NCBI GenBank assembly: GCA_000509105.1 | Contig: BAIF02000024.1 | Coordinates: 1 to 64,000 of the forward strand | DNA length: 64,000 bases | Source of the DNA: Clostridiales bacterium VE202-21 | Lineage (GTDB): Bacteria; Bacillota; Clostridia; Lachnospirales; Lachnospiraceae | Reading direction: 5' to 3' | Made by a program: the position numbers and the translations under genes | Part shown: piece by piece, positions 1 through 64,000 of the stretch | How the letters are laid out: each line of letters begins with the position of its first letter | Position numbering within the stretch: the first letter of the stretch is position 1 | Notes under the pieces: generated by a model | Databases searched by the model: none | What the model was told of the DNA's origin: nothing | Seen by the model: only the letters and a program-made list of their open reading frames with translations

Positions 1-1
1 C

Positions 2-70
2 GTTGGGTGCATACAATCGGCAGGGATGAAGGAACTTCCAGGAGGAATGACGGACAAAATTGCGATTTGA
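2..70 (+). CDS. 3' end of an unidentified upstream gene (partial)
   Basis: One frame is open from the window edge and stops with TGA at 68-70, giving a 22-residue tail that ends GGMTDKIAI. The residue mix looks coding but is too short to assign to a family. The first ~280 bases are otherwise AT-rich intergenic sequence leading to the manA promoter, so this would be the end of a same-strand neighbour. It could also be chance. Confidence 0.3.
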   Translation, partial: VGCIQSAGMKELPGGMTDKIAI

Positions 71-280
71 GCGTATGTATAACCAATTCTTTTTTCGTTC
101 TTTCTTTTCCTGTATTGTCATGTTCATACTCCCTTTCACAATTAAATATTCTGTAGTATTAGGGGCAGTAAGTAATATTAAGATGACGGGTACATTGGAT
201 TCCTTTGTTGCTATTGCTATATAGAGATGATAAGTGATAAAAAGTATTGTGCAATAATACTAGACAATTTGTTAACTCAA

Positions 281-309
281 TTGACAAAACGGGTGCGGGA
301 TGTTATGAT
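281..309 (+). promoter_or_regulatory. sigma-A-type promoter of the manA-like gene
   Basis: TTGACA at 281-286 and TATGAT at 304-309 are separated by exactly 17 bases, close to the sigma-A consensus. It lies about 110 bases before the chosen manA start. A 12-base inverted repeat (TATTG-TG-CAATA, 244-255) lies upstream and a perfect palindrome (354-379) lies downstream of the start point. Confidence 0.75.
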
Positions 310-353
310 CAAAATAAGAAGAGGTACTTCCAATAAGAGTGCCTTAATCATGA

Positions 354-379
354 CGTATGCGGCTGATCAGCCGCATACG
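354..379. promoter_or_regulatory. perfect 26-bp palindrome in the manA leader, probable operator
   Basis: The half-site CGTATGCGGCTGA is followed directly by its exact reverse complement, with no loop. It lies between the promoter and the ribosome site of manA. No T run follows, so it is not a classic terminator. The missing loop favours a dimeric protein binding site over an RNA hairpin. The ROK regulator downstream is one candidate binder (inference). Confidence 0.5.
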
Positions 380-417
380 CATAGCAAATGTCGATGAATG
401 GAGGAAGAGACAGGAGT

Positions 418-1479
418 ATGGATGCAGTTGAAAGAATGAAACATCCCATTTTTTTTAAGGAAAACCGTGTATGGAGGGTTTACAGCGGCGGTAAGCTTTT
501 AGGGGATTTTGTGGGAAAGCCTGCGGAGGATGATTTTTATCCGGAGGAATGGATTGCTTCGGCGGTATCGGCCCTGAATAAGGACAGTACAGATCCGCGG
601 GAGGGGCTGAGTGTAATTGAGGGAACAGATTTGACGCTAAAAGAGCTGATTGATACATATCCGGCCCAGATGCTGGGGACGGCAAGGAATCTGGGGGTGC
701 TCGTGAAGTTTCTGGACAGTGCGGTCCGACTCCCGGTACAGGTTCATCCGGACCATGCTTTTTCGCGCAAATATCTGAACAGTGAATTTGGAAAGGCGGA
801 GATGTGGATAGTTCTGGCAACCCGAGGGGATGCCTGCATTCATTTTGGCTTCCGGGAGCAGATGGATGAGAAACGGCTGACGCAGTCCGTAGAGAGATCT
901 TATGAGAATAAAGAGGAAATGAGTGCTCTGTTGAACCGGTATCCCGTGAAGAGCGGGGATGTGTTTTTCATTCCCGGCAAGATGGTGCATGCGATCGGGC
1001 AGGGATGTCTGATACTGGAGATTCAGGAACCCACAGATTTTACAATACAGCCTGAGTTCTGGTGTGGGGATTATCTCCTGAGTGACAGTGAGATGTATCT
1101 GGACCTGGGGAGGGAGACGGCTCTGAAGTGCTTTGATTATGATATTTACGGGGAGGCCTGCGAAGAGCTGGCACGTCGTACACCGGTGGTTATATGGGAG
1201 CGGGACGGCGTACGAAAGGAGAGTATCATAACAGAGGAAGATACCGGATGCTTTTGTGTGGAACGATATTCTGTTTCAGAAGGGAAAGTACTGCTGGATG
1301 CGGCACCGGCCATTTATGTGGTTACAAAAGGGGAGGGAAAAGTAACAGGGGATGGTTACTCCAGAATGGTCAGGCAGGGGGATTATTTTTTCCTGCCGTA
1401 CCAGGCAAAAGGAGCGTTCCGGGCGGAGACGGACGGCAGCCTTGAGATTGTAGAATGTCTGCCGCCGGCAGCAGAGTGA
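418..1479 (+). CDS. manA: class I mannose-6-phosphate isomerase (cupin type)
   Basis: Interconverts mannose 6-phosphate and fructose 6-phosphate in the cytoplasm. The 353-residue product has the metal-site pattern of type I phosphomannose isomerases: QVHPD at 108-112 (Gln108, His110), Glu128 in GKAEMW and His191 in HAIG, followed by EIQEPTDF. A C-terminal cupin half follows. An ATG lies 30 bases upstream, but GGAGGAAGAGACAGGAGT immediately precedes the ATG at 418, so that start is preferred. It follows its own promoter and precedes a ROK regulator, suggesting sugar control. The exact substrate (mannose 6-phosphate or a related hexose phosphate) is by family. Confidence 0.85.
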   Translation: MDAVERMKHPIFFKENRVWRVYSGGKLLGDFVGKPAEDDFYPEEWIASAVSALNKDSTDPREGLSVIEGTDLTLKELIDTYPAQMLGTARNLGVLVKFLDSAVRLPVQVHPDHAFSRKYLNSEFGKAEMWIVLATRGDACIHFGFREQMDEKRLTQSVERSYENKEEMSALLNRYPVKSGDVFFIPGKMVHAIGQGCLILEIQEPTDFTIQPEFWCGDYLLSDSEMYLDLGRETALKCFDYDIYGEACEELARRTPVVIWERDGVRKESIITEEDTGCFCVERYSVSEGKVLLDAAPAIYVVTKGEGKVTGDGYSRMVRQGDYFFLPYQAKGAFRAETDGSLEIVECLPPAAE

Positions 1480-1549
1480 GGAGAATTACCAGGCTTGTGT
1501 GGAAGCATTTCAGACGATCGGTGTTTATGAAAAAGAGGAGCAAGTTTGA
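1475..1549 (+). pseudogene. possible short gene remnant after manA
   Basis: A frame overlapping the manA stop reads SEENYQACVEAFQTIGVYEK and ends at TGA 1547-1549. It has the look of the C-terminal tail of a larger enzyme, but no start or upstream domain remains. Weak evidence; no family assigned. Confidence 0.2.
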
Positions 1550-1614
1550 AACAATCGTCAGCTGCCTATCTTGAAGCTTTTAAAAAGGAGAACTCCAGGC
1601 TACCCACTTTTTGG

Positions 1615-1634
1615 TATGATAGAATCGTATCATA
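1615..1634. promoter_or_regulatory. inverted repeat upstream of the ROK gene
   Basis: TATGATA (1615-1621) and its reverse complement TATCATA (1628-1634) flank a 6-base spacer, about 58 bases before the ROK start codon. ROK/NagC-type regulators often bind AT-rich inverted repeats near their own genes, so an autoregulatory operator is possible (inference). Confidence 0.3.
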
Positions 1635-1691
1635 AAAGTATCTGTATATGAATCTGAAAAGATACTAGAAAAAATAAGGACAGGCGTAAAT

Positions 1692-2885
1692 ATGACGAAG
1701 AAGGTACTGAATGCTTCCGGAATGAAAAAAGCCAATCAGAAGAAGATATTGGATATGCTCAGAGTTGAGTCCGTATCCCGGGCGGAGTTATCCAGAAAAA
1801 CGGGGCTGACGCGGGCCGGAATCAGTGGAATTATCGAGGAGCTCATGGCAAAAGGCGTAGTAGTGGAAGGCGAGACCATGCCGAACAGAGTCGGGCGCAG
1901 TTCAGTGGAACTGAAGCTGAACGGAGAGAGATACCTTATCGCCGGCATTTCGATCAGCCGGGATTATTGTACAGTGGGGATCAGCAATTTTTGCTGTGAG
2001 GTACTGGAATACCAGGAGGTTCTGTTTGACAAAGATCAGGATAACCCGCATACGGTATTTAGAAGGATAACAGAGATAATACGGGAAATGATGGCCGGCA
2101 GAGAAGCAGCGCTGCTGGGAATCGGTATTATTTCTCCGGGGGCGCTGGACATCGCTAATGGCAGAATTTTATCCCCGCCTAATTTTGAAAAATGGCATAA
2201 TCTTAATATCTGCAGTTTTTTCCGGAGCCAGTTTGAGTGCCCGGTTGTGCTGGAGAACGATGCCAAAGCAATGGCTATTTCAGAAAAATACTGCGGTGCT
2301 GCCGGAACGGTTAAAAATTATGTGGAGATTGTCGTGGATTATGGAATTGGCGGTGGTATCGTTGTGGACGGGCAGCTTTATAAAGGCAGTTCGGGCAGCA
2401 GCAGTGAATTCGGGCATATTACTGTGGACATGAATGGAGGACTCTGCAGCTGCGGAAACAGAGGATGTGCAGAACTGTATGCAAATATTCCGAATATCAT
2501 AGCGTATGCCCGTAAGTATGACAGTACTGTAACATCATGGGAAGAGATCGTAGACCGTGCTGAAGCCGGGGACGCTGATATGGGCAGGGTTATAGAGCGG
2601 GAGACAGAGTGTCTGGCCGCCGTCATTGTGAGTGCAGTCAATATCATTGATCCCGAAGTCGTATTTATTGGAGGAGACATTTCATACAAGTCCCGGATTC
2701 TGATTTCCGGCATCCAGAAAAGGGTAGATGAGCGGATTATGCGCAAAGCAATTCATGGGATTGAGATTCGTCCATCCGGCCTTACAAAGCATAAAAGGCT
2801 GATTCCCTGTTTCCATTTGCTGCTCAGTTACGTAATCGATCATTCCATTCTTTTTGAAGAAGCTCAGGCAAAGCTGCATCTGTAA
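1692..2885 (+). CDS. ROK family transcriptional regulator (NagC/XylR type)
   Basis: A 397-residue ROK protein. Residues ~14-60 form a MarR-like winged helix (SRAELSRKTGLTRAGISGII). The ROK domain carries LENDAKAMA (~187), GHITV (~241) and the zinc motif CSCGNRGC (252-259). The presence of the DNA-binding N-terminus makes it a regulator rather than a sugar kinase. Family members sense sugars or sugar phosphates. It lies 212 bases after manA in the same direction, with inverted repeats in both leaders. A ribosome site (AAGGA) precedes the ATG. The effector cannot be read from sequence. Confidence 0.88.
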   Translation: MTKKVLNASGMKKANQKKILDMLRVESVSRAELSRKTGLTRAGISGIIEELMAKGVVVEGETMPNRVGRSSVELKLNGERYLIAGISISRDYCTVGISNFCCEVLEYQEVLFDKDQDNPHTVFRRITEIIREMMAGREAALLGIGIISPGALDIANGRILSPPNFEKWHNLNICSFFRSQFECPVVLENDAKAMAISEKYCGAAGTVKNYVEIVVDYGIGGGIVVDGQLYKGSSGSSSEFGHITVDMNGGLCSCGNRGCAELYANIPNIIAYARKYDSTVTSWEEIVDRAEAGDADMGRVIERETECLAAVIVSAVNIIDPEVVFIGGDISYKSRILISGIQKRVDERIMRKAIHGIEIRPSGLTKHKRLIPCFHLLLSYVIDHSILFEEAQAKLHL

Positions 2886-2936
2886 AAGTAAAGAGAACAA
2901 GACCAATCTTCTTCCAAGATAGAGCCGCCGGCGGAT

Positions 2937-3000
2937 GGCAGAGGTGCGCAGGGGTATTACGCCATGCGGAGCATGATGCGCGCCTCGCCGCAAGTACGCC
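2937..3000. repeat. short dispersed repeat, copy 1
   Basis: This stretch (GCAGAGGTG ... CGGAGCATGATGCGCGCC ... CGCAAG) matches 17351-17406 in order and spacing with a few substitutions. Both copies sit just after a stop codon. It lies between the convergent ROK and DUF6128-like genes; nothing else was recognised there. Confidence 0.4.
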
Positions 3001-3036
3001 AAGGCCTACTTGAATTAATTAAGCCGGCCATAGACA

Positions 3037-4560
3037 CTATCTGATATACCGGCAGAAGTGTCCGAAGTCGGGACTGGGTGCTTTTTCGTCTTCATCCAGT
3101 TCCAACTGGTCTACATAGGTTTTGGTGAACTGCGGAAAACCAAACAGTTCCGCAGCTCTGGCTTCTCTTGGAGAGTAGATAGCAGGAACTCCGAGCCAGT
3201 AACGCCCATCTTCTTCTACCAGGAGAAGGTGGTGATAGTTGTGATATCCGTGGAGGAGAAAGCTGTTATTAGCAAGGTTCCAGCAGCGGCGGGGGAGGAT
3301 CGAGAGTTCAGAACGCTGTATTTTCCGGGCTGTGGGGGAGGTTTGTGCTTCTTCTTCAAGGGAGTCCTGCAACTCTGTCCGGATTGTGTCAGCGGGGCCC
3401 TCTGTCCGGGCCGCGTTATCACCGGACATTGCAGTGTCTTTTGGCTCCGCCGGAGTATTGATTATCTCCCCAGTGGGGCTGAATTCTGAGGGCGGTATTT
3501 CCGTTTCAGAAGAGGGGAGTACATTTTGGATTATATCCTCTTCATCAGAAGGGAGTGCATCTGGGGTTATATATTCTTCATCAGAAGAGAGAGGTGAACT
3601 TTGTGGTATGTCTTCTTCATCAGAAGGGGGAAGTGAACTTTGTGGTATGTCTTCTTCATCAGAAGGGAGAAGTGAACTTTGTGGTATGTCGTCTTCATTA
3701 GAAGGGAGAAGTACACTTCGGGGCATATCGTCCTCATTAGAAGCGGGACGTGTATTACGGGTCATATCTTCTTCAACAGGAGAGTTGAGTGCATCAGGAG
3801 ATACATTTGTTTCAGAAGAATTGTGAGTATCTGACGGAACATTTGTATCAGTATTGTCCGATGCATCTGATGAAATATCAACATCAGGATCGCTGAATGA
3901 ATCGAAATACAGACCGGTATCAAAGTCACGGAATGTATCAGGGGGGATATCATCCCCAGACTTGTGAAAAGTATTAGAATACATAACATTTTCAGGGTCA
4001 TTATATGCGTCTGAGCTATCCGTGTTTTCAGGAAGGCTTTGTGACTCCGCCTGTGCTTCGGCATCATTGGTGACAGGTAAACCGGTTCCCGCGGCTGGAC
4101 CTGCTTCTGCAGACTCTGGGGAGTGGACTGCAGAGGGCGCAGGTTCTTCCGATACTGCGGCTGTACTGTCTCCGGATTTTTTCCACAGTTCGATTCCGCG
4201 GGTATCAAAGTCTGCTCCATCTGCGGCGGCTGCATAATACTGGCCGGAGTCCGTCTTCAGGAAAAAGCCGTCAATCTGCTCCAAGGGCCTGCCTTCTGGG
4301 AAAGTGGTGTCTGAAATGGTGAATCTTGCAGAGATACATTTATCTCCGCAGATGATCTCATCGACCTGACTGGAAATAAATTTTGAATTCTGCCTGCAGA
4401 ATGCGTACAGCTTGACTGTGCTGCCAGTCTGCACCGGAATTCCCCTGACATTGACCTGCAGTACACAGGACTGGTAATGCTGGATTAATTTTATAAAGCC
4501 TGCATTACGCAGTTTTTGATTATTATTGTATTCATAAATATAACAGATACCGGGATTCAT
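3037..4560 (-). CDS. DUF6128-like protein with acidic repeat linker
   Basis: A 507-residue protein with two conserved ends. The first ~130 residues (YIYEYNNNQKLRNAGFIKL start) and the last ~90 (HGYHNYHHLLLV, GFPQFTKTYVDQLE) resemble a Lachnospiraceae family I associate with DUF6128; function unknown. Between them lies a low-complexity acidic Ser/Asp/Glu/Pro linker containing about five degenerate 12-residue repeats of the PSDEEDIPQSSL type (DNA ~3560-3770). No signal peptide or membrane segment is seen. An in-frame ATG exists 30 bases upstream, but AGAGGTG sits just before the ATG at 4560. It is convergent with the ROK gene. Confidence 0.7.
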   Translation of the reverse strand: MNPGICYIYEYNNNQKLRNAGFIKLIQHYQSCVLQVNVRGIPVQTGSTVKLYAFCRQNSKFISSQVDEIICGDKCISARFTISDTTFPEGRPLEQIDGFFLKTDSGQYYAAAADGADFDTRGIELWKKSGDSTAAVSEEPAPSAVHSPESAEAGPAAGTGLPVTNDAEAQAESQSLPENTDSSDAYNDPENVMYSNTFHKSGDDIPPDTFRDFDTGLYFDSFSDPDVDISSDASDNTDTNVPSDTHNSSETNVSPDALNSPVEEDMTRNTRPASNEDDMPRSVLLPSNEDDIPQSSLLPSDEEDIPQSSLPPSDEEDIPQSSPLSSDEEYITPDALPSDEEDIIQNVLPSSETEIPPSEFSPTGEIINTPAEPKDTAMSGDNAARTEGPADTIRTELQDSLEEEAQTSPTARKIQRSELSILPRRCWNLANNSFLLHGYHNYHHLLLVEEDGRYWLGVPAIYSPREARAAELFGFPQFTKTYVDQLELDEDEKAPSPDFGHFCRYIR

Positions 4561-4611
4561 AATACACCTCTGGTCTTGTCTTTCTTTCAATCTAATTTAT
4601 TCAGAGAGGTT

Positions 4612-4640
4612 TTGAAAAAGAACACTATTTGTGGTAAATT
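4612..4640 (+). promoter_or_regulatory. probable promoter of tadA
   Basis: TTGAAA (4612-4617), a 17-base spacer, then TAAATT (4635-4640), about 100 bases before the tadA ATG. It lies in the divergent region shared with the minus-strand DUF6128-like gene. Confidence 0.45.
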
Positions 4641-4739
4641 ATATCAAAAGGGAAAAATTAGCGTACCGGCACATTGAAATTTAGGCTGGATATTAAGCTG
4701 AATATCAATGAGACAGTGCACAGGGTTGGAGAGATGATT

Positions 4740-5215
4740 ATGAATGCAGACGAAAAATATATGAAAGAAGCTATCAGGCAGGCAAAAAAGGCATATGCCT
4801 GGAGGAGGTTCCGATCGGATGTGTGATCGTATATCGGGATAAAATCATCGGACGGGGCTATAACAGGCGTACGATCGACAAGAACCCTCTGGCCCATGCG
4901 GAACTGACTGCGATACGAAAGGCCAGCAAAAAGCTGAATGACTGGCGGCTGGAGGAATGCACCCTGTATGTCACCCTGGAGCCATGCCAGATGTGCTCCG
5001 GCGCGATAATCCAGGCAAGGGTGCAGCGCGTGGTAGTTGGATGCATGAATCCCAAGGCAGGCTGTGCGGGATCCATTCTAAACCTGCTGGACATGCAGGA
5101 ATTTAACCACCAGGCCGAGCTCGCGACGGGAGTGCTGGAAGAAGAGTGCAGTACCATGATGAAGCAGTTTTTTAAGGAACTGCGGGAAAAGCAAAAGAAG
5201 ATGAGGGCCAAATAA
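4740..5215 (+). pseudogene. tadA: tRNA-specific adenosine deaminase, frame broken near residue 20
   Basis: TadA converts A34 to inosine in tRNA-Arg. From ATG 4740 the frame reads MNADEKYMKEAIRQAKKAYA, then leaves frame. The next frame continues without loss as LEEVPIGCVIVYRDKIIGRG from CTG 4799, matching the spacing of TadA proteins. One base is therefore missing at about 4797-4799. The catalytic HAE (in PLAHAELTAI) and zinc ligands PCQMC are intact downstream. Restored length would be 158 residues, normal for the family. The first possible start in the second frame is GTG 4823, which would drop the first beta strand. Either a real lesion or an assembly error; tadA is usually essential, which favours error. 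Confidence 0.8.
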
Positions 5216-5218
5216 AAG

Positions 5219-5246
5219 TAACAGCTCAGGCAGGCCTGAACTGTTA
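5219..5246. repeat. palindromic repeat, AACAGTTCAGGC family, short copy
   Basis: The imperfect palindrome TAACAGCTCAGG / CCTGAACTGTTA lies 4 bases after tadA. It matches the terminal module of the long copies at 8202-8392 and 32474-32609. It could fold as an mRNA 3' hairpin between tadA and the convergent amidohydrolase gene. Confidence 0.55.
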
Positions 5247-5314
5247 TAGATAAAAACATGTAAAAGCGGAATTCTGGTCCGTGACGGCGCCAAACGTCCG
5301 TGACTGCTCTTCCA

Positions 5315-6919
5315 TTATTTTTTGTACAGGGTTTTTCCTTCTTTAATCGTTTCCAGGACAACGATGTCTTTCAGCTTCATTTTGTCTGTTTTCAGCGGAT
5401 TTTTGTCAAGAATAACAAGGTCTGCCAGTTTTCCAGCCTCCAGCGTACCTTTTTCCTGTTCTTCGTGATAGGCGTATGCAGTGTTAATGGTGATTGCCTT
5501 CAATGCATCATACACCCCAATCCTTTGTTCCGGGCCCAGGACTTCCCCGCCGCGCGTAACCCTGTTCACCGCGGCCCATACGGAGTGCAGCATATCCGGC
5601 TTTGTAACCGGCGTGTCCTGATGAAAATTCAGGACCAGCCCTCTGTCCAGCGCTGATTTACAAGGGCTGATTCGTCTGCCGCGGGTATCTCCCAGATTCT
5701 TTTTGTGAATATCGCCCCAGTAATAGACATGGCCGACAAAAATGGAGGGGATCATCTTCAAATCAGCCATCTTGTCTAGTTGATCATCCCTTGCCGTCTG
5801 GCAGTGGATCATAACAGGCCGGAGATCTGCATCAGCAGCCTCGGGTATCTTCTTCAGCCCTTTCTCATAGGCATTCAAAAACTGATCACCCGCCGCATCT
5901 CCATTGCAGTGCACCAGGATTTGTTTCCGGTCCCTCAAAGCCTGTTCCATAAACCCGGTTACGGTTTCATCTGTGAACCATGGATATGCACAGTAGCCCC
6001 CGCTGTTATCATAGGGCTTTGTCAGCCATGCCGATTTCCCCTGGGGGGAACCGTCCAGCACGGTTTTGTAACCTCCAAGTTTAAAATGGTTATTGTACTT
6101 CTGGTCACACTCCGGATACTCAATAAAGAACTGGCCCGGATCAGCTTCGCTCATAACCGGATAGGATACGACATCGAGTACAAAGGCACCTTCATCACAT
6201 GCTTTCTTCATGAACTGAACCGCGTCTGTACTGCTGGCGCCGTCCTGAACGGTTGTGACTCCGTATTTCAGGTATTCCTGCTGTACGATCCGTAGGCCTT
6301 CCCTGAGATCCATCTTTATATGACCGGCGAGTAGTTTCTGCAGCTCAATCATTGCGGCTTCTTCCAGATATCCGTCCGGCTCTTTGGTTCCGGGGATCCT
6401 GCCGATGACACCGCCCTGAGGATCTGCAGTATTGCTGCCGATTCCTGCAAGTTTCAAAGCAGCACTGTTTGCGCAGCCCATATGGCCGGAAGCATGGGAT
6501 ACATAGATGGGGATACTTTCAGATACCTGATCCAGAATCTGTCTGGTGGGATGCCCTCCTTCTTTCAGAAAATTGTGGTCATAGCCGAAACCGACGACGA
6601 TATCATTTACTGAAATGTGCCTCTCCGCAATATATTGATTCAATGTATTGATGACATCACGATAGCTGCCGCAGCCGCTCAGATCGGCGTTTAAGGCCAT
6701 CTGCGCCGCCATTGAGACGTGGCCGTGTCCATCCAGAAAGGCGGGCATCAGAGTCTTTCCGTTCAGGTCAATATATTCGGTATCCGGGCCTGACAGCTTT
6801 TCTGCCCCGGCTTTCGGGCCTGCGTATGCAATTTTATGATCTGTTACAAGCAACGCCTCCGGCATATCGTGTTCCCCTGTCATTGCGATAATATTGCCGC
6901 CATAGTACAATTTTTGCAT
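5315..6919 (-). CDS. amidohydrolase family protein (YtcJ-like)
   Basis: A 534-residue metal-dependent hydrolase of the amidohydrolase-3/YtcJ type. It has an N-terminal beta domain, then the metal motif DGHGHVSM, a mid-barrel CNGDAAGDQ and HCQTARDD, FHQDTPV near the C-terminal side, and the closing EKGTLEAGKLADLVILD typical of the family. Substrates are usually N-acyl or amide/imide compounds; none can be named here. The preferred start is the ATG at 6919, 9 bases after AAAGGATGG; an ATG 12 bases upstream overlaps that ribosome site. It is the last gene of a minus-strand unit behind two chromate-transporter genes. Confidence 0.8.
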   Translation of the reverse strand: MQKLYYGGNIIAMTGEHDMPEALLVTDHKIAYAGPKAGAEKLSGPDTEYIDLNGKTLMPAFLDGHGHVSMAAQMALNADLSGCGSYRDVINTLNQYIAERHISVNDIVVGFGYDHNFLKEGGHPTRQILDQVSESIPIYVSHASGHMGCANSAALKLAGIGSNTADPQGGVIGRIPGTKEPDGYLEEAAMIELQKLLAGHIKMDLREGLRIVQQEYLKYGVTTVQDGASSTDAVQFMKKACDEGAFVLDVVSYPVMSEADPGQFFIEYPECDQKYNNHFKLGGYKTVLDGSPQGKSAWLTKPYDNSGGYCAYPWFTDETVTGFMEQALRDRKQILVHCNGDAAGDQFLNAYEKGLKKIPEAADADLRPVMIHCQTARDDQLDKMADLKMIPSIFVGHVYYWGDIHKKNLGDTRGRRISPCKSALDRGLVLNFHQDTPVTKPDMLHSVWAAVNRVTRGGEVLGPEQRIGVYDALKAITINTAYAYHEEQEKGTLEAGKLADLVILDKNPLKTDKMKLKDIVVLETIKEGKTLYKK

Positions 6920-6981
6920 GATATATTCCATCCTTTCTGAAAGCGGATTTTTCTTGGTCTTATTTCAAATTATACCTCATA

Positions 6982-7548
6982 TTACAAATAAAATACCACC
7001 CCTGCAGCACCGCTTATGACCATAATCAGGATTGGATTCATCTTCCGCCTGCGTAATATCACAAGCATCACAAAAAATATGAGCACTGCGATCCAGTTTA
7101 TCTTCGAGAACATGGAATTTAATTGCAGGGTGCTGGTACCAAAAAATGCGAGCATTATAATTGTAGCTGCTGCTGAGATAATCAGGCCTAAAGATGCTGA
7201 CTTCAGTCCGTTTAATATTTCAAAGATATAAGTAGAACTCCGGTGCTTTTGAAAAAAGCGGTATAAAAATAAAGAGATAGCTACTCCACATATTACACAG
7301 CCGACTGTAGCGGCTGCTGCGCCCCCGATGCCTCCGATCTGAAGGCCGACAAAAGTAGAGGTATTAACGGCCAGTGGGCCTGGTGTCATCTGTGAGATTG
7401 TAATAATGTCCGTAAAGAGCTTTTCACTGATCCATCCGGCTTGATTTACCACTTGCTCTTGAATTAAAGGAATGATTGCATAACCGCCTCCAATACTGAG
7501 CAGGCCGATTTTGAAAAATGTAAAAAATAAATTCCAGATTGTTGTCAT
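6982..7548 (-). CDS. chromate transporter (CHR) family protein, second of pair
   Basis: A 188-residue membrane protein with the CHR signature GLLSIGGGYAIIPLIQEQVV near the N-terminus, TPGPLAVNTSTFVG following, and about five hydrophobic segments. Short CHR proteins work as pairs of homologous halves; the partner is the gene immediately upstream. Its ATG overlaps the partner's TGA as ATGA, indicating translational coupling. Family members are named for chromate efflux but the natural substrate in gut Clostridia is unclear. The start at 7548 is chosen from the overlap and AAGAGGAAG before it. Confidence 0.8.
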   Translation of the reverse strand: MTTIWNLFFTFFKIGLLSIGGGYAIIPLIQEQVVNQAGWISEKLFTDIITISQMTPGPLAVNTSTFVGLQIGGIGGAAAATVGCVICGVAISLFLYRFFQKHRSSTYIFEILNGLKSASLGLIISAAATIIMLAFFGTSTLQLNSMFSKINWIAVLIFFVMLVILRRRKMNPILIMVISGAAGVVFYL

Positions 7549-8113
7549 TTCATCTTCCTCTTTTCCCAAAACACCCGTATCACACATAAAAAGCAGCAGA
7601 CAACCAGTATCAAAGCCACATTAATACCGAGCACAAAGTTTGCCAAAAAAGCGGCAGGTATCATGGCAGATAAAAACCAGGAACGCTCCTTCAGGATCAG
7701 AGCGCACATGTCTATGATCAGATCTACAATCAGTGCGGCCACGCCCGCCTGCATCCCTTTTAACACGGCCGCAACAACAGCGTTTGAGATAAAAGCTGTA
7801 TAAAATGTCGATACCAGCCCGAGTATAACAAGGGGGGGATGACGGCGGCAATACAGCTGATGGCGGCGCCCAGAGTTCCCGCGACCCGATATCCTGCCAG
7901 CGCAGACAGGTTAATGGCAATCGCTCCGGGAGTCGACTGTGCCACAGCTGCCATACCTACCAGGTCCTCCTCTGTAAAATACTGTTTCTGGGTTACAAAA
8001 TAACGGCGGACCATAGGTACAACTACATAGCCGCCGCCGAAAGTAAAACTGCTGATAAACAGGTTGACTGCCAAAAGCCAGAAATATGTTTGTTTCTTGG
8101 GATGCTCCATCAT
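7545..8113 (-). pseudogene. chromate transporter (CHR) family protein, first of pair, frameshift in a G/C run
   Basis: The N-terminal part (NLFISSFTFGGGYVVVPMVR, QSTPGAIAINLSALAG) and C-terminal part (VLKGMQAGVAALIVDLIID) of one CHR protein lie in different frames. The break is in the run of seven G on the plus strand at 7832-7838. One extra base there would join PP-LVILGLVSTFYTAFISN to the downstream frame and give 189 residues, equal to its partner. An upstream ATG at 8137 lies inside the -10 box, so translation should start at the ATG pair 8113/8110 behind GAGGAGGGG. Homopolymer sequencing error and slippage-based switching are both possible. Confidence 0.75.
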
Positions 8114-8135
8114 GCCCCTCCTCTCTGTTTCTCCC

Positions 8136-8164
8136 ATTATAGTTCTTGTTGAGATATCTGTAAA
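8136..8164 (-). promoter_or_regulatory. promoter of the chrA-amidohydrolase operon
   Basis: On the minus strand TTTACA (8159-8164), a 17-base spacer and TATAAT (8136-8141). The start point would be about 8129, which rules out the ATG at 8137 and supports translation from 8113/8110. The LysR gene is divergent and may control this promoter. Confidence 0.65.
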
Positions 8165-8201
8165 ATGATATAATTATATAGAATATATAAATTTAATTCA
8201 T

Positions 8202-8392
8202 GTAACAGTTCAGGCAGGCCTGAACTGTTACGCATCCAGCCCAGTGAAATTCACCTACGGCGAAGGGTGCTGTGCGCCAGTAGCGCACGTTTAGCACGGA
8301 CCGAAGCGTAGCGGAGACCTGGATGCCTGCAACCGCCATGTTTCGTACGGCCTGCGCAGTAAATGCGCAGACCTGCTTAAACAGTTACTGAT
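8202..8392. repeat. dispersed structured repeat, AACAGTTCAGGC family, long copy
   Basis: Starts with the palindrome AACAGTTCAGG / CCTGAACTGTT, continues through CATCCAGCCCAGTGAAATTC, GGATGCCTGCAACCGCCATG and a hairpin (GTCTG..CAGGC on the minus strand with an ATTTACTG loop), and ends AAACAGTTA. The reverse complement of 32474-32609 follows it almost module by module, apart from an insertion here. It fills the gap between the divergent chrA and LysR genes. Confidence 0.65.
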
Positions 8393-8412
8393 TCATGTCA
8401 GGAGGAGAGCTT

Positions 8413-9288
8413 ATGAACATACGGCATTTAGAAATTATAGAAGCAGTTGAGCAGACCGGAACTTTTACAGGTGCAGCAAAAAAACTGCACCTCACACAAT
8501 CTGCGGTATCGCACGCGATAGCCGAACTGGAACAGCAGGCCGGGACAGCGCTGTTTGACCGTCTGCCGCGGGGCGTATGCCTGACGAGCTGCGGTACAAT
8601 GCTGCTGAAAGAGGCGCGGAGCATACTGGCCTCCTGCCGCAGCCTGGATCAGCGGATCAGCCATTTAGAAGAATGCACCCCTGTTAATATTGTGTCCAGT
8701 ATCACGATAGCATCTTTTCACCTGCCCCAGATTCTAAACCGTTTGAAAGCCGTACTTCCGGAACTTCAGGTGAATGTGCGCGTAGCAAGTGCCAATTCGG
8801 CAATGGGGATTCTACAAAACGGGGAAGCGGATATTGCCTTCTGGGAAGGTGTTGAGCCCCAGGGAGCATTTCGGACCATTTTATTGGGCAGCTATAAGCT
8901 GTGCGCCGTGTGCGCTCCCGATTTTCCGCTGCCTGACCGGGCAGTATCCCCCCGCCGGCTGTGCACATTGCCGCTATTGCTGCGGGAGAAGGGCAGTGCG
9001 GTACGGGATACTTTTGACAGTACACTGTCACTTGCAAACCAAAAGGCCTATCCCAGATGGGAAAGCGTGAATTCTTTTGCACTTGTTAAAGCTGCAGAAG
9101 CTGGCCTGGGCGTTGCCATTTTGCCCGAGTGTTTATTGACAGACCCTGTTTCGGAGAAAAAGTTACGCCTGATACAATTGGAGGGGATGGAAATGGAAAA
9201 TAAAATGCTGGCAGTACTGCATGAAAATAAATATATTACACAGCCTATGCAAATGATATTGGATACCTTAAAAGGTATGCCTTTGTGA
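8413..9288 (+). CDS. LysR family transcriptional regulator
   Basis: A 291-residue LysR protein. Residues 1-60 form the winged helix (FTGAAKKLHLTQSAVSHAIA, then ELEQQAGTALFDRLPRG). The rest is the effector-binding domain (TIASFHLPQILNRLKAVLPE, and AEAGLGVAILPE near the end). It is divergent from the chrA-amidohydrolase unit, the usual arrangement for a LysR gene and its target (inference). An ATG 18 bases upstream is in frame, but AGGAGGAGAGCTT directly precedes the ATG at 8413. A strong terminator follows at 9352. Confidence 0.88.
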   Translation: MNIRHLEIIEAVEQTGTFTGAAKKLHLTQSAVSHAIAELEQQAGTALFDRLPRGVCLTSCGTMLLKEARSILASCRSLDQRISHLEECTPVNIVSSITIASFHLPQILNRLKAVLPELQVNVRVASANSAMGILQNGEADIAFWEGVEPQGAFRTILLGSYKLCAVCAPDFPLPDRAVSPRRLCTLPLLLREKGSAVRDTFDSTLSLANQKAYPRWESVNSFALVKAAEAGLGVAILPECLLTDPVSEKKLRLIQLEGMEMENKMLAVLHENKYITQPMQMILDTLKGMPL

Positions 9289-9351
9289 AAAAAAAGGGTA
9301 TAATACAGAAAAAGAAAGGGCACAAAGAACATATCAAAACCTAAAACATAT

Positions 9352-9408
9352 AAAATGGCTGAACCCTGCAGATACACCGAATGTACCAGCAAAGTTCAGC
9401 CATTTTTT
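9352..9408 (+). terminator. rho-independent terminator after the LysR gene
   Basis: The 13-base arm AAAATGGCTGAAC (9352-9364) pairs with GTTCAGCCATTTT (9394-9406) and ends in a run of T. It lies 60 bases after the LysR stop. Read from the other strand it also lies beyond the SRP RNA end, so it may serve both. Confidence 0.75.
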
Positions 9409-9450
9409 AAGCGTAAACTTTTTTATCATTATGTCAGAATTATCTTTTTT

Positions 9451-9714
9451 TCGTGCATTACGCTTCGAATGCATCTCCACAGACGTTACCTCGGCAGTTA
9501 ACTCAACCCAGGCACCCTCACGGCACCCGGAAGGTTCTGCTTAGTGCTGCTTCGTTCCCGACCTGACACGGTTCACAGATTCCCGTCGCGTAAGACCCAG
9601 ATCTCAACGCCACTTTCCAAGGGCAGCTCTGCAAATCAGCACCCTCTGCGTAATATCACCCCTGCTATAGCGGATTGCAGGTACAAGGTACCGCTAACAC
9701 CCCGGCTGCACGAG
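9451..9714 (-). ncRNA. ffs: signal recognition particle RNA, large Firmicutes type
   Basis: On the minus strand the helix 8 core reads GTCAGGTCGGGAACGAAGCAGC, the conserved Ffh-binding region of SRP RNA. The 5' side carries an Alu-like domain (GCCGGGGTGTTAGCGG near the start), and the ends TCGTGCA / TGCACGA pair to close the molecule at ~264 nt, like B. subtilis scRNA rather than the short E. coli form. A near-consensus promoter ends 6 bases upstream. It forms the ribonucleoprotein with Ffh for co-translational membrane targeting. Boundaries are inferred from the closing helix. Confidence 0.9.
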
Positions 9715-9719
9715 TCTTA

Positions 9720-9748
9720 ATTTTACCTTGTTTTTGCCGAAATGTCAA
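9720..9748 (-). promoter_or_regulatory. promoter of the SRP RNA gene
   Basis: Minus strand TTGACA (9743-9748), a 17-base spacer and TAAAAT (9720-9725). The predicted start falls at about 9713-9714, exactly where the closing helix of the RNA begins. Confidence 0.8.
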
Positions 9749-9936
9749 CGGATTAGCGGAGTTTTTATTTACTATAAGTAAAAAATATAGTAAAATTAGC
9801 CTTTAAGACGTGGCTGATAGAAATTTTGCTGCGTTTTGCATGAAAATCATGGGTCTGGAGTATCTAGTATAAGCCAACATCTGTTCCCGGCCCCGAACAG
9901 ATACAACAGGCCTTAAAATTGGAGATGTGAATTTTT

Positions 9937-11667
9937 ATGAAGGTTTTATTAGCAGCAGTCAATGCAAAATATATACATTCCAATCTGGCGGTTTACAGTC
10001 TGAAGAGCTTTGCGGCAGAGTATGCACGGGAGATTCACATCGCAGAGTATACCATTAACCAGAGAATTGATGATATTCTGGCGGATCTTTACAGGCAGAA
10101 GCCAGATATTCTGTGCTTTTCCTGCTATCTCTGGAATATCAGTTATGTGAAGCAGATTGTGGTTGAGATTAAGAAAGTGCTGCCCCGCATACGTATCTGG
10201 CTTGGCGGTCCGGAGGTTTCCTACAATGCTGCGGAGATGCTGGAAAGTTATCCACAGCTGGATGGTATTATGCGAGGGGAAGGGGAAGAAACATTTCTGG
10301 AACTGCTTCATTATTATCACTGTAAACGGCATAACCTGGAGGATGTGATGGGGATTGTTTACCGCAGGGATGACGGTGCCGCAGAAAGCTTCACGGAACA
10401 GGCGGAGATTGTGGAAAACCCATGGCGGCCGGTGATAGATCTCAGCCGGGTTCCGTTTGTCTATCAGGATATGGATGAATTTAAAAATAAGATCATCTAT
10501 TATGAGTCCAGCAGGGGCTGTCCGTTTTCTTGCAGCTACTGTCTTTCTTCTATCGATAAAGCCCTCCGATTCCGGGATCTTTCCCTGGTGAAAAAGGAAC
10601 TGCAGCAGTTTATTGATGCAGAGATTCCGCAGGTAAAATTTGTGGACAGAACCTTTAACTGCCGGCATGATCATGCCATGGCCGTGTGGTCTTATATCGC
10701 GGCTTATGATAAAGGGAAGACAAACTTTCATTTCGAAGTGGCAGCAGACCTGTTAAGTGAAGAAGAACTGAGGCTCATCGAAACGATGCGTCCGGGGCTG
10801 ATCCAGCTGGAAATCGGCGTGCAGTCGGTGAATCCGGATACGATCCGGGAGATCAGGCGTGTTATGAAGTTTGAAGAAGTGAAACGGGTGGTCAGCGGGA
10901 TCCGGGCGGGTGGAAACGTGCATCAGCATCTGGATCTGATCGCCGGACTTCCCTTCGAGGACTATCACAGCTTCAGGCATTCTTTTAATGAAGTTTATGC
11001 GCTGCGGCCCGAGCAGCTGCAGCTTGGATTTTTGAAGGTATTAAAGGGTTCGTGCATGCAGGAACGTGCAGGAGAGTATGAGCTTCAATACCAAGACAGG
11101 CCGCCTTTTGAAGTGTTGTCTACAAAGTGGATGTCCTATGCCGACATCCTCCGCCTCAAAGGGATTGAGGAGATGGTGGAAGTGCATTACAACAGCGGGC
11201 AGTTCCAGAATACATTGTCTTTGCTGGAACGCGTATTTATGGACAGCTTTACCCTATATGAAGAGCTCAGCCGGTACTATGAAGACAATTCGCTTCATAT
11301 GGTGAACCATTCAAGAATTACGAGGTATGAGATCCTTTATCGGTTTGCCCTTGCGCACGATGGGAAACATGCAGACCAATACAGGAAAGCCCTGACGGTT
11401 GATTTATACCTCAGGGATAATGTTAAGAACCGTCCCGATTTTGCCGGGGTTCCCGCTCTCGGAAAAGAGGAGGCCGCCGCGTTTTACGACAGAGAGGCAC
11501 TAGAACACCGGTATCTGAAGGGATATGAGCATTTTGATAAGAGACAGATGCGAAAAATGACCCATCTGGAAAAGATGGATGGTAAGTTGGTGCTGTTTGA
11601 CTATAAGAACAGAGATGTTCTGACAAATCAGGCAAAAGTATTTTATATAAATAAGGAGCGTTTATGA
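9937..11667 (+). CDS. B12-binding-domain radical SAM protein
   Basis: A 576-residue protein. Residues ~1-140 resemble a cobalamin-binding Rossmann domain (LLAAVNAKYIHSNLAVYSLK, WLGGPEVSYN, RGEGEETF). The radical SAM core carries C195-xxx-C199-xx-C202 in GCPFSCSYC, followed by FVDRTFNC and a C-terminal domain of the DUF4080 type. Family members are putative Fe-S/SAM enzymes, methyltransferase-like, with unknown substrate. Its stop overlaps the nth start (ATGA), so the two are probably co-transcribed. The 270 bases upstream hold the SRP RNA promoter on the other strand; no clear promoter for this gene was identified. Confidence 0.85.
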   Translation: MKVLLAAVNAKYIHSNLAVYSLKSFAAEYAREIHIAEYTINQRIDDILADLYRQKPDILCFSCYLWNISYVKQIVVEIKKVLPRIRIWLGGPEVSYNAAEMLESYPQLDGIMRGEGEETFLELLHYYHCKRHNLEDVMGIVYRRDDGAAESFTEQAEIVENPWRPVIDLSRVPFVYQDMDEFKNKIIYYESSRGCPFSCSYCLSSIDKALRFRDLSLVKKELQQFIDAEIPQVKFVDRTFNCRHDHAMAVWSYIAAYDKGKTNFHFEVAADLLSEEELRLIETMRPGLIQLEIGVQSVNPDTIREIRRVMKFEEVKRVVSGIRAGGNVHQHLDLIAGLPFEDYHSFRHSFNEVYALRPEQLQLGFLKVLKGSCMQERAGEYELQYQDRPPFEVLSTKWMSYADILRLKGIEEMVEVHYNSGQFQNTLSLLERVFMDSFTLYEELSRYYEDNSLHMVNHSRITRYEILYRFALAHDGKHADQYRKALTVDLYLRDNVKNRPDFAGVPALGKEEAAAFYDREALEHRYLKGYEHFDKRQMRKMTHLEKMDGKLVLFDYKNRDVLTNQAKVFYINKERL

Positions 11668-12299
11668 AAAAAAGAACAAGAGAGATTCTCTCCATTCTGG
11701 ATGAACAGTATGGCCGGGAATACGTGTGTTATCTGAACCATGAGACTCCCTGGCAGTTATTGATTGCCACCATACTCAGCGCCCAGTGCACAGATGCGAG
11801 GGTCAATATCGTAACACAGGACTTATTTCAGAAGTATGACACGGTGGAGAAGTTTGCCAATGCAGATCTGAAGGAATTGGAGAAGGATATTAAGCCCACC
11901 GGCTTCTACCATACCAAAGCTAAAAATATCATCGCCTGCACAAAGGCCCTCGTAGATCGGTTTGGCGGGGAGGTCCCGCGCAGTCTGGAAGAACTAACCT
12001 CTCTGGCAGGGGTAGGGCGCAAGACCGCGAATGTTATCCGCGGAAATATATACCACGAGCCGAGCGTGGTGGTGGATACGCATGTCAAACGAATCTCAAA
12101 ACGTCTGGGGCTTACAGAAAATGAGGACCCGGAAAAGATCGAACAGGATTTGATGAGAGCACTTCCAAAAGACCACTGGATTCTGTATAATATACAGATT
12201 ATTACATTCGGACGTTCCATCTGTACGGCCAGGAGTCCAAAGTGCGGGGAATGCTTCTTGCAAAAATATTGTAAAGAGTATAGAATAAAATCTAACTAA
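11664..12299 (+). CDS. nth: endonuclease III, DNA glycosylase/AP lyase
   Basis: Removes oxidised pyrimidines in base excision repair. The 211-residue product has the helix-hairpin-helix LAGVGRKTANVI with catalytic Lys120, Asp138 in VVDTH, and the C-terminal [4Fe-4S] loop C187-x6-C194-x2-C197-x5-C203. Length and residue numbering match E. coli Nth closely. It overlaps the radical SAM gene by 4 bases and is followed by a small membrane-protein gene. Confidence 0.95.
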   Translation: MKKRTREILSILDEQYGREYVCYLNHETPWQLLIATILSAQCTDARVNIVTQDLFQKYDTVEKFANADLKELEKDIKPTGFYHTKAKNIIACTKALVDRFGGEVPRSLEELTSLAGVGRKTANVIRGNIYHEPSVVVDTHVKRISKRLGLTENEDPEKIEQDLMRALPKDHWILYNIQIITFGRSICTARSPKCGECFLQKYCKEYRIKSN

Positions 12300-12335
12300 C
12301 TAAAATTTGATTCAGGTATAAAGAGGTGAATGAGG

Positions 12336-12437
12336 TTGAATTTCTATAATAAAAAGGTAAGAAGGATTATATCAATTGTCATTATGGTCATTATCCTGGC
12401 GATGGTCGCTACGATGGTAATACCATATCTTGTATAA
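12336..12437 (+). CDS. small single-pass membrane protein
   Basis: A 33-residue frame: a basic head (NFYNKKVRRI), then a strongly hydrophobic segment (IVIMVIILAMVATMVIPYLV) and stop. AAGAGGTG at 12321-12328 is 7 bases before TTG 12336, a good distance; the in-frame ATG at 12330 is only 1 base from it, so TTG is preferred. The layout (short cationic N-terminus, one C-terminal helix) recalls Prli42-type mini-proteins of Firmicutes, but that link is only by shape. Sits between nth and the VanW-like gene. Confidence 0.55.
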   Translation: MNFYNKKVRRIISIVIMVIILAMVATMVIPYLV

Positions 12438-12471
12438 TAGGGAAGTGAATTAAGAAGTCAGGTGAAATGAT

Positions 12472-14031
12472 ATGGCAGACAGAAGAAGAAAACGAAGAAG
12501 ACGCAGACAACAGAGAAGAGCTGTTATCGGAACAGCCTTCGTTTTGGTGTGCGCACTTCTGGTCATTGTCTGTGTGCAGATTTTTCTCCGGAGCTATATC
12601 CGGAAGTTTGACAGCCATAGGATTATTCAGGGCGTTTCTGTGGGGTATACGGATGTGTCCGGTCTGACGGTGGAGAAAGCAAAGGAAAAGGTGGAGTCGG
12701 AGGTAACGGCATCCATGAAGGCCAGATTGGATCTGACGCTGGAGGACGGCAGACATTCGGAGGTAGAGCTGTCGGCTCTTGGGATTTCCGTAAAAGACCT
12801 GGATAAGACGCTTAGGGAGGCGCTTGACTATGGCAGGAAGGGCAGTGCAGTCCAATGCTATAAGATTATGAAGAAGGCCGAGAAGAATGAGAATAAGAAA
12901 AAGTTCCCGGTGGAGTATCAGGTTACTGAGAAGTCGGCAAAGGAGGCATTGAACCACGCGATGTGCCAGGTTCTGCACCTACCGGAAAATGCAAAAGTGA
13001 CACAGGATGATTCCGGTGTGGTGATTGTGGAGCAGAAGGCTGGTGAAGTACTGGATATCGAGAAGACGGTGAAGAGCATCAACAAATTGCTAGGCGGCGA
13101 TTGGGACGGGAAGGACGCCAGTATTCCTGCTTATGTGGAATATATTGATCCGGAGGTGACAAAAGCGGATTTAAAGGACGTTACCGACCTGCTGGGTAGT
13201 TTCACGACTTTTTATGGAAGCGATGGTTCCGGGCGTGCGCAGAACATAGAGAGCGGTGCAAAGCACATCGACGGAGCCTTTTTGAAACCGGGCGAAGAAT
13301 ATTCTGCCAATGCGGCGATGGAGCCCTATACCGAGGAGAACGGATTTACCACGGCGGCCTCCTATGAGGATGATAAGGTGGTGGAATCCATGGGAGGCGG
13401 TATCTGCCAGATCTCTACGACGCTGTATAATGCGGTGCTCTTTGCAGAGCTGGAAGTGACGGAGCGTTCTCCTCATACCATGCTTATCTCCTATGTGGAC
13501 CGTTCCCAGGATGCTGCAATTGCAGATGATGTGAAGGATTTGAAGTTTAAAAATAATCAGCAGACACCGATTTATATAGAAGGAATTCTTGCGGACGGCT
13601 GTATCACGTTTAACATATATGGCAAGGAAACCCGGGATCCAGGAAGAACTCTTGAATTTGTCAGCGAGACGACAAATGAAACGATGCCGGAGGGGAAACG
13701 ATTCGTTGCGACTGAAGAGCCGGCAGGAACGCTGTATACCACCCGGCAGGCACAGCCGGAGATTTCCGCACGCCTTTGGAAGGTTGTATACCAGGATGGC
13801 GAGGAACAGAGCCGTCAGATTATAAATAACAGCCAGTACGTACCGGTGAAAGAGACAGTTGCAGTGGGAACCGCATCTGCGAATCCCGAAGTGACAGAAA
13901 AGATCAATCAGGCAATCCAGACTCAGGATGAGGCAAGGATACTGAGTGCTGTCCAGGGGGACAGTCAGGCGGAAAACCAGGAGGACAGCCAGGGAGCCGT
14001 CCAGGAGAATAACGGGGAGCAGGGACAGTGA
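12472..14031 (+). CDS. VanW family protein with peptidoglycan-binding-like domains
   Basis: A 519-residue envelope protein. A very basic N-terminus (DRRRKRRRRRQQRRA) precedes one membrane helix (~16-38), so most of the chain is outside. GVSVGYTDVSGLTVEKAKEK opens a PG_binding_4-like repeat. The VanW core includes the GGGICQISTTLYNAV motif near residue 306. A G5-like strand region and a Gln/Asn/Glu-rich tail end the chain. VanW proteins occur in vancomycin clusters but are common in Clostridia without resistance; the role is unknown, probably in the cell wall. The next gene begins 5 bases after its stop. Confidence 0.85.
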   Translation: MADRRRKRRRRRQQRRAVIGTAFVLVCALLVIVCVQIFLRSYIRKFDSHRIIQGVSVGYTDVSGLTVEKAKEKVESEVTASMKARLDLTLEDGRHSEVELSALGISVKDLDKTLREALDYGRKGSAVQCYKIMKKAEKNENKKKFPVEYQVTEKSAKEALNHAMCQVLHLPENAKVTQDDSGVVIVEQKAGEVLDIEKTVKSINKLLGGDWDGKDASIPAYVEYIDPEVTKADLKDVTDLLGSFTTFYGSDGSGRAQNIESGAKHIDGAFLKPGEEYSANAAMEPYTEENGFTTAASYEDDKVVESMGGGICQISTTLYNAVLFAELEVTERSPHTMLISYVDRSQDAAIADDVKDLKFKNNQQTPIYIEGILADGCITFNIYGKETRDPGRTLEFVSETTNETMPEGKRFVATEEPAGTLYTTRQAQPEISARLWKVVYQDGEEQSRQIINNSQYVPVKETVAVGTASANPEVTEKINQAIQTQDEARILSAVQGDSQAENQEDSQGAVQENNGEQGQ

Positions 14032-14035
14032 ATCT

Positions 14036-15052
14036 ATGAAAGCAGGCAATATATCACAGACTATATGGAAACGGTCTGTAAAAAAACAACTGCATACTGA
14101 AAGGAAAGAAGTTCTCTTCCAGCCATCGGCGGAAGAGGCGTGCAGCGTGGTTCGTATTTCGAAAGGAAAGCTGGCTGTGTGCGCACAGGCAGAGGTCTCT
14201 GGAGCTTCCGTGAGGACAGGGATCTATGCGGCAGTAAGGGCGCTGAATGATCTGGCGGTTCATGGGGTTGAACCGACGGCATTGACCGTACAGATTTTGC
14301 TGACGCCGGATGCGCAGGAGGGTGATCTGAAAGCGATGACCGGCTGTCTGGAATCCGTTTGCCTGGAGGCAGGTGTGCAGCTAGCCTGTGTGCGGGCCGA
14401 GGTGACTCCGGCCGTTGTCCGGACGGTTATATTTGTGACGGCGCAGGGAGAGGCGGCGGAGGATGCGCTGCTACGTCCTGCTTATGCCCTTCCGGGACAG
14501 GATATCGTACTGTGCGGCTATGCAGGACTGGAGGGCATGCTGCGGATTCTGGATGAGCGGGAAGAAGAGCTGGGCAGGAGATTTGTTCCCGCCTTCATTC
14601 AGCAGATGAAGCAACTCAGAGGGAACGTGCTGGCGCTTGATGCCGCCCGTGCAGCGGCCGCTGCCGGAGTAAAGGCGATGTACCAGGTTGGAAGCGGCGG
14701 GATATTTGCCGGCCTTTGGGAACTGGCAGAGGCGGCAGGAATCGGTCTGGATGTGGAACTGTCCGGTATATCTGTCAGACAGGAGACTGTGGAGCTCTGC
14801 GAGTATTATAACCTGAATCCCTATCAGCTGACATCTGCGGGCTGCATCCTTATGACTGCCCGGGACGGAGATGCGCTTGTGAAAGCGCTGGAAAGGGTGG
14901 GCGCACGAGCCAGCAAGCTTGGGGTTACCACGGACAAGAAGGCCAGGGTAATCACAAGCGGTGAAGAACAACGATACTTAGACAGGCCGGCTCCAGATGA
15001 ACTGATGTGCTGGTGGGAGCGGACCGGCGGTACGGATTGCCGGCCTGTGTAA
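14036..15052 (+). CDS. AIR synthase / HypE-like (PurM superfamily) protein
   Basis: A 338-residue protein of the PurM/HypE fold. The N-terminal half carries AVRALNDLAVHGVEPTALTV, the ATP-binding AIR-synthase half pattern, and the C-terminal half has AGVKAMYQVGSGGIFAGL and LTSAGCILMTA. No purine genes or hydrogenase genes are nearby, and it lacks the C-terminal PRIC-type cysteine of true HypE, so neither PurM nor HypE function is assigned. The ATG at 14036, just past the VanW stop, is preferred to an in-frame ATG 90 bases upstream inside that gene. Confidence 0.7.
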   Translation: MKAGNISQTIWKRSVKKQLHTERKEVLFQPSAEEACSVVRISKGKLAVCAQAEVSGASVRTGIYAAVRALNDLAVHGVEPTALTVQILLTPDAQEGDLKAMTGCLESVCLEAGVQLACVRAEVTPAVVRTVIFVTAQGEAAEDALLRPAYALPGQDIVLCGYAGLEGMLRILDEREEELGRRFVPAFIQQMKQLRGNVLALDAARAAAAAGVKAMYQVGSGGIFAGLWELAEAAGIGLDVELSGISVRQETVELCEYYNLNPYQLTSAGCILMTARDGDALVKALERVGARASKLGVTTDKKARVITSGEEQRYLDRPAPDELMCWWERTGGTDCRPV

Positions 15053-15057
15053 ATATA

Positions 15058-15128
15058 GATTTCCGTACGGCATACGCTGTGCGGCCGCACGGAGGGAACA
15101 GTTCAGGCCTGCCTGAATTGCTGCGCGC
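15058..15128. repeat. AACAGTTCAGGC-family repeat, degenerate copy
   Basis: CCGTACGGC (15064-) then a GC-rich hairpin, then AACAGTTCAGGCCTGCCTGAA. The order (GTACGGC, hairpin, AACAGTT palindrome) is the same as at the end of the 8.2-kb copy, but shortened. It lies between the AIR-synthase-like and Lrp genes. Confidence 0.45.
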
Positions 15129-15179
15129 GAAGCAAAGAGGATCTAAGATACACAATGGCAGAATGAAGGAGGAGTAGAA

Positions 15180-15671
15180 ATGGATAACCTGAGAAATGAA
15201 ATTTTAAGATATCTGGAGACAAACAGCCGGGTCAATCTGGCGGAACTTGGAGTTCTGGTCGGAGTGGATGAGACGACAGTGGCAAATGAGATTGCCGATA
15301 TGGAAAAAGAAAAGATTATCTGCGGATACCATACGCTGATCGACTGGGATAAGGCTGGCGTGGAGTCTGTGACAGCACTGATTGAGGTGCGCGTGACACC
15401 GCAGCGCAACCAGGGATTTGACCGGATTGCAGAGAGAATCTACAATTATCCGGAAGTACATGCGGTATACCTGATATCCGGAGGATACGACCTGCTCGTG
15501 ACACTAGAGGGAAAAACACTGAAAGAAGTATCCCGCTTTGTGTCTGAGAAGCTTTCACCTATTGATGCTGTGATCAGTACTGCAACATATTTTATATTGA
15601 AAAAATACAAAGACCATGGAACGGTTTTGGTACCGAAGAAAGAATCAGAAAGGATGCTGGTGACACCGTAA
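15180..15671 (+). CDS. Lrp/AsnC family transcriptional regulator
   Basis: A 163-residue protein with an N-terminal AsnC-type helix-turn-helix (LAELGVLVGVDETTVANEI) and a C-terminal RAM ligand domain (ALIEVRV, VYLISGGYDLLVTLEG). Such regulators sense amino acids. Its stop overlaps the start of an aminotransferase gene (TAATG), which argues that the pair is one transcript and that the regulator responds to an amino acid handled by that enzyme (inference). GGAGGAG precedes the start. Confidence 0.9.
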   Translation: MDNLRNEILRYLETNSRVNLAELGVLVGVDETTVANEIADMEKEKIICGYHTLIDWDKAGVESVTALIEVRVTPQRNQGFDRIAERIYNYPEVHAVYLISGGYDLLVTLEGKTLKEVSRFVSEKLSPIDAVISTATYFILKKYKDHGTVLVPKKESERMLVTP

Positions 15672-16840
15672 TGAGAAATCCATTATCTAAAAAAATAATC
15701 GAAATCGAACCGTCCGGCATCCGCAAGTTCTTTGACGTGGCAAATGAGATGAAAGATGCGATTTCACTGGGCGTGGGGGAACCGGACTTTGACACTCCCT
15801 GGCGGATACGTGAGGAGGGCATCTTTTCTCTGGAAAGGGGCCGCACCTTCTATACATCCAATGCCGGACTGCAGGAATTAAGGGATGAGATCTGTAATTA
15901 TCTGGAGCGAAAGATTCATGTCAGATATGATTCCAGACATGAGACCCTGGTTACCGTGGGCGGCAGCGAGGCCATTGATGTGGGTCTGCGCTGTATGCTG
16001 GATCCCGGAGATGAAGTTCTGATTCCACAGCCCAGTTATGTATCCTATCTACCATGTACCGTCATGGCAGACGGCAAACCGGTTGTAATACCTCTGCAGT
16101 ATGAAAATGAGTTTAAGCTGACGGTTGAAGACCTGGAGAAGTATATTTCTCCAAGGACGAAAGTGTTGATCATGCCTTTCCCTAATAATCCGACAGGATC
16201 CATTATGACAAAAGAGGATCTGGAGCCGGTGGCAGAGTTTGTAAAAGAACATGATCTATATGTCATCTCAGACGAGATTTATTCAGAACTGACCTACAAA
16301 ACTGAGCACGTATCCATCGCCAGCCTTCCGGGAATGCGGGAGAGGACGATAGTGATCAACGGCTTTTCCAAAGGATTCGCTATGACGGGATGGCGCCTTG
16401 GCTATTGCTGTGGTCCGGAGACAATTATCGAACAGATGGTGAAACTACACCAGTTCGCCATCATGTGCGCGCCTACAAACAGCCAGTATGCAGCGATTGA
16501 GGGCCTGAGAAACTGCGACGATGAGGTGGAGGAGATGCGCAAATCCTATAATCAGAGAAGGCGTTTTCTGATGCATGAATTCGCTCGCATGGGGCTGGAA
16601 TGCTTTGAACCATTCGGTGCATTTTATGTATTCCCAAGCATCCTGGAGTTTAATATGACATCCGAGGAGTTTGCAACCCGCCTTCTGGAGGAGGAGAAGG
16701 TCGCTGTTGTTCCCGGAACCGCATTTGGAAAATGCGGAGAGGGCTTTCTGCGTATCTCCTACGCATATTCCCTGGATGACCTGAAGGAAGCGCTGGGGCG
16801 TTTGGGCAGCTTTATTCAGCGCCTCAGAAACGAGAGGTAA
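15671..16840 (+). CDS. class I/II PLP-dependent aminotransferase
   Basis: A 389-residue fold-type I aminotransferase. Visible elements: GVGEPDFDTP near residue 35, YTSNAGLQELR substrate loop, NNPTG (~172-176), DEIY with Asp201 and Tyr204, and the PLP lysine Lys234 in SKGFAMTGWRLGY. It is close to aspartate/aromatic aminotransferases of the PatA type; donor specificity cannot be fixed. Overlaps the Lrp gene by one base and is followed 5 bases later by trmL. Confidence 0.9.
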   Translation: MRNPLSKKIIEIEPSGIRKFFDVANEMKDAISLGVGEPDFDTPWRIREEGIFSLERGRTFYTSNAGLQELRDEICNYLERKIHVRYDSRHETLVTVGGSEAIDVGLRCMLDPGDEVLIPQPSYVSYLPCTVMADGKPVVIPLQYENEFKLTVEDLEKYISPRTKVLIMPFPNNPTGSIMTKEDLEPVAEFVKEHDLYVISDEIYSELTYKTEHVSIASLPGMRERTIVINGFSKGFAMTGWRLGYCCGPETIIEQMVKLHQFAIMCAPTNSQYAAIEGLRNCDDEVEEMRKSYNQRRRFLMHEFARMGLECFEPFGAFYVFPSILEFNMTSEEFATRLLEEEKVAVVPGTAFGKCGEGFLRISYAYSLDDLKEALGRLGSFIQRLRNER

Positions 16841-16845
16841 ATGCA

Positions 16846-17343
16846 ATGCTTAATATTGTACTGCTGGAGCCGGAGATCCCGGCAAACACCGGGAACATCG
16901 GGAGAACCTGCGTAGCCACGAATACGCGCCTGCATCTGATTGAACCACTGGGGTTTAAGCTGAACGAGAAAGCGTTAAAGCGTGCGGGGATGGACTATTG
17001 GGCCGATCTGGATGTAACCACATATATTGATTTTAAAGATTTTCAAAAGAAAAATCCGGACGCCAGGTTATACATGGCTACTACAAAGGCGCCGAAAGTA
17101 TACACGGAGGTTCACTATGAACCGGACTGCTATATCATGTTCGGAAAGGAAAGCGCCGGCATTCCGGAGGAGATTCTGGTGGAACATCAGGAGGATTGTG
17201 TCAGAATCCCTATGGACGGTGATATCCGTTCACTGAACCTGGGGAATTCCGTAGCGGTTATCTTATATGAGGCTTTGCGTCAGAACGGATTCTCCGGTAT
17301 GAATCTCGAGGGGCATCTGCACCATCTGCACTGGCGGGAATGA
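16846..17343 (+). CDS. trmL: tRNA (cytidine/uridine-34-2'-O)-methyltransferase
   Basis: A 165-residue minimal SPOUT methyltransferase that modifies the wobble base of tRNA-Leu. Motifs in order: NIVLLEPEIPANTGNIGRTC, LIEPLGF, MFGKESAGIPEE and IPMDGDIRSLNLGNSVAV, the knotted SAM site. Length is normal for TrmL/YibK. It ends the Lrp-aminotransferase-trmL unit; a terminator follows at 17430. Confidence 0.93.
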   Translation: MLNIVLLEPEIPANTGNIGRTCVATNTRLHLIEPLGFKLNEKALKRAGMDYWADLDVTTYIDFKDFQKKNPDARLYMATTKAPKVYTEVHYEPDCYIMFGKESAGIPEEILVEHQEDCVRIPMDGDIRSLNLGNSVAVILYEALRQNGFSGMNLEGHLHHLHWRE

Positions 17344-17350
17344 CAAACCG

Positions 17351-17406
17351 GAGCAGAGGTGTTATGAAAGACGGAGCATGGCGCGCGTCTCGCTGCAAGC
17401 ATGCTT
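17351..17406. repeat. short dispersed repeat, copy 2
   Basis: GAGCAGAGGTG ... ACGGAGCATGGCGCGCGTC ... GCTGCAAG, matching 2937-3000. It lies just after the trmL stop and before its terminator. Confidence 0.4.
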
Positions 17407-17429
17407 AAAATTAAAAAAATTGTGAATAG

Positions 17430-17479
17430 AAAGAACCAGAAAAAGGATAAATAAATCTTAATTTCTGGTTCTTTTTTTT
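17430..17479 (+). terminator. rho-independent terminator after trmL
   Basis: AAAGAACCAGAAA pairs with TTTCTGGTTCTTT and runs into eight T. Long AT-rich loop of about 20 bases. Ends the trmL transcript. Confidence 0.8.
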
Positions 17480-17690
17480 GAACGGCAGCAATTGTTACCG
17501 AGGGACAGCCTGTTCCTGAAGAAAAAGGGAAGTTTTTGGATATAAAATATTTGATGTCTCCATTTTCGTATAGGCGGATATATAACCAGATATCTTCGCC
17601 AGGCTCCACGTAATTACGATTACCATCCTTGCGGCCAGCGATTAAGAAACTATTGTTCGCTGTAGTACTAGTCAGCACGAACATGATTTG
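17480..17690 (-). pseudogene. remnant of a transposase-like gene
   Basis: On the minus strand an open frame reads MFVLTSTTANNSFLIAGRKD, then YVEPGEDIWLYIRLYENGDI and KYFISKNFP. This is protein-like, unlike the surrounding spacer, and recalls C-terminal parts of DDE transposases, although I cannot name the IS family. No start, ribosome site or full domain remains. A 25-base stretch here (17649-17673) recurs inverted at 31892-31916 with 22 identities, at the far end of the catabolic operon. Confidence 0.4.
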
Positions 17691-17763
17691 GTACAATAAA
17701 TTATTAACGGTACCTGACAAGAATTCCTTAATAAACATAAGAAAGTGAAAGGAAGTATAAGCA

Positions 17764-18483
17764 ATGACAGAATATGTATTAAGTGAAGAGTTTAAAAGTA
17801 ATGTGCAGCAGGAGATGGAGAGCAACCCTTTCGCTGTTTTAAGCCGCCTGATTTATCAAGAACTGTATCAGGAGGTGATTGAGGGGCATCTGTTGCCCGA
17901 ACATAAGATCATTGAATCTAAAATTGCGAAAGAATTGAATGTTTCCCGTTCTCCTGTGAAAGTAGCACTTTCCGATATGGTGGATGAAGGGATTTTCTTC
18001 CGGGGCGTGGGAAAAACCGTCCATGTAAAGCCGATTTCTTATGAGGAATGTCTGTGGATTTATGAAGCAAGGATGACACTGGAACCCAAAGCTGCTTATC
18101 AGGCAGCAAAGCGGATCAAGCCTGCGGAGTTGCAGCAGTTAAAGGAACTTATCAGTAAATTTGAAGAGATCGACAATACCATGGATCAGAGAGAGTATAC
18201 CAGAACAGATAAGCAGTTTCACGAGATTATCATCAAGGCATCCCGCAATCCATATTTGGTGAGTATGTACAAGTCTATAGAATGTCCTCTGGCCTGCTAT
18301 CGCAATCAGCTCAACCAGCTTGCTTATGAAGAATGTTTTCAGCAGCATGACATGGGGAGCGGATCGGAGCATCACAAGGCAATATTTAACATGCTTAAAA
18401 ACCATCTGCCCTTATTGGCGGAAGATGAGATGCGCAATGATATACAGCGGATGTATGGGACAATGTCACGGCTGAGAAAGTAA
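17764..18483 (+). CDS. GntR family regulator with FCD domain
   Basis: A 239-residue FadR-subfamily regulator. Winged helix at ~25-95 (HKIIESKIAKELNVSRSPVK, then a wing ending VHVKP). The FCD ligand domain follows with YEARMTLEPKAAYQAA, FHEIIIKASRNPYL and GSGSEHHKAIF, whose His/Asp residues usually bind a metal and a carboxylate ligand. FCD regulators mostly sense organic or sugar acids. It stands immediately upstream of the catabolic operon in the same direction but has its own terminator, so it is the likely operon regulator (inference). Confidence 0.9.
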   Translation: MTEYVLSEEFKSNVQQEMESNPFAVLSRLIYQELYQEVIEGHLLPEHKIIESKIAKELNVSRSPVKVALSDMVDEGIFFRGVGKTVHVKPISYEECLWIYEARMTLEPKAAYQAAKRIKPAELQQLKELISKFEEIDNTMDQREYTRTDKQFHEIIIKASRNPYLVSMYKSIECPLACYRNQLNQLAYEECFQQHDMGSGSEHHKAIFNMLKNHLPLLAEDEMRNDIQRMYGTMSRLRK

Positions 18484-18525
18484 AGGTCAGAGTGCGTTAC
18501 AGAAAATAATGAGTTTTAAGTTCAT

Positions 18526-18573
18526 ATACCCTGTAAAGAGACTATCATAGGTTTCTTTACAGGGTGTTTTATT
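18526..18573 (+). terminator. rho-independent terminator after the GntR gene
   Basis: ACCCTGTAAAGA pairs with TCTTTACAGGGT, followed by GTTTTATTTG. It separates the regulator from the operon promoter at 18697. Confidence 0.75.
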
Positions 18574-18696
18574 TGTTGAAAATGTACAATATATAGATGA
18601 AAATATGAAGATTAAGTGCAATATAAACAGGAAAATAAAATAAATGTTTCCGAATACAAACAAAAAATACAAAAAAAATCGATTAAAGAACTTATT

Positions 18697-18726
18697 TTGA
18701 CACATATTGTTGAGTGTTTATATAAT
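18697..18726 (+). promoter_or_regulatory. main promoter of the TRAP/transketolase operon
   Basis: TTGACA (18697-18702), an 18-base spacer and TATAAT (18721-18726), both consensus boxes, 50 bases before the first gene. No obvious long inverted repeat overlaps it; the GntR operator could not be located. Confidence 0.75.
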
Positions 18727-18776
18727 AATCGTGGCAATAGAAAGAGAGGAGCGTATTCAAACAAAGGAGATTAGCT

Positions 18777-19640
18777 ATGGAATACAAGACGATGCGCAAT
18801 AATATGAAAGTTCCTATGCTCGGTCTGGGGTGCTATAAGTCCGAGGCTGAGGAAGGAATCCGCGCAGTGAAAAGTGCAATTGAGGTGGGGTACCGGCACA
18901 TTGATACGGCAAACTTCTATGAAAACGAAGTATACGTAGGAAAAGGCATCCGTGAGAGCGGAATTGACAGGGGTGAACTTTTTGTAGTAAGTAAGATCTG
19001 GCCGACTAGCTACAAAACGCCGGAAACGGCTGTGGAGTACAGCATGAAGGCTCTGGATGTTGACTACATAGACATGTACCTGCTGCACTGGCCCGGTCAG
19101 AACGAGTATGCGCGATATCATGCTTTTGAGGCTTTACTGAAGTATAAAGAGAAGGGATATTTCAAAGAGATCGGGGTCTCCAATTTCAAAAAGGAACATC
19201 TGGAGGCGCTGACGGAGAAATTTGGTATCGTGCCGGTCATGAACCAGATTGAACTCTCCCCCTGGCTGCAGAAAAGGGAAGATTATCAGTACTGTACGGA
19301 AAAGAATATTACGATGACTGCCTGTGTGCCGTTTGCGAAGGGGTATATTCTGTCTGAGCCGCAGCTGGAACGGATTGCCGGAAAACACGGCAAAAATGTC
19401 GGTCAGGTCATACTGAGATGGAACATTCAGCGGGGCAACTGCGTCATCCCTAAATCATCGAAGCCCCACAGGATTGCCGATAATTTTAATATATTTGATT
19501 TCGAACTGGATGAAGAGGATATGTCTGTAATCGGCAGCATGGAAAACGGGAATGCATACTGCAGTGATTCCTCAGTATTCACGGGTGATTTCTGGAACAT
19601 AGAGGATCATTTGCTGAACAGGAAGGAGAATATGTCATGA
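18777..19640 (+). CDS. aldo/keto reductase
   Basis: A 287-residue AKR with the catalytic tetrad Asp43 (HIDTANFYENE), Tyr48, Lys73 (SKIWP) and His104 (LLHWPG), and the NADPH site IPKSSKPHRI near residue 227. It would reduce an aldehyde or ketose, or oxidise the matching polyol. It is the first gene after the operon promoter and its stop overlaps the TRAP binding-protein start (ATGA), so it is part of the same catabolic unit. Substrate unknown. Confidence 0.9.
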   Translation: MEYKTMRNNMKVPMLGLGCYKSEAEEGIRAVKSAIEVGYRHIDTANFYENEVYVGKGIRESGIDRGELFVVSKIWPTSYKTPETAVEYSMKALDVDYIDMYLLHWPGQNEYARYHAFEALLKYKEKGYFKEIGVSNFKKEHLEALTEKFGIVPVMNQIELSPWLQKREDYQYCTEKNITMTACVPFAKGYILSEPQLERIAGKHGKNVGQVILRWNIQRGNCVIPKSSKPHRIADNFNIFDFELDEEDMSVIGSMENGNAYCSDSSVFTGDFWNIEDHLLNRKENMS

Positions 19641-20665
19641 AAATAAAAAGAATCACGGCTTTAGGCTGCGCGGCTGCAATGGTTTCTGTCCTGCTTTTGG
19701 TCGGCTGCCAGAAAAAGGAAATAGAAAAGGTAGATCATGGAGTGATCAGGATCGCTTACAACAATGCAGAAGATTATCCGCATTTCAAGGCACTTAAATG
19801 GGCCTCCGAAGAAATAGAGAAGGTGACGGATGGGAGGTTTACGGTAAAGATTTATTCGAACGGAACACTGGGGGATCAGAGGGCGGCCCTCGAACTGACG
19901 CAGAATAACGCTGTTCAGATGTGCGTGGCCAATGCGACAATCGTGGAAAGCTATAACGGAGATTTCTCGGTCTTAAGCATGCCTTATTTATTTAAGGACA
20001 GTGATCATCAAAGGGAGGCATATACAAGCGGAATTCTGGACGATCTGTTCGATTCGACAGCGGAGCATGATTTTAAGATCGTCGGTGCATTTGGTTCTGG
20101 TTCCAGAAATATATTCTGTGCCAGAGAGGTGCGTGAACCGAGTGACCTGAAAGGACTCAAAATCCGTGTCATGCAGTCTGATAACATGGTGAAAATGCTG
20201 CATCTGATGGGCGGGACCGGGGTCCCGATGTCCGCATCCGAGCAGTATTCGGCCATGCAGCAGGGCGTGGTGGACGGAGCGGAATCCAATGAAATTGACT
20301 ATGTGGGCAAGAAGTATTACGAGGTGGCACCTGTATTTTCAAGGACAGAGCATTGTTTTAGTACAGACTTTGTCGTGGCGAGCACACAGTTTCTGGAATC
20401 ATTGTCAGAGGAAGATAAGGAACTGGTAGAAGGTGTTATGGACGAATGCGTTGAGAAGGAATTTGATTTCTGGGCGGAGATGGTGGAAGACAGCATTGAG
20501 CAGGCGCAGTCCCTTGGTATTGAGTTCATCGATGACGTAGATAAAGACGCTTTCGCGGAGAGCTTTACAGAATTTCAGGAATCAATCGCAAACAGCAATG
20601 ACATGACAAAGAGTGTTTACGAGGCAATTGTTTCGCTGAGATCGGAGGGAGAAGAAAATGAGTAG
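19637..20665 (+). CDS. TRAP transporter substrate-binding lipoprotein (DctP family), system 1
   Basis: A 342-residue solute receptor. Signal peptide with lipobox LLLVGC (Cys at ~24) implies a lipid-anchored protein on the outer face. The DctP fold shows YSNGTLGDQRAALE, FSVLSMPYLFKD, LKGLKIRVMQSDNMVKML with the ligand arginine, and the QQGVVDGAESN loop. TRAP receptors typically bind a carboxylate through that arginine. Overlaps the aldo/keto reductase and the small permease gene on either side. Confidence 0.92.
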   Translation: MKIKRITALGCAAAMVSVLLLVGCQKKEIEKVDHGVIRIAYNNAEDYPHFKALKWASEEIEKVTDGRFTVKIYSNGTLGDQRAALELTQNNAVQMCVANATIVESYNGDFSVLSMPYLFKDSDHQREAYTSGILDDLFDSTAEHDFKIVGAFGSGSRNIFCAREVREPSDLKGLKIRVMQSDNMVKMLHLMGGTGVPMSASEQYSAMQQGVVDGAESNEIDYVGKKYYEVAPVFSRTEHCFSTDFVVASTQFLESLSEEDKELVEGVMDECVEKEFDFWAEMVEDSIEQAQSLGIEFIDDVDKDAFAESFTEFQESIANSNDMTKSVYEAIVSLRSEGEENE

Positions 20666-21158
20666 TGTACGAAAGGTGATAGATAAGATTTTAGAGGCGG
20701 CGTCTATATTAATCCTTGGGATTATGACGATTCTTGTCGTATACCAGGTAGTGACCCGGTATGTCTTTAACAATCCCAGTTCATGGAGTGAAGCCATTGT
20801 TACGTATGGTTTTATCTGGCTGGCCATGCTCTGCGGTGCCTATGTGTTCGGAAAGAGGGATCATATGGCGATGACTTTTATACTGGATAAGTTCAAAGGA
20901 AAAAGAAAGATAATCGTTGAGATGATTAACGAGTTCCTGATTCTCCTTTTTGCAGCCGGAGTGCTGCTGGCCGGCGGATATTTTGGTGCACTGAAGCAAA
21001 TGACCCAGGCGGATTCCATACTGCCGATTTCTATGGGAGTGATCTATATTGCCATCCCGATTGCGGGTGTCTTTATGTTTTTATATTTTATCTGCAATGA
21101 GTGGGATATGGTCCAGAAGCTGAAAGACCCGGATGAAAAAGAGAAGGAGGGGAAATAA
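20658..21158 (+). CDS. TRAP transporter small permease (DctQ family), system 1
   Basis: A 166-residue protein with four predicted membrane helices and the DctQ signature VVTRYVFNNPSSWSEAIVTY near residue 33. It forms the membrane complex with the DctM subunit encoded next. Starts 8 bases inside the receptor gene; stop is 1 base from the DctM start. Confidence 0.92.
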   Translation: MSSVRKVIDKILEAASILILGIMTILVVYQVVTRYVFNNPSSWSEAIVTYGFIWLAMLCGAYVFGKRDHMAMTFILDKFKGKRKIIVEMINEFLILLFAAGVLLAGGYFGALKQMTQADSILPISMGVIYIAIPIAGVFMFLYFICNEWDMVQKLKDPDEKEKEGK

Positions 21159-21159
21159 G

Positions 21160-22464
21160 ATGGATGTAGCTGTATTGGCGACAATAATTATGGTAGCGGC
21201 TTTGATTATATTTCTGATAATGGGCGTACCGATTGCAATCTCTATCGGATTGTCTTCCGCGATGGCAATGATGGTAATCCTGCCTGCAGATGTTGCTTTA
21301 GTGACATGTGCTCAGAAAATGTTTACTGGCCTGAATTCATTCCCGCTTCTTGCGATTCCGTTTTTCGTACTGGCCGGGAATTTTATGAATAATGGAGGGA
21401 TCGCTGTGCGGATCGTCCGTCTTGCGGAGGCTTTATGCGGGAAACTGCCGGGTCCGCTGGCACAGAGCAATATCGTTGCAAACATGTTTTTCGGGGCAAT
21501 TAGCGGAAGCGGCAATGCAGCAGCGGCAGCGATGGGCGGAACAATCGGTCCGATCGAGGAAGAGAGAGGTTATGCAAAGGAATACTCAGCGGCTGTGAAT
21601 ATTGCATCGGCCCCTACGGGAATGCTGATTCCACCCAGTAATGCGCTGATCGTATTTTCTACAGTCGGCGGTTCAGTCTCGGTAGCGGCACTGTTTATGG
21701 GTGGTTATATCCCCGGCATCCTCTGGGGGATTGCGGTCATGATTGTGGCCGGTTATATGGCAAAAAAACGCGGATACATCAATACAGAGAAGGTATCCGG
21801 AAAAATGAAACTGCAGTATTTTGTACAGGCTATCCCAAGCCTGATTCTTATCCTCATTATCATAGGCGGAATTCTGAGCGGGATTTTTACGGCCACAGAG
21901 GCTTCTGGAGTGGCAGTTGTTTACGCGATGGTTCTCAGCTTTATTTATAAAAGTATTACGGTGAAGGATCTGCCGAAGATTCTTCTGGATTCAGCGAAGA
22001 CAACCGTTATCATCGTATTTTTGATTGGCGTGTCGTCCATTATGTCATGGATTATGGCCTATACAAGTATCCCGGATATTATTGCCACGGCAATGCTGGC
22101 GCTTACAAACAGTAAGATTATAACGTTGATTATTATTAATATCGTTCTGCTGCTGGTGGGAACTTTTATGGACCCGACACCTGCAATTTTAATTTTTACT
22201 CCGATCTTTATGCCTATCTGCGTCGGTTTCGGCATGAGTCCGATCCATTTCGGAATTATGCTTGTCTACAACTTGTGTATCGGTGCGATCACACCGCCGG
22301 TAGGAACAGTATTGTTTACAGGATGTAAGATCGGGAAAGTCACGATAGAGCAGGTGATTAAAACATTACTTCCATATTTTGCGGCGATTATCATTGTGTT
22401 GCTGCTTGTGACTTATATACCTGCCCTGTCCGAATTTCTGCCGTCTCTGAACGGTTATATATAG
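21160..22464 (+). CDS. TRAP transporter large permease (DctM family), system 1
   Basis: A 434-residue protein with about a dozen membrane helices, typical of the sodium-coupled DctM channel subunit. Motifs include FPLLAIPFFVLAGNFMN, AISGSGNAAAAAMGG, PTGMLIPPSNALIVF and ATEASGVAVVYA. GAGAAGGAGGGG lies before the ATG at 21160, so the ATG 27 bases upstream, inside dctQ, is not used. Confidence 0.93.
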   Translation: MDVAVLATIIMVAALIIFLIMGVPIAISIGLSSAMAMMVILPADVALVTCAQKMFTGLNSFPLLAIPFFVLAGNFMNNGGIAVRIVRLAEALCGKLPGPLAQSNIVANMFFGAISGSGNAAAAAMGGTIGPIEEERGYAKEYSAAVNIASAPTGMLIPPSNALIVFSTVGGSVSVAALFMGGYIPGILWGIAVMIVAGYMAKKRGYINTEKVSGKMKLQYFVQAIPSLILILIIIGGILSGIFTATEASGVAVVYAMVLSFIYKSITVKDLPKILLDSAKTTVIIVFLIGVSSIMSWIMAYTSIPDIIATAMLALTNSKIITLIIINIVLLLVGTFMDPTPAILIFTPIFMPICVGFGMSPIHFGIMLVYNLCIGAITPPVGTVLFTGCKIGKVTIEQVIKTLLPYFAAIIIVLLLVTYIPALSEFLPSLNGYI

Positions 22465-22476
22465 GGGGTATGAAAT

Positions 22477-22905
22477 ATGTCTGAGTGTTATTACTGCGAG
22501 AATGGCGAGGCCCTGGGAAGTCTGATGATCCATGTCAAAGACATAGGGAATGCGTCCGTCTACCTGTACAGGGATCAGACTCACAGGGGAAAATGTATCG
22601 TTGTCTACCGGACGGCACATAAAACAGAGTGGTACCAGCTCTCCGACGAAGAGCAGGCAGAACTGATTCATGCCGTCAGTAGGACCGCCGAAGCACTGGA
22701 TAAGGTATTTTATCCGGATAAGATTAATTATGCAACATATGGGGATAAGGTAAATCATCTTCATGTACATATCGTGCCTAAATATAAGGACGGCCCCGAC
22801 TGGGGCGTGCCTTTTAAAGATACACGTCCGCCGTTCCTGCTTGAGGAAAGACAGTATGATGAGCGGGTAAATGAAATCAGAGCTGCTATAGAACGTTTAG
22901 AATAG
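22477..22905 (+). CDS. HIT family protein
   Basis: A 142-residue histidine-triad protein with H94-L-H96-V-H98-IV in the catalytic motif and a cysteine pair CYYC at the N-terminus. HIT enzymes hydrolyse or transfer nucleotidyl groups (AMP-lysine, dinucleotides, nucleotide sugars). It is placed between the two TRAP systems, 12 bases after one and 19 before the other, so it is co-transcribed. Its role in this pathway is unknown. Confidence 0.88.
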   Translation: MSECYYCENGEALGSLMIHVKDIGNASVYLYRDQTHRGKCIVVYRTAHKTEWYQLSDEEQAELIHAVSRTAEALDKVFYPDKINYATYGDKVNHLHVHIVPKYKDGPDWGVPFKDTRPPFLLEERQYDERVNEIRAAIERLE

Positions 22906-22924
22906 GATGGTGGGAGGAAAAAAG

Positions 22925-23932
22925 GTGAAACGAAAAAGAATCATAAATCTTATGTTTGTTTTTGTATTACTGTTTACGGTCGTTATGTCTGCAGGGTGCG
23001 GTAAAAATAAGGACGGCATCAAGCGTCTAAAGCTCTCTATTAATACGAACCAGTCCCAGGTTGATATGGCAGAAGCCATGCAGGAGCGGATTAAAGAGCT
23101 GTCAGAAGGAAGGATGGAGATCGATGTGTATGGGGACGGACAGTTAGGCGGTGACCGTGAAGTCGCAGAGACCGTACAGTATGGAAATATTGATATGTGT
23201 ATTGTATCCACAACCCCGGTTGCAGCATTTTATCCGGACCTGAATGTATTTGATGCCCCGTTTTTGTTCAAGGATTCTGCACAGGCGCAGGAGATCCTGG
23301 ACGGTGAGATCGGGCAGGATATAGCAAAAGGTATGGAGGATATCGGGTTTAAGGTACTGGGATTCCCGGAAAACGGATTCCGCCAGCTCTCCACTGCAGC
23401 AAAGGAGGTTCATTCACCGGCAGATCTGAAGGGGTTAAAAGTAAGGGTTATGGAAAGTGAGGTACATATTGAAACATGGAAGGCACTCGGTGCCAGCCCT
23501 ACACCGATGGCATTCTCAGAATTATTTACTGCGCTCCAGCAGAAAACTGTGGACGGGCAGGATAATCCGTTTGTAACCGATCGGGATAACCGTTTCTATG
23601 AGGTGCAGGACTATATCATCGAAACAAACCATGTATATACCCCTTATTTGCTTCTGATGAGCAAGGACAGCTACGATAAACTGACTGACGAGGAAAAGGA
23701 GATCGTCGAGGAAGCAGGGGCATACGGTGTTTCCGTGCAGCGTGAAAAAACGGCAGAGTACGATGGGGATGCAGTGAAAGAGATGCAGGACAAGGGGGTT
23801 ACCCTGATATCGCTGACCGATGAAGAAAAACAGCAGTTCCGTGATGCAGTCTCGGACATATACAGTCTGGTGGAAACAAAAGTAGAGCATCCGGAGCTGT
23901 TCCAGAGAATACTGGATAAGACTGCAGAATAG
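22925..23932 (+). CDS. TRAP transporter substrate-binding lipoprotein (DctP family), system 2
   Basis: A 335-residue DctP-family receptor, only moderately like the first one. Lipobox VVMSAGC gives a lipoprotein. Features: DGQLGGDREVAETVQYG, DAPFLFKDS, LKGLKVRVMESEVHIETWKA with the ligand arginine, and QQKTVDGQDNPF. GGGAGG is 8 bases before GTG 22925, which is preferred to an ATG 18 bases upstream that lies too close to the HIT stop and has no site. Confidence 0.9.
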   Translation: MKRKRIINLMFVFVLLFTVVMSAGCGKNKDGIKRLKLSINTNQSQVDMAEAMQERIKELSEGRMEIDVYGDGQLGGDREVAETVQYGNIDMCIVSTTPVAAFYPDLNVFDAPFLFKDSAQAQEILDGEIGQDIAKGMEDIGFKVLGFPENGFRQLSTAAKEVHSPADLKGLKVRVMESEVHIETWKALGASPTPMAFSELFTALQQKTVDGQDNPFVTDRDNRFYEVQDYIIETNHVYTPYLLLMSKDSYDKLTDEEKEIVEEAGAYGVSVQREKTAEYDGDAVKEMQDKGVTLISLTDEEKQQFRDAVSDIYSLVETKVEHPELFQRILDKTAE

Positions 23933-23957
23933 TGAAGGAAAAGGAAGGAGTAAAGAA

Positions 23958-24455
23958 ATGTCCAAGTTCTGGAAATTTTTAGATGAGCATGCAGAGGATA
24001 TCATCTCTGCGACACTCATGAGCGTGGCGACAATCGCGATCGTAGTGCAGGTAATCATGCGTTATTTGTTCAAAAGCTCACTCTCCTGGTCGGAGGAGCT
24101 GGCAAGATATGTTTTTGTGTGGATGACCTTCATTTCTATCTCTTACGGCATCAAGATGAGGAAACATGTGAAGATTGAAGCAGCGCTGTCGTTGTTTCCA
24201 AAGAAAATCAGACCGGTCATCGTCATGATAGGTGATGTGATTTCTCTGGGATGGTGTGTATTCGTGGTCATTACGGGCTGGATGCTGCTGGGAAAGGTAA
24301 TTAGGTCGGGACAGATTTCACCCGCGATGTCGATTCCTATGTATTTCATCTACCTGGCACCCTGTATTGGATACATTTTATCCTCCATACGCTGTGTACA
24401 GACAATCGTCCTGCGTGTGCAGAATTATAAGAAGGGGGTGGAGATGAATGATTAG
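23958..24455 (+). CDS. TRAP transporter small permease (DctQ family), system 2
   Basis: A 165-residue protein with four membrane helices and the DctQ signature VIMRYLFKSSLSWSEELARY. AAGGAGT precedes the start. It overlaps the following large permease gene by 8 bases, as in system 1, consistent with coupled assembly. Confidence 0.92.
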   Translation: MSKFWKFLDEHAEDIISATLMSVATIAIVVQVIMRYLFKSSLSWSEELARYVFVWMTFISISYGIKMRKHVKIEAALSLFPKKIRPVIVMIGDVISLGWCVFVVITGWMLLGKVIRSGQISPAMSIPMYFIYLAPCIGYILSSIRCVQTIVLRVQNYKKGVEMND

Positions 24456-25731
24456 CCTCGTACTCTTTGGAGTTATGATTATTCTTTTGATACTGAACGT
24501 CCCTGTGGCGATCGCGCTTGGACTCGCTTCTCTTGCCGCAATCCTTTATTCGGGCGATCTGACGACAGGATACATCGTACAGAATCTGGTGACCAGTTCC
24601 GATTCCTTTACGACAATGGCCATCCCGTTTTTCGTACTTGCAGGTGAGATGATGGGCGGCGGAGGCATATCCAGACGCCTGATGGACAGTGCAAGAGTCT
24701 TCTTCGGCAGATTTACAGGAGGCCTTGCGATTGTGACCGTTGTCGTGTGCATGTTTTTTGCGGCCATCTCCGGTTCAGGCCCCGCGACAGTAGCAGCTGT
24801 AGGCGGTATGGTTATCCCGTCCATGCTTGCGGCAGGTTATGATAAGAAATTCACACTGGCCGTGATTGCGGCGGCAGGAAGTATCGGTGTTATTATTCCG
24901 CCGAGTATTCCGATGGTTATTTACAGCGTGTCTACCAACCAGTCGATCTCAGAGCTGTTCATGGCCGGATTTGTACCGGGGATTCTGATCGGCCTGTCCC
25001 TGATCGGATATTCTTATTTCTACTGTAAAAAGAAAGGCTATCAGGGGGATAAAGAGCCGTTTTCATGGAAGCGGGCCGGGAAAGTATTATGGGATGCGAA
25101 ATGGGCGCTGATCTGCCCGGTCATCATTCTCGGCGGTATCTACGGCGGCATCTTCACACCTACAGAGGCTGCGGCAGTTGCAGCGGCTTACGGATTTATC
25201 GTTGGTGTATTTGTTTATAAAGAACTGACACTGAAGGAAGCCGTGAAGGTCATTAAGTCGGCAGTAGTGACGACATCCACGATCATGCTTGTTATCGGCT
25301 GTGCAGCCGTATTTACAAAGGTCCTTGCGGTTGCAAAGATTCCGACACTCGTGGCAAATGCGATTATCGGTCTGAATGCAAATAAGATTGTGATACTGAT
25401 TCTGATCAACGTTGTCCTGCTTTTCGTCGGCTGTTTCATGGAGACGTTGTGTGCAATCATGATACTGGCACCGATTTTCCTTCCAATCGTTACTGCAGTG
25501 GGCGTCGATCCGATCCATTTTGGTCTCGTGATGGTAGTAAACCTTGCAATCGGGTTCATTACACCGCCGCTTGGCATTAACCTGTTTGTCGCCAGCCGTG
25601 TCGGGGGAGCACAGCTCTCAGAAGTCATCAAGGGCATTATTCCGTTTATTGCCGTTATGATCATAGACCTGCTTCTGATTACATATCTGCCGGCGATCAC
25701 CCTGTTCCTTCCGAAACTGTTTATGCGGTAG
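24448..25731 (+). CDS. TRAP transporter large permease (DctM family), system 2
   Basis: A 427-residue DctM channel protein. Motifs: FTTMAIPFFVLAGEMM, AAISGSGPATVAAVGGM, IIPPSIPMVIYS and FTPTEAAAVAAAYGF. It belongs to the more common DctM branch, whereas system 1 has the variant NAAAAAMGG region, so the two systems are not a recent duplication. Substrate pairs may differ. Confidence 0.93.
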   Translation: MISLVLFGVMIILLILNVPVAIALGLASLAAILYSGDLTTGYIVQNLVTSSDSFTTMAIPFFVLAGEMMGGGGISRRLMDSARVFFGRFTGGLAIVTVVVCMFFAAISGSGPATVAAVGGMVIPSMLAAGYDKKFTLAVIAAAGSIGVIIPPSIPMVIYSVSTNQSISELFMAGFVPGILIGLSLIGYSYFYCKKKGYQGDKEPFSWKRAGKVLWDAKWALICPVIILGGIYGGIFTPTEAAAVAAAYGFIVGVFVYKELTLKEAVKVIKSAVVTTSTIMLVIGCAAVFTKVLAVAKIPTLVANAIIGLNANKIVILILINVVLLFVGCFMETLCAIMILAPIFLPIVTAVGVDPIHFGLVMVVNLAIGFITPPLGINLFVASRVGGAQLSEVIKGIIPFIAVMIIDLLLITYLPAITLFLPKLFMR

Positions 25732-25786
25732 CCGGGAAACAGGATAGAAAAAACAAATAAAAACTTGAAATAATGGAGGCGTAAGA

Positions 25787-26770
25787 ATGAAAGCAATCGT
25801 AGTAGATAAGAATTCGGCGGATGGTCTGGATTACAGCATTCAGCAGAAAATTTTTGAAGATAACGGAATTGAATTTGTACTGGAGGACTGCCAGACAGAG
25901 GATGAGATTATAGAAAAATGCAGGGACGCAGATGCTCTGCTCGTGATATACCGTAAGATTACACCCAGAATCATGGATGCGCTGACCAACTGCAAAGTAA
26001 TTCTCAGATATGGCATCGGGTATGATGTCATCGATGTAGATGCAGCAACGAAGCGCGGCATCAAGGTATGCAACAGTCCCACACACTGTCTGGATGAAGT
26101 TGCTACACATACCATCGCTATGATACTTGCGATGGAACGGCAGCTTGTATTTTTCAATGACCTGGTAAAAGAGGGGAAATGGCTCGCGAACGCAGGATTC
26201 AAACCCCACCGCCTGTCATGCCAGACACTCGGATTCGTGGGATTTGGCAATATTGCAAGAAGAACCGCCGATTTTGCTAAGGGATTCGGATTCCGCATGG
26301 TGGCTTATGACCCATATCTTGATGAATCTATCATAACCGCTTCCGGTGCGGAAAAAGTAGAACTGGATGAACTGCTGGCTGTTTCAGATGTGATAACCAT
26401 TCACACACCTTTGTTTGAAAGTACCTATCACCTCATTAATAAAGATACAATTGCCAAAATGAAAGATGGTGTCATGATCGTCAACACCTCACGCGGCCCG
26501 ATTATCTCCGCGGACGATCTGATGGCAGCAGTTAAGGAGGGGAAGGTCAGGGCAGCGGCACTGGATGTTGTGGAGCATGAACCGATCAGTGAGCCGGGAC
26601 ATCCGCTCTTTGAAACCGGAAAGATCATATGCTCCCCCCACGCAGCCTATAATTCGGTGGAGGCAGAGAAGCAGATGATGGCAGTGCTGGCGGCCACAGC
26701 AGTGGATACTTTAAACGGTAAGAATCCGGACAACATTGTAAACAAAAAAGCATTAGGAACAGGAGTGTAG
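25787..26770 (+). CDS. D-isomer specific 2-hydroxyacid dehydrogenase
   Basis: A 327-residue NAD-dependent dehydrogenase. It has the dinucleotide site GFVGFGNIAR (149-158), catalytic Arg236 (NTSRGPII), Glu265 (VVEHEP) and His285 (CSPHAAYN), the complete triad of the family. It resembles the C-terminal catalytic part of 3-phosphoglycerate dehydrogenases but lacks an ACT domain. It probably interconverts a 2-keto acid and a D-2-hydroxy acid in this pathway. Good ribosome site GGAGGCG. Confidence 0.9.
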   Translation: MKAIVVDKNSADGLDYSIQQKIFEDNGIEFVLEDCQTEDEIIEKCRDADALLVIYRKITPRIMDALTNCKVILRYGIGYDVIDVDAATKRGIKVCNSPTHCLDEVATHTIAMILAMERQLVFFNDLVKEGKWLANAGFKPHRLSCQTLGFVGFGNIARRTADFAKGFGFRMVAYDPYLDESIITASGAEKVELDELLAVSDVITIHTPLFESTYHLINKDTIAKMKDGVMIVNTSRGPIISADDLMAAVKEGKVRAAALDVVEHEPISEPGHPLFETGKIICSPHAAYNSVEAEKQMMAVLAATAVDTLNGKNPDNIVNKKALGTGV

Positions 26771-26774
26771 ACAG

Positions 26775-27548
26775 ATGAAAAATTTATTAAGAGAAAAAAT
26801 CATGAATGGTGAAAAAACAATCGGTACCTTTTTTGAGGCAGGCAATGCAAATGTGGCCGAAGCGCTCGCTCTGACAGCGGTGGATTATATGCTGATTGAT
26901 ACAGAGCACGGCCCGTTTGATGTGGAAAGCGTGATGCCCATGCTAAGGGCGGCAGAACTTCATGACACGACGGCGCTCGTCAGAGTGAAGGACTCGAACC
27001 GGAATTCAGTGCTGAAGATGCTGGATATCGGGGCAGGCGGGCTGATCATTCCTCAGGTACATTCCATAGAAGAGATCAGAAAGCTTGTGGAATATGCAAA
27101 ATACTATCCGCTCGGACAGCGCGGGGTGGCCTTTGCCAGAGGTGCCGGGTACGGATATCTGGAACATGCGGCCGGAGACATCAATGACTATTTTGCAACA
27201 TGCAACAGGGAGACACTGCTTGTTCCGCAGTGTGAGACGATGGGCTGTCTGGAAAATATCGAAGAGATTGCCAAAGTAGACGGGGTGGACGGCATTTTTG
27301 TAGGACCATATGACCTGTCTGTAGCAATGGGGATTCCGACACAATTTGACAAGCCGGAATTTAAGGCAGCAATGGAAAGAATTGTGAAAGCAGTCAGGGC
27401 AGCAGGCAAGTTTACGATTATCTACTGCGCAAATTCCGAAGTTGCCAATGCAAGGCTCTCCCAGGGCTTCGACAGTGTGACGGTGGGACAGGATATCAAC
27501 TATTATATTGATGCCATCAACGCGATGGTAAAAGAGATTCACGTGTAA
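26775..27548 (+). CDS. HpcH/HpaI family aldolase
   Basis: A 257-residue class II pyruvate aldolase. The active-site residues align with E. coli HpaI: His45 (IDTEHGP), Arg70 (ALVRVKD), metal ligands Glu154 and Asp180 (VGPYDLS). Such enzymes split 2-keto-3-deoxy or 4-hydroxy-2-keto acids into pyruvate and an aldehyde. The gene starts 4 bases after the dehydrogenase. Together with the TRAP systems this points to acid sugars or similar carboxylates as substrates (inference). Confidence 0.9.
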   Translation: MKNLLREKIMNGEKTIGTFFEAGNANVAEALALTAVDYMLIDTEHGPFDVESVMPMLRAAELHDTTALVRVKDSNRNSVLKMLDIGAGGLIIPQVHSIEEIRKLVEYAKYYPLGQRGVAFARGAGYGYLEHAAGDINDYFATCNRETLLVPQCETMGCLENIEEIAKVDGVDGIFVGPYDLSVAMGIPTQFDKPEFKAAMERIVKAVRAAGKFTIIYCANSEVANARLSQGFDSVTVGQDINYYIDAINAMVKEIHV

Positions 27549-27567
27549 CAGAACAGGAGGTAAGAAT

Positions 27568-28398
27568 ATGACAGTAAAGGAACTGAAAGCGTTTGCAAAT
27601 GAAGTCCGGATTGCAACAGTAAAATGCCTCGAAACGAGAGGTTTCGGGCACATCGGCGGCTGCCTCTCCATCGCGGATGTCCTGGCGGTGCTTTATAACG
27701 GAGAAATGAACATTGATCCTAAGGAACCTCAGAAAACAGACCGTGACATGCTGGTCGTATCCAAGGGACATTCGGGTCCGGCTGTATTTGCGGCACTGGC
27801 TTTAAAAGGGTATTTCCCGATGGAATGGCTGGATACACTCTGCGAGGGAGGTACAAGGCTTCCGAGTCACTGTGACAGGCTGCGCACACCGGGAATCGAC
27901 GCATCGACGGGATCTCTCGGACAGGGGCTTTCTCTGGCGAATGGATTAGCCCAGGGGGCAAAATTAAAGAGGCTTCCGAACCGTGTGTACTGTCTCATGG
28001 GAGACGGTGAGATTCAGGAGGGCCAGATCTGGGAAGCGGCAATGTATGCCCATCAGTATAAGCTCAATAACCTGGTCGGTATCGTGGACTGGAATAAGAA
28101 ACAGATTGACGGAACCATTGATGAGTGTATATCCCTCCTTGACATAGAGGAGAAGTTCCGCTCATTTGGATGGTATGCACTGACAGTCAAAGGCAATGAC
28201 CCGGAAGCAATCCAGAATGCGTTCTTAAGTGTCAGGGAGAATCAGGGCGATAAGCCGGCCGTTATCGTGCTTGACGGCACGAAGGGCAGCGGGGTGAAGT
28301 GTGTAGAGGAAATGGTATTTAACCATATGATCCCTGTCGATAAGGAACTGGCGGACAAGTGTCTGGCAGAGCTTGAAGAAGTTAAGGCAAGTGTGTGA
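27568..28398 (+). CDS. transketolase, N-terminal (ThDP-binding) subunit
   Basis: A 276-residue half transketolase. It shows GFGHIGGCLSIADVLAVLY, SKGHSGPAVFAAL, the TGSLGQGLSLANG loop and the ThDP/metal motif GDGEIQEGQIWEAAM. The pyrimidine-binding half is a separate gene immediately downstream; split transketolases are common in Clostridia and archaea. It would move two-carbon ketol units between ketose and aldose substrates. The presence of a private copy inside a catabolic operon is notable. Confidence 0.93.
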   Translation: MTVKELKAFANEVRIATVKCLETRGFGHIGGCLSIADVLAVLYNGEMNIDPKEPQKTDRDMLVVSKGHSGPAVFAALALKGYFPMEWLDTLCEGGTRLPSHCDRLRTPGIDASTGSLGQGLSLANGLAQGAKLKRLPNRVYCLMGDGEIQEGQIWEAAMYAHQYKLNNLVGIVDWNKKQIDGTIDECISLLDIEEKFRSFGWYALTVKGNDPEAIQNAFLSVRENQGDKPAVIVLDGTKGSGVKCVEEMVFNHMIPVDKELADKCLAELEEVKASV

Positions 28399-28411
28399 GG
28401 AGGTACATATA

Positions 28412-29380
28412 ATGGTGAAAACAATCTATAACGGTGATTATGAGAAAAAAGCAATTACAGAACAGTTTCTTGATCATTTAGAGAGTATGCTTGAAAATGA
28501 TCCGGACGTTGTGTACCTTGATGCCGATCTGATGTTTGCATTCGGTGCGGGACTCTGGGATCTGGTCAAAAAATATCCCGACAGGGTACTCAGATGCGGC
28601 ATAGCCGAGGCAAACATGATCGGTACGGCGGCTGCGATGTCAGTTATGGGATTAAAACCGGTTATTCACAGCTTTGCCTCCTTTGTGACCCGCAGAGGAT
28701 TCGATCAGATATTTCTGTCCGGTGCGTATGCGAAAAAAACGCTCAACATTATCGGAAGCGAGCCGGGATATAAGCAGACATACTGGGGCGGCACCCATAT
28801 GGCATTTGAAGATATCGCTATGATGCGGACGGTACCGGACTGCAGGATTTTTGATATCGCCGACGGCGTACAGTTCAATAAGCTTCTTGGCAGGACGATT
28901 GATATGAAAGGAATCTCCTATTACAGGACACCTCTTGCAGATAACATAGCAGTCTATGATGAGGATGCAGAATTCGAGATTGGAAAGGGAAACGTGCTCA
29001 GAGAAGGAAAAGATGCTTCGATTATCGCCTGCGGACGGTTAGTGACGATAGCACTTCAGGCGGCGCAGCTGTTGGCAGACGAAGGCATAGAAGTTACGGT
29101 TGTGGATATGTTTACCGTGAAGCCGCTCGATGAGGAACTGGTACTGAAATGTGCAAAGGAGACAGGAGCTATTGTGACGGCGGAGAATCATTCCGTATAC
29201 GGCGGCCTCGGGTCTGCGGTTGCAGAGTATCTGGGAGAACACTGCCCGACAATTGTAGAGAGGATCGGTACGAGGGATGAATTCGGAGAGGTAGGTTCCG
29301 AGGCGTATTTAAGAGAACGGTTTGGCTTTACACCTGAGAAGATCGCAGAACGGGTGAAATATGCCGTGAATAAGAAATAA
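28412..29380 (+). CDS. transketolase, C-terminal subunit
   Basis: A 322-residue partner holding the pyrimidine-binding domain (DPDVVYLDADLM, RCGIAEANMIGTAAAMSVMG with the catalytic glutamate) and the transketolase C-terminal domain (VTAENHSVYGGLGSAVAEYL). GAGGAGG lies between the previous stop and ATG 28412; a longer in-frame start inside the previous gene is less likely. It forms the active enzyme with the preceding product. Confidence 0.93.
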   Translation: MVKTIYNGDYEKKAITEQFLDHLESMLENDPDVVYLDADLMFAFGAGLWDLVKKYPDRVLRCGIAEANMIGTAAAMSVMGLKPVIHSFASFVTRRGFDQIFLSGAYAKKTLNIIGSEPGYKQTYWGGTHMAFEDIAMMRTVPDCRIFDIADGVQFNKLLGRTIDMKGISYYRTPLADNIAVYDEDAEFEIGKGNVLREGKDASIIACGRLVTIALQAAQLLADEGIEVTVVDMFTVKPLDEELVLKCAKETGAIVTAENHSVYGGLGSAVAEYLGEHCPTIVERIGTRDEFGEVGSEAYLRERFGFTPEKIAERVKYAVNKK

Positions 29381-29384
29381 GGCT

Positions 29385-29492
29385 GCTGTTCAGTGCAGGG
29401 GACTATGCGCGGCCTATAGGCCGTGGCGAAGTCTCCCGTGCCGGACTGTACACATACTGCACAGTCCATACAAAAACACTGAACGGTTTATA
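29385..29492. repeat. structured repeat related to the AACAGTTCAGGC family
   Basis: Between GTTCAG and CTGAAC lie two hairpins: a GC-rich one around GCGGCCTATAGGCCG, and GACTGTACACATACTGCACAGTC followed by CATACAAAAAC. The second matches GTCTGTACATTTACTGCGCAGAC + CGTACCAAAAC at 32487 with a compensating change in its stem (A-T to T-A). It separates the transketolase genes from the isomerase gene. Confidence 0.5.
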
Positions 29493-29510
29493 TAACAGAA
29501 AGGTGAAAAG

Positions 29511-31010
29511 ATGGAATTACAGCGAAATTATAAATTCTGGTTCTGTCCGGGTTCTGTGGATCTGTATGGGGACGCTGAGATACAGGTAGTCACGGAACAC
29601 AGCAGGATCATCGTAGACGAATTGAACCGCTCCGAACTGGTGCCGTTTGAGATTGTTCTGAAGCCGACCCTGATATCGAATCCGACGATCCGGAAGACCT
29701 TTAATGAGGCAAATGCAGATGAAGAGTGCGCTGGTGTGATCGCATGGATGCATATGTTTTCACCGGCGAAATCCTGGATCTTAGGTCTGAAGGAATTGAG
29801 AAAGCCGCTTCTGCATCTGCACACACAGTTTAATGAAGAGATCCCGTATGATACGTTAGATATGGATTTTATCAATATTAACCAGTCCGCCCACGGCGAC
29901 AGGGAGTTTGCCTATATGCTCGCCAGAATGGGGCTTGAGCATAAGATCGTGGCAGGACACTGGAGTGCGGCCACGGTGCAGGAAAAGATCGGCAGATGGA
30001 TGCGTACGGCGGCAGGTATTCTTGAGAGCAGCCATCTCAGGGTTCTCAGGCTTTCGGATAATATGAGAAATGTAGCGGATACCGAGGGCGACAAAGTAGA
30101 TGCACAGATGCGGTTCGGCTGGGAAGTGGATACCTATCCGGTTAATGAGGCTGCCGAAGCAGTTGAGGCGGTATCGCAGTCAGACGTAAATGCACTTACA
30201 GATGAGTATTATGAAAGCTATGGGATCATGTTAGATGGAAGGGAGCCTTCAGAATTCCGCCGCCATGTAGCGGTACAGGCACAGATCGAGCTTGGAGTTG
30301 AGCGGTTTATGAAGGAGAAGGATTACCAGGCGGTCGTGACTCACTTTGGGGATCTGGGCAGCTTAAAGCAGCTGCCCGGGCTGGCCATGCAGCGACTCAT
30401 GGCAAAGGGTTATGGCTTCGCGGCAGAGGGTGACTGGAAGACGGCAGCGCTCCTTCGTCTTGTCAAGCTCATGACGGCAGGAATCAAGGATGCAAAAGGA
30501 ACCTCCTTCATGGAGGACTATACCTATAACCTTGTTCCGGGAAAGGAAGGAATTCTGGAGACGCACATGCTTGAGATCTGTCCTTCTATTGCGGACGGCC
30601 CTGTGAGCATTAGGGTAAATCCACTTGTGCTGGGCGGCCGGGAAGATCCGGCGAGACTCGTATTTACCGCTAAAGAAGGCGACGCAATTGCTGCATCCCT
30701 GATTGATATGGGGGACAATTTCCGGCTGATTATTAATGACATCACGTGTAAAAAAACTGAAAAACCAATGCCGAACCTTCCGGTTGCTACTGCATTCTGG
30801 ACTCCAAAACCAGACTTTGAGAACGGTCTGGAAGCCTGGCTCATGACAGGCGGCGCACATCATACAGTCATGACTTATGACCTGACGGCGGACCAGCTTG
30901 GCGGCTGGGGAGATGCGATGGGGATTGAGACGGTTTATATTGATGAACATACAACAATCCGTGACCTGGAAAGAGAGCTGAGATCATTTAAGAGAGGCGG
31001 AATCATATGA
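29511..31010 (+). CDS. araA: L-arabinose isomerase-type enzyme
   Basis: A 499-residue aldose-ketose isomerase. It follows AraA throughout: GVIAWMHMFSPAKSWILGL, LLHLHTQFNEEIPYD, DFININQSAHGDREF, AEGDWKTAALLR with Glu306, SFMEDYTYN with Glu335, His352 in ETHMLEICPS and His450 in GGAHHT, the four metal ligands. E. coli AraA has Glu306, Glu333, His350 and His450, so the site is intact. No ribulokinase or epimerase of the classic araBAD set is present. True substrate may be another aldose. GAAAGGTG precedes the start. Confidence 0.85.
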   Translation: MELQRNYKFWFCPGSVDLYGDAEIQVVTEHSRIIVDELNRSELVPFEIVLKPTLISNPTIRKTFNEANADEECAGVIAWMHMFSPAKSWILGLKELRKPLLHLHTQFNEEIPYDTLDMDFININQSAHGDREFAYMLARMGLEHKIVAGHWSAATVQEKIGRWMRTAAGILESSHLRVLRLSDNMRNVADTEGDKVDAQMRFGWEVDTYPVNEAAEAVEAVSQSDVNALTDEYYESYGIMLDGREPSEFRRHVAVQAQIELGVERFMKEKDYQAVVTHFGDLGSLKQLPGLAMQRLMAKGYGFAAEGDWKTAALLRLVKLMTAGIKDAKGTSFMEDYTYNLVPGKEGILETHMLEICPSIADGPVSIRVNPLVLGGREDPARLVFTAKEGDAIAASLIDMGDNFRLIINDITCKKTEKPMPNLPVATAFWTPKPDFENGLEAWLMTGGAHHTVMTYDLTADQLGGWGDAMGIETVYIDEHTTIRDLERELRSFKRGGII

Positions 31011-31883
31011 ATAAAATAGGAATTCATTTCGGATACTTTAATACAGACTGGAACACTGATTTTATCAGGCAAATTGAACAGATCAAAAGGATAGGACTGG
31101 ACATACTGGAAGTGGCACCGGCACCGTTTTTTCGCTCTGTCGAAAAACAAAAGGGATGAAATCGCACGGGCGGCAAAAGGAAATGATATCACACTCACGT
31201 TTTCAGTAGGTCTTGGGGCAGATCAGGATCTGGCATCTGAGGATGAAACCGTAAGGAACCGCGGAATAAAGTTTACACTGGATACCTTTAAAATCATGAG
31301 TGAAATGGGTTCGAATATGTATTCCGGTGTTGATATTGGTGCATGGAACCAGCCTTTTACCACGGGTGTAACAGATAAGAGCGCTGTCGTTAAACGAAGC
31401 GTGAACTCTGTAAAAGAAATTATGAAGGCGGCTGAGACTTTCGGCATCACCTTTGCGGTAGAAGTAGTCAACCGCTATGAATCATCCCTTGTGAATACTG
31501 CGAAAGAAGCAATGGCTTATGTGGACATGGTGGACAGTCCGAACTGTAAAATACTGCTGGATACTTACCATATGAATATAGAAGAAGACAGTTTTGCAGA
31601 TGCAATCCGGCTTGTCGGGGACAGACTGGGCCACTTCCATGTCGGAGAATCTAACCGCAGGCCTCCGAAGGAGGATGGAAGAATACCGTGGGACGAGATC
31701 ACGGGTGCGTTGAAGGAGATTCATTACCAGGGTGCGGTAGTGATGGAACCATTCATTAAAATGGGCGGAGAAGTAGGACGTGATATAAAAGTGTGGAGAG
31801 ACATCAGTGAGAATGCATCCGCTGAAGAAATGGAGCAGCTTGTAAAGAATGCCGTTGCCATGCTTAGGGAAAAATTATCTTAA
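31007..31883 (+). pseudogene. D-tagatose/D-psicose 3-epimerase family protein, frame broken in a T run
   Basis: A ketose C3-epimerase-type TIM barrel. The start overlaps the araA stop (ATGA). The frame reads to residue 40 (LEVAPAPFF) and then shifts; removing one base from the T6 run at 31127-31132 restores ALSKNKRDEIARAAKGND and a 291-residue protein. Active-site blocks of the family are intact downstream: EVVNRYE, LDTYHMNIEE, GHFHVGESNR and VMEPFIKMGGEVG. With araA it suggests ketose interconversion. Without correction only a fragment starting near 31296 could be made. Real lesion or assembly error cannot be decided here. Confidence 0.82.
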
Positions 31884-32084
31884 CCTATGCGGACTAGTAC
31901 GACAGCGAACGTTAGTGTAAAATATTAGCCGGCAAAATGGGGCTGTCGGTTAATACCGATTTTTAAGTCCTTTACCAAAGAATAGGAATAGGTAGTGTTA
32001 ATTAATTTGTGCCCTTGGTGAAAAATGGCTCCTTTTTGGTAAGAATTCAGATATGACAATTCTTATTAAAAAGGAGTATTTTTT

Positions 32085-32302
32085 ATGGCAGTAGCAAAAG
32101 AACAAATTCGACAGATTATCTCAGAAAACAACATCAACAGCTTTCCAGCGATAGCTCGCTGGAAAAAATGCTGTATCTTGCAAGTGGAAATGTCATAAAG
32201 AAATGGACACAGAGATACTGGAACTGGAATCAGGAGCAGAACCAGCTCATCGTGCTTTATAATGAACGGCTTTTCCAAAATTGTTTTATTTTCAGCAAAT
32301 AA
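32085..32302 (+). mobile_element. IS256-family transposase remnant with internal deletion
   Basis: ATG 32085 starts MAVAKEQIRQIISENNINS, the N-terminus of IS256-group transposases. The next recognisable piece, in another frame, is SLEKMLYLASGNVIKKWTQR followed by YWNWNQEQNQLIVLYNERLF and a stop at 32300-32302, the C-terminus of the same protein. About 330 residues including the whole DDE core are gone, leaving 218 bases. AAGGAG precedes the ATG. The flanks from ~31960 to ~32400 (CTTTACCAAAGAA on the left) may hold the element ends but I could not fix the terminal repeats. It cannot encode transposase. Confidence 0.75.
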
Positions 32303-32443
32303 CAAAAAAAGCGGTTGAGAAAACCAGGTGTTGTCTATAATAAGAGTAGTTAATTTTGGTTTTCTATTTGTGTTTAAGGGGAAATCAGAGGTATATCGAA
32401 ACAAATTGCAGAATTTCTAAAAATAAAAGTCAATATATTATTG

Positions 32444-32472
32444 TTTACCATCAAAAAATTGTGTGATATTCT
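32444..32472 (+). promoter_or_regulatory. probable promoter of the V-ATPase operon
   Basis: TTTACC (32444-32449), a 17-base spacer and TATTCT (32467-32472). The dispersed repeat at 32474-32609 would then form most of the 5' leader. No better promoter was found in the 300 bases before the operon. Confidence 0.5.
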
Positions 32473-32473
32473 A

Positions 32474-32609
32474 TAACAGTTCAGGCAGGTCTGTACATTT
32501 ACTGCGCAGACCGTACCAAAACGTGGTGGTTGCTGGCATCCAGCACTTCGCGCAGGCGAATTTCAATGGGCTGGTTGCGTAACAGTTCGGGTTTGCCTGA
32601 ACTGTTATG
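32474..32609. repeat. dispersed structured repeat, AACAGTTCAGGC family, long copy (reversed)
   Basis: Begins AACAGTTCAGGCAGGTCTG, then the TACATTTACTGCGCAGACC hairpin, CCAAAACGTGGTGGTTGCTG, CAGCACTTCGCG, GAATTTCAATGGGCTGGTTG and ends with the palindrome AACAGTTCGGG / CCTGAACTGTT. In reverse complement it runs parallel to 8202-8392. It lies in the presumed leader of the V-ATPase operon. Confidence 0.65.
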
Positions 32610-32650
32610 ATATTCTAAAAACGCGTACGCAGAAAGGCGGTGACCAATTT

Positions 32651-32962
32651 ATGGTAGAAGAGACCATTCAAGTGATCCGGGAAACGGAAGCAAAAGCCGG
32701 GGCTATTGTGAAGGAAGCCGATGCAAAGTGCAGAAAAATACTGGATGATGCATCGAAAGAGGCTGATATGTTGAAAGCCCGTCAGGTAGAAGAGATTCGC
32801 AGACAGGCAGAATCCATGATGGAAGCTGCGAAAGAACAAGGTGCACAATCTCTGAAAGAAGCAGCGGTTGCTGTGGAAAAAGAAATCAGTGCACTTAAGG
32901 AGCTGGCTTCCGAGAAGGAAGAACAGGCAGTTAGCCTCGTAATATCACAACTGGTTTCGTAA
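32651..32962 (+). CDS. V-type ATPase stalk subunit (H/G-like)
   Basis: A 103-residue, highly charged, almost wholly helical protein rich in Ala/Glu/Lys (ETEAKAGAIVKEADAKCRKI), predicted as a coiled coil. This matches the short H/G-type peripheral stalk subunits that open bacterial and archaeal V-ATPase operons (NtpF of Enterococcus). It precedes subunit I by 28 bases. It would pair with subunit E to form the stator stalk. Confidence 0.8.
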   Translation: MVEETIQVIRETEAKAGAIVKEADAKCRKILDDASKEADMLKARQVEEIRRQAESMMEAAKEQGAQSLKEAAVAVEKEISALKELASEKEEQAVSLVISQLVS

Positions 32963-32990
32963 AAAAGCAGGATAAAGGAGGTAATACATT

Positions 32991-35481
<2,491 letters not shown>

Positions 35482-35532
35482 CTGGGAATGTAACACAAAG
35501 ACTCAAGTAGTATGAAGAAGGAGAGCTTATAA

Positions 35533-36126
35533 ATGAGCGGATTAGACAAAATGAAAAGTCAGATCCTGGATGAGGCGGCCCGTACAGCGGAAGAGAAAAT
35601 CGCTGAGGCTGAGGCAAAGGCAGAGAAAATATTAAAGGATGCCCGCGCAGAGGCTGCATTGCAGGCCGGGAAAATCTCCGACAAGGCTCAGGCGGATGCG
35701 GAGCATTACGCACAGCGTATCGCTTCCTCCTGCGAGATGCAGCGCAGGCAGGCGATTCTGCGTGCGAAGCAGGAAGTGATAGCAGATGTGCTCGACAAGG
35801 CATATGACAGGATATTGAATCTGGATACAGAAGCATATTTTGAAATGATCCGGAAGATGCTGGAAGAATATGTCCTGCCGGAAGACGGCGTCATCTGCTT
35901 TTCGGCAGAAGATCTGGCGAGAATGCCTGCTGGATTTGAAGAGGTGATTCAGAAAACTGCTGCCGGTAAGGGCGGCGCCTTAAGCCTGTCCAGGGATGCA
36001 AAGGAAATGAGCGGCGGTTTCATCCTGGTATATGGCGGGATCGAAGAAAACTGTACCATTCGGGCTTTATTTGATGCAGAGCGGGATGAATTATCTGATA
36101 AAGTACATGGGTTATTATTTGGATAG
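35533..36126 (+). CDS. ntpE: V-type ATPase subunit E (peripheral stalk)
   Basis: A 197-residue stalk subunit: an N-terminal coiled coil (AARTAEEKIAEAEAKAEKIL) and a C-terminal globular domain that contacts A3B3 (GGFILVYGGIEENCTIRALF). GAAGGAGAG precedes the ATG. A 121-base gap with two strong hairpins separates it from subunit C, the only such gap in the operon. Confidence 0.88.
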   Translation: MSGLDKMKSQILDEAARTAEEKIAEAEAKAEKILKDARAEAALQAGKISDKAQADAEHYAQRIASSCEMQRRQAILRAKQEVIADVLDKAYDRILNLDTEAYFEMIRKMLEEYVLPEDGVICFSAEDLARMPAGFEEVIQKTAAGKGGALSLSRDAKEMSGGFILVYGGIEENCTIRALFDAERDELSDKVHGLLFG

Positions 36127-36150
36127 GTTGAAATGAAACATCCATGTTAC

Positions 36151-36228
36151 TAAGGCTCGAAAGAACCGAGCCCAAGTCAACAGGATGTACTTTACAACTA
36201 AGGTTTGGAAGGACCAAACCTTAGTTGT
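36151..36228 (+). other. two strong hairpins between ntpE and ntpC
   Basis: GGCTCG / CGAGCC (36151-36169 region) forms a small hairpin. Then ACAACTAAGGTTTGG (36194-36208) pairs perfectly over 15 bp with 36214-36228 around the loop AAGGA. No T run follows, so termination is unlikely; mRNA processing or differential stability of the two operon halves is possible (inference). Confidence 0.6.
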
Positions 36229-36247
36229 GTAAGCAGGAGGGTTTATT

Positions 36248-37219
36248 TTGAATGATTTAGAGTATACTTACGCGGTTGCGCGTATACGGGCTTTGGAGTC
36301 CTCCCTGTTTTCAGGTACTGAAATTGAGCGGCTTCTGGCTTGCTCGGATGAAGAGCAGTGCCTGCAGCTTCTGGGTGAAAAAGGCTGGGGAGACGCAACA
36401 GGTTCTATGGACGCTTCTGCCATGCTGAAACGGGAAGAAGAGAAGACCTGGGAAGTGATTCGCGATGTTGCTCCCGATCTGTCAGTGTTTGATGTCCTGT
36501 CTTATTCCAAGCTGTACCATAATCTGAAGGCTGCAATTAAAGAAGTGTGCACGGAAGTGGAGAATAAGAATATTTTTTATGACGACTGTTCCATCCCGGG
36601 GCCGGAGATGCTTCAGATTGTGAGAAATAAGGAATTCCACAGACTTCCGGGGAATATGGGGGAGACGGCGGCAGAAGCCTATGATACGCTTCTTCACACG
36701 AGAGATGGGCAGCTGTGCGATATCATCGTAGATAGGGCGGCCCTGGATGCCATTTATGAGGCGGGGCAGACGGCGGAAGATGAGATTATCAAAAACTATG
36801 CCGAGTCTACAGTGGCAATTGCGGATATTAAGATTGCCGTCCGTTCGCAGAAGACGGGCAAATCTTTGGAGTTTATGAAACGCGCTATGGCGCCCTGCAA
36901 TAGTGTAAATGTAGATCAGTTATCAAAAGCCGCGGTATCCGGGCTTGATGCGGTCAGAGACTATCTTCTGGGTACTTCCTACGCGGAGGGTGCGGCGGCG
37001 TTGGAGGAATCTCCTTCGGCATTCGAACGGTGGTGCGATAACCGCATGATGGAAACAATCCGGCCGCAGAAATACAATTCTTTTTCTGCAGGCCCACTGG
37101 TAGCCTATGTGCTGGCAAGGGAAAATGAAATAAAAACTGTTCGGATTATCCTGACCGGGAAGCAGAATGAATTTCCGGATGAGGCGATCCGGGAAAGGAT
37201 CAGGGAGATGTATGTATAA
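36248..37219 (+). CDS. ntpC: V-type ATPase subunit C (central stalk cap)
   Basis: A 323-residue, mostly helical protein of the C/AC39 family that links the K ring to the rotor shaft. It begins YTYAVARIRALESSLFSGTE and ends with YVLARENEIKTVRIILTGKQ, the hallmark of the family's C-terminus. Start is TTG 36248 with CAGGAGGG 7 bases upstream; the ATG at 36252 is out of frame. Overlaps the subunit F start by 8 bases. Confidence 0.9.
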   Translation: MNDLEYTYAVARIRALESSLFSGTEIERLLACSDEEQCLQLLGEKGWGDATGSMDASAMLKREEEKTWEVIRDVAPDLSVFDVLSYSKLYHNLKAAIKEVCTEVENKNIFYDDCSIPGPEMLQIVRNKEFHRLPGNMGETAAEAYDTLLHTRDGQLCDIIVDRAALDAIYEAGQTAEDEIIKNYAESTVAIADIKIAVRSQKTGKSLEFMKRAMAPCNSVNVDQLSKAAVSGLDAVRDYLLGTSYAEGAAALEESPSAFERWCDNRMMETIRPQKYNSFSAGPLVAYVLARENEIKTVRIILTGKQNEFPDEAIRERIREMYV

Positions 37220-37532
37220 GATAGCGGTGATTGGCGACTACGACAGCATATACGGCTTCGCAACACTGGGCCTTAGCATCTGCCCCGTCCGGAGCAAAGA
37301 AGAAGCGGAAGCTAAGATAAGACAATTTGCAAGCGGTAAATATGGAATTATCTATATTACTGAGGCTGTGGCAGCGGAATTAAAGGATGTAATAGAAGAG
37401 TATAAAGAACGGACACTGCCTGCGATCATTCAGATACCGGGAGTATCCGGTAATACTGGCGCAGGTGTGGAAGGTGTAAAGAAAACCGTGGAACAGGCAG
37501 TCGGATCAGACATCCTGTTTTCGCAGGGGTAG
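37212..37532 (+). CDS. ntpG: V-type ATPase subunit F (central stalk)
   Basis: A 106-residue Rossmann-like protein starting MYKIAVIGDYDSIYGFATLG, the F-subunit signature, with YGIIYITEAVAAEL and PAIIQIPG following. The ATG at 37212 lies within the end of ntpC; a longer in-frame start 45 bases upstream would add a tail not found in the family. NtpG is the Enterococcus name. It forms the rotor shaft with subunit D. Confidence 0.9.
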   Translation: MYKIAVIGDYDSIYGFATLGLSICPVRSKEEAEAKIRQFASGKYGIIYITEAVAAELKDVIEEYKERTLPAIIQIPGVSGNTGAGVEGVKKTVEQAVGSDILFSQG

Positions 37533-37541
37533 GAGGTTCGA

Positions 37542-39308
37542 ATGAGTACAGGAGTAATTAAAAAAGTTGCAGGACCTCTGGTTATTGCAGAGGGTATGCG
37601 TGACGCGAATATGTTTGACGTCGTTCGTGTCAGTAATCAAAGACTGATTGGTGAGATCATAGAGATACATGGAGATGAGGCTTCTATACAGGTTTATGAG
37701 GAGACTTCAGGACTGGGGCCCGGAGAACCAGTAGAGTCTATGGGAGTTCCCATGTCTGTGGAATTAGGGCCTGGCTTGATCAGCAGTATCTATGACGGAA
37801 TCCAGAGGCCGTTGGATGATATCATGAAGATTTCCGGAAACAATCTGAAACGTGGAGTGGAAGTATCATCTTTGAAAAGAGATTTGAAATGGGAGTTTGT
37901 CCCTACAGTGGCTGCTGGCGATGAAGTAGAGGCCGGGGATATCATCGGCACGGTGCAGGAAACGATCGTTGTTCAGCAGAAAATCATGGTGCCTTATGGC
38001 ATAAAAGGAAAAATTAAAGAAATCAAAGCCGGTGAATTTACGGTGGAAGAGACCGTTGCAGTAGTTGAGACATCGGACGGTGATAAGAATCTGACCCTGA
38101 TGCAGAGATGGCCGGTTCGAAGAGGGCGGCCTTACCAGAAAAAACTGCCGCCTGAAATGCCGCTTGTTACAGGGCAGCGTGTTGTAGATACCTTCTTTCC
38201 TATCGCAAAGGGTGGTGTGGCAGCGGTTCCGGGCCCATTCGGAAGCGGGAAGACAGTCATACAGCATCAGCTTGCAAAATGGGCGGAAGCAGATATCGTT
38301 GTTTATATCGGATGCGGCGAGCGCGGCAATGAGATGACGGATGTTCTGAACGAGTTCCCGGAACTGAAGGATCCGAAGACGGGACAGTCACTGATGGAGC
38401 GGACGGTGCTGATAGCAAATACATCCGATATGCCTGTGGCAGCCCGTGAAGCCTCTATATATACAGGAATCACAATCGCAGAATACTTCAGAGATATGGG
38501 ATTCTCAGTAGCCTTAATGGCAGATTCAACATCCCGCTGGGCAGAGGCCCTTCGGGAGATGTCCGGGCGTTTGGAAGAGATGCCTGGTGAGGAAGGCTAC
38601 CCCGCATATCTGGGCAGCCGTCTTGCACAGTTCTATGAAAGGGCCGGCCATGTGATCTGCCTTGGAAAAGACGGCAGGGAAGGCGCGCTGTCCGCGATCG
38701 GAGCGGTATCGCCTCCCGGCGGTGATATTTCCGAACCGGTATCACAGGCAACGCTTCGTATCGTGAAAGTATTCTGGGGACTGGATTCTGCGCTTGCGTA
38801 TAAGAGGCATTTCCCTGCGATCAACTGGCTGAACAGTTATTCACTATATCTGGATGATATGGAAAAATGGTTCAATGCCAAAGTTGCACCTGACTGGATG
38901 GAAAACCGCCAGAAGATGATGTCACTTCTTCAGGAAGAGGCAGAGCTGGAAGAGATCGTGAAAATGGTTGGTATGGACGCCCTGTCCCCGAGTGACCGCC
39001 TCAAGATGGAAGCCGCACGTTCTATCCGGGAAGATTTCCTGCATCAGAACTCCTTCCATGAGGTGGATACTTACACCTCACTCAAAAAGCAGCATATGAT
39101 GATGAAACTGGTTATGGCTTTCTATGAACAGGCCGTAGCGGCGCTTGCGGAAGGCGCTTCGCTGCAGAAGCTGATTAGTATGCCGGTTCGCGAGCAGATC
39201 GGCCGTTTTAAGTATACACATGAGGACCAGCTGGACAGTGCATACGAGGAAGTGAAGAAAGAGCTGCATATGGAAATTGCCAACACAATCGGGAAGGAGG
39301 ACTTCTAA
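37542..39308 (+). CDS. ntpA: V-type ATPase catalytic subunit A
   Basis: The 588-residue catalytic subunit. Walker A GPFGSGKT at ~231-238, [27 protein letters not shown] and [20 protein letters not shown] are all intact. The A-type 'non-homologous' insert ([20 protein letters not shown] and after) is present, separating it from F-type beta. AGGAGG precedes the ATG. The last base of its stop is the first of the ntpB ATG (TAATG). Confidence 0.96.
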
Positions 39309-40681
39309 TGCCAAAAGAGTATAGAACCATACAGGAAGTAGCCGGTCCTCTGATGTTAGTGCGCGGCGTGGAAAATGTCACCTACGATGAACTGGGAGAG
39401 ATCGAGCTTGCAGACGGCGAAACAAGGCGCTGCAAGGTGCTGGAGATTAACGGAAATGACGCTCTGGTACAGTTATTTGAAAGTGCAACAGGTATTAACC
39501 TGTCAAACAGTAAAGTCCGTTTTCTGGGACGCAGCATGGAACTTGGAGTTTCTGAGGATATGCTGGGGCGTGTATTCGACGGCCTGGGCCGTCCGATCGA
39601 CGAGGGGCCGGAGATTCTTCCGGATGCACGCATGGATATTAACGGCCTGCCTATGAACCCGGCTGCCAGAAACTATCCGGAGGAGTTTATCCAGACGGGT
39701 GTTTCTGCAATTGACGGCCTGAACACCCTGGTAAGGGGGCAGAAGCTGCCCATATTTTCGGCTTCCGGCCTGCCCCATGCCCAGCTTGCCGCGCAGATTG
39801 CAAGACAGGCAAAGGTACTGGGTACGAACGAGAATTTTGCCGTTGTATTTGCTGCAATGGGTATCACGTTTGAAGAGTCCAACTTTTTTATAGAGAGCTT
39901 TAAAGCAACAGGAGCCATTGATAGAACCGTTTTGTTTGTCAATCTGGCAAATGACCCCGCTATCGAGCGTATTGCGACACCGCGTATGGCACTGACAGCG
40001 GCGGAATACCTCGCTTTTGAAAAGGATATGCATGTGCTTGTTATCCTGACCGATATCACAAACTACGCGGATGCCCTGCGTGAGGTTTCCGCAGCCCGTA
40101 AAGAGGTTCCGGGGCGCCGCGGGTATCCGGGATATATGTATACGGACCTGGCATCGCTGTATGAGAGAGCTGGCCGGCAGAATGGCAAAAAGGGAAGTAT
40201 CACAATGATCCCGATCCTGACCATGCCCGAAGACGATAAGACACACCCAATTCCTGACCTGACGGGGTATATTACGGAGGGCCAGATCATCTTGAGCCGT
40301 GATCTGTACAGAAAAGGTGTTACACCTCCTATCGACGTACTGCCCTCCCTGTCGCGTCTGAAGGATAAAGGAATCGGCGAAGGCAAGACGCGCGCCGACC
40401 ATTCCAATACGATGAACCAGCTGTTTGCGGCTTATGCACGAGGTAAGGATGCCAAAGAGCTGATGGTGATTCTCGGTGAAGCCGCTCTGACAGATGTTGA
40501 TTTGATCTATGCAAAGTTTGCAGATGCATTTGAACATGAATATGTATCACAAGGATACCAGACAGACCGAAGCATTGAAGAGACGTTGGATATCGGATGG
40601 AAATTACTCTCCATGCTGCCAAGAGCAGAACTGAAACGTATAGACGACAAGTTCTTAGACCTGTATTACGGGAAAGAATAA
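39308..40681 (+). CDS. ntpB: V-type ATPase subunit B
   Basis: The 457-residue non-catalytic nucleotide-binding subunit. It has [18 protein letters not shown], the [20 protein letters not shown] stretch in place of a Walker A loop, [16 protein letters not shown] and [20 protein letters not shown], all typical of the B subunit. Alternates with subunit A in the A3B3 head. Overlaps ntpA by one base. Confidence 0.96.
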
Positions 40682-40723
40682 GGGAAACGCAGCAGGCGGC
40701 ATAAAAAAGAGAGGTGATTACAT

Positions 40724-41395
40724 TTGGCATCAACACAGGTTAACCCAACCCGTATGGAACTGACCCGATTGAAGAAAAAAAGACTGACTGCCATCCGCGG
40801 CCACAAGCTTTTGAAAGATAAACGGGATGAGCTGATGCGCCAGTATCTGGAACTGGTGCGGGAGAACATGGAGGTTCGTTTGAGGGTGGAAGCCGGAATC
40901 CTTTCTGCCAACAAAAACTTTGTTATAGCCAAAGCAGGGATGTCCGAGGCAGCGCTGAATACAGCACTCATGGCGCCAAAGCAGGAGATCAATCTGGTTC
41001 CGAAGGAAAAGAATGTCATGAGCGTAGATATACCGACCTTTGATTACAAGACAAGGACAGCAGATGAGAATGATATCTATTCCTATGGCTTTGCCTTTAC
41101 ATCCAGTGACTTGGATGGGGCCGTTAAGTCGCTGGCAGATATACTGCCCGATATGATACGGCTTGCAGAGTGCGAAAAAGCGTGTCAGCTTATGGCGGCA
41201 GAGATCGAGAAGACAAGAAGGCGCGTAAACGCGCTGGAACATGTTATCATACCGGAGGCAGAAAAGAACATCAAGTATATTACCATGAAATTGGATGAAA
41301 ATGAGAGAAGCACCCAGATTCGTCTGATGAAGGTGAAAGATATGATGTTGGAAGAGGCACATCATTATAATAAAAAGCAGGAATGCATAAAATAA
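40724..41395 (+). CDS. ntpD: V-type ATPase subunit D (central rotor shaft)
   Basis: A 223-residue coiled-coil protein opening with VNPTRMELTRLKKKRLTAIR, the D-subunit signature, and a C-terminal helix RRVNALEHVIIPEAEKNIKY. Start is TTG 40724, 7 bases after GAGAGGTG; no better start is in frame before VNPTRM. It closes the operon, with a terminator about 50 bases later. Confidence 0.93.
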   Translation: MASTQVNPTRMELTRLKKKRLTAIRGHKLLKDKRDELMRQYLELVRENMEVRLRVEAGILSANKNFVIAKAGMSEAALNTALMAPKQEINLVPKEKNVMSVDIPTFDYKTRTADENDIYSYGFAFTSSDLDGAVKSLADILPDMIRLAECEKACQLMAAEIEKTRRRVNALEHVIIPEAEKNIKYITMKLDENERSTQIRLMKVKDMMLEEAHHYNKKQECIK

Positions 41396-41441
41396 AAAGC
41401 TCGTTTGCATCATGAAGCAGCAGTTGTTCGGCAGTGAATGG

Positions 41442-41471
41442 AAAAGCAGCCGTAATAACGGCTGCTTTTTT
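41442..41471 (+). terminator. rho-independent terminator of the V-ATPase operon
   Basis: AAAAGCAGCCG, loop TAATA, CGGCTGCTTTTTT. Ends the operon. The remaining ~260 bases to the next gene contain a G-rich run (41580-41587) and AT-rich sequence with TATAAT at 41651-41656 but no -35 box I trust. Confidence 0.9.
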
Positions 41472-41735
41472 GTGGCCAGCATGGGATTACATATGGATGA
41501 TGGGGCGGAAGCACATGCCGCGATTAGGTATATGGCCGCAAAGCGGCGGAGCCAAAGTGTGTAGGCCCTTTATGAGTGAGGGGGGGAGTTGAGGCGGACT
41601 TATTCAATTTATTCTGTAATATGAAAGTATTCTTTCCTAATTTATAAATTTATAATAGAATACACCCGTGAATTAACGATTCTCCACCAACAGCATATAC
41701 TAACCATATAATGTCTTGAAATGGAAGTGTGTATT

Positions 41736-42374
41736 ATGAATCCAAAACTGCCTTATTACATGGCATATCCTATGCCGCTTGCGTATGATGATGAGAAAAT
41801 TGAGCGGAGAGACTTTGAGTATATGAAAAGTCTTTATCCGTCAATGGCTAAAAAAATCCTTCCTTATGTAGAAGATGAGTGTGACAGAATGGAGTACGAT
41901 TGCAGCATGATGTATGACGAATATCCGGATAAACTGCAGCTGCGTATGATGTGCAGCCGGATCTATGATAATGTACGTAAACACGAAAAGATGTTTTATG
42001 GGGAAGGATATGAGGACGTTTTTCCAGAAGAGATGATGGAAGAGGAGATGTTTACGGAAGATATCATGGAAGAGCAGGCTATACACCTTCCGGGGCGTCC
42101 GACGCAGGATAACCGCCCGCCGAGACCGGGGCGTCCGCCGCAGGATAACCGCCCGCCGAGACCAGGGCGTCCGCCGCAGGATAACCGCCCGCCGAGACCA
42201 GGGCGTCCACCGCAGGATAACCGTCCGCCAAGACCGGGCCGTCCTCCGCAGAACCGTCCGCCTCAGGGGCCTGGGGGACAGAACTGGCTGCGTGATATGG
42301 TGGAAGTAATGCTGTATCAGGAATTGTATAAACGCAGGTGCGATAACCGGCGATGCAGGCGCAAATTTTACTAA
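41736..42374 (+). CDS. proline/arginine-rich repeat protein, Lachnospiraceae hypothetical
   Basis: A 212-residue protein in three parts. The N-terminal ~110 residues (PYYMAYPMPLAYDDEKIERR, ILPYVEDECDRMEYDCSMMY) are acidic, with many Tyr/Met/Glu. Four nearly exact 12-residue repeats of the RPPRPGRPPQDN type follow (DNA repeat unit 36 bp, ~42090-42245). The basic tail ends RRCDNRRCRRKFY. I recall similar N-termini in Lachnospiraceae proteins of unknown role; the tyrosine/cysteine/arginine-rich make-up is like spore-coat proteins but that is only a guess. GGAAGTG precedes ATG 41736; an ATG 15 bases upstream lacks a site. Confidence 0.7.
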   Translation: MNPKLPYYMAYPMPLAYDDEKIERRDFEYMKSLYPSMAKKILPYVEDECDRMEYDCSMMYDEYPDKLQLRMMCSRIYDNVRKHEKMFYGEGYEDVFPEEMMEEEMFTEDIMEEQAIHLPGRPTQDNRPPRPGRPPQDNRPPRPGRPPQDNRPPRPGRPPQDNRPPRPGRPPQNRPPQGPGGQNWLRDMVEVMLYQELYKRRCDNRRCRRKFY

Positions 42375-42395
42375 TTAAAAAAAATATGATATAAT
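42367..42395 (+). promoter_or_regulatory. promoter of the shikimate kinase gene
   Basis: TTTACT (42367-42372), a 17-base spacer and TATAAT (42390-42395). The -35 box overlaps the last codons of the repeat-protein gene. Confidence 0.6.
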
Positions 42396-42508
42396 GTCGC
42401 AAGATGTATTACTGTCCAAAGGGCATCCCGTAAAATATGCTGCGGGCGGATCTGCAGTGAGACTGCAGAATCATGAATAAGTCAGGATAAATCAAGGTGG
42501 ATATACTC

Positions 42509-43018
42509 ATGAAAAAAAATCTTATTTTTATTGGCATGCCGGCAGTCGGAAAGAGCACAGTCGGTGTTGTTGTGGCGAAAAGGCTGGGCATGAAGTTTGT
42601 TGATACAGATCTGCTGATCCAAGAGCAAGAGGATAGGCTCCTGCGCGAGATTATTGCAGATGTTGGAGAAGAGGGATTCCTGAAAATTGAAAATCAGGTC
42701 AACCGTGATTTGGATGTAAAAAATGCTGTAATATCGCCGGGCGGCAGTGTGATTTACTGTGAAGAGGCGATGAGGCATTTTAAAGAAACCGGAACGGTCG
42801 TATATTTGAAGGCTTCTTATCAAACAATAAAAAGAAGGATTCGAAGTCCCAAAAAGCGCGGAGTTGTCCTGAAAGAAGGGCAGACGTTCCGTGACCTGTA
42901 TAATGAGCGGACGAAGCTGTTTGAAATGTATGCGGATATTACCATTTCCGAAGATGGATGCCGGATTGAACAGACCATAGAGAACGTACTAAACGCTGTG
43001 GAAGATCCTGGAAGATAA
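42509..43018 (+). CDS. aroK: shikimate kinase
   Basis: A 169-residue P-loop kinase of chorismate synthesis. Walker A GMPAVGKS is at 9-16, then VDTDLLIQ (shikimate-binding Asp), IENQVNRDL and SPGGSVIY (the GGG-like anchoring loop). This short form with IQEQEDRLLREIIADVGEEG is common in Lachnospiraceae. AAGGTGG lies before ATG 42509; an ATG 12 bases upstream overlaps it. No other aro genes are nearby. Confidence 0.85.
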   Translation: MKKNLIFIGMPAVGKSTVGVVVAKRLGMKFVDTDLLIQEQEDRLLREIIADVGEEGFLKIENQVNRDLDVKNAVISPGGSVIYCEEAMRHFKETGTVVYLKASYQTIKRRIRSPKKRGVVLKEGQTFRDLYNERTKLFEMYADITISEDGCRIEQTIENVLNAVEDPGR

Positions 43019-43049
43019 GTGGATTGACGGAAGTACGGGAAAAAATGAT

Positions 43050-43077
43050 TTTACAAATTTTCATTTTATGGTATAAT
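43050..43077 (+). promoter_or_regulatory. promoter of murA
   Basis: TTTACA (43050-43055), a 16-base spacer and TATAAT (43072-43077), about 90 bases before the murA ATG. Confidence 0.6.
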
Positions 43078-43168
43078 GTCTTAGCATATTGAAAATTGGA
43101 CTTGAATAAGTAACAGGGGAATAATGATAAGGGATCACGATAACAATATCGGATAATCGAGGTGCAAT

Positions 43169-44461
43169 ATGGAGCAATATATTATTAAAGGCGGCAGTCC
43201 GCTTGTAGGGGAAGTTGAGATAGGCGGAGCCAAGAATGCGGCACTTGCTATTCTGGCAGCGGCGATTATGACGGACGAGACAGTCCTGATTGACAATCTG
43301 CCGGATGTAAATGATATTAATGTGATGCTGGAGGCCATAGCGGGAATCGGCGCTACGGTGCAGAGAGTGGATCCGCACACAGTAAAGATTAACGGAAGCA
43401 CGATCGGCGACTTTAATATCGAATATGATTATATAAAGAAGATCAGAGCGTCCTACTATCTGTTAGGTGCTCTGCTTGGGAAATACAGAAAAGCAGAAGT
43501 AGCACTTCCGGGCGGGTGCAATATCGGCAGCCGTCCGATAGACCAGCATTTGAAGGGATTCCGTGCGTTGGGTGCTGACGTGGATATTGAGCACGGTAAG
43601 ATTGTGGCAGAAGCAGAGGTTCTCAGAGGAACCCATCTTTATTTTGATGTTGTAACCGTAGGGGCTACCATCAATGTAATGATGGCTGCAGCCATGGCTG
43701 ACGGCCTGACAATTATGGAGAACGTTGCCAAGGAACCGCATGTTGTTGATGTTGCCAACTTCCTGAACAGTATGGGAGCCAATATCAAGGGAGCGGGAAC
43801 GGATGTGATTAAGATCCGTGGTGTGAAGTCTCTTCACAAGACGGAATACTCCATCATCCCAGACCAGATTGAGGCAGGGACATTTATGTTCGCGGCAGCA
43901 GCAACTTTGGGTGATGTTACGGTTTTGAATGTAATTCCGAAACATTTGGATGCAACGATTTCCAAGCTGGTTGATATTGGCTGTGAAATAGAAGAGTTTG
44001 ACGACGCAGTGCGTGTTGTAGCGAAAAGGAGACTGTCTTCCACACAGGTTAAGACACTGCCTTATCCTGGCTATCCGACAGACATGCAGCCTCAGATCGG
44101 CGTGACGCTGGCTCTGGCAAAAGGAACAAGCACAATTACAGAAAGTATTTTCGAGAATCGTTTTAAATATTTGGATGAACTTGCCAGAATGGGCGCGGTG
44201 ATTAAGGTAGAAGGCAATTCTGCGACGATTGAAGGTGTGGAGAAGCTTTCCGGTGCACGGGTGAGCGCTCCGGATCTGCGGGCAGGGGCAGCTCTTTGCA
44301 TTGCGGGCCTGGCAACAGACGGGATTACGATCATTGATGATATTGTCTATATCCAAAGAGGCTATGAGAGATTTGAAGAAAAACTCCGCGGGCTGGGCGG
44401 GATGATTGAAAAAGTATCCAGCGAAAAAGAGATACAGAAGTTCAAGTTTAAAGTTGGGTGA
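43169..44461 (+). CDS. murA: UDP-N-acetylglucosamine 1-carboxyvinyltransferase
   Basis: First committed step of peptidoglycan precursor synthesis: transfers enolpyruvate from PEP to UDP-GlcNAc. The 430-residue product has Lys22-Asn23 in GGAKNAAL and active-site Cys117 in LPGGCNIGSRPIDQHL; the cysteine is the fosfomycin target, so the enzyme should be sensitive. The C-terminal DLRAGAALCIAGL loop is intact. Single gene with its own promoter; followed by the first fold-back element. Confidence 0.96.
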   Translation: MEQYIIKGGSPLVGEVEIGGAKNAALAILAAAIMTDETVLIDNLPDVNDINVMLEAIAGIGATVQRVDPHTVKINGSTIGDFNIEYDYIKKIRASYYLLGALLGKYRKAEVALPGGCNIGSRPIDQHLKGFRALGADVDIEHGKIVAEAEVLRGTHLYFDVVTVGATINVMMAAAMADGLTIMENVAKEPHVVDVANFLNSMGANIKGAGTDVIKIRGVKSLHKTEYSIIPDQIEAGTFMFAAAATLGDVTVLNVIPKHLDATISKLVDIGCEIEEFDDAVRVVAKRRLSSTQVKTLPYPGYPTDMQPQIGVTLALAKGTSTITESIFENRFKYLDELARMGAVIKVEGNSATIEGVEKLSGARVSAPDLRAGAALCIAGLATDGITIIDDIVYIQRGYERFEEKLRGLGGMIEKVSSEKEIQKFKFKVG

Positions 44462-44488
44462 GAAACGGGAGGGCTTGGAAAAGTTTCC

Positions 44489-44743
44489 GCCCCGGCTGTA
44501 TGGAAGGGTGTGCTTCCCGCGCTCGGGAATAGGGATATAAGATTTACTAATATGAAAATACGGGAAAATGCAGGCAACGCCGGCATGCCACGTGAAATCC
44601 TGATGGATTTCACGCGTCAGGCCGGCGCAAAACTATGATTCGGAATCATAGTTTTGACCTGCATTTTTCCGTATTTTCATATAAGTAAATCTAATGTCCC
44701 TATTTACGCACGCGGGAAGCACACCCTTCCATACAGCCGGGGC
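44489..44743. repeat. long fold-back element 1 (255 bp)
   Basis: Left arm 44489-44575 and right arm 44656-44743 are reverse complements over about 87 bases with roughly nine in ten positions matching. The core (44576-44655) holds a nested hairpin (GCCGGC, inner stem CGTGAAATCC, loop TGAT, GGATTTCACG, GCCGGC) and a second hairpin (AAAACTATGATTC / GAATCATAGTTTT). No ORF and no target duplication were seen. The same plan, with different arms, is at 57668-57960. It fills the gap between murA and the CapA-type gene; the rest of that gap (44744-44959) shows nothing clear. Confidence 0.85.
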
Positions 44744-44959
44744 TGGGCTTATCAAGGCGGGACGTTTTGCACCCGGAAGGCTTTTGGGCGGGGGCGGCGG
44801 AGTTAGGGGTTGACTTTTTACCAGGAGTGTGGGATTGTTTTCTTAAGGATATATGGCAGTTTGTTTTGAAAGAGTGAAGCTACTGGAGGAAGAGGGATTC
44901 TGCGGGGCGGTTGGGCGCTAATGAGCAGAACTGGAATTTACAGAAAGAGGATTTGAGTT

Positions 44960-46387
44960 ATGGGCAGTGACAGGTATGATGCGGAATTGCGCAGACAGAG
45001 GCTGGAGAAACGGAAGAGGGAGGTGCGGCGCAGGGCGGCGGTTTTTGGCGGGTGTGTTGTTGTTGTGATTGTTCTGGCGGTGAGTCTGGGGATAAGGGGA
45101 CATCGGCGGCGTTTGGCGGCCCAAGAGCTTGAGAGGGGCGTGAATGCGGTTCAGGCTTGTTTTGTTAAGACTTTTGGTGATATGGAGGAGACGGTTTCTG
45201 TTTCGGCGGAGAAGCAGGGGGACAGCAGGAAGTCTTTTGGAGCCTGGGTTATGGATACTTATTCCGGGAAACGGGAAGCGATTTTGAAGCGTGTACGGAA
45301 AGGGCAGATTTCTGGGGAAGGAATTTATGAGGCTTTGGGGGAGACAATACATGTGCTTCGTGACAGGTATGAAGGGAAACTCGATGATGCGCAAACCGCC
45401 AAAGAACAGGGGATTTTTCTGCAGGATGGGAAGACGGATCAGGCGGAGGTAGTGATTGCCGGGGATTTGTGTTTTGCTGAGGATGGATTTGTTTTGGATC
45501 ATTATGATACGGTGAATGACTTGTCACAGTGTATTTCGCCTGAGATCTTGCAGATGTCCAATGACGCGGATATTTTTTATCTGAACCACGAGTATTGTAT
45601 CAGTGACAGAGGCGAGCCGCTGGAAGGGAAGCTTTATACATTCCGTGCGAAGCCGGAACGGATGGGACTTCTGAAGGAAATGGGAACGGATCTGGTCTCA
45701 CTGGCCAATAATCACATTTATGATTATGGAAGGGATGCCATGATGGATACGGTGGATCTTCTGGATCAGGCGGAGATTCCTTATGTGGGCGGCGGCAGAA
45801 ACAGTGAGGAGGCAAGAAGACCGGTATATTTTGTTGTAAACGGCATGAAAATCGGCTTTGTGGCGGCTACCAATGCGGAGATCGTATTTTATACCCCTAA
45901 GGCAGAGACGGACTCCCCGGGGGTGCTGGAGGCCTATGATCCTGCAGAATATAAGCAGGTGATTTCGGATGCCGCAGGGCAGTGTGATTATCTGATTGCT
46001 TATATACACTGGGGGCCGGAAGATACCAATACATATGAAGAAAATCAGCACAATATGGGAGCGGAATTCCTGCAGGCGGGTGCCGACATTGTGGTTGGCG
46101 GGCATCCTCATGTGCTTCAGGGAATTGAATACATAGACGGCAGACCGGTAGTTTACAGTATGGGAGATTTCTGGTTTAATGATGAGACAAAGTACACGGG
46201 GCTTCTGAAACTGGAGCTTACACCAGAAGGGCTGAAGCAAATGTCCTTTGTGCCATGTCTGCAGACTGGATTTACGACACAGTATATCAGTGATCAGCAG
46301 GAGCAGACGGCATTTTATAATTTTCTGGAAGGGCTATCACCAAACGCGGGAATTGATGAAAACGGTGTGGTTACAGAGAAGAAATAA
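44960..46387 (+). CDS. CapA family protein (poly-gamma-glutamate synthesis type metallophosphatase fold)
   Basis: A 475-residue protein: basic N-terminus, one membrane helix (~28-47), a variable stalk to ~165, then the CapA domain. The domain shows VVIAGDLCFAE, YLNHEYCISDRGEP, DLVSLANNHIYDYG, AYIHWGPEDTNTY and VGGHPHVLQGIEY, the metallophosphatase-like motifs. CapA/PgsA proteins act in capsule or polyglutamate assembly; no capB/capC genes adjoin, so the role is open. The N-terminal third uses unusually many G/T-ending codons (runs of GTT, TTT, GGG) compared with the rest, hinting at different selection or origin. Confidence 0.85.
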   Translation: MGSDRYDAELRRQRLEKRKREVRRRAAVFGGCVVVVIVLAVSLGIRGHRRRLAAQELERGVNAVQACFVKTFGDMEETVSVSAEKQGDSRKSFGAWVMDTYSGKREAILKRVRKGQISGEGIYEALGETIHVLRDRYEGKLDDAQTAKEQGIFLQDGKTDQAEVVIAGDLCFAEDGFVLDHYDTVNDLSQCISPEILQMSNDADIFYLNHEYCISDRGEPLEGKLYTFRAKPERMGLLKEMGTDLVSLANNHIYDYGRDAMMDTVDLLDQAEIPYVGGGRNSEEARRPVYFVVNGMKIGFVAATNAEIVFYTPKAETDSPGVLEAYDPAEYKQVISDAAGQCDYLIAYIHWGPEDTNTYEENQHNMGAEFLQAGADIVVGGHPHVLQGIEYIDGRPVVYSMGDFWFNDETKYTGLLKLELTPEGLKQMSFVPCLQTGFTTQYISDQQEQTAFYNFLEGLSPNAGIDENGVVTEKK

Positions 46388-46477
46388 GGATGTGGAACGG
46401 GCTGCACGCAGTGCAGAGAATGAAAAAATCTGCAGAAGGCGGTGTCTGCTGCAGATCTTGAAGGATGAGGCAGAAGG

Positions 46478-47047
46478 ATGGAGAAACAGAAAATCATTGT
46501 GCGTATGGCGGATACCAGGGATGCACAGGAAATGCTGGACATTTATGAACCGTATGTGAAAGAAACGGCCATTACATTTGAATATGAGCCGCCCACGCTG
46601 GAGGAATTCTGCGGGAGGATTAAGAGGACGCTGGAGAAGTATCCCTGGCTTGCGGCTGTGGATGGTGGACGAATTGCAGGATACAGCTATGTATCACCAT
46701 TTAAGGACAGGGCAGCATATGACTGGGCAGTTGAGACTACTATTTATATCCGGCCGGAATATAAAGGACAGGGGATTGGAAGGCTGTTATACGGAAAGCT
46801 GGAGGCCATTTTGAAAGAGCAGCATATTTTGAATCTGAATGCATGCATTGTCTTCCCACATCCGGAAAGCATCGCATTTCATGAGAAGATGGGATATAAA
46901 ATAAATGCGCATTTCCATAAATGTGGTTATAAATTTGATACATGGCACGATATGATCTGGATGGAAAAAATGCTGGGTGAGCATCCAACGCAGCCGATGT
47001 CCATATTACCTGTGGGAGAAGTGCATACAGATAGAATTTTGATTTGA
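46478..47047 (+). CDS. GNAT family N-acetyltransferase (phosphinothricin/amino-acid acetyltransferase type)
   Basis: A 189-residue GNAT protein. It has VRMADTRDAQEMLDIYEPYV at the start, FEYEPPTLEEF, the acetyl-CoA loop RPEYKGQGIGRLLYGKL and FPHPESIAFHEKMGYK, the layout of PAT/MnaT-like enzymes that acetylate small amines or amino-acid analogues. An extra ~20-residue tail ends ILPVGEVHTDRILI. AGAAGGATGG overlaps the start region. The 90 bases before it hold only a small hairpin. Confidence 0.88.
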   Translation: MEKQKIIVRMADTRDAQEMLDIYEPYVKETAITFEYEPPTLEEFCGRIKRTLEKYPWLAAVDGGRIAGYSYVSPFKDRAAYDWAVETTIYIRPEYKGQGIGRLLYGKLEAILKEQHILNLNACIVFPHPESIAFHEKMGYKINAHFHKCGYKFDTWHDMIWMEKMLGEHPTQPMSILPVGEVHTDRILI

Positions 47048-47121
47048 GAACAAAGCGGGCAAGCCTACATCAACTCCCAAGCCCCTCACTCATAAAAAAA
47101 CTATAAATAGTGGAAAATATA

Positions 47122-47150
47122 TTGACATTTCGCGCAATACGGTGTAAGGT
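47122..47150 (+). promoter_or_regulatory. promoter of the metK riboswitch transcript
   Basis: TTGACA (47122-47127), a 17-base spacer and a TGTAAGGT segment whose -10 (TAAGGT, 47145-47150) is weak but preceded by TG. It lies about 35 bases before the riboswitch P1 helix. Confidence 0.5.
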
Positions 47151-47186
47151 TTGAAGTATAGTAAACAATTTAATAAAGCAAGCTTT

Positions 47187-47284
47187 CTCTTATTCAGAGC
47201 GGTGGAGATACAAAGGATCTGTGAAGCCGCGGCAACCCCAAAAAAGGAAGGTGCCAACCTGAGCGAGTAATCGAACAATAAGAG
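47187..47284 (+). ncRNA. SAM-I (S-box) riboswitch
   Basis: P1 arms CTCTTATT (47187-47194) and AATAAGAG (47277-47284) enclose the S-box core: CAGAGCGGTGGAGATA, GGATCTGTGAAGCCGCGGCA, ACCCC, AAGGTGCCAACCTGAGCGAG. These match the conserved kink-turn and SAM pocket elements of the class. A terminator hairpin follows, so binding of S-adenosylmethionine should stop transcription of metK. This is the expected feedback for the enzyme that makes SAM. Confidence 0.92.
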
Positions 47285-47302
47285 GATTGATTTATATGAT
47301 AT

Positions 47303-47334
47303 AAACAGTCCGCTTCTTGTGGGCTGTTTTCTTT
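47303..47334 (+). terminator. riboswitch-controlled terminator before metK
   Basis: AAACAGTCC, loop GCTTCTTGT, GGGCTGTTT then TCTTT. It lies between the SAM-I aptamer and the metK ribosome site and is the expression platform. Confidence 0.8.
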
Positions 47335-47426
47335 ATATTCAATTTAAAGAAAACGACTCCGGAGAGAAAGTGCTGATTCGGATTGCTAAAAAGAGCAGTC
47401 CTGACAATTTAAGGAGGAGAAAGAGT

Positions 47427-48614
47427 ATGGAAAAATTATTATTCACATCAGAATCAGTAACAGAAGGACATCCGGATAAGATGTGCGATCAGATCTCAGA
47501 CGCAGTTCTGGACGCGCTGCTGGAACAGGATCCAATGAGCCGTGTGGCATGTGAGACCTGTACAACAACAGGACTTGTTCTGGTTATGGGAGAGATCACC
47601 ACAAAAGCATATGTGGATATTCAGAAAATCGTGCGTGAGACGGTGAGAGAGATCGGCTATACGAAGGATAAACTTGGTTTTGACGCGGATACCTGCGGCG
47701 TGCTCACGGCAATTGACGAACAGTCTGTAGATATTGCACTTGGAGTGGATAAAGCGCTGGAAGCAAAAGAGAATAAGATGTCAGACGATGAGATCGAAGC
47801 AATCGGCGCAGGCGACCAGGGAATGATGTTCGGATATGCGTCAGATGAGACAGAAGAATATATGCCTTATCCAATCGCGATGGCACATAAACTGGCATTA
47901 CAGCTCACTAAGATCAGAAAAGACGGAGTTCTTACCTACCTGCGTCCGGATGGAAAGACACAGGTAACAGTGGAATACGATGAAAACAATAACCCGAAGA
48001 GACTGGAGGCAGTCGTTCTTTCCACGCAGCATGACCCGGATGTGACACAGGAGCAGATTCATGAAGATATTAAAAAGTATGTATTTGACGAGATTATACC
48101 GGCAGACATGGTAGACGAGAATACCAAGTTCTTCATCAATCCAACAGGACGCTTTGTCATTGGCGGGCCTCACGGTGACAGCGGTGTTACAGGGCGTAAG
48201 ATCATCGTGGATACATACGGCGGAATGGCACGCCACGGCGGCGGTGCATTTTCCGGAAAGGACTGCACGAAAGTAGACCGCTCCGCAGCATATGCAGCCC
48301 GCTATGCGGCAAAGAATATTGTAGCAGCCGGCCTTGCAAAGAGATGTGAGATTCAGTTGTCCTACGCAATCGGAGTGGCACAGCCAACATCCATTATGGT
48401 TGATACATTCGGTACAGGCGTAGTAAGCGAAGATAAGCTGGTAGAGATTATCCGGGAGAACTTCGATCTGCGTCCGGCGGGCATCATCAAGATGCTGGAT
48501 CTGCGCAGGCCAATCTACAAACAGACCGCAGCATACGGTCATTTTGGACGTAATGATTTAAATTTACCATGGGAAAAGTTAGATAAAGTTGACGCATTGA
48601 AAAAATATCTGTAA
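47427..48614 (+). CDS. metK: S-adenosylmethionine synthetase
   Basis: Makes S-adenosylmethionine from methionine and ATP. The 395-residue product has the family motifs [32 protein letters not shown] and [32 protein letters not shown] precedes ATG 47427; an in-frame start 108 bases upstream overlaps the riboswitch terminator and is rejected. Controlled by the SAM-I riboswitch upstream and ended by the terminator at 48648. Confidence 0.97.
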
Positions 48615-48647
48615 TATAACAGTATTAGGTGCGTAAAATAAAAGATA

Positions 48648-48677
48648 AAGCAGGCGCCTTCGGGAGCCTGCTTTTTT
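48648..48677 (+). terminator. rho-independent terminator after metK
   Basis: AAGCAGGCGCC, loop TTCG, GGAGCCTGCTTTTTT, a tetraloop hairpin with T run, 30 bases after the stop. Confidence 0.9.
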
Positions 48678-48683
48678 CAGAAA

Positions 48684-48721
48684 ATTCAGAAAACGGAGGG
48701 CAAAGGGGTCAGACCCCTTTG
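48684..48721. repeat. GGGGTCAGACCCC repeat, copy 1
   Basis: ATTCAGAAAACGGAGGGCAA then AGGGGTCAGACCCCTTTG. Identical in most positions to 60151- and 61230-61268. It ends inside the ribosome site of the histidine kinase gene. Confidence 0.7.
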
Positions 48722-48726
48722 AGGAA

Positions 48727-49785
48727 ATGATGAAGCTTAAAACAAAACTGGTTATTGCATTTATGACATTGATGATTCTGTCAACGCTTTTTACTACGGT
48801 TGCAGTGCATACGTTTGCGCCCAGGGAGATTGGGGAGTATCAGCAGCTTTATCTGCTGGTTGTCTTTATGACGGCTGCGCTGTTGATTTACTGGATTTAC
48901 AGGACGGTGTCTGTTCCGTTGGCGAAGCTGCAGCGGGCGGCGAGGAATATTAAAGAGGGGAATCTTGATTTTGAGATTAAAAGTGAAACGGATGATGAGA
49001 TCGGGCAGTTGTGCCGGGATTTTGAGGAGATGCGTCTGCGCCTGAAAGCGAATGCGGAGGATAAGATTGCATATGATAGAGAGAATAAGGAACTGATCAG
49101 TAATATCTCGCATGACCTGAAGACCCCTATTACGGCGATTAAGGGCTATGTCGAGGGGATCATGGATGGTGTGGCGGATACGCCGGAAAAGATGGACAGA
49201 TACATCAAAACAATATACAATAAGGCTAATGAGATGGATCTTCTTATTAATGAGCTGACGCTGTACTCGAAAATTGATACAAACCGTATACCCTATAATT
49301 TTACAACGATATCGGCCAAGCAGTATTTTGGCGACTGTGCGGATGATCTGTCTCTTGAACTGGAGGCAAAGGGTGTGGGATTCACATACTGTAATTATGT
49401 GGAGACGGATTCGAAAGTGATTGTGGATCCGGAACAGCTCAGGCGTGTTATCAATAATATTGTTACCAATTCCCTGAAATATATGGATAAACCAAAAGGG
49501 AAGATTACTATGAGTTTAAAGGATGTGGGTGATTTTATCCAGGTGGAACTTGGGGATAATGGAAAGGGAATCGCCGCGAAAGATCTGCCGTATATATTCG
49601 ACCGGTTTTACCGGACGGATGCTTCACGCAATTCTTCTAAGGGAGGAAGCGGTATCGGGCTTTCTATCGTACAGAAGATCGTGGAAGAGCATGGCGGAAA
49701 GATTTGGGCGACCAGCGAGGATGGGGTTGGAACAACAATGTATTTTGTAATCAGAAAATATCAGGAGGTACCGTTGGATGAGTAA
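48727..49785 (+). CDS. HAMP-containing sensor histidine kinase
   Basis: A 352-residue membrane kinase. Two helices (~8-28 and ~40-58) enclose only a very short outside loop, so signal detection is probably within the membrane or by a partner. HAMP at ~58-112, then the dimer/phosphoacceptor segment NISHDLKTPITAIKGYVEG, N-box VINNIVTNSLKYM and G-boxes GDNGKGI and GSGIGLSIVQK. The start may be ATG 48730, since GAGGAA lies only 2 bases before 48727. Overlaps the response regulator gene by 8 bases. Confidence 0.92.
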   Translation: MMKLKTKLVIAFMTLMILSTLFTTVAVHTFAPREIGEYQQLYLLVVFMTAALLIYWIYRTVSVPLAKLQRAARNIKEGNLDFEIKSETDDEIGQLCRDFEEMRLRLKANAEDKIAYDRENKELISNISHDLKTPITAIKGYVEGIMDGVADTPEKMDRYIKTIYNKANEMDLLINELTLYSKIDTNRIPYNFTTISAKQYFGDCADDLSLELEAKGVGFTYCNYVETDSKVIVDPEQLRRVINNIVTNSLKYMDKPKGKITMSLKDVGDFIQVELGDNGKGIAAKDLPYIFDRFYRTDASRNSSKGGSGIGLSIVQKIVEEHGGKIWATSEDGVGTTMYFVIRKYQEVPLDE

Positions 49786-50470
49786 GAAAATTTTGATTAT
49801 CGAGGACGAGGAAAGCATCGCTGACCTTGAGAAGGACTACCTGGAACTCAGCGACTTCGAGGTGGCCGTTGCAAATGATGGAGAGATCGGGCGCAGAAAG
49901 GCTCTGGAAGAGGACTATGACCTGATTATCCTGGATCTGATGCTGCCGGGCGTGGATGGATTTGAGATCTGCCGCCAGGTGCGCGACCAGAAGAACACGC
50001 CGATCATTATGGTGTCGGCAAAAAAGGACGACATTGACAAAATCAGAGGACTGGGGCTGGGCGCAGACGATTATATGACAAAACCTTTCAGCCCGAGTGA
50101 GCTTGTGGCGCGTGTAAAGGCACATTTGGCTCGTTATGAGAGATTGATCGGGAGCAATGTGGAAGAGAATGAAATCATCGAAATCAGAGGGCTTAAGATC
50201 GATACAACGGCAAGGCGGGTATGGGTAAATGGGGAGGAGAGATCCTTTACCACGAAGGAATTCGATCTTTTGACTTTCCTCGCAGGACATCCAAACCATG
50301 TATACACAAAGGAAGAACTTTTTCAGGAGATCTGGGATATGGAGTCCATCGGGGATATTGCTACCGTTACGGTGCATATCAAGAAAATCCGTGAGAAGAT
50401 CGAATATGATACCTCTCATCCCCAGTACATTGAGACTATCTGGGGAGTGGGGTACCGCTTTAAAGTTTAA
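49778..50470 (+). CDS. OmpR family response regulator
   Basis: A 230-residue regulator: receiver domain with ILIIEDEESIADLE, phospho-acceptor Asp in YDLIILDLMLPG and Lys in ADDYMTKPFSPSE; then a winged-helix DNA-binding domain ending VTVHIKKIREKIE and WGVGYRFKV. Partner of the preceding kinase by overlap and order. Targets unknown. Confidence 0.94.
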   Translation: MSKKILIIEDEESIADLEKDYLELSDFEVAVANDGEIGRRKALEEDYDLIILDLMLPGVDGFEICRQVRDQKNTPIIMVSAKKDDIDKIRGLGLGADDYMTKPFSPSELVARVKAHLARYERLIGSNVEENEIIEIRGLKIDTTARRVWVNGEERSFTTKEFDLLTFLAGHPNHVYTKEELFQEIWDMESIGDIATVTVHIKKIREKIEYDTSHPQYIETIWGVGYRFKV

Positions 50471-50539
50471 CAGGATAAGTGATTCATTTCTCAACTCTAT
50501 AGGTGGAGAGATGAATCACGAAAAACAAAATAACTGCTG

Positions 50540-50946
50540 GTTGTAAAATTCAGCAGGATTGCTGTATCGGTTACTGATTTGCCCTCCAGCAAAAGTGTTT
50601 TTGCATATTCGATTTTCTGCGTGTTAATAAAATGCCTGGGGCGATGCCAAGCTGGAACCAATAAAGCTCTCCCTGGTTGTCACTGGAACCTGGTTGGTGC
50701 CGTGAAATTCGTCCGGGCGGGAGAGGAATACTTCCCTGCCAGAAAATGGATAATTCTCCCCCAGGGCAGAAAAAGTTCCCTGTGCCGGTATGGAAAACTC
50801 GAATGCAGGGTCATGACAATGCCAGGTAAGAGAAGGAATCGCAGGAAAAGAATCCATAACAACCCTTCTGGAACGTGTTTGGAAATTACTTGTTGTAAGA
50901 TGTTGTCCCAATTCGCAGCATATTGCGATAATGGAGTTTCAGACAC
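50540..50946 (-). pseudogene. decayed AraC-family regulator
   Basis: On the minus strand, pieces of one AraC protein can be read in shifted frames: FPAIPSLTWHCHDPAFEFSI, GREVFLSRPDEFHGTNQVPV (cupin N-terminal domain), LYWFQLG, and finally INTQKIEYAKTLLLEGKSVT DTA (helix-turn-helix domain). The middle of the protein is deleted and frames do not join, so it cannot be functional. Confidence 0.55.
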
Positions 50947-51019
50947 GCTCTAGAGTATCATATATTAAAGTTTACGCTGCACACAATTGATAGCGGTACA
51001 AATTTAAAAATTATATAAT

Positions 51020-51540
51020 ATGCTAAATGGGAAGTCAACCGTACTAAATATAATAATCAAGGAGGAAATCAAAACGTTTGAGCCGGATTACCGTAATATT
51101 ATAGATTGTCCATGGAATAAGGAGGCAAAGCGGCTCCCACTCTGCGAGCATAACGTGGCATTTGAAAAAATAGGAGAGATTACAGGAAAGGATATGCTCT
51201 CTTTGCTTCAGGGAGATGGCAGAGACCTGTAAGAATTTTTCCGTATTTTTTGTAATTTCTTCAAAGACCATGGATACGATGCCGTTACCTTTGAACGATG
51301 TATCGGGGAAATCATGCCCGGAAGCTGCACTCTCGGGGACAGCCGAGTGATCCCTGTAATTCAGGATAATGATGATTTCAGGAAATATCCATGGGCAGAG
51401 TAGTTGCAAAGAGTAAAAACCAAGGGAGGTTTGCTTTTGGAACCTGGAACTCTATTCCGGATTATGTACCGGCGGATAGCTATCTCAATATGATAGAGAT
51501 TGTGCGGGAATATAGAGGGGCTAAATCGCGGGCTTTGACC
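51020..51540 (+). pseudogene. decayed uroporphyrinogen-decarboxylase-domain protein
   Basis: The frame from 51020 (AKRLPLCEHNVAFEKIGEIT) meets TAA at 51230-51232 and then continues in frame as EFFRIFCNFFKDHGYDAVTF and VIPVIQDNDDFRKYPWAE before another stop. A different frame then gives the typical end of URO-D/corrinoid methyltransferase proteins, GRFAFGTWNSIPDYVPADSY and LNMIEIVREYR. The nonsense codon and the loss of most of the barrel show decay. Confidence 0.6.
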
Positions 51541-51545
51541 GCGGT

Positions 51546-51704
51546 ATCACAAAGATCTTTCCGAATTGGTATGCAGATAAAGATGCTAAATTCGCGAACC
51601 TGCGTGTAAGAGGGGCATTTGTATTTTCAGATGAATATGACGGAGCTGTACAGGAAGTAAAGAATGCCGTAATGATAAGCGGAAAATATGGAACAATGAC
51701 CTGA
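51546..51704 (+). pseudogene. C-terminal remnant of a glycoside-hydrolase-like protein
   Basis: A frame reads ITKIFPNWYADKDAKFANLR, VRGAFVFSDEYDGAVQEVKN and stops. The pattern (FPNW, then LRVRGAFV...GAVQ) is like the beta-rich C-terminal domain of GH95/GH78-type enzymes. No start or catalytic domain is present and it follows directly on the URO-D remnant in another frame. Confidence 0.35.
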
Positions 51705-51820
51705 GTAACAGCTTGGGCCGAAGACGTACTGTACGAGACTTTGTAGAAACGCAGATAGTTAGGTTCTGAGCGGGTTCCAAATAACTGTATAATACAAAAG
51801 AAATACTGAATAACCTCATA

Positions 51821-51857
51821 AGGGACAGTTCCGAACGATTTCGGGACTGTCCTTTTT
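51821..51857 (+). terminator. rho-independent terminator in the decayed region
   Basis: AGGGACAGTTCCGAA pairs with TTTCGGGACTGTCCTTTTT. It marks the end of the former glycosidase gene. The stretch from here to trkH holds a TATAAT at 51896-51901 with no convincing -35. Confidence 0.75.
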
Positions 51858-52012
51858 CGGAAGCTTGTGTTAGAATGATAACCAAAGCGGCTGCTTATAA
51901 TAGTCCCTATAATCATAAATGATACGGATCTTTTATGGTCTTTTAAGTCACTGCCGGGAACACTCCAAAAGACATACCGGTTTATCCGGAATAAAATTCA
52001 AGGTGTTAGGAA

Positions 52013-53392
52013 ATGAAGAATAAAAGTTTAAGAAAAATGAGCCTGAATACCATGCAGAAAATTGCAGTGGGGTTTCTGGGCGTTATTTTGCTGGGAGCCG
52101 TGCTTTTATGGCTTCCTGTCAGCAATCAGGAACCGATTGCTTTTGCAGATGCATTGTTTACCGCTGTTTCGGCTGTCTGTGTGACCGGGCTTGTTACAAT
52201 TACGCCTGCGGTACAGTTTACCGTGATCGGAAAGGGAATTCTGCTGGTGCTGATACAGATCGGCGGCCTGGGCGTGATCGCATGTATGGTTGCTTTCTTC
52301 CTGATTATAAAAAAGAAGATAACAATGAAGGAGCGTGTGGTCATCCAGCAGACTTATAGTCTGGATACGCTGACCGGAATGGTGCAGTTCGTGATCCGTA
52401 TTCTGCGCGGAACATTTGTGGTGGAAGGAATCGGAGCGCTTCTCTATTCGATTCGGTTTATTCCCGAATACGGACTGGTGGAGGGGATATGCTATTCGGT
52501 CTTCCATGCGGTGTCGGCATTCTGCAATGCAGGGATCGATATACTGGGAAGCAGCAGTTATATGGGATATGTAAAATCCCCGATTGTCAGTTTTACCACC
52601 ATATTTCTCATTGTGATCGGCGGCCTGGGATTTCCGGTATGGCACGACATTTACACAAATACGAAGCGTGTAATTACCCAAAGACAGCCTGCAAGGCGTC
52701 TGTTCATGCGCCTGAAGCTGCAGACGAAGATCGTGCTGACTATGACGGCAGTGCTCTTAATTACCGGATTTTTGGGATTTTTTGTTCTTGAATATAAGAA
52801 CCCGGAGACTATGGGCGGACTGAGTTTCTGGCAGAAGCTGATGGCATCCGGTTTTCAGTCTGTTACGACCAGGACGGCAGGATTTGCAAGCGTGTCACAG
52901 GCCGGGCTGACATCGGGTTCCAAGCTTCTCGCATGTATCCTGATGTTTGTAGGAGGCTCTCCGGCTGGAACTGCCGGAGGTGTGAAGACAACGACTGTGG
53001 CCATGCTGCTGCTTACCGGCGTTGGGGTGCTGAAAGGAAAGCGGGATACGGAATGCTTTGGCAGAAAAATCGAACCGTCCGTTGTACGGTCGGGGATTGC
53101 GATTATTCTGCTGACATTTTTGTTTTGGCTGTCAGGGGTGACACTGATAACGGTGCTGGAGCCGGGGATAGATTTTCTGCGGATCATGTACGAAGTGACA
53201 TCAGCGATGGCGACGGTCGGGCTGACGGCGGATCTGACGCCGGAGCTGAGCCGTATAAGCCAGGCGGTGCTGATGGTTCTGATGTATGTGGGACGTATCG
53301 GTCCGATTACTCTGGCGCTCGTATTTGCAGGGCGCGCCAATTCGGCTTCCCAGCTGAGGGACCTGCCGGAAAAACGGATTATGCTCGGTTAG
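52013..53392 (+). CDS. trkH: TrkH/KtrB family potassium uptake channel
   Basis: A 459-residue membrane protein with four M1-P-M2 repeats. Selectivity-filter loops are readable: TAVSAVCVTGLVTI, HAVSAFCNAGIDIL, QSVTTRTAGFASVS and TSAMATVGLTADL, each with the central glycine. It forms a potassium (often Na+-coupled) uptake system with the TrkA-type protein encoded 41 bases downstream. Length fits KtrB. Confidence 0.94.
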   Translation: MKNKSLRKMSLNTMQKIAVGFLGVILLGAVLLWLPVSNQEPIAFADALFTAVSAVCVTGLVTITPAVQFTVIGKGILLVLIQIGGLGVIACMVAFFLIIKKKITMKERVVIQQTYSLDTLTGMVQFVIRILRGTFVVEGIGALLYSIRFIPEYGLVEGICYSVFHAVSAFCNAGIDILGSSSYMGYVKSPIVSFTTIFLIVIGGLGFPVWHDIYTNTKRVITQRQPARRLFMRLKLQTKIVLTMTAVLLITGFLGFFVLEYKNPETMGGLSFWQKLMASGFQSVTTRTAGFASVSQAGLTSGSKLLACILMFVGGSPAGTAGGVKTTTVAMLLLTGVGVLKGKRDTECFGRKIEPSVVRSGIAIILLTFLFWLSGVTLITVLEPGIDFLRIMYEVTSAMATVGLTADLTPELSRISQAVLMVLMYVGRIGPITLALVFAGRANSASQLRDLPEKRIMLG

Positions 53393-53433
53393 AGCGTGTC
53401 TGAAAAATAAAGGATTAGTCAGGAGAAGATAAA

Positions 53434-54090
53434 ATGAAGAAGCAGTATGCAGTATTTGGCCTGGGAAGTTTTGGGCGCAGTGTGGCGCTTACACTGGAAA
53501 GCCTGGGCAGCGACGTGATTGTGGTAGATAAATCTTATGAGAAGGTGCAGGAGATATCGGATTCCGTATCCTATGCCATGCGAGCCGATGTGGCGGACCC
53601 GGATGCTCTTCTGTCACTGGGCGGACGGAATCTGGACGGAGCGGTGGTTGCGGTATCGGAGAGTCTGGAGGCCAGTATTATGGCCACTATTGCATGTAAG
53701 GAGATGGGGATACCCTATGTACTTGCCAAGGCGAGGGATGAACTTCAGGGGATGATCCTGGAGAAAATCGGTGCGGACGCCATTGTGTATCCTGAGCGTG
53801 ACATGGGCAGCAGGGTAGCCAAGAGCCTGGTATCCACCGCATTCTCGGATTGGATCGAACTGTCTTCAGAATACAGCATGGCTGAAACAGTGATTCCGGA
53901 ACGCTGGGTAGGAAAGAGTCTTGCAGAACTGAAGGTACGTGAGCGCTATGGAATTAATGTGGTCGGGGTTATGCAGCGTGAGGAAGTGGATGTCACCTTT
54001 GATCCTCACAAGCCTCTGCCGGCGGAATGTATCATTATTGTAATTGGTGCAAATTCTGTGCTGGCGAAGTTTCAGGAGAAGACGTTTTAA
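53434..54090 (+). CDS. trkA: TrkA/KtrA family potassium channel regulator
   Basis: A 218-residue cytoplasmic RCK protein: RCK_N with the dinucleotide site FGLGSFGRSVAL and Asp-containing strand VIVVDKSYEKV, then an RCK_C domain ending IIIVIGANSVLAKF. A single N+C unit is the KtrA layout. AGGAGAAG precedes the start. Partner of the upstream channel. Confidence 0.94.
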   Translation: MKKQYAVFGLGSFGRSVALTLESLGSDVIVVDKSYEKVQEISDSVSYAMRADVADPDALLSLGGRNLDGAVVAVSESLEASIMATIACKEMGIPYVLAKARDELQGMILEKIGADAIVYPERDMGSRVAKSLVSTAFSDWIELSSEYSMAETVIPERWVGKSLAELKVRERYGINVVGVMQREEVDVTFDPHKPLPAECIIIVIGANSVLAKFQEKTF

Positions 54091-54125
54091 TTATATATAG
54101 TTATAGAAAGTAATGGTGTATCAGT

Positions 54126-54902
54126 ATGATTACAAGCACAAGCAATCAAAAAGTAAAGGAGCTGCTGCAGCTTCAGAAGAAAAGCAGAGCCAGGAATCAG
54201 GAGGGTGTATTTGTAGCAGAGGGGTCCCGTATGGTAGGCGAGACACCCGAAAAGAGCCTGGTCAGGCTGTATGTATCAGAGACTTATTATAGGAAACATG
54301 AGCAAGAACTAAAGAAATACGGCGCGCAGCCGGAAGTGCTTACGGATTCGGTGTTCGCGCATGTCTCAGACACCAAGAGCCCACAGGGGATATTGGCAGT
54401 TGTACGGCAGATGTCGTATACGATGGAGGAGATTGCAGGGCAGAAGAATCCGCACATCCTGGTACTGGATAACCTGCAGGATCCGGGGAATCTGGGAACC
54501 ATATTCCGTACAGCCGAGGCCGCGGGAGTGACGGGGATTCTGCTGAGCCGTGACTGCGTGGATATTTATAATCCGAAAACCATCCGGTCTACGATGGGGG
54601 CTGTATATCGGATGCCCTTTTTGTACATGGATGATATGATGGAGGGGATTGCTTATCTGAAAAATAAAAATATCCGGGTCTATGCAGCGCACCTGGAGGG
54701 GAAAAATTCATATGATAAGGAAGATTATTGCTGCGGAACTGCATTTCTGATTGGAAATGAGGGGAACGGCCTGCGCCCGGAGGTGGCAGAAAAAGCGGAC
54801 GTCTGGGTGAGAATTCCCATGGAAGGGCAGGCGGAATCGCTCAATGCCGCCGTGGCTGCTGCGTTGCTGATGTTCGAGGTGGGCAGGCAGCGCCGGGGCT
54901 AG
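54126..54902 (+). CDS. TrmH family (SpoU) RNA 2'-O-methyltransferase
   Basis: A 258-residue SPOUT methyltransferase with an N-terminal RNA-binding domain (NQKVKELLQLQKKSRARNQE) and the knotted catalytic domain: LDNLQDPGNLGTIFRTAEA, FLIGNEGNGL and IPMEGQAESLNAAVAAALL. Members methylate rRNA or tRNA ribose; the exact target is not shown by sequence. It follows trkA by 35 bases with a weak ribosome site. Confidence 0.92.
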   Translation: MITSTSNQKVKELLQLQKKSRARNQEGVFVAEGSRMVGETPEKSLVRLYVSETYYRKHEQELKKYGAQPEVLTDSVFAHVSDTKSPQGILAVVRQMSYTMEEIAGQKNPHILVLDNLQDPGNLGTIFRTAEAAGVTGILLSRDCVDIYNPKTIRSTMGAVYRMPFLYMDDMMEGIAYLKNKNIRVYAAHLEGKNSYDKEDYCCGTAFLIGNEGNGLRPEVAEKADVWVRIPMEGQAESLNAAVAAALLMFEVGRQRRG

Positions 54903-55113
54903 TACAGCAGAGTGTGCAGAAGCGCCTTACTTTTAGAGGGATATACTATTTTTATACAGGCAGGGAATTATAGTAATTGGTGCATTCACTTATAATTATT
55001 TCTGATATTATGCATTGTATAGGCTATAATCTACAATTATAGCTATATGATACATAATTGTTGATTATTCATCTGGAAGGCTATATAATGAAAAGGAATG
55101 GAGGCGCAGTATT

Positions 55114-55800
55114 ATGTTCTTTTTCTTCAATTATATGCCATATATAGCGATTATAGGTGATATTAAGGATTCAAAAAAGTTAAATGACAGAAAAAAGATT
55201 CAGGAAAAGTTACAAAGAGTTTTGAATGAAGTGAATAAGAAATATGTTGAAGACATTTCATCAAAATTCATGATAACTTTAGGCGATGAATTCCAGGGGC
55301 TTCTGTGTAACGGAGGCAATATCCTGCAGATCATTACAGAGATAGAAAGCAAGATGTACCCGGTGAAAATTCGTTATGGAATTGGTGTAGGAGAAATCAT
55401 TACTGATATCAACGCTGATATGGCAATAGGTGCAGACGGTCCCGGGTATCATAAGGCGCGGGAAGCGGTAGAGTATTTGAAGCAAAACGAAAAGCGGAAA
55501 CAGATTGACTCTGCCGACATACGTCTTGGTATTGAAGGTGATAATGAGTCATTTGCAATTATGATAAATACAATTTTTACTTTGCTGACAGTTATTAAAG
55601 GTTCCTGGAGTAACAGACAGAGAGAGGTAATTGCAGATATGCTTGAACATCAGGACGGTCAGGTGAATGTGGCGCGGCGTATGGGGATTCAACAGTCTAC
55701 GGTACAGCGTATACTTGCAAAAGGGAGGTATTACGCATATAAGGAAGCTCTGGATACTGTAGGAAAAGTGTTGGGGGAAATAACACAGAATGATATTTAG
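55114..55800 (+). CDS. SatD family protein
   Basis: A 228-residue protein of the SatD family, with an N-terminal nucleotide-cyclase-like half (YIAIIGDIKDSKKLNDRKKI, FMITLGDEFQGLL, YGIGVGEIITDINADMAIGA) and a C-terminal helix-turn-helix (NVARRMGIQQSTVQRILAKG). SatD was named in streptococcal SAT secretion loci; its molecular role is not established. GGAGG lies 10 bases before the start. The ~210 bases upstream are very AT-rich, with the hairpin GCTATAA / TTATAGC (55022-55045). Confidence 0.8.
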   Translation: MFFFFNYMPYIAIIGDIKDSKKLNDRKKIQEKLQRVLNEVNKKYVEDISSKFMITLGDEFQGLLCNGGNILQIITEIESKMYPVKIRYGIGVGEIITDINADMAIGADGPGYHKAREAVEYLKQNEKRKQIDSADIRLGIEGDNESFAIMINTIFTLLTVIKGSWSNRQREVIADMLEHQDGQVNVARRMGIQQSTVQRILAKGRYYAYKEALDTVGKVLGEITQNDI

Positions 55801-56253
55801 AGAATTTTTCATATTATCAGCCTGCTTATCATTGCATACTGTTTTACCGTATATGGATGCAGATTAAATTTAGTACGCTGTATTGCATACTTTGCTGAGA
55901 CAGCAGGGATATCTGGGGCCGTGTTAGCCACATGGATTACGGCAGCGCTTATGATACACAAGCCTGCCAATATTGCCATATCCAAAATGCTATCGGTTTA
56001 CAGGCCAAAAGATAAGGATTCGGGGAGAAAAGAGAATTATAACGCAGGAAGGTTCATTGGAACTATAGAGCGTTTTATTATGTTGGTTTTCATATCTTTA
56101 GGACAATACGCGGCGATTGGACTGGTTTTAACCGCTAAGTCAATTGCAAGATATGATAAGATTGCGAAAGTACCGGAATTTGCGGAGTATTACTTATTGG
56201 GAACGTTGTTAAGTACCATGGCTGTTGTTATAACGTCTTTTATCATTTCGTGA
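55792..56253 (+). pseudogene. membrane partner of SatD, frame apparently broken near its start
   Basis: ATG 55792 overlaps the satD end and has GGGGGAA upstream; it reads MIFREFF then loses frame. One extra T in the T5 run at 55805-55809 would join it to HIISLLIIAYCFTVYGCRLN and on through AGRFIGTIERFIMLVFISLG, AIGLVLTAKSIARYDK and FAEYYLLGTLLST to the stop, a 154-residue membrane protein. The C-terminal block is the one found in DUF3307-type partners of SatD. Without correction the first normal start in frame is GTG 55921, which lacks a ribosome site. Either a short protein or another single-base break. Confidence 0.5.
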
Positions 56254-56303
56254 AAGCCAGTGTGGAAGGCAATGTTTTTCGGCCCTAATAAATAAGCAGT
56301 ATA

Positions 56304-56350
56304 GAATCCAGACAGAGATCTTTAAGATAGGATTTCTGTCTGGATTTCTT
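56304..56350 (+). terminator. rho-independent terminator before the MerR gene
   Basis: GAATCCAGACAGA pairs with TCTGTCTGGATTTCTT across an AT-rich loop. It closes the SatD unit. Confidence 0.7.
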
Positions 56351-56420
56351 ACGTAAGAAGGACGCAGAGACGCCAAAATATAATTATTTTAGAATTAAAG
56401 CGGTGAGTTGGAAAAAACTA

Positions 56421-56451
56421 TTGACTCTTACGCTGCGTGATAGTGTACTAT
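56421..56451 (+). promoter_or_regulatory. MerR-type promoter/operator with 19-bp spacer
   Basis: TTGACT (56421-56426), exactly 19 bases, then TACTAT (56446-56451). The over-long spacer contains CTTACGCTGCGTGATAG, the usual dyad position for MerR-family proteins, which twist such promoters into activity. It lies 150 bases before the MerR/TipA-type gene, so autoregulation is expected. Confidence 0.75.
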
Positions 56452-56600
56452 GAAATAAAAGAAATATAGCGGACAGTCACAGCCGGCAGACGAACACACT
56501 ATATATTCTTATAAACACCATGTACTGACGTTTATGCAGTTTAACTAAAATTGATGAATAACAATGTAACAGTACAGCGGTAAGACAGGAGTTGATTACG

Positions 56601-57470
56601 ATGAGAACTGTAAAAGAGGTTGCCAGCCTGTCTGGCATCAGTGTAAGGACACTGCAGTATTATGACGAAATAGGCGTATTCAAACCAACGAAAGTAACCG
56701 ATGCAGGATATCGTTTATATGACGATGAAGCGTTGAAAACCCTGCAGCAAATTTTGTTTTTTAAGGAACTGGACTTTCCATTGAAGGATATAAAAGCCAT
56801 TATGGAAGATCCTCATTATGATAAACTAAAGGCATTTAAAAAGCAGAAAGAACTGTTAAAAGTGAAACGTGACAGGATTACGAAGCTTTTAAGCCTGCTT
56901 GAAAAGCTGGAAAAAGGAGAAGCATGTATGAGTTTTGAAGAATTTGATTTAAGTGAATATATACAAATGCTGGAAGATTTTAAACAGGAAAACACAGAAG
57001 AAGTAGTCAGGCATTGGGGAAGCGTAGAAAATTTTGATCAATTTATAAGTAAAATGAAAGAGGACGATGTCCAGATCGCGGAAATGGCAATCAAACAATA
57101 TGGAAGCGTTGCAAAATATACAGAAGCCATGAAGCATAGCATGGAGCACTTTTCTGAGAATATGGAAAAGATGGAGCAGATAAAAAAGAGTGGATATATA
57201 GAAAAAAACGAGGCCCTGAATGCAAAACTGTATGAGGATATAACAAGAGACCCAAAGTCGGAAGAAGTGCAGAGTATATTAGATGAGATTATAAAGCTGG
57301 GACAGGAGACAAGGCCTGATGTGGACCAGGGGGAACATTATTGGGAGATGATGATTGACTGGTACCTCCATAAAGAGTCCTTGATAGCGGCTATGGATAA
57401 ACGGTATGGGGCCGGGGCATCCAGATATATGGGGGAGGCGCTGCAATACTATTTTAGAAACGAAATCTAA
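56601..57470 (+). CDS. MerR family regulator with TipAS-type ligand domain
   Basis: A 289-residue regulator. Residues 1-75: MerR DNA-binding domain (VKEVASLSGISVRTLQYYDE and FKELDFPLKDIKAIM). Coiled coil at ~80-110. C-terminal TipAS-like helical domain (EVVRHWGSVENFDQFISKM, ... WEMMIDWYLHKESLIAAM) that in TipA/SkgA proteins binds drugs or peptides. AGGAG is 9 bases before ATG 56601; a TTG 9 bases upstream is too close to the site. Its own promoter has the MerR signature. No transporter adjoins, so the target regulon is unknown. Confidence 0.88.
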   Translation: MRTVKEVASLSGISVRTLQYYDEIGVFKPTKVTDAGYRLYDDEALKTLQQILFFKELDFPLKDIKAIMEDPHYDKLKAFKKQKELLKVKRDRITKLLSLLEKLEKGEACMSFEEFDLSEYIQMLEDFKQENTEEVVRHWGSVENFDQFISKMKEDDVQIAEMAIKQYGSVAKYTEAMKHSMEHFSENMEKMEQIKKSGYIEKNEALNAKLYEDITRDPKSEEVQSILDEIIKLGQETRPDVDQGEHYWEMMIDWYLHKESLIAAMDKRYGAGASRYMGEALQYYFRNEI

Positions 57471-57581
57471 GAAAAGTATATAGGGGACGCGAAAAAAGGA
57501 TAGCCTTTACGATTATAAGCATATGATAAAAAAATAAGCAGAATCTATCTGTAATACCAATAGCTAATTACTGGAGGTTGT

Positions 57582-57719
57582 ATGTATCACCAATCGGATC
57601 AATACGCTGCCCCCGTTTCGATACCCCACCAAGTAGACGGGATTTTTACTGCCGATTGGATGCACCAGCTAAAAAACCGGGAAGCCTGTACCAGGGCGGG
57701 GGGATCTATGCCATTTTAA
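57582..57719 (+). CDS. short ORF running into fold-back element 2
   Basis: A 45-residue frame (MYHQSDQYAAPVSIPHQVDG, then IFTADWMHQLKNREACTRAG) with GGAGG 4 bases before the ATG. The last ~16 codons lie in the left arm of the fold-back element, so either the element inserted into a gene and truncated it, or this is chance. No family recognised. Confidence 0.3.
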   Translation: MYHQSDQYAAPVSIPHQVDGIFTADWMHQLKNREACTRAGGSMPF

Positions 57720-57960
57720 AAGTCCTAGAGTTTACGTTAGAGGCCCTTAAGGAAAAAACATAGAAAATGGCGGGCAGGACTTGACGTCTCACGTCAAATC
57801 CTGAAGCGGCCTAAGGCCCGAAATTATCAAATTTCGGGCTGCATGCCGCTGAACCGATATTTTCTATGTTTTTTCCATTAGGGCCTCTTACGTAAACGGA
57901 GCGGATTTTTAAAATGGCATAGATCCCCCCGCCCTGGTACAGGCTTCCCGGTTTTTTAGC
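57668..57960. repeat. long fold-back element 2 (293 bp)
   Basis: Arms 57668-57770 and 57858-57960 are reverse complements with about nine in ten positions matching, beginning GCTAAAAAACCGGGAAGCCT on both strands. The core has a simple hairpin (AGGACTTGACGT / ACGTCAAATCCT) and a nested hairpin (AGCGGC, GCCCGAAATT, loop ATCA, AATTTCGGGC, GCCGCT). Read on the minus strand the order and loops equal element 1. No target duplication found. The flank 57961-58052 shows nothing else until the patatin ribosome site. Confidence 0.85.
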
Positions 57961-58052
57961 CTCCCCCCAAACAAACATTTCCGCCAACTTTTTATAGAAA
58001 GTTGCATTTTTGGTCCGGGATATAGTATACTAACATAAATCGAGGTGAGCAA

Positions 58053-60146
58053 ATGGAACCATTACTGGACTTATCGAAGGAATATGGGATTGTACTTGAC
58101 GGAGGAGGTGCCAGAGGTGCCTATCAGATCGGGGCCTGGAAGGCGTTAAAAGAGGCAGGCGTGAAGGTGAATGCGGTTGCGGGTACATCGGTGGGCGCTT
58201 TGAACGGAGCGCTTATTTGCATGGATGATGTCGAGAATGCGGAAAAGATATGGACCGGCATGACATTTTCCAAGGTGATGGATGTGGATGATGACTGGAT
58301 GGAGCGTCTGTTCAGCCATGAGAACAAGTTTACAGAAGTGATCGCGGAGATCTGGAAGCGGCTGTCGGATGGCGGTGTGGATGTAACTCCGCTGAGGAAG
58401 CTGATTCATGAGGTGATTGATGAGGAGAAGATCCGCAGTTCCGGGAAAGAATTCTGTCTCCTGACATTTTCTCTCACTGATTTTAAAGAACTGGATCTGA
58501 GCCTGGATGATATACCGAAAGGGATGCTGGAAGATTTTCTGCTTGCAAGTGCGTACCTGCTGGGATTTAAGAATGAAAAGCTGCATGGGAAACGATATAT
58601 TGACGGCGGTGTGGTAAATAATGTGCCGCTGAAGTCCCTGGTCAAACGGGGGTATACGGACATTATTGAGATCCGTATTTACGGGCCCGGCAGAGAGCCC
58701 AGAGTGAAGCTGCCCGAAGGGGCTGAGAAGTATCAGATTGGTCCGCGGGTTGGACTGGGCAGTATCATAGATTTTGAGAGCAAGCGGAGCCGGCAGAATC
58801 TGAAAATCGGTTATTTTGATGCAAAGCGAATGCTTTATGGCCTGGAGGGTTTTATTTATTATGTGGCACAGACTCATGAGGATAGCTGGTTTGAGGAACA
58901 GCTGGCGGATATCACAGAGATAGAAAAAGCGGAAATGGCTTTCGTACTGAAGCTGCCGCTGACATTTACCGTAAAGGCTTTGTATATGGCGATGCTGGAG
59001 GCGAGCGCGAAGCAGATGCGTATTCCCAAGTATCAGATCTATACGACGGATGAATTATACAACCTGACAGCCGAACGGTATGAAGCGCTTGCCGACAAGA
59101 TTCATCTGCCGAGATTTACACATGTACTTATGAATATAGGGAGGGACAACACAATGAATTTAAAAGGAAGAAACTTTTTGACACTGAAGGATTTTACCCC
59201 GGAAGAGATTACCTATCTGCTTGACCTTGCGTCAGATTTGAAAGAGAAGAAGAAAAACGGGGTGCCTGTGGATTATTATAAAGGAAAGAATGTGGCCCTT
59301 ATTTTTGAGAAGACAAGCACTAGAACGCGCTGTGCATTTGAGGTAGCGGCGCACGACATGGGAATGGGTTCTACTTACCTGGATCCCAGTGGATCGCAGA
59401 TCGGGAAAAAAGAGAGCATCGAGGATACCGCAAGAGTGCTGGGAAGAATGTATGACGGCATCGAATACCGCGGTTTCGGCCAGGAGATCGTGGAGGAACT
59501 GGCAAAATATGCAGGAGTTCCTGTATGGAACGGCCTGACAAACGAGTACCATCCGACCCAGATGCTGGCAGATTTACTAACGATCCGGGAGCATTTCGGA
59601 AAATTAAAAGGAATCAAGCTGGTATATATGGGAGATGCAAGATACAATATGGGCAACTCCCTGATGATTGCATGTGCAAAGATGGGGATGCACTTTGTAG
59701 CATGTACCACTGCAAAGTATTTCCCGAGCCAGGAGCTGGTTGATGTCTGCAGAGGATATGCGGCAGAGTCAGGAGCAACAATCACACTGACCGAGGACGC
59801 CATGGAAGGGACAAAAGATGCGGATGTAATCTACACAGATGTTTGGGTATCCATGGGTGAGCCTGACGAAGTATGGGAAGAGCGTATTAAAGAACTTTCC
59901 CCATATAAAGTAACAAAAGAAATTATGGGCAATGCAGGCGAGGGCGCAATCTTCCTGCACTGCCTGCCGGCATTCCACGATCTGAAGACAAAGATCGGAA
60001 AAGAAATGGGAGAAAGGTTCGGCATCACGGATATGGAAGTTACGGATGAAGTATTCGAGTCCGTGCAGTCCAAAGTATTTGACGAGGCAGAAAACAGAAT
60101 GCATACCATCAAGGCAGTTATGGTTGCGACTTTGGGAGAATTTTAA
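58053..60146 (+). CDS. argF: patatin-like phospholipase fused in frame to ornithine carbamoyltransferase
   Basis: One 697-codon frame. Residues 1-~360: patatin domain with oxyanion loop GGGARG (17-22), nucleophile Ser46 in GTSVG and Asp184 in DGGVVNN, a complete Ser-Asp dyad for lipid acyl hydrolysis. Residues 368-697: full OTC with [32 protein letters not shown] and HCLPAFHD, which makes citrulline from ornithine and carbamoyl phosphate. An internal GGGAGGG + ATG (59154) would start a normal 330-residue OTC. The two may be made separately, or as a fusion; a lost stop through a single-base error is also possible. Confidence 0.85.
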
Positions 60147-60150
60147 GAAT

Positions 60151-60221
60151 ATTCAGAAAACGGAGGGCAATGGGGTCAGACCCCTTTGCAAAAGGGGTCT
60201 GACCCCCATACCCTCCGTTTG
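60151..60221. repeat. GGGGTCAGACCCC repeat, copy 2 (inverted pair)
   Basis: ATTCAGAAAACGGAGGGCAA, TGGGGTCAGACCCCTTTG, CAA, then the reversed unit AAGGGGTCTGACCCCCA and TACCCTCCGTTT. The whole forms a near-perfect long inverted repeat and lies between argF and birA. It may act as the argF terminator. Confidence 0.7.
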
Positions 60222-60237
60222 AGTTTGGGGTGAACTT

Positions 60238-61218
60238 TTGAAGGCAGAAATATTAAAAATGCTGCGTGAAAGCAATGATTATGTGTCCGGCCAGCAGTTG
60301 TGTGAGAAACTCGGAGTTTCCCGGACTGCTGTCTGGAAAGCAATCAATCAGCTGAAAGAAGAGGGCTATCAGGTAGAAGCCGTCCGAAACCGCGGCTATC
60401 ATATTGTGGAGAGTCCGGATATTATCTCCAGAGAAGAGCTCGTCAGTATGATCGACACCGAGTGGGCAGGACAGAAAATCTACTATTATAATACAACGGA
60501 TTCCACCAACATCCGGGCAAAACAACTTGGAGAAGAGGGAGCTCCCCATGGAACCCTGATCACGGCCGGCCAGCAAAGTGCCGGAAGAGGCCGCCGTGGA
60601 AGAGGATGGGAGTCACCAGCGGGCAGCAGTGTGTATATGTCAATTCTGCTCCGGCCGGAGATTCCGCCGGTGAAAGCGCCTATGCTGACTTTGGTAATGG
60701 CCTTGAGCGTTGTCAGGAGCCTCAAGGAATGCACCGGTTTGAACGTACAGATTAAATGGCCGAATGATATCATCCTGAATGGGAAGAAACTGGTTGGCAT
60801 TCTGACGGAAATGAGTACAGAGATTGACTATATCAATCACGTAGTAATCGGTGTGGGAATCAATGTGAACATGGAGTATCTTCCGGAGGAGATAAGGGAT
60901 AAGGCAACCTCTCTTCGTCTGGAAACAGGACATGTAATAAGGCGAAGCGAAATCATAGCATCTACAATGAAAGAATTTGAGAAATACTACGGCTTATTCA
61001 TCGAAGACCAGAATCTGGAAAGCATGCGTGAAGAATACAATACTCTGCTGGTTAACCGCGGCAAAGAAGTGCGGATTCTGGGAGGGAAAGAAGAATATAA
61101 CGCAGTGGCGCTTGGAATAAACGAACAAGGCGAATTATTAGTACGCCGTAAAGACGGAACAGAAGAGGCAATTTTTGCCGGCGAAGTATCCGTGCGGGGA
61201 GTGTACGGATACGTCTAA
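60238..61218 (+). CDS. birA: bifunctional biotin-protein ligase / biotin operon repressor
   Basis: A 326-residue BirA. N-terminal winged helix (SGQQLCEKLGVSRTAVWKAI, to ~60) and catalytic domain with STNIRAKQL, biotinyl-AMP loop GRGRRGRGWESPAGSSVYMS, KWPNDIILNGKKLVGIL and a C-terminal SH3-like domain (FAGEVSVRG). It biotinylates acetyl-CoA carboxylase and related carriers, and as a long-type BirA may repress biotin genes. Start is TTG 60238 with GGGGTG 5 bases upstream. Confidence 0.94.
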   Translation: MKAEILKMLRESNDYVSGQQLCEKLGVSRTAVWKAINQLKEEGYQVEAVRNRGYHIVESPDIISREELVSMIDTEWAGQKIYYYNTTDSTNIRAKQLGEEGAPHGTLITAGQQSAGRGRRGRGWESPAGSSVYMSILLRPEIPPVKAPMLTLVMALSVVRSLKECTGLNVQIKWPNDIILNGKKLVGILTEMSTEIDYINHVVIGVGINVNMEYLPEEIRDKATSLRLETGHVIRRSEIIASTMKEFEKYYGLFIEDQNLESMREEYNTLLVNRGKEVRILGGKEEYNAVALGINEQGELLVRRKDGTEEAIFAGEVSVRGVYGYV

Positions 61219-61229
61219 ATTTTGAGAAT

Positions 61230-61268
61230 ATTCAGAAAATGGTAAGCAAAGGGGTCAGACCCCTTTGC
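61230..61268. repeat. GGGGTCAGACCCC repeat, copy 3
   Basis: ATTCAGAAAATGGTAAGCAA then AGGGGTCAGACCCCTTTGC, immediately before AGGAAAGGA, the ribosome site of the next gene. Very close to copies 1 and 2. Confidence 0.7.
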
Positions 61269-61283
61269 AGGAAAGGACGAATC

Positions 61284-61625
61284 ATGGAAGAAGAAGTTGT
61301 TCTTTGCGGGGCCAGCTCATACGAGCAGAAGTTTTATTTGAACCCCGAGTTTGAAACACTCCCGGACAGCATACAGCAGGAACTTCAGATTATGTGTGTG
61401 CTGTACACAGAGGATGTGGGCGGAGTGCTGATGGTGGTTTACGACGAGCAGGGAAATCTGGAACTGCGGGTAGACCACAGGGAGGATGATTTTACATTTG
61501 ATGAGATAGGCAGCGTGCTGAAGATCAAGGAACTCCAGCGTACGAAGTCGGAACTTTTTGAGTCGCTGGAACTGTTCTATAAGGTATTCTGTTTAGGGGA
61601 GGATATGGATGTTACTGACGATTGA
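61284..61625 (+). CDS. DUF6145-like conserved protein
   Basis: A 113-residue acidic soluble protein ([54 protein letters not shown]). I associate it with a Lachnospiraceae family (DUF6145) found before coaX; function unknown. AGGAAAGGA precedes ATG 61284; an in-frame ATG 45 bases upstream lies inside the repeat. Its 3' end overlaps coaX by 17 bases, so the two are coupled. Confidence 0.75.
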
Positions 61626-62379
61626 TGTAGGAAATACAAATATAACACTAGGTGTATTCGATCATGATAAACTGGTTGGAACCTTCCGCATGACTACAAA
61701 GCGCCCCAGGACCTCGGATGAGTATGGCTTTACGATCTGCGGTATACTGGAGCACCGGGATGTGGAGGCGGAAGATGTAGACGCGGTGATTATAGCATCG
61801 GTAGTACCGGATATTATGCACTCATTGGTAAATGGAATCATCAAGTATCTGGATGTAAAACCGCTGGTTGTTTCTGCAGGAATTAAAACGGGAATCCGGA
61901 TTGTGACGGAGAATCCCAAGGAGATCGGTCCGGACCGTATTGTGGACGCAGTAGCGGGATATGAGCTCTACGGAGGACCGGTGATTGTTGTGGACTTCGG
62001 GACTGCGACCACGTATGACCTGATCGGGCCGAAGGGGACTTTTGAAGCGGGTATTACCGCGCCCGGGATTGAGACAGCCGGGCGTTCCCTATGGGGCGGA
62101 GCTGCTATGCTTCCGGCTATCGAGATCAAAAAGCCGCCGTCCATCCTGGCAAAGGAGACGGTCTCCAGTATGCAGGCAGGACTTGTCTACGGGGCAATCG
62201 GCCAGACCGAGTATATTATAGAGAAGATCAAGGAAGAATCCGGTTATGATAAGGCCACTGTAGTAGCAACGGGCGGCCTTGGCAAAATTATTGCGAAGGA
62301 AACCAGAAGTATAGACGCATACAGGCCGGATCTGACATTGGACGGGCTTCGTCTGATTTATAATAAAAATAGAAAATAG
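61609..62379 (+). CDS. coaX: type III pantothenate kinase
   Basis: First step of coenzyme A synthesis. The 256-residue ASKHA-fold kinase has [15 protein letters not shown] (phosphate loop), the [14 protein letters not shown] loop, [13 protein letters not shown] with catalytic Asp, and [12 protein letters not shown] near the C-terminus. Type III kinases are not feedback-inhibited by CoA and need a monovalent cation. GGGGAGG lies upstream inside the previous gene. dusB follows 13 bases later. Confidence 0.95.
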
Positions 62380-62392
62380 TGAGATAATAGAC

Positions 62393-63352
62393 ATGAAACA
62401 ATTGAAAATCGGCAATGTGCAGCTACAGAATTCTTATATACTAGGACCCATGGCAGGAGTAACAGACCTGCCATTTCGCTTGCTCTGCAAAGAGCAGGGC
62501 GCCGGCCTTGTCTGTATGGAAATGGTAAGCGCGAAAGGAATCCTCTATAACAATAAGAATACGGAAAGCCTTTTGGAGATCCATCCGGATGAAATGCCTG
62601 CCTCTCTGCAGCTGTTCGGTTCTGATCCCAAAATTGTCAGTGAAATGGCAAAAAGAATAGAAGAGCGTCCATTTGCTATCCTGGATATCAATATGGGCTG
62701 TCCGGTTCCCAAGGTAGTCCGCAATGGGGAGGGATCCGCACTGATGAAGAATCCAAAGCTGGTATTCGAACTGGTGAGCGCGGTGGTAAAAGCAATCGAA
62801 AAACCGGTAACCGTGAAGATCAGAAAAGGGTTTGATGAGCAGCATGTGAATACCGTGGAGATTGCTAAAATTATTGAGGAAGCAGGAGCAGCAGCCATCG
62901 CAGTTCACGGAAGAACAAGAGAGCAGTACTATTCCGGAAAGGCGGACTGGGAAATCATCAGCAAAGTAAAGGATGCTGTGTCCATTCCGGTCATAGGAAA
63001 TGGAGATGTCACATCGGGGGAAAGGGCCATTGCCATGCGCGAGCAGACGGGCTGTGACGGAGTCATGATAGCCAGAGGCGCCCAGGGCAACCCCTGGATA
63101 TTTTCTGAGCTCACAGCCTATGAACAGACGGGCACGCTTCCGCCCAGACCTTCCCTTGGTGAGATTAAGAAAACCATGCTCCGGCACGCCGCCCTCCAGC
63201 TTGAATACAAAGGAGAATACCTTGGAATTCGGGAAATGCGCAAGCATGTGGCCTGGTATGTAAAAGGACTTCACGGCGCCGCAAGGCTGAGAGATGCCAT
63301 TAATAAGGTAGAGACATATGAAGAACTTGAAAATATCTTGACATCGCTATAG
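62393..63352 (+). CDS. dusB: tRNA-dihydrouridine synthase
   Basis: A 319-residue FMN enzyme that reduces uridines in tRNA. It has ILGPMAGVTDLPFRLLCKEQ, the catalytic-cysteine motif DINMGCPVPKVVRNGEGSAL, AIAVHGRTREQYYSGKADW and IGNGDVTSGERAI. C-terminal helical tRNA-binding domain ends YEELENILTSL. The greA promoter lies in its last codons. Confidence 0.94.
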   Translation: MKQLKIGNVQLQNSYILGPMAGVTDLPFRLLCKEQGAGLVCMEMVSAKGILYNNKNTESLLEIHPDEMPASLQLFGSDPKIVSEMAKRIEERPFAILDINMGCPVPKVVRNGEGSALMKNPKLVFELVSAVVKAIEKPVTVKIRKGFDEQHVNTVEIAKIIEEAGAAAIAVHGRTREQYYSGKADWEIISKVKDAVSIPVIGNGDVTSGERAIAMREQTGCDGVMIARGAQGNPWIFSELTAYEQTGTLPPRPSLGEIKKTMLRHAALQLEYKGEYLGIREMRKHVAWYVKGLHGAARLRDAINKVETYEELENILTSL

Positions 63353-63366
63353 GGATTGGTTATAAT
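63338..63366 (+). promoter_or_regulatory. consensus promoter of greA
   Basis: TTGACA (63338-63343), a 17-base spacer and TATAAT (63361-63366), a perfect sigma-A match. The -35 overlaps the end of dusB. The start at ~63373 gives a leader of about 245 nt. Confidence 0.85.
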
Positions 63367-63400
63367 ATTGAAATTGTGAAATATAAATTTAAACAGGACT

Positions 63401-63520
63401 GGTGTACTGTCTCATTGATATTCAGCCTAATAGCTAGCCTAAATTTCCAGATTCAGCATGTAAAAAGCCTCTGAGAATTATTCTGCGCTATTAGGCTAAA
63501 TCTCAATGTTGCAGTACACT
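63401..63520 (+). other. long inverted repeat in the greA leader
   Basis: GGTGTACTGTCTCATTGATA and on to 63434 pairs with 63487-63520 (GCTATTAGGCTAAATCTCAA ... CAGTACACT) over 34 bases with few mismatches. The core holds CTAAATTTCCAGATTCAGCA and AGAATTATTCT. A small hairpin (ATCAGCG / CGCTGAT) follows at 63524-63545. Read as RNA it is a long stem in the greA 5' leader; no T run follows. It differs from fold-back elements 1 and 2 in its core. Confidence 0.65.
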
Positions 63521-63619
63521 AGAATCAGCGCATTGGAACGCTGATCAGAGGCAATAAAGCTTAATAAATGAAAGAACACGATAAGAGGAAAGAAAAGGAA
63601 AGGAAAAGGAGCAGTTAAC

Positions 63620-64000
63620 ATGGCAGAAGCAAAGAAAAGGTTACTTACTTATGCAGGACTGAAGGCACTGGAAGACGAGCTGGAGAATCTGAAGGTCGTT
63701 AAAAGGAAAGAGGTCGCAGCAAAGATTAAGGAAGCAAGAGAGCAGGGGGATTTATCCGAGAATGCAGAGTACGATGCGGCAAAAGACGAGCAGCGCGATA
63801 TTGAGGCCCGTATCGAAGAGCTGGAGGGCATCCTTAAAAATGCCGAGGTCGTTGTTGAAGACGAGGTAGATTTTGACAAAATCAATGTAGGATGTAAAGT
63901 AAAAGTATTTGATATCACGTTTGATGAGGAAATGGAATTCAAAATTGTTGGTTCAACAGAAGCAAATAGTCTGGAAGGAAAGATATCCAATGAATCTCCG
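63620..64000 (+). CDS. greA: transcription elongation factor GreA (partial, runs off window)
   Basis: Rescues backtracked RNA polymerase by stimulating transcript cleavage. The first 127 residues are visible. They start AEAKKRLLTYAGLKALEDEL, with the coiled-coil tip REQGDLSENAEYDAAKDEQR carrying the acidic pair, then the start of the C-terminal FKBP-like domain (VGCKVKVFDI). AAAGGAGCAG precedes the ATG. About 30 residues lie beyond the window. Confidence 0.93.
   Translation, partial: MAEAKKRLLTYAGLKALEDELENLKVVKRKEVAAKIKEAREQGDLSENAEYDAAKDEQRDIEARIEELEGILKNAEVVVEDEVDFDKINVGCKVKVFDITFDEEMEFKIVGSTEANSLEGKISNESP

Follow-up and report, generated by a model that had tools for sequence, protein, structure and literature searches.

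A putative sugar-acid operon encoding a split transketolase with an altered phosphate clamp in a clostridial genome

We analysed a 64,000-nucleotide stretch of the genome of Clostridiales bacterium VE202-21 (hereafter the window) and found an operon whose split transketolase has lost the phosphate clamp, a loss that suggests free rather than phosphorylated sugars as substrates. We give an even chance to the reading that the operon serves the catabolism of a putative sugar-acid substrate, acting on unphosphorylated sugars with no kinase encoded within it. Transketolase is a core enzyme in which the phosphate clamp is nearly universal, and the clamp positions replaced here are exactly those mutated by biocatalysis groups for free-sugar use. 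The earlier note on this DNA had suggested an unassigned sugar-acid pathway; this stays the best reading, in keeping with the carboxylate triads in both transport receptors, and the interpretation is supported in part.

The operon consists of 14 genes in one run behind a promoter, with the gene of an FCD-GntR regulator upstream of that promoter:

17764..18483, + strand: GntR-family regulator with an FCD domain (Pfam FCD 85.4 bits, GntR 39.7 bits)
18526..18567, + strand: terminator-like hairpin after the regulator gene (18-pair stem and T-rich tail)
18697..18726, + strand: promoter TTGACA-18-TATAAT (consensus 12/12; both hexamers and the 18-base spacer conserved in Faecalicatena orotica by alignment)
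18777..19640, + strand: aldo-keto reductase, DkgA-like (Pfam PF00248 163 bits; NCBIfam DkgA 246, below the cut-off of 425)
19637..20665, + strand: TRAP receptor 1, DctP (PF03480; closest solved relatives 4n91, 4p1l, 4xfe, 4x8r)
20658..21158, + strand: TRAP small permease 1, DctQ (PF04290)
21133..22464, + strand: TRAP large permease 1, DctM (PF06808)
22477..22905, + strand: HIT-family protein (PF01230 40.9 bits)
22907..23932, + strand: TRAP receptor 2, DctP (PF03480; closest solved relatives 4pdh, 7bbr, 4p9k, 4pdd)
23958..24455, + strand: TRAP small permease 2, DctQ (PF04290)
24448..25731, + strand: TRAP large permease 2, DctM (PF06808)
25787..26770, + strand: D-isomer-specific 2-hydroxyacid dehydrogenase, PGDH/hydroxypyruvate-reductase type (PF02826, PF00389)
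26775..27548, + strand: HpcH/HpaI class II pyruvate-type aldolase (PF03328 118 versus 25 bits; closest solved relative YfaU 2vws)
27568..28398, + strand: split transketolase N subunit, TKN, ThDP domain (PF00456 138 bits)
28412..29380, + strand: split transketolase C subunit, TKC, with an altered phosphate clamp (ATG at 28412, GGAGG ahead)
29381..29500, + strand: structured insert between transketolase and araA (predicted fold -51.3 kcal/mol, z -4.93)
29511..31010, + strand: AraA-like isomerase (all three Pfam domains; NCBIfam 705.7 bits)
31007..31883, + strand: D-tagatose/D-psicose 3-epimerase family gene (frame change near 31127-31132)

The boundaries agree with those given before, with the promoter at 18697-18726 and the final gene ending at 31883, and Pfam matches to both domains bear out the FCD-GntR regulator. 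Of the earlier description of eleven genes behind one consensus promoter, the promoter stands but the count does not: the aldo-keto reductase (18777-19640), the HIT protein (22477-22905) and the D-2-hydroxyacid dehydrogenase (25787-26770) had been omitted. The promoter was the sole 12/12 site among 26 promoter-like sites in a 15 kb scan (shuffled sequences gave a mean of 24.8 sites of any grade). Gaps of 4-19 bases separate the genes of the dehydrogenase, the aldolase and the transketolase.

F. orotica carries all 14 genes collinearly, at 81-98% identity, and the regulator ortholog there (G434:C11:115031-115747, adjoining the end of L054) is 95% identical. Values of dN/dS between the two species were 0.013-0.100 across the operon genes (the epimerase value being computed only from the 195 codons 3' of the frame change), indicating purifying selection. 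The insert at 29381-29500, which none of 200 shuffles matched in folding, has no counterpart in F. orotica, where the gap is a few bases; a search of Rfam with positions 17000-33000 gave nothing at gathering level and one sub-threshold match (E 0.98). Neither draft genome has every operon gene intact, because the epimerase is frame-broken in the window and, in F. orotica, an A run close to the 5' end of the TKC gene differs by one base.

The split transketolase and the HpcH/HpaI aldolase, both named in the earlier note, were recovered by Pfam. In TKN the ThDP-binding and catalytic residues are conserved (H26, H66, H100, H261, D155 and N185, E. coli TktA numbering), as are the catalytic residues E411 and H473 in the aligned TKC. 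The clamp, at E. coli positions 358, 385, 434, 461 and 520, reads T, A, F, E, L; that is, R358, S385, H461 and R520 are replaced by T, A, E and L, and TKC also carries W469. One report (PMC11659671) gives the clamp as RSFHR for phosphate transketolases and as RAFDR for sulfofructose transketolases, and TKC has neither. Of the 43 rows aligned, just two, the window's and that of F. orotica, have no basic residue at either 358 or 520, and R520 is conserved in 40 of the 41 others. The dN/dS of TKC was 0.029. The numbers of changed invariant positions in the transketolase (2/25 and 2/37, with other rows reaching 4 and 3) and in the epimerase are unexceptional; the proposed pathway rests on the identity of the changed residues. 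In two engineering studies, R358I/H461S/R520Q had higher activity on 5-keto-gluconate (PMC12016104), and H461S and R520V on glycolaldehyde and propanal (PMC3657141). Where free or phosphorylated sugars had both been allowed for, the lost clamp residues now shift the weight to the free ones, and the sequence leans towards unphosphorylated substrates for the transketolase. Alternatively, T, A, E and L could suit an unusual anionic substrate.

The AraA-like isomerase scored above the NCBIfam L-arabinose isomerase cut-off (705.7 versus 622 bits), confirming its family, and shares 71% identity with the other AraA of the genome, which forms a separate AraD-AraA pair at C118. It differs at 11 of 128 otherwise invariant positions (Q16V, L24I, T82M, M121I, R144H, V190D, K201R, L267M, R403N, D465G and A467G), compared with 0-6 in 21 comparison AraAs (of 22 rows, L035, in a wrong reading frame, was left out). 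Residues at 125, 185, 306, 335, 352 and 450 are conserved, and E306, E335, H352 and H450 are metal ligands by homology (PMC11172353). The conserved residues around the putative sugar site are not all kept: Q16 and T82, present in 21/21 comparison AraAs, are V16 and M82 here. The literature searched yielded no open-access study of what residue 16 does in AraA. The dN/dS of the gene was 0.032.

AraA and DTE-type enzymes, by family, use free sugars. The ketose 3-epimerase proposed earlier holds as a family assignment (the F. orotica copy scored 346.2 versus 300 bits for D-psicose 3-epimerase) but not as a single open frame in the window, where the frame from the ATG at 31007 stops at 31159 and the remainder, to 31883, lies in another frame; near the T6 run at 31127-31132 there is one base more than in F. 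orotica. In the F. orotica copy the metal and catalytic residues E152, D185, H188, H211 and R217 are conserved, while H7, D109, I110 and N114 differ from 29 comparison sequences. Of 33 invariant positions the epimerase changes 4, a count that one comparison row equals.

Each of the two TRAP systems is complete in DctP, DctQ and DctM by Pfam, as had been proposed. The Arg/Arg/Asn carboxylate triad, a described feature of TRAP receptors (PMC11668362), is conserved in receptor 1 (R157, R177, N217) and in receptor 2 (R159, R180, N220). The solved relatives of receptor 1 include galacturonate-bound and glucuronate-bound structures, with 4x8r and 4n8y among the closest (identities 26-31%); for receptor 2 the second-best solved match is a 2-keto-3-deoxygluconate-bound structure, and its fold ranking places 4p47 and 8t9t (open form, isethionate receptor) above the sugar-acid receptors. 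The putative ligands are taken from relatives at 26-35% identity, and fold ranks of this kind do not fix them. As for the remaining enzymes, all NCBIfam equivalog scores of the dehydrogenase fell under their cut-offs, and the claim that the aldolase releases pyruvate is not supported as stated, hydroxypyruvate being equally possible. No sugar kinase was found among the operon proteins scanned, in agreement with the earlier note, but this absence carries less weight because the genome has 23 FGGY_N matches elsewhere (22 above cut-off; some are pieces of one gene).

In the proposed pathway, the two TRAP systems would import two related sugar acids, one uronate-like and the other resembling an aldonate or a 2-keto-3-deoxy acid, and the redox state of a keto acid would be set jointly by the two oxidoreductases, the aldo-keto reductase and the dehydrogenase. 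The aldolase would cleave a 2-keto acid to pyruvate or hydroxypyruvate and a free aldose. With no grip on a phosphate in either donor or acceptor, the transketolase would pass two-carbon units from one free sugar to another, or onto a free aldose with hydroxypyruvate as the source. The free sugar would be reshaped by the AraA-like isomerase and the 3-epimerase and would reach central metabolism by way of a kinase whose gene lies elsewhere. A more specific version, which we hold to be rather doubtful, is that of a natural transketolase working wholly on unphosphorylated substrates with hydroxypyruvate as the probable donor. Cleavage of a 2-keto sugar acid (e.g. 2-keto-L-gulonate) by the aldolase would yield hydroxypyruvate together with free glyceraldehyde; the transketolase would join the two, with loss of CO2, to a free pentulose, and the isomerase and epimerase would distribute this pentulose. 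A kinase-free sugar-acid pathway of the hydroxypyruvate type had no described counterpart in the literature searched. With L-glyceraldehyde as acceptor, the scheme would give L-ribulose, the product of AraA.

Could the same genes be read in another way? In a keto-uronate route, the AraA-like enzyme would isomerise an imported uronate, the epimerase would invert C3, the transketolase would remove C1-C2 and the aldo-keto reductase would reduce the remaining C4 aldehyde acid. The resemblance of receptor 1 to uronate receptors and the activity of the engineered R358I/H461S/R520Q on 5-keto-gluconate (PMC12016104) speak for it, and several transketolase-tree neighbours (L099, L105 and L114) lie in gene clusters with IolD-like genes, which would make a 5-keto acid donor plausible. 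However, the loss of both basic residues and the Glu at 461 disfavour a carboxylated distal end, and the aldolase would be left without a clear task; we consider this route unlikely. It is quite unlikely that kinases elsewhere supply sugar phosphates to the transketolase in an ordinary pentose or uronate route and that the changes are neutral drift. Although the AraA score and the plentiful FGGY kinases agree with such a route, the clamp residues, near-invariant elsewhere, are lost in both species despite the low dN/dS of TKC and AraA (0.029 and 0.032), and a second plain AraA is unneeded because the genome already has the AraD-AraA pair at C118.

The doubt expressed before about sulfoglycolysis proved justified. 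In favour of a variant of the sulfosugar (sulfo-transketolase) pathway stand the split transketolase, the closeness of its C subunit to that of L063 (47%) and the established occurrence of this pathway in the genus Faecalicatena (PMC11659671). Against it, both clamp arginines of the sulfofructose enzyme in the same source are missing, the sulfo-transketolase-like loci are found in a supported clade of nine rows that is distinct from the window in the transketolase tree (7/9 with SqwI-, transaldolase- and SqwF-like genes), and none of four marker queries from L063 (SqwI, SQ-isomerase, transaldolase, SqwF) matched in the 64 kb window (tblastn, 1e-20). The clamp residues, the tree and the lack of markers in the window led us to reject the sulfoquinovose pathway, and we regard even a variant of it as very improbable. 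Sulfoquinovose and ordinary pentose routes both fit poorly. Another quite improbable reading is that one promoter drives unrelated functions, acid transport plus aldolase on the one hand and an independent free-sugar isomerase/transketolase module on the other; the presence of two TRAP systems, a HIT protein with no evident task and the occurrence of the set in only two species would suit it, but the 4-19 base spacing of the dehydrogenase, aldolase and transketolase genes and the identical gene order in both species argue against it.

The gene-neighbourhood check proposed in the earlier note recovered the same set in F. orotica and no further instance of the operon in the genomes searched. A contig scan gave three loci, one in F. 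orotica (93%) and two in Spirochaetales MAGs (37% and 34%); because it depends on short exact peptide matches, it would miss more distant relatives. In 28 Lachnospiraceae-family transketolase loci (4.6-19.9 kb long, two <6 kb), there was no match to the aldo-keto reductase, DctP, DctQ, DctM, HIT protein, dehydrogenase, aldolase or AraA (tblastn, 1e-8); distant epimerase-type matches occurred in three (L098, L100, L112) and a distant GntR match in one (L110). In four HpcH neighbourhoods, with 57% as the highest identity, the aldolase was the only gene of the operon present, and the 21 AraA loci extend only ∼1.5 kb either side. So far the operon set has been seen in just these two gut bacteria, which are related.

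If the proposed kinase-free pathway is true, a natural clamp-replaced transketolase under purifying selection in a defined operon would be a ready-made biocatalyst, and gut bacteria would have a new use of dietary sugar acids with no ATP spent on a pathway kinase. How does it compare with known systems? The isomerase shares three Pfam domains and a score above the NCBIfam cut-off with L-arabinose isomerase AraA, but differs in 11/128 invariants including Q16 and stands in an operon without AraB or AraD. The epimerase is like D-tagatose/D-psicose 3-epimerase in score and catalytic residues, its window copy being frame-broken. A KDO route (KDO to pyruvate and D-arabinose, then AraA and epimerase) was not kept as lead because AraA-type stereochemistry suits L-arabinose or D-galactose rather than D-arabinose. 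The apiose transketolase route (AptA/AptB) also employs a split transketolase for an unusual sugar, but requires a kinase and a phosphorylated ketose, whereas the operon here has neither kinase nor phosphate clamp. The SqwGH pathway (PMC11659671) is alike in having a split transketolase without a dedicated sugar kinase, an isomerase nearby and a reductase for the aldehyde product; it differs in its clamp (R-A-F-D-R there, T-A-F-E-L here) and in import (ABC there, TRAP here). Finally, E. coli R358I/H461S/R520Q and other engineered variants have the same three clamp positions replaced and work better on unphosphorylated substrates (PMC12016104, PMC3657141). These are laboratory mutants of a fused enzyme, whereas the enzyme in the window is natural and split, with different residues (T, E, L) at these positions together with A385 and W469.

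The operon sits in a draft genome (5.3 Mb, 143 contigs; completeness 96.78, contamination 5.63) and is arranged as follows.

17764-18483: FCD-GntR regulator gene, before the operon promoter
18526-18567: terminator-like hairpin, between regulator gene and promoter
18697 (start): promoter TTGACA-18-TATAAT, 12 of 12 consensus bases
Downstream, first half of the operon: aldo-keto reductase, DctP-Q-M, HIT protein, DctP-Q-M
Downstream, second half: D-2-hydroxyacid dehydrogenase, HpcH/HpaI aldolase, transketolase N, transketolase C, AraA-like isomerase, ketose 3-epimerase

The earlier note had counted eleven genes; the gene listing gives 14, all on the same strand downstream of the promoter and spaced by -26 to 55 bases, with one exception of 130 bases between transketolase and araA. 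This gap holds a 120-base insert (29381-29500; fold -51.3 kcal/mol, z -4.93) that is missing from F. orotica and has no Rfam match above the gathering score; elsewhere in the source genome only a 24-base partial match to it was found (contig C78, 95659-95682). The stretch 5' of the promoter (18580-18690) is well conserved relative to F. orotica and is perhaps an operator or upstream element.

We scanned genome contigs with the transketolase C subunit and obtained one close relative, Faecalicatena orotica NLAE-zl-C242 (locus L054, 93%), plus two distant Spirochaetales loci. All 14 operon genes are present in F. orotica in the same order at 81-98% identity, a regulator ortholog (95%) lies at the end of the L054 stretch, and dN/dS between the two was 0.013-0.100 (14 comparisons, that of the epimerase covering only the portion past its frame change). 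Outside this pair, the C subunit's closest relative among 299 genomes of the family is 50% identical, the aldolase's 57% and those of the two receptors 40% and 43%; the closest epimerase among 291 genomes of the class reached 46%. In 28 transketolase loci of the family, no counterpart of the operon's transport, aldolase, dehydrogenase or AraA genes was present. In two Spirochaetales MAGs (L055, L056) the gene immediately after a split transketolase, whose clamp is H-type, encodes a D-2-hydroxyacid dehydrogenase with 36-39% identity to that of the operon; this pairing resembles the one in the window.

Two genes carry frame changes. The window epimerase frame opens at ATG 31007 and ends at a stop at 31159, with the remainder in another frame; the alignment places one extra base relative to F. 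orotica near a T6 run (31127-31132). In the F. orotica draft, an A run close to the start of the transketolase C gene is one base shorter (L054 near 10070). Either gene reads through uninterrupted in the other species, the two changes fall in homopolymer runs and the remaining parts of both genes are constrained, which makes draft errors or recent slippage likely; phase variation may also account for such one-base differences, and true gene loss in one strain is a less likely possibility.

The AraA-like protein scores above the AraA cut-off and shares 71% identity with the other AraA of the source genome, which adjoins an AraD recognised by eye. It is changed at 11 of 128 positions invariant among 21 comparison AraAs; in the same even test these changed at 0-6 positions each, even though several share no more than 50-57% identity with the canonical copy. 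The protein retains L18, Y19, Q125 and M185, which PMC11172353 names as pocket residues, as well as those at 306, 335, 352 and 450; Q16V, T82M, M121I and V190D adjoin these pocket residues. We infer that the changed residues may touch the sugar. The F. orotica epimerase retains E152, E158, D185, H188, H211 and R217, their roles being taken from DTE structures. It carries H7, D109, I110 and N114 at positions where 29 comparison sequences show Y/F/L (one gap), L/S/M/I, Y and P/G, respectively; changed invariants number 4 of 33, the same as in one comparison row.

The best solved relatives were 4n91, 4p1l, 4xfe and 4x8r for receptor 1 (DctP of the first TRAP set) and 4pdh, 7bbr, 4p9k and 4pdd for receptor 2 (DctP of the second). 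According to PMC11668362, galacturonate is bound in 4n8y, glucuronate in 4x8r, 2-keto-3-deoxygluconate in 7bbr, and pantoate or erythronate in other relatives; the Arg/Arg/Asn carboxylate triad described there is kept in both receptors. Because the predicted models (pLDDT 87.8 and 88.9) gave near-tied Z across many TRAP receptors, the modelled fold leaves the ligand unfixed.

The most likely route, to which we give an even chance, is one in which a sugar acid would be imported, the HpcH/HpaI aldolase would cut its keto form to pyruvate or hydroxypyruvate plus a free aldose, transketolase, isomerase and epimerase would rearrange free sugars, and a kinase encoded elsewhere would take over. The source genome has 23 FGGY_N matches, of which 22 exceed the cut-off; some are fragments of a single gene. 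In the boldest form hydroxypyruvate would be the two-carbon donor for transketolase; with L-glyceraldehyde it would, by its stereochemistry, yield L-ribulose, the ketose handled by AraA. The main rival is a keto-uronate as transketolase donor. No description of this gene set was found in the literature searched; the nearest paper, PMC11659671, concerns a different locus in Faecalicatena, and its main text is silent on orotica, arabinose isomerase, epimerase and HpcH.

In the transketolase tree the two Faecalicatena rows share a long stem (0.95) within a 32-row clade (support 100/100); their grouping with an eight-row clade (94/78) is slightly below the star threshold. They are separate from a nine-row clade (100/99) with sulfo-TK-like genes at seven of its nine loci, and this position marks the window transketolase, by sequence, as a relative of the sulfofructose enzyme and not a member. 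Within the nine-row clade, L063 also encodes an SQ-isomerase-family protein (under cut-off), a sulfoacetaldehyde-reductase-like alcohol dehydrogenase, an RpiB-type isomerase and a transaldolase-type protein. Seven genomes of the order carry sulfo-TK-like clusters (L063, L064, L108, L109, L115, L118, L123), in which the split transketolase adjoins an RpiB-type isomerase, transaldolase and SqwF-like alcohol dehydrogenase. Beside related split transketolases lie type II (archaeal-type) GAPDH and PGK (L098, L099, L104, L106, L114), IolD-like genes (L099, L105, L114) and a putative 4-hydroxybutyryl-CoA dehydratase assigned by eye (L097, L105); in the GAPDH/PGK/IolD-type loci the transketolase possibly belongs to a route for 5-keto acids derived from inositol.

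We aligned the window C subunit with 42 other rows: split enzymes of relatives, E. coli TktA (whose numbering is used) and enzymes encoded by the source genome itself. Five positions that bind phosphate or sulfonate read RSFHR in phosphate enzymes and RAFDR in sulfofructose enzymes (PMC11659671); in the window they read T-A-F-E-L. Both Faecalicatena rows lack R520, which 40 of 41 other rows have, and they are the only two without a basic residue at 358 and 520 together (five rows are gapped at 358 but retain R520). Acceptor choice in E. coli mutants is tuned by position 469 (PMC3657141), which is W in the window; 39 of the 41 other rows have N or D there. The clamp-site alignment with the split-transketolase loci L063 and L097 is gap-free, and catalytic-type residues are retained in both the C subunit (E411, H473) and the N subunit (H26, H66, H100, H261, D155, N185). 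Only 2 of 25 and 2 of 37 invariant positions are changed and other rows change more; the case rests on which positions changed, not on how many. Genome G000 has eight Transket_pyr matches: two are long fused proteins, in open frames of 633 and 673 aa, and the rest lie in shorter frames (314-349 aa).

Engineered E. coli R358I/H461S/R520Q gained activity on unphosphorylated 5-keto-gluconate (PMC12016104), and H461S and R520V on unphosphorylated glycolaldehyde and propanal (PMC3657141). Together with the T-A-F-E-L clamp, these gains argue that the window transketolase probably uses an unphosphorylated donor and acceptor: it is altered at the same places as the engineered E. coli enzymes.
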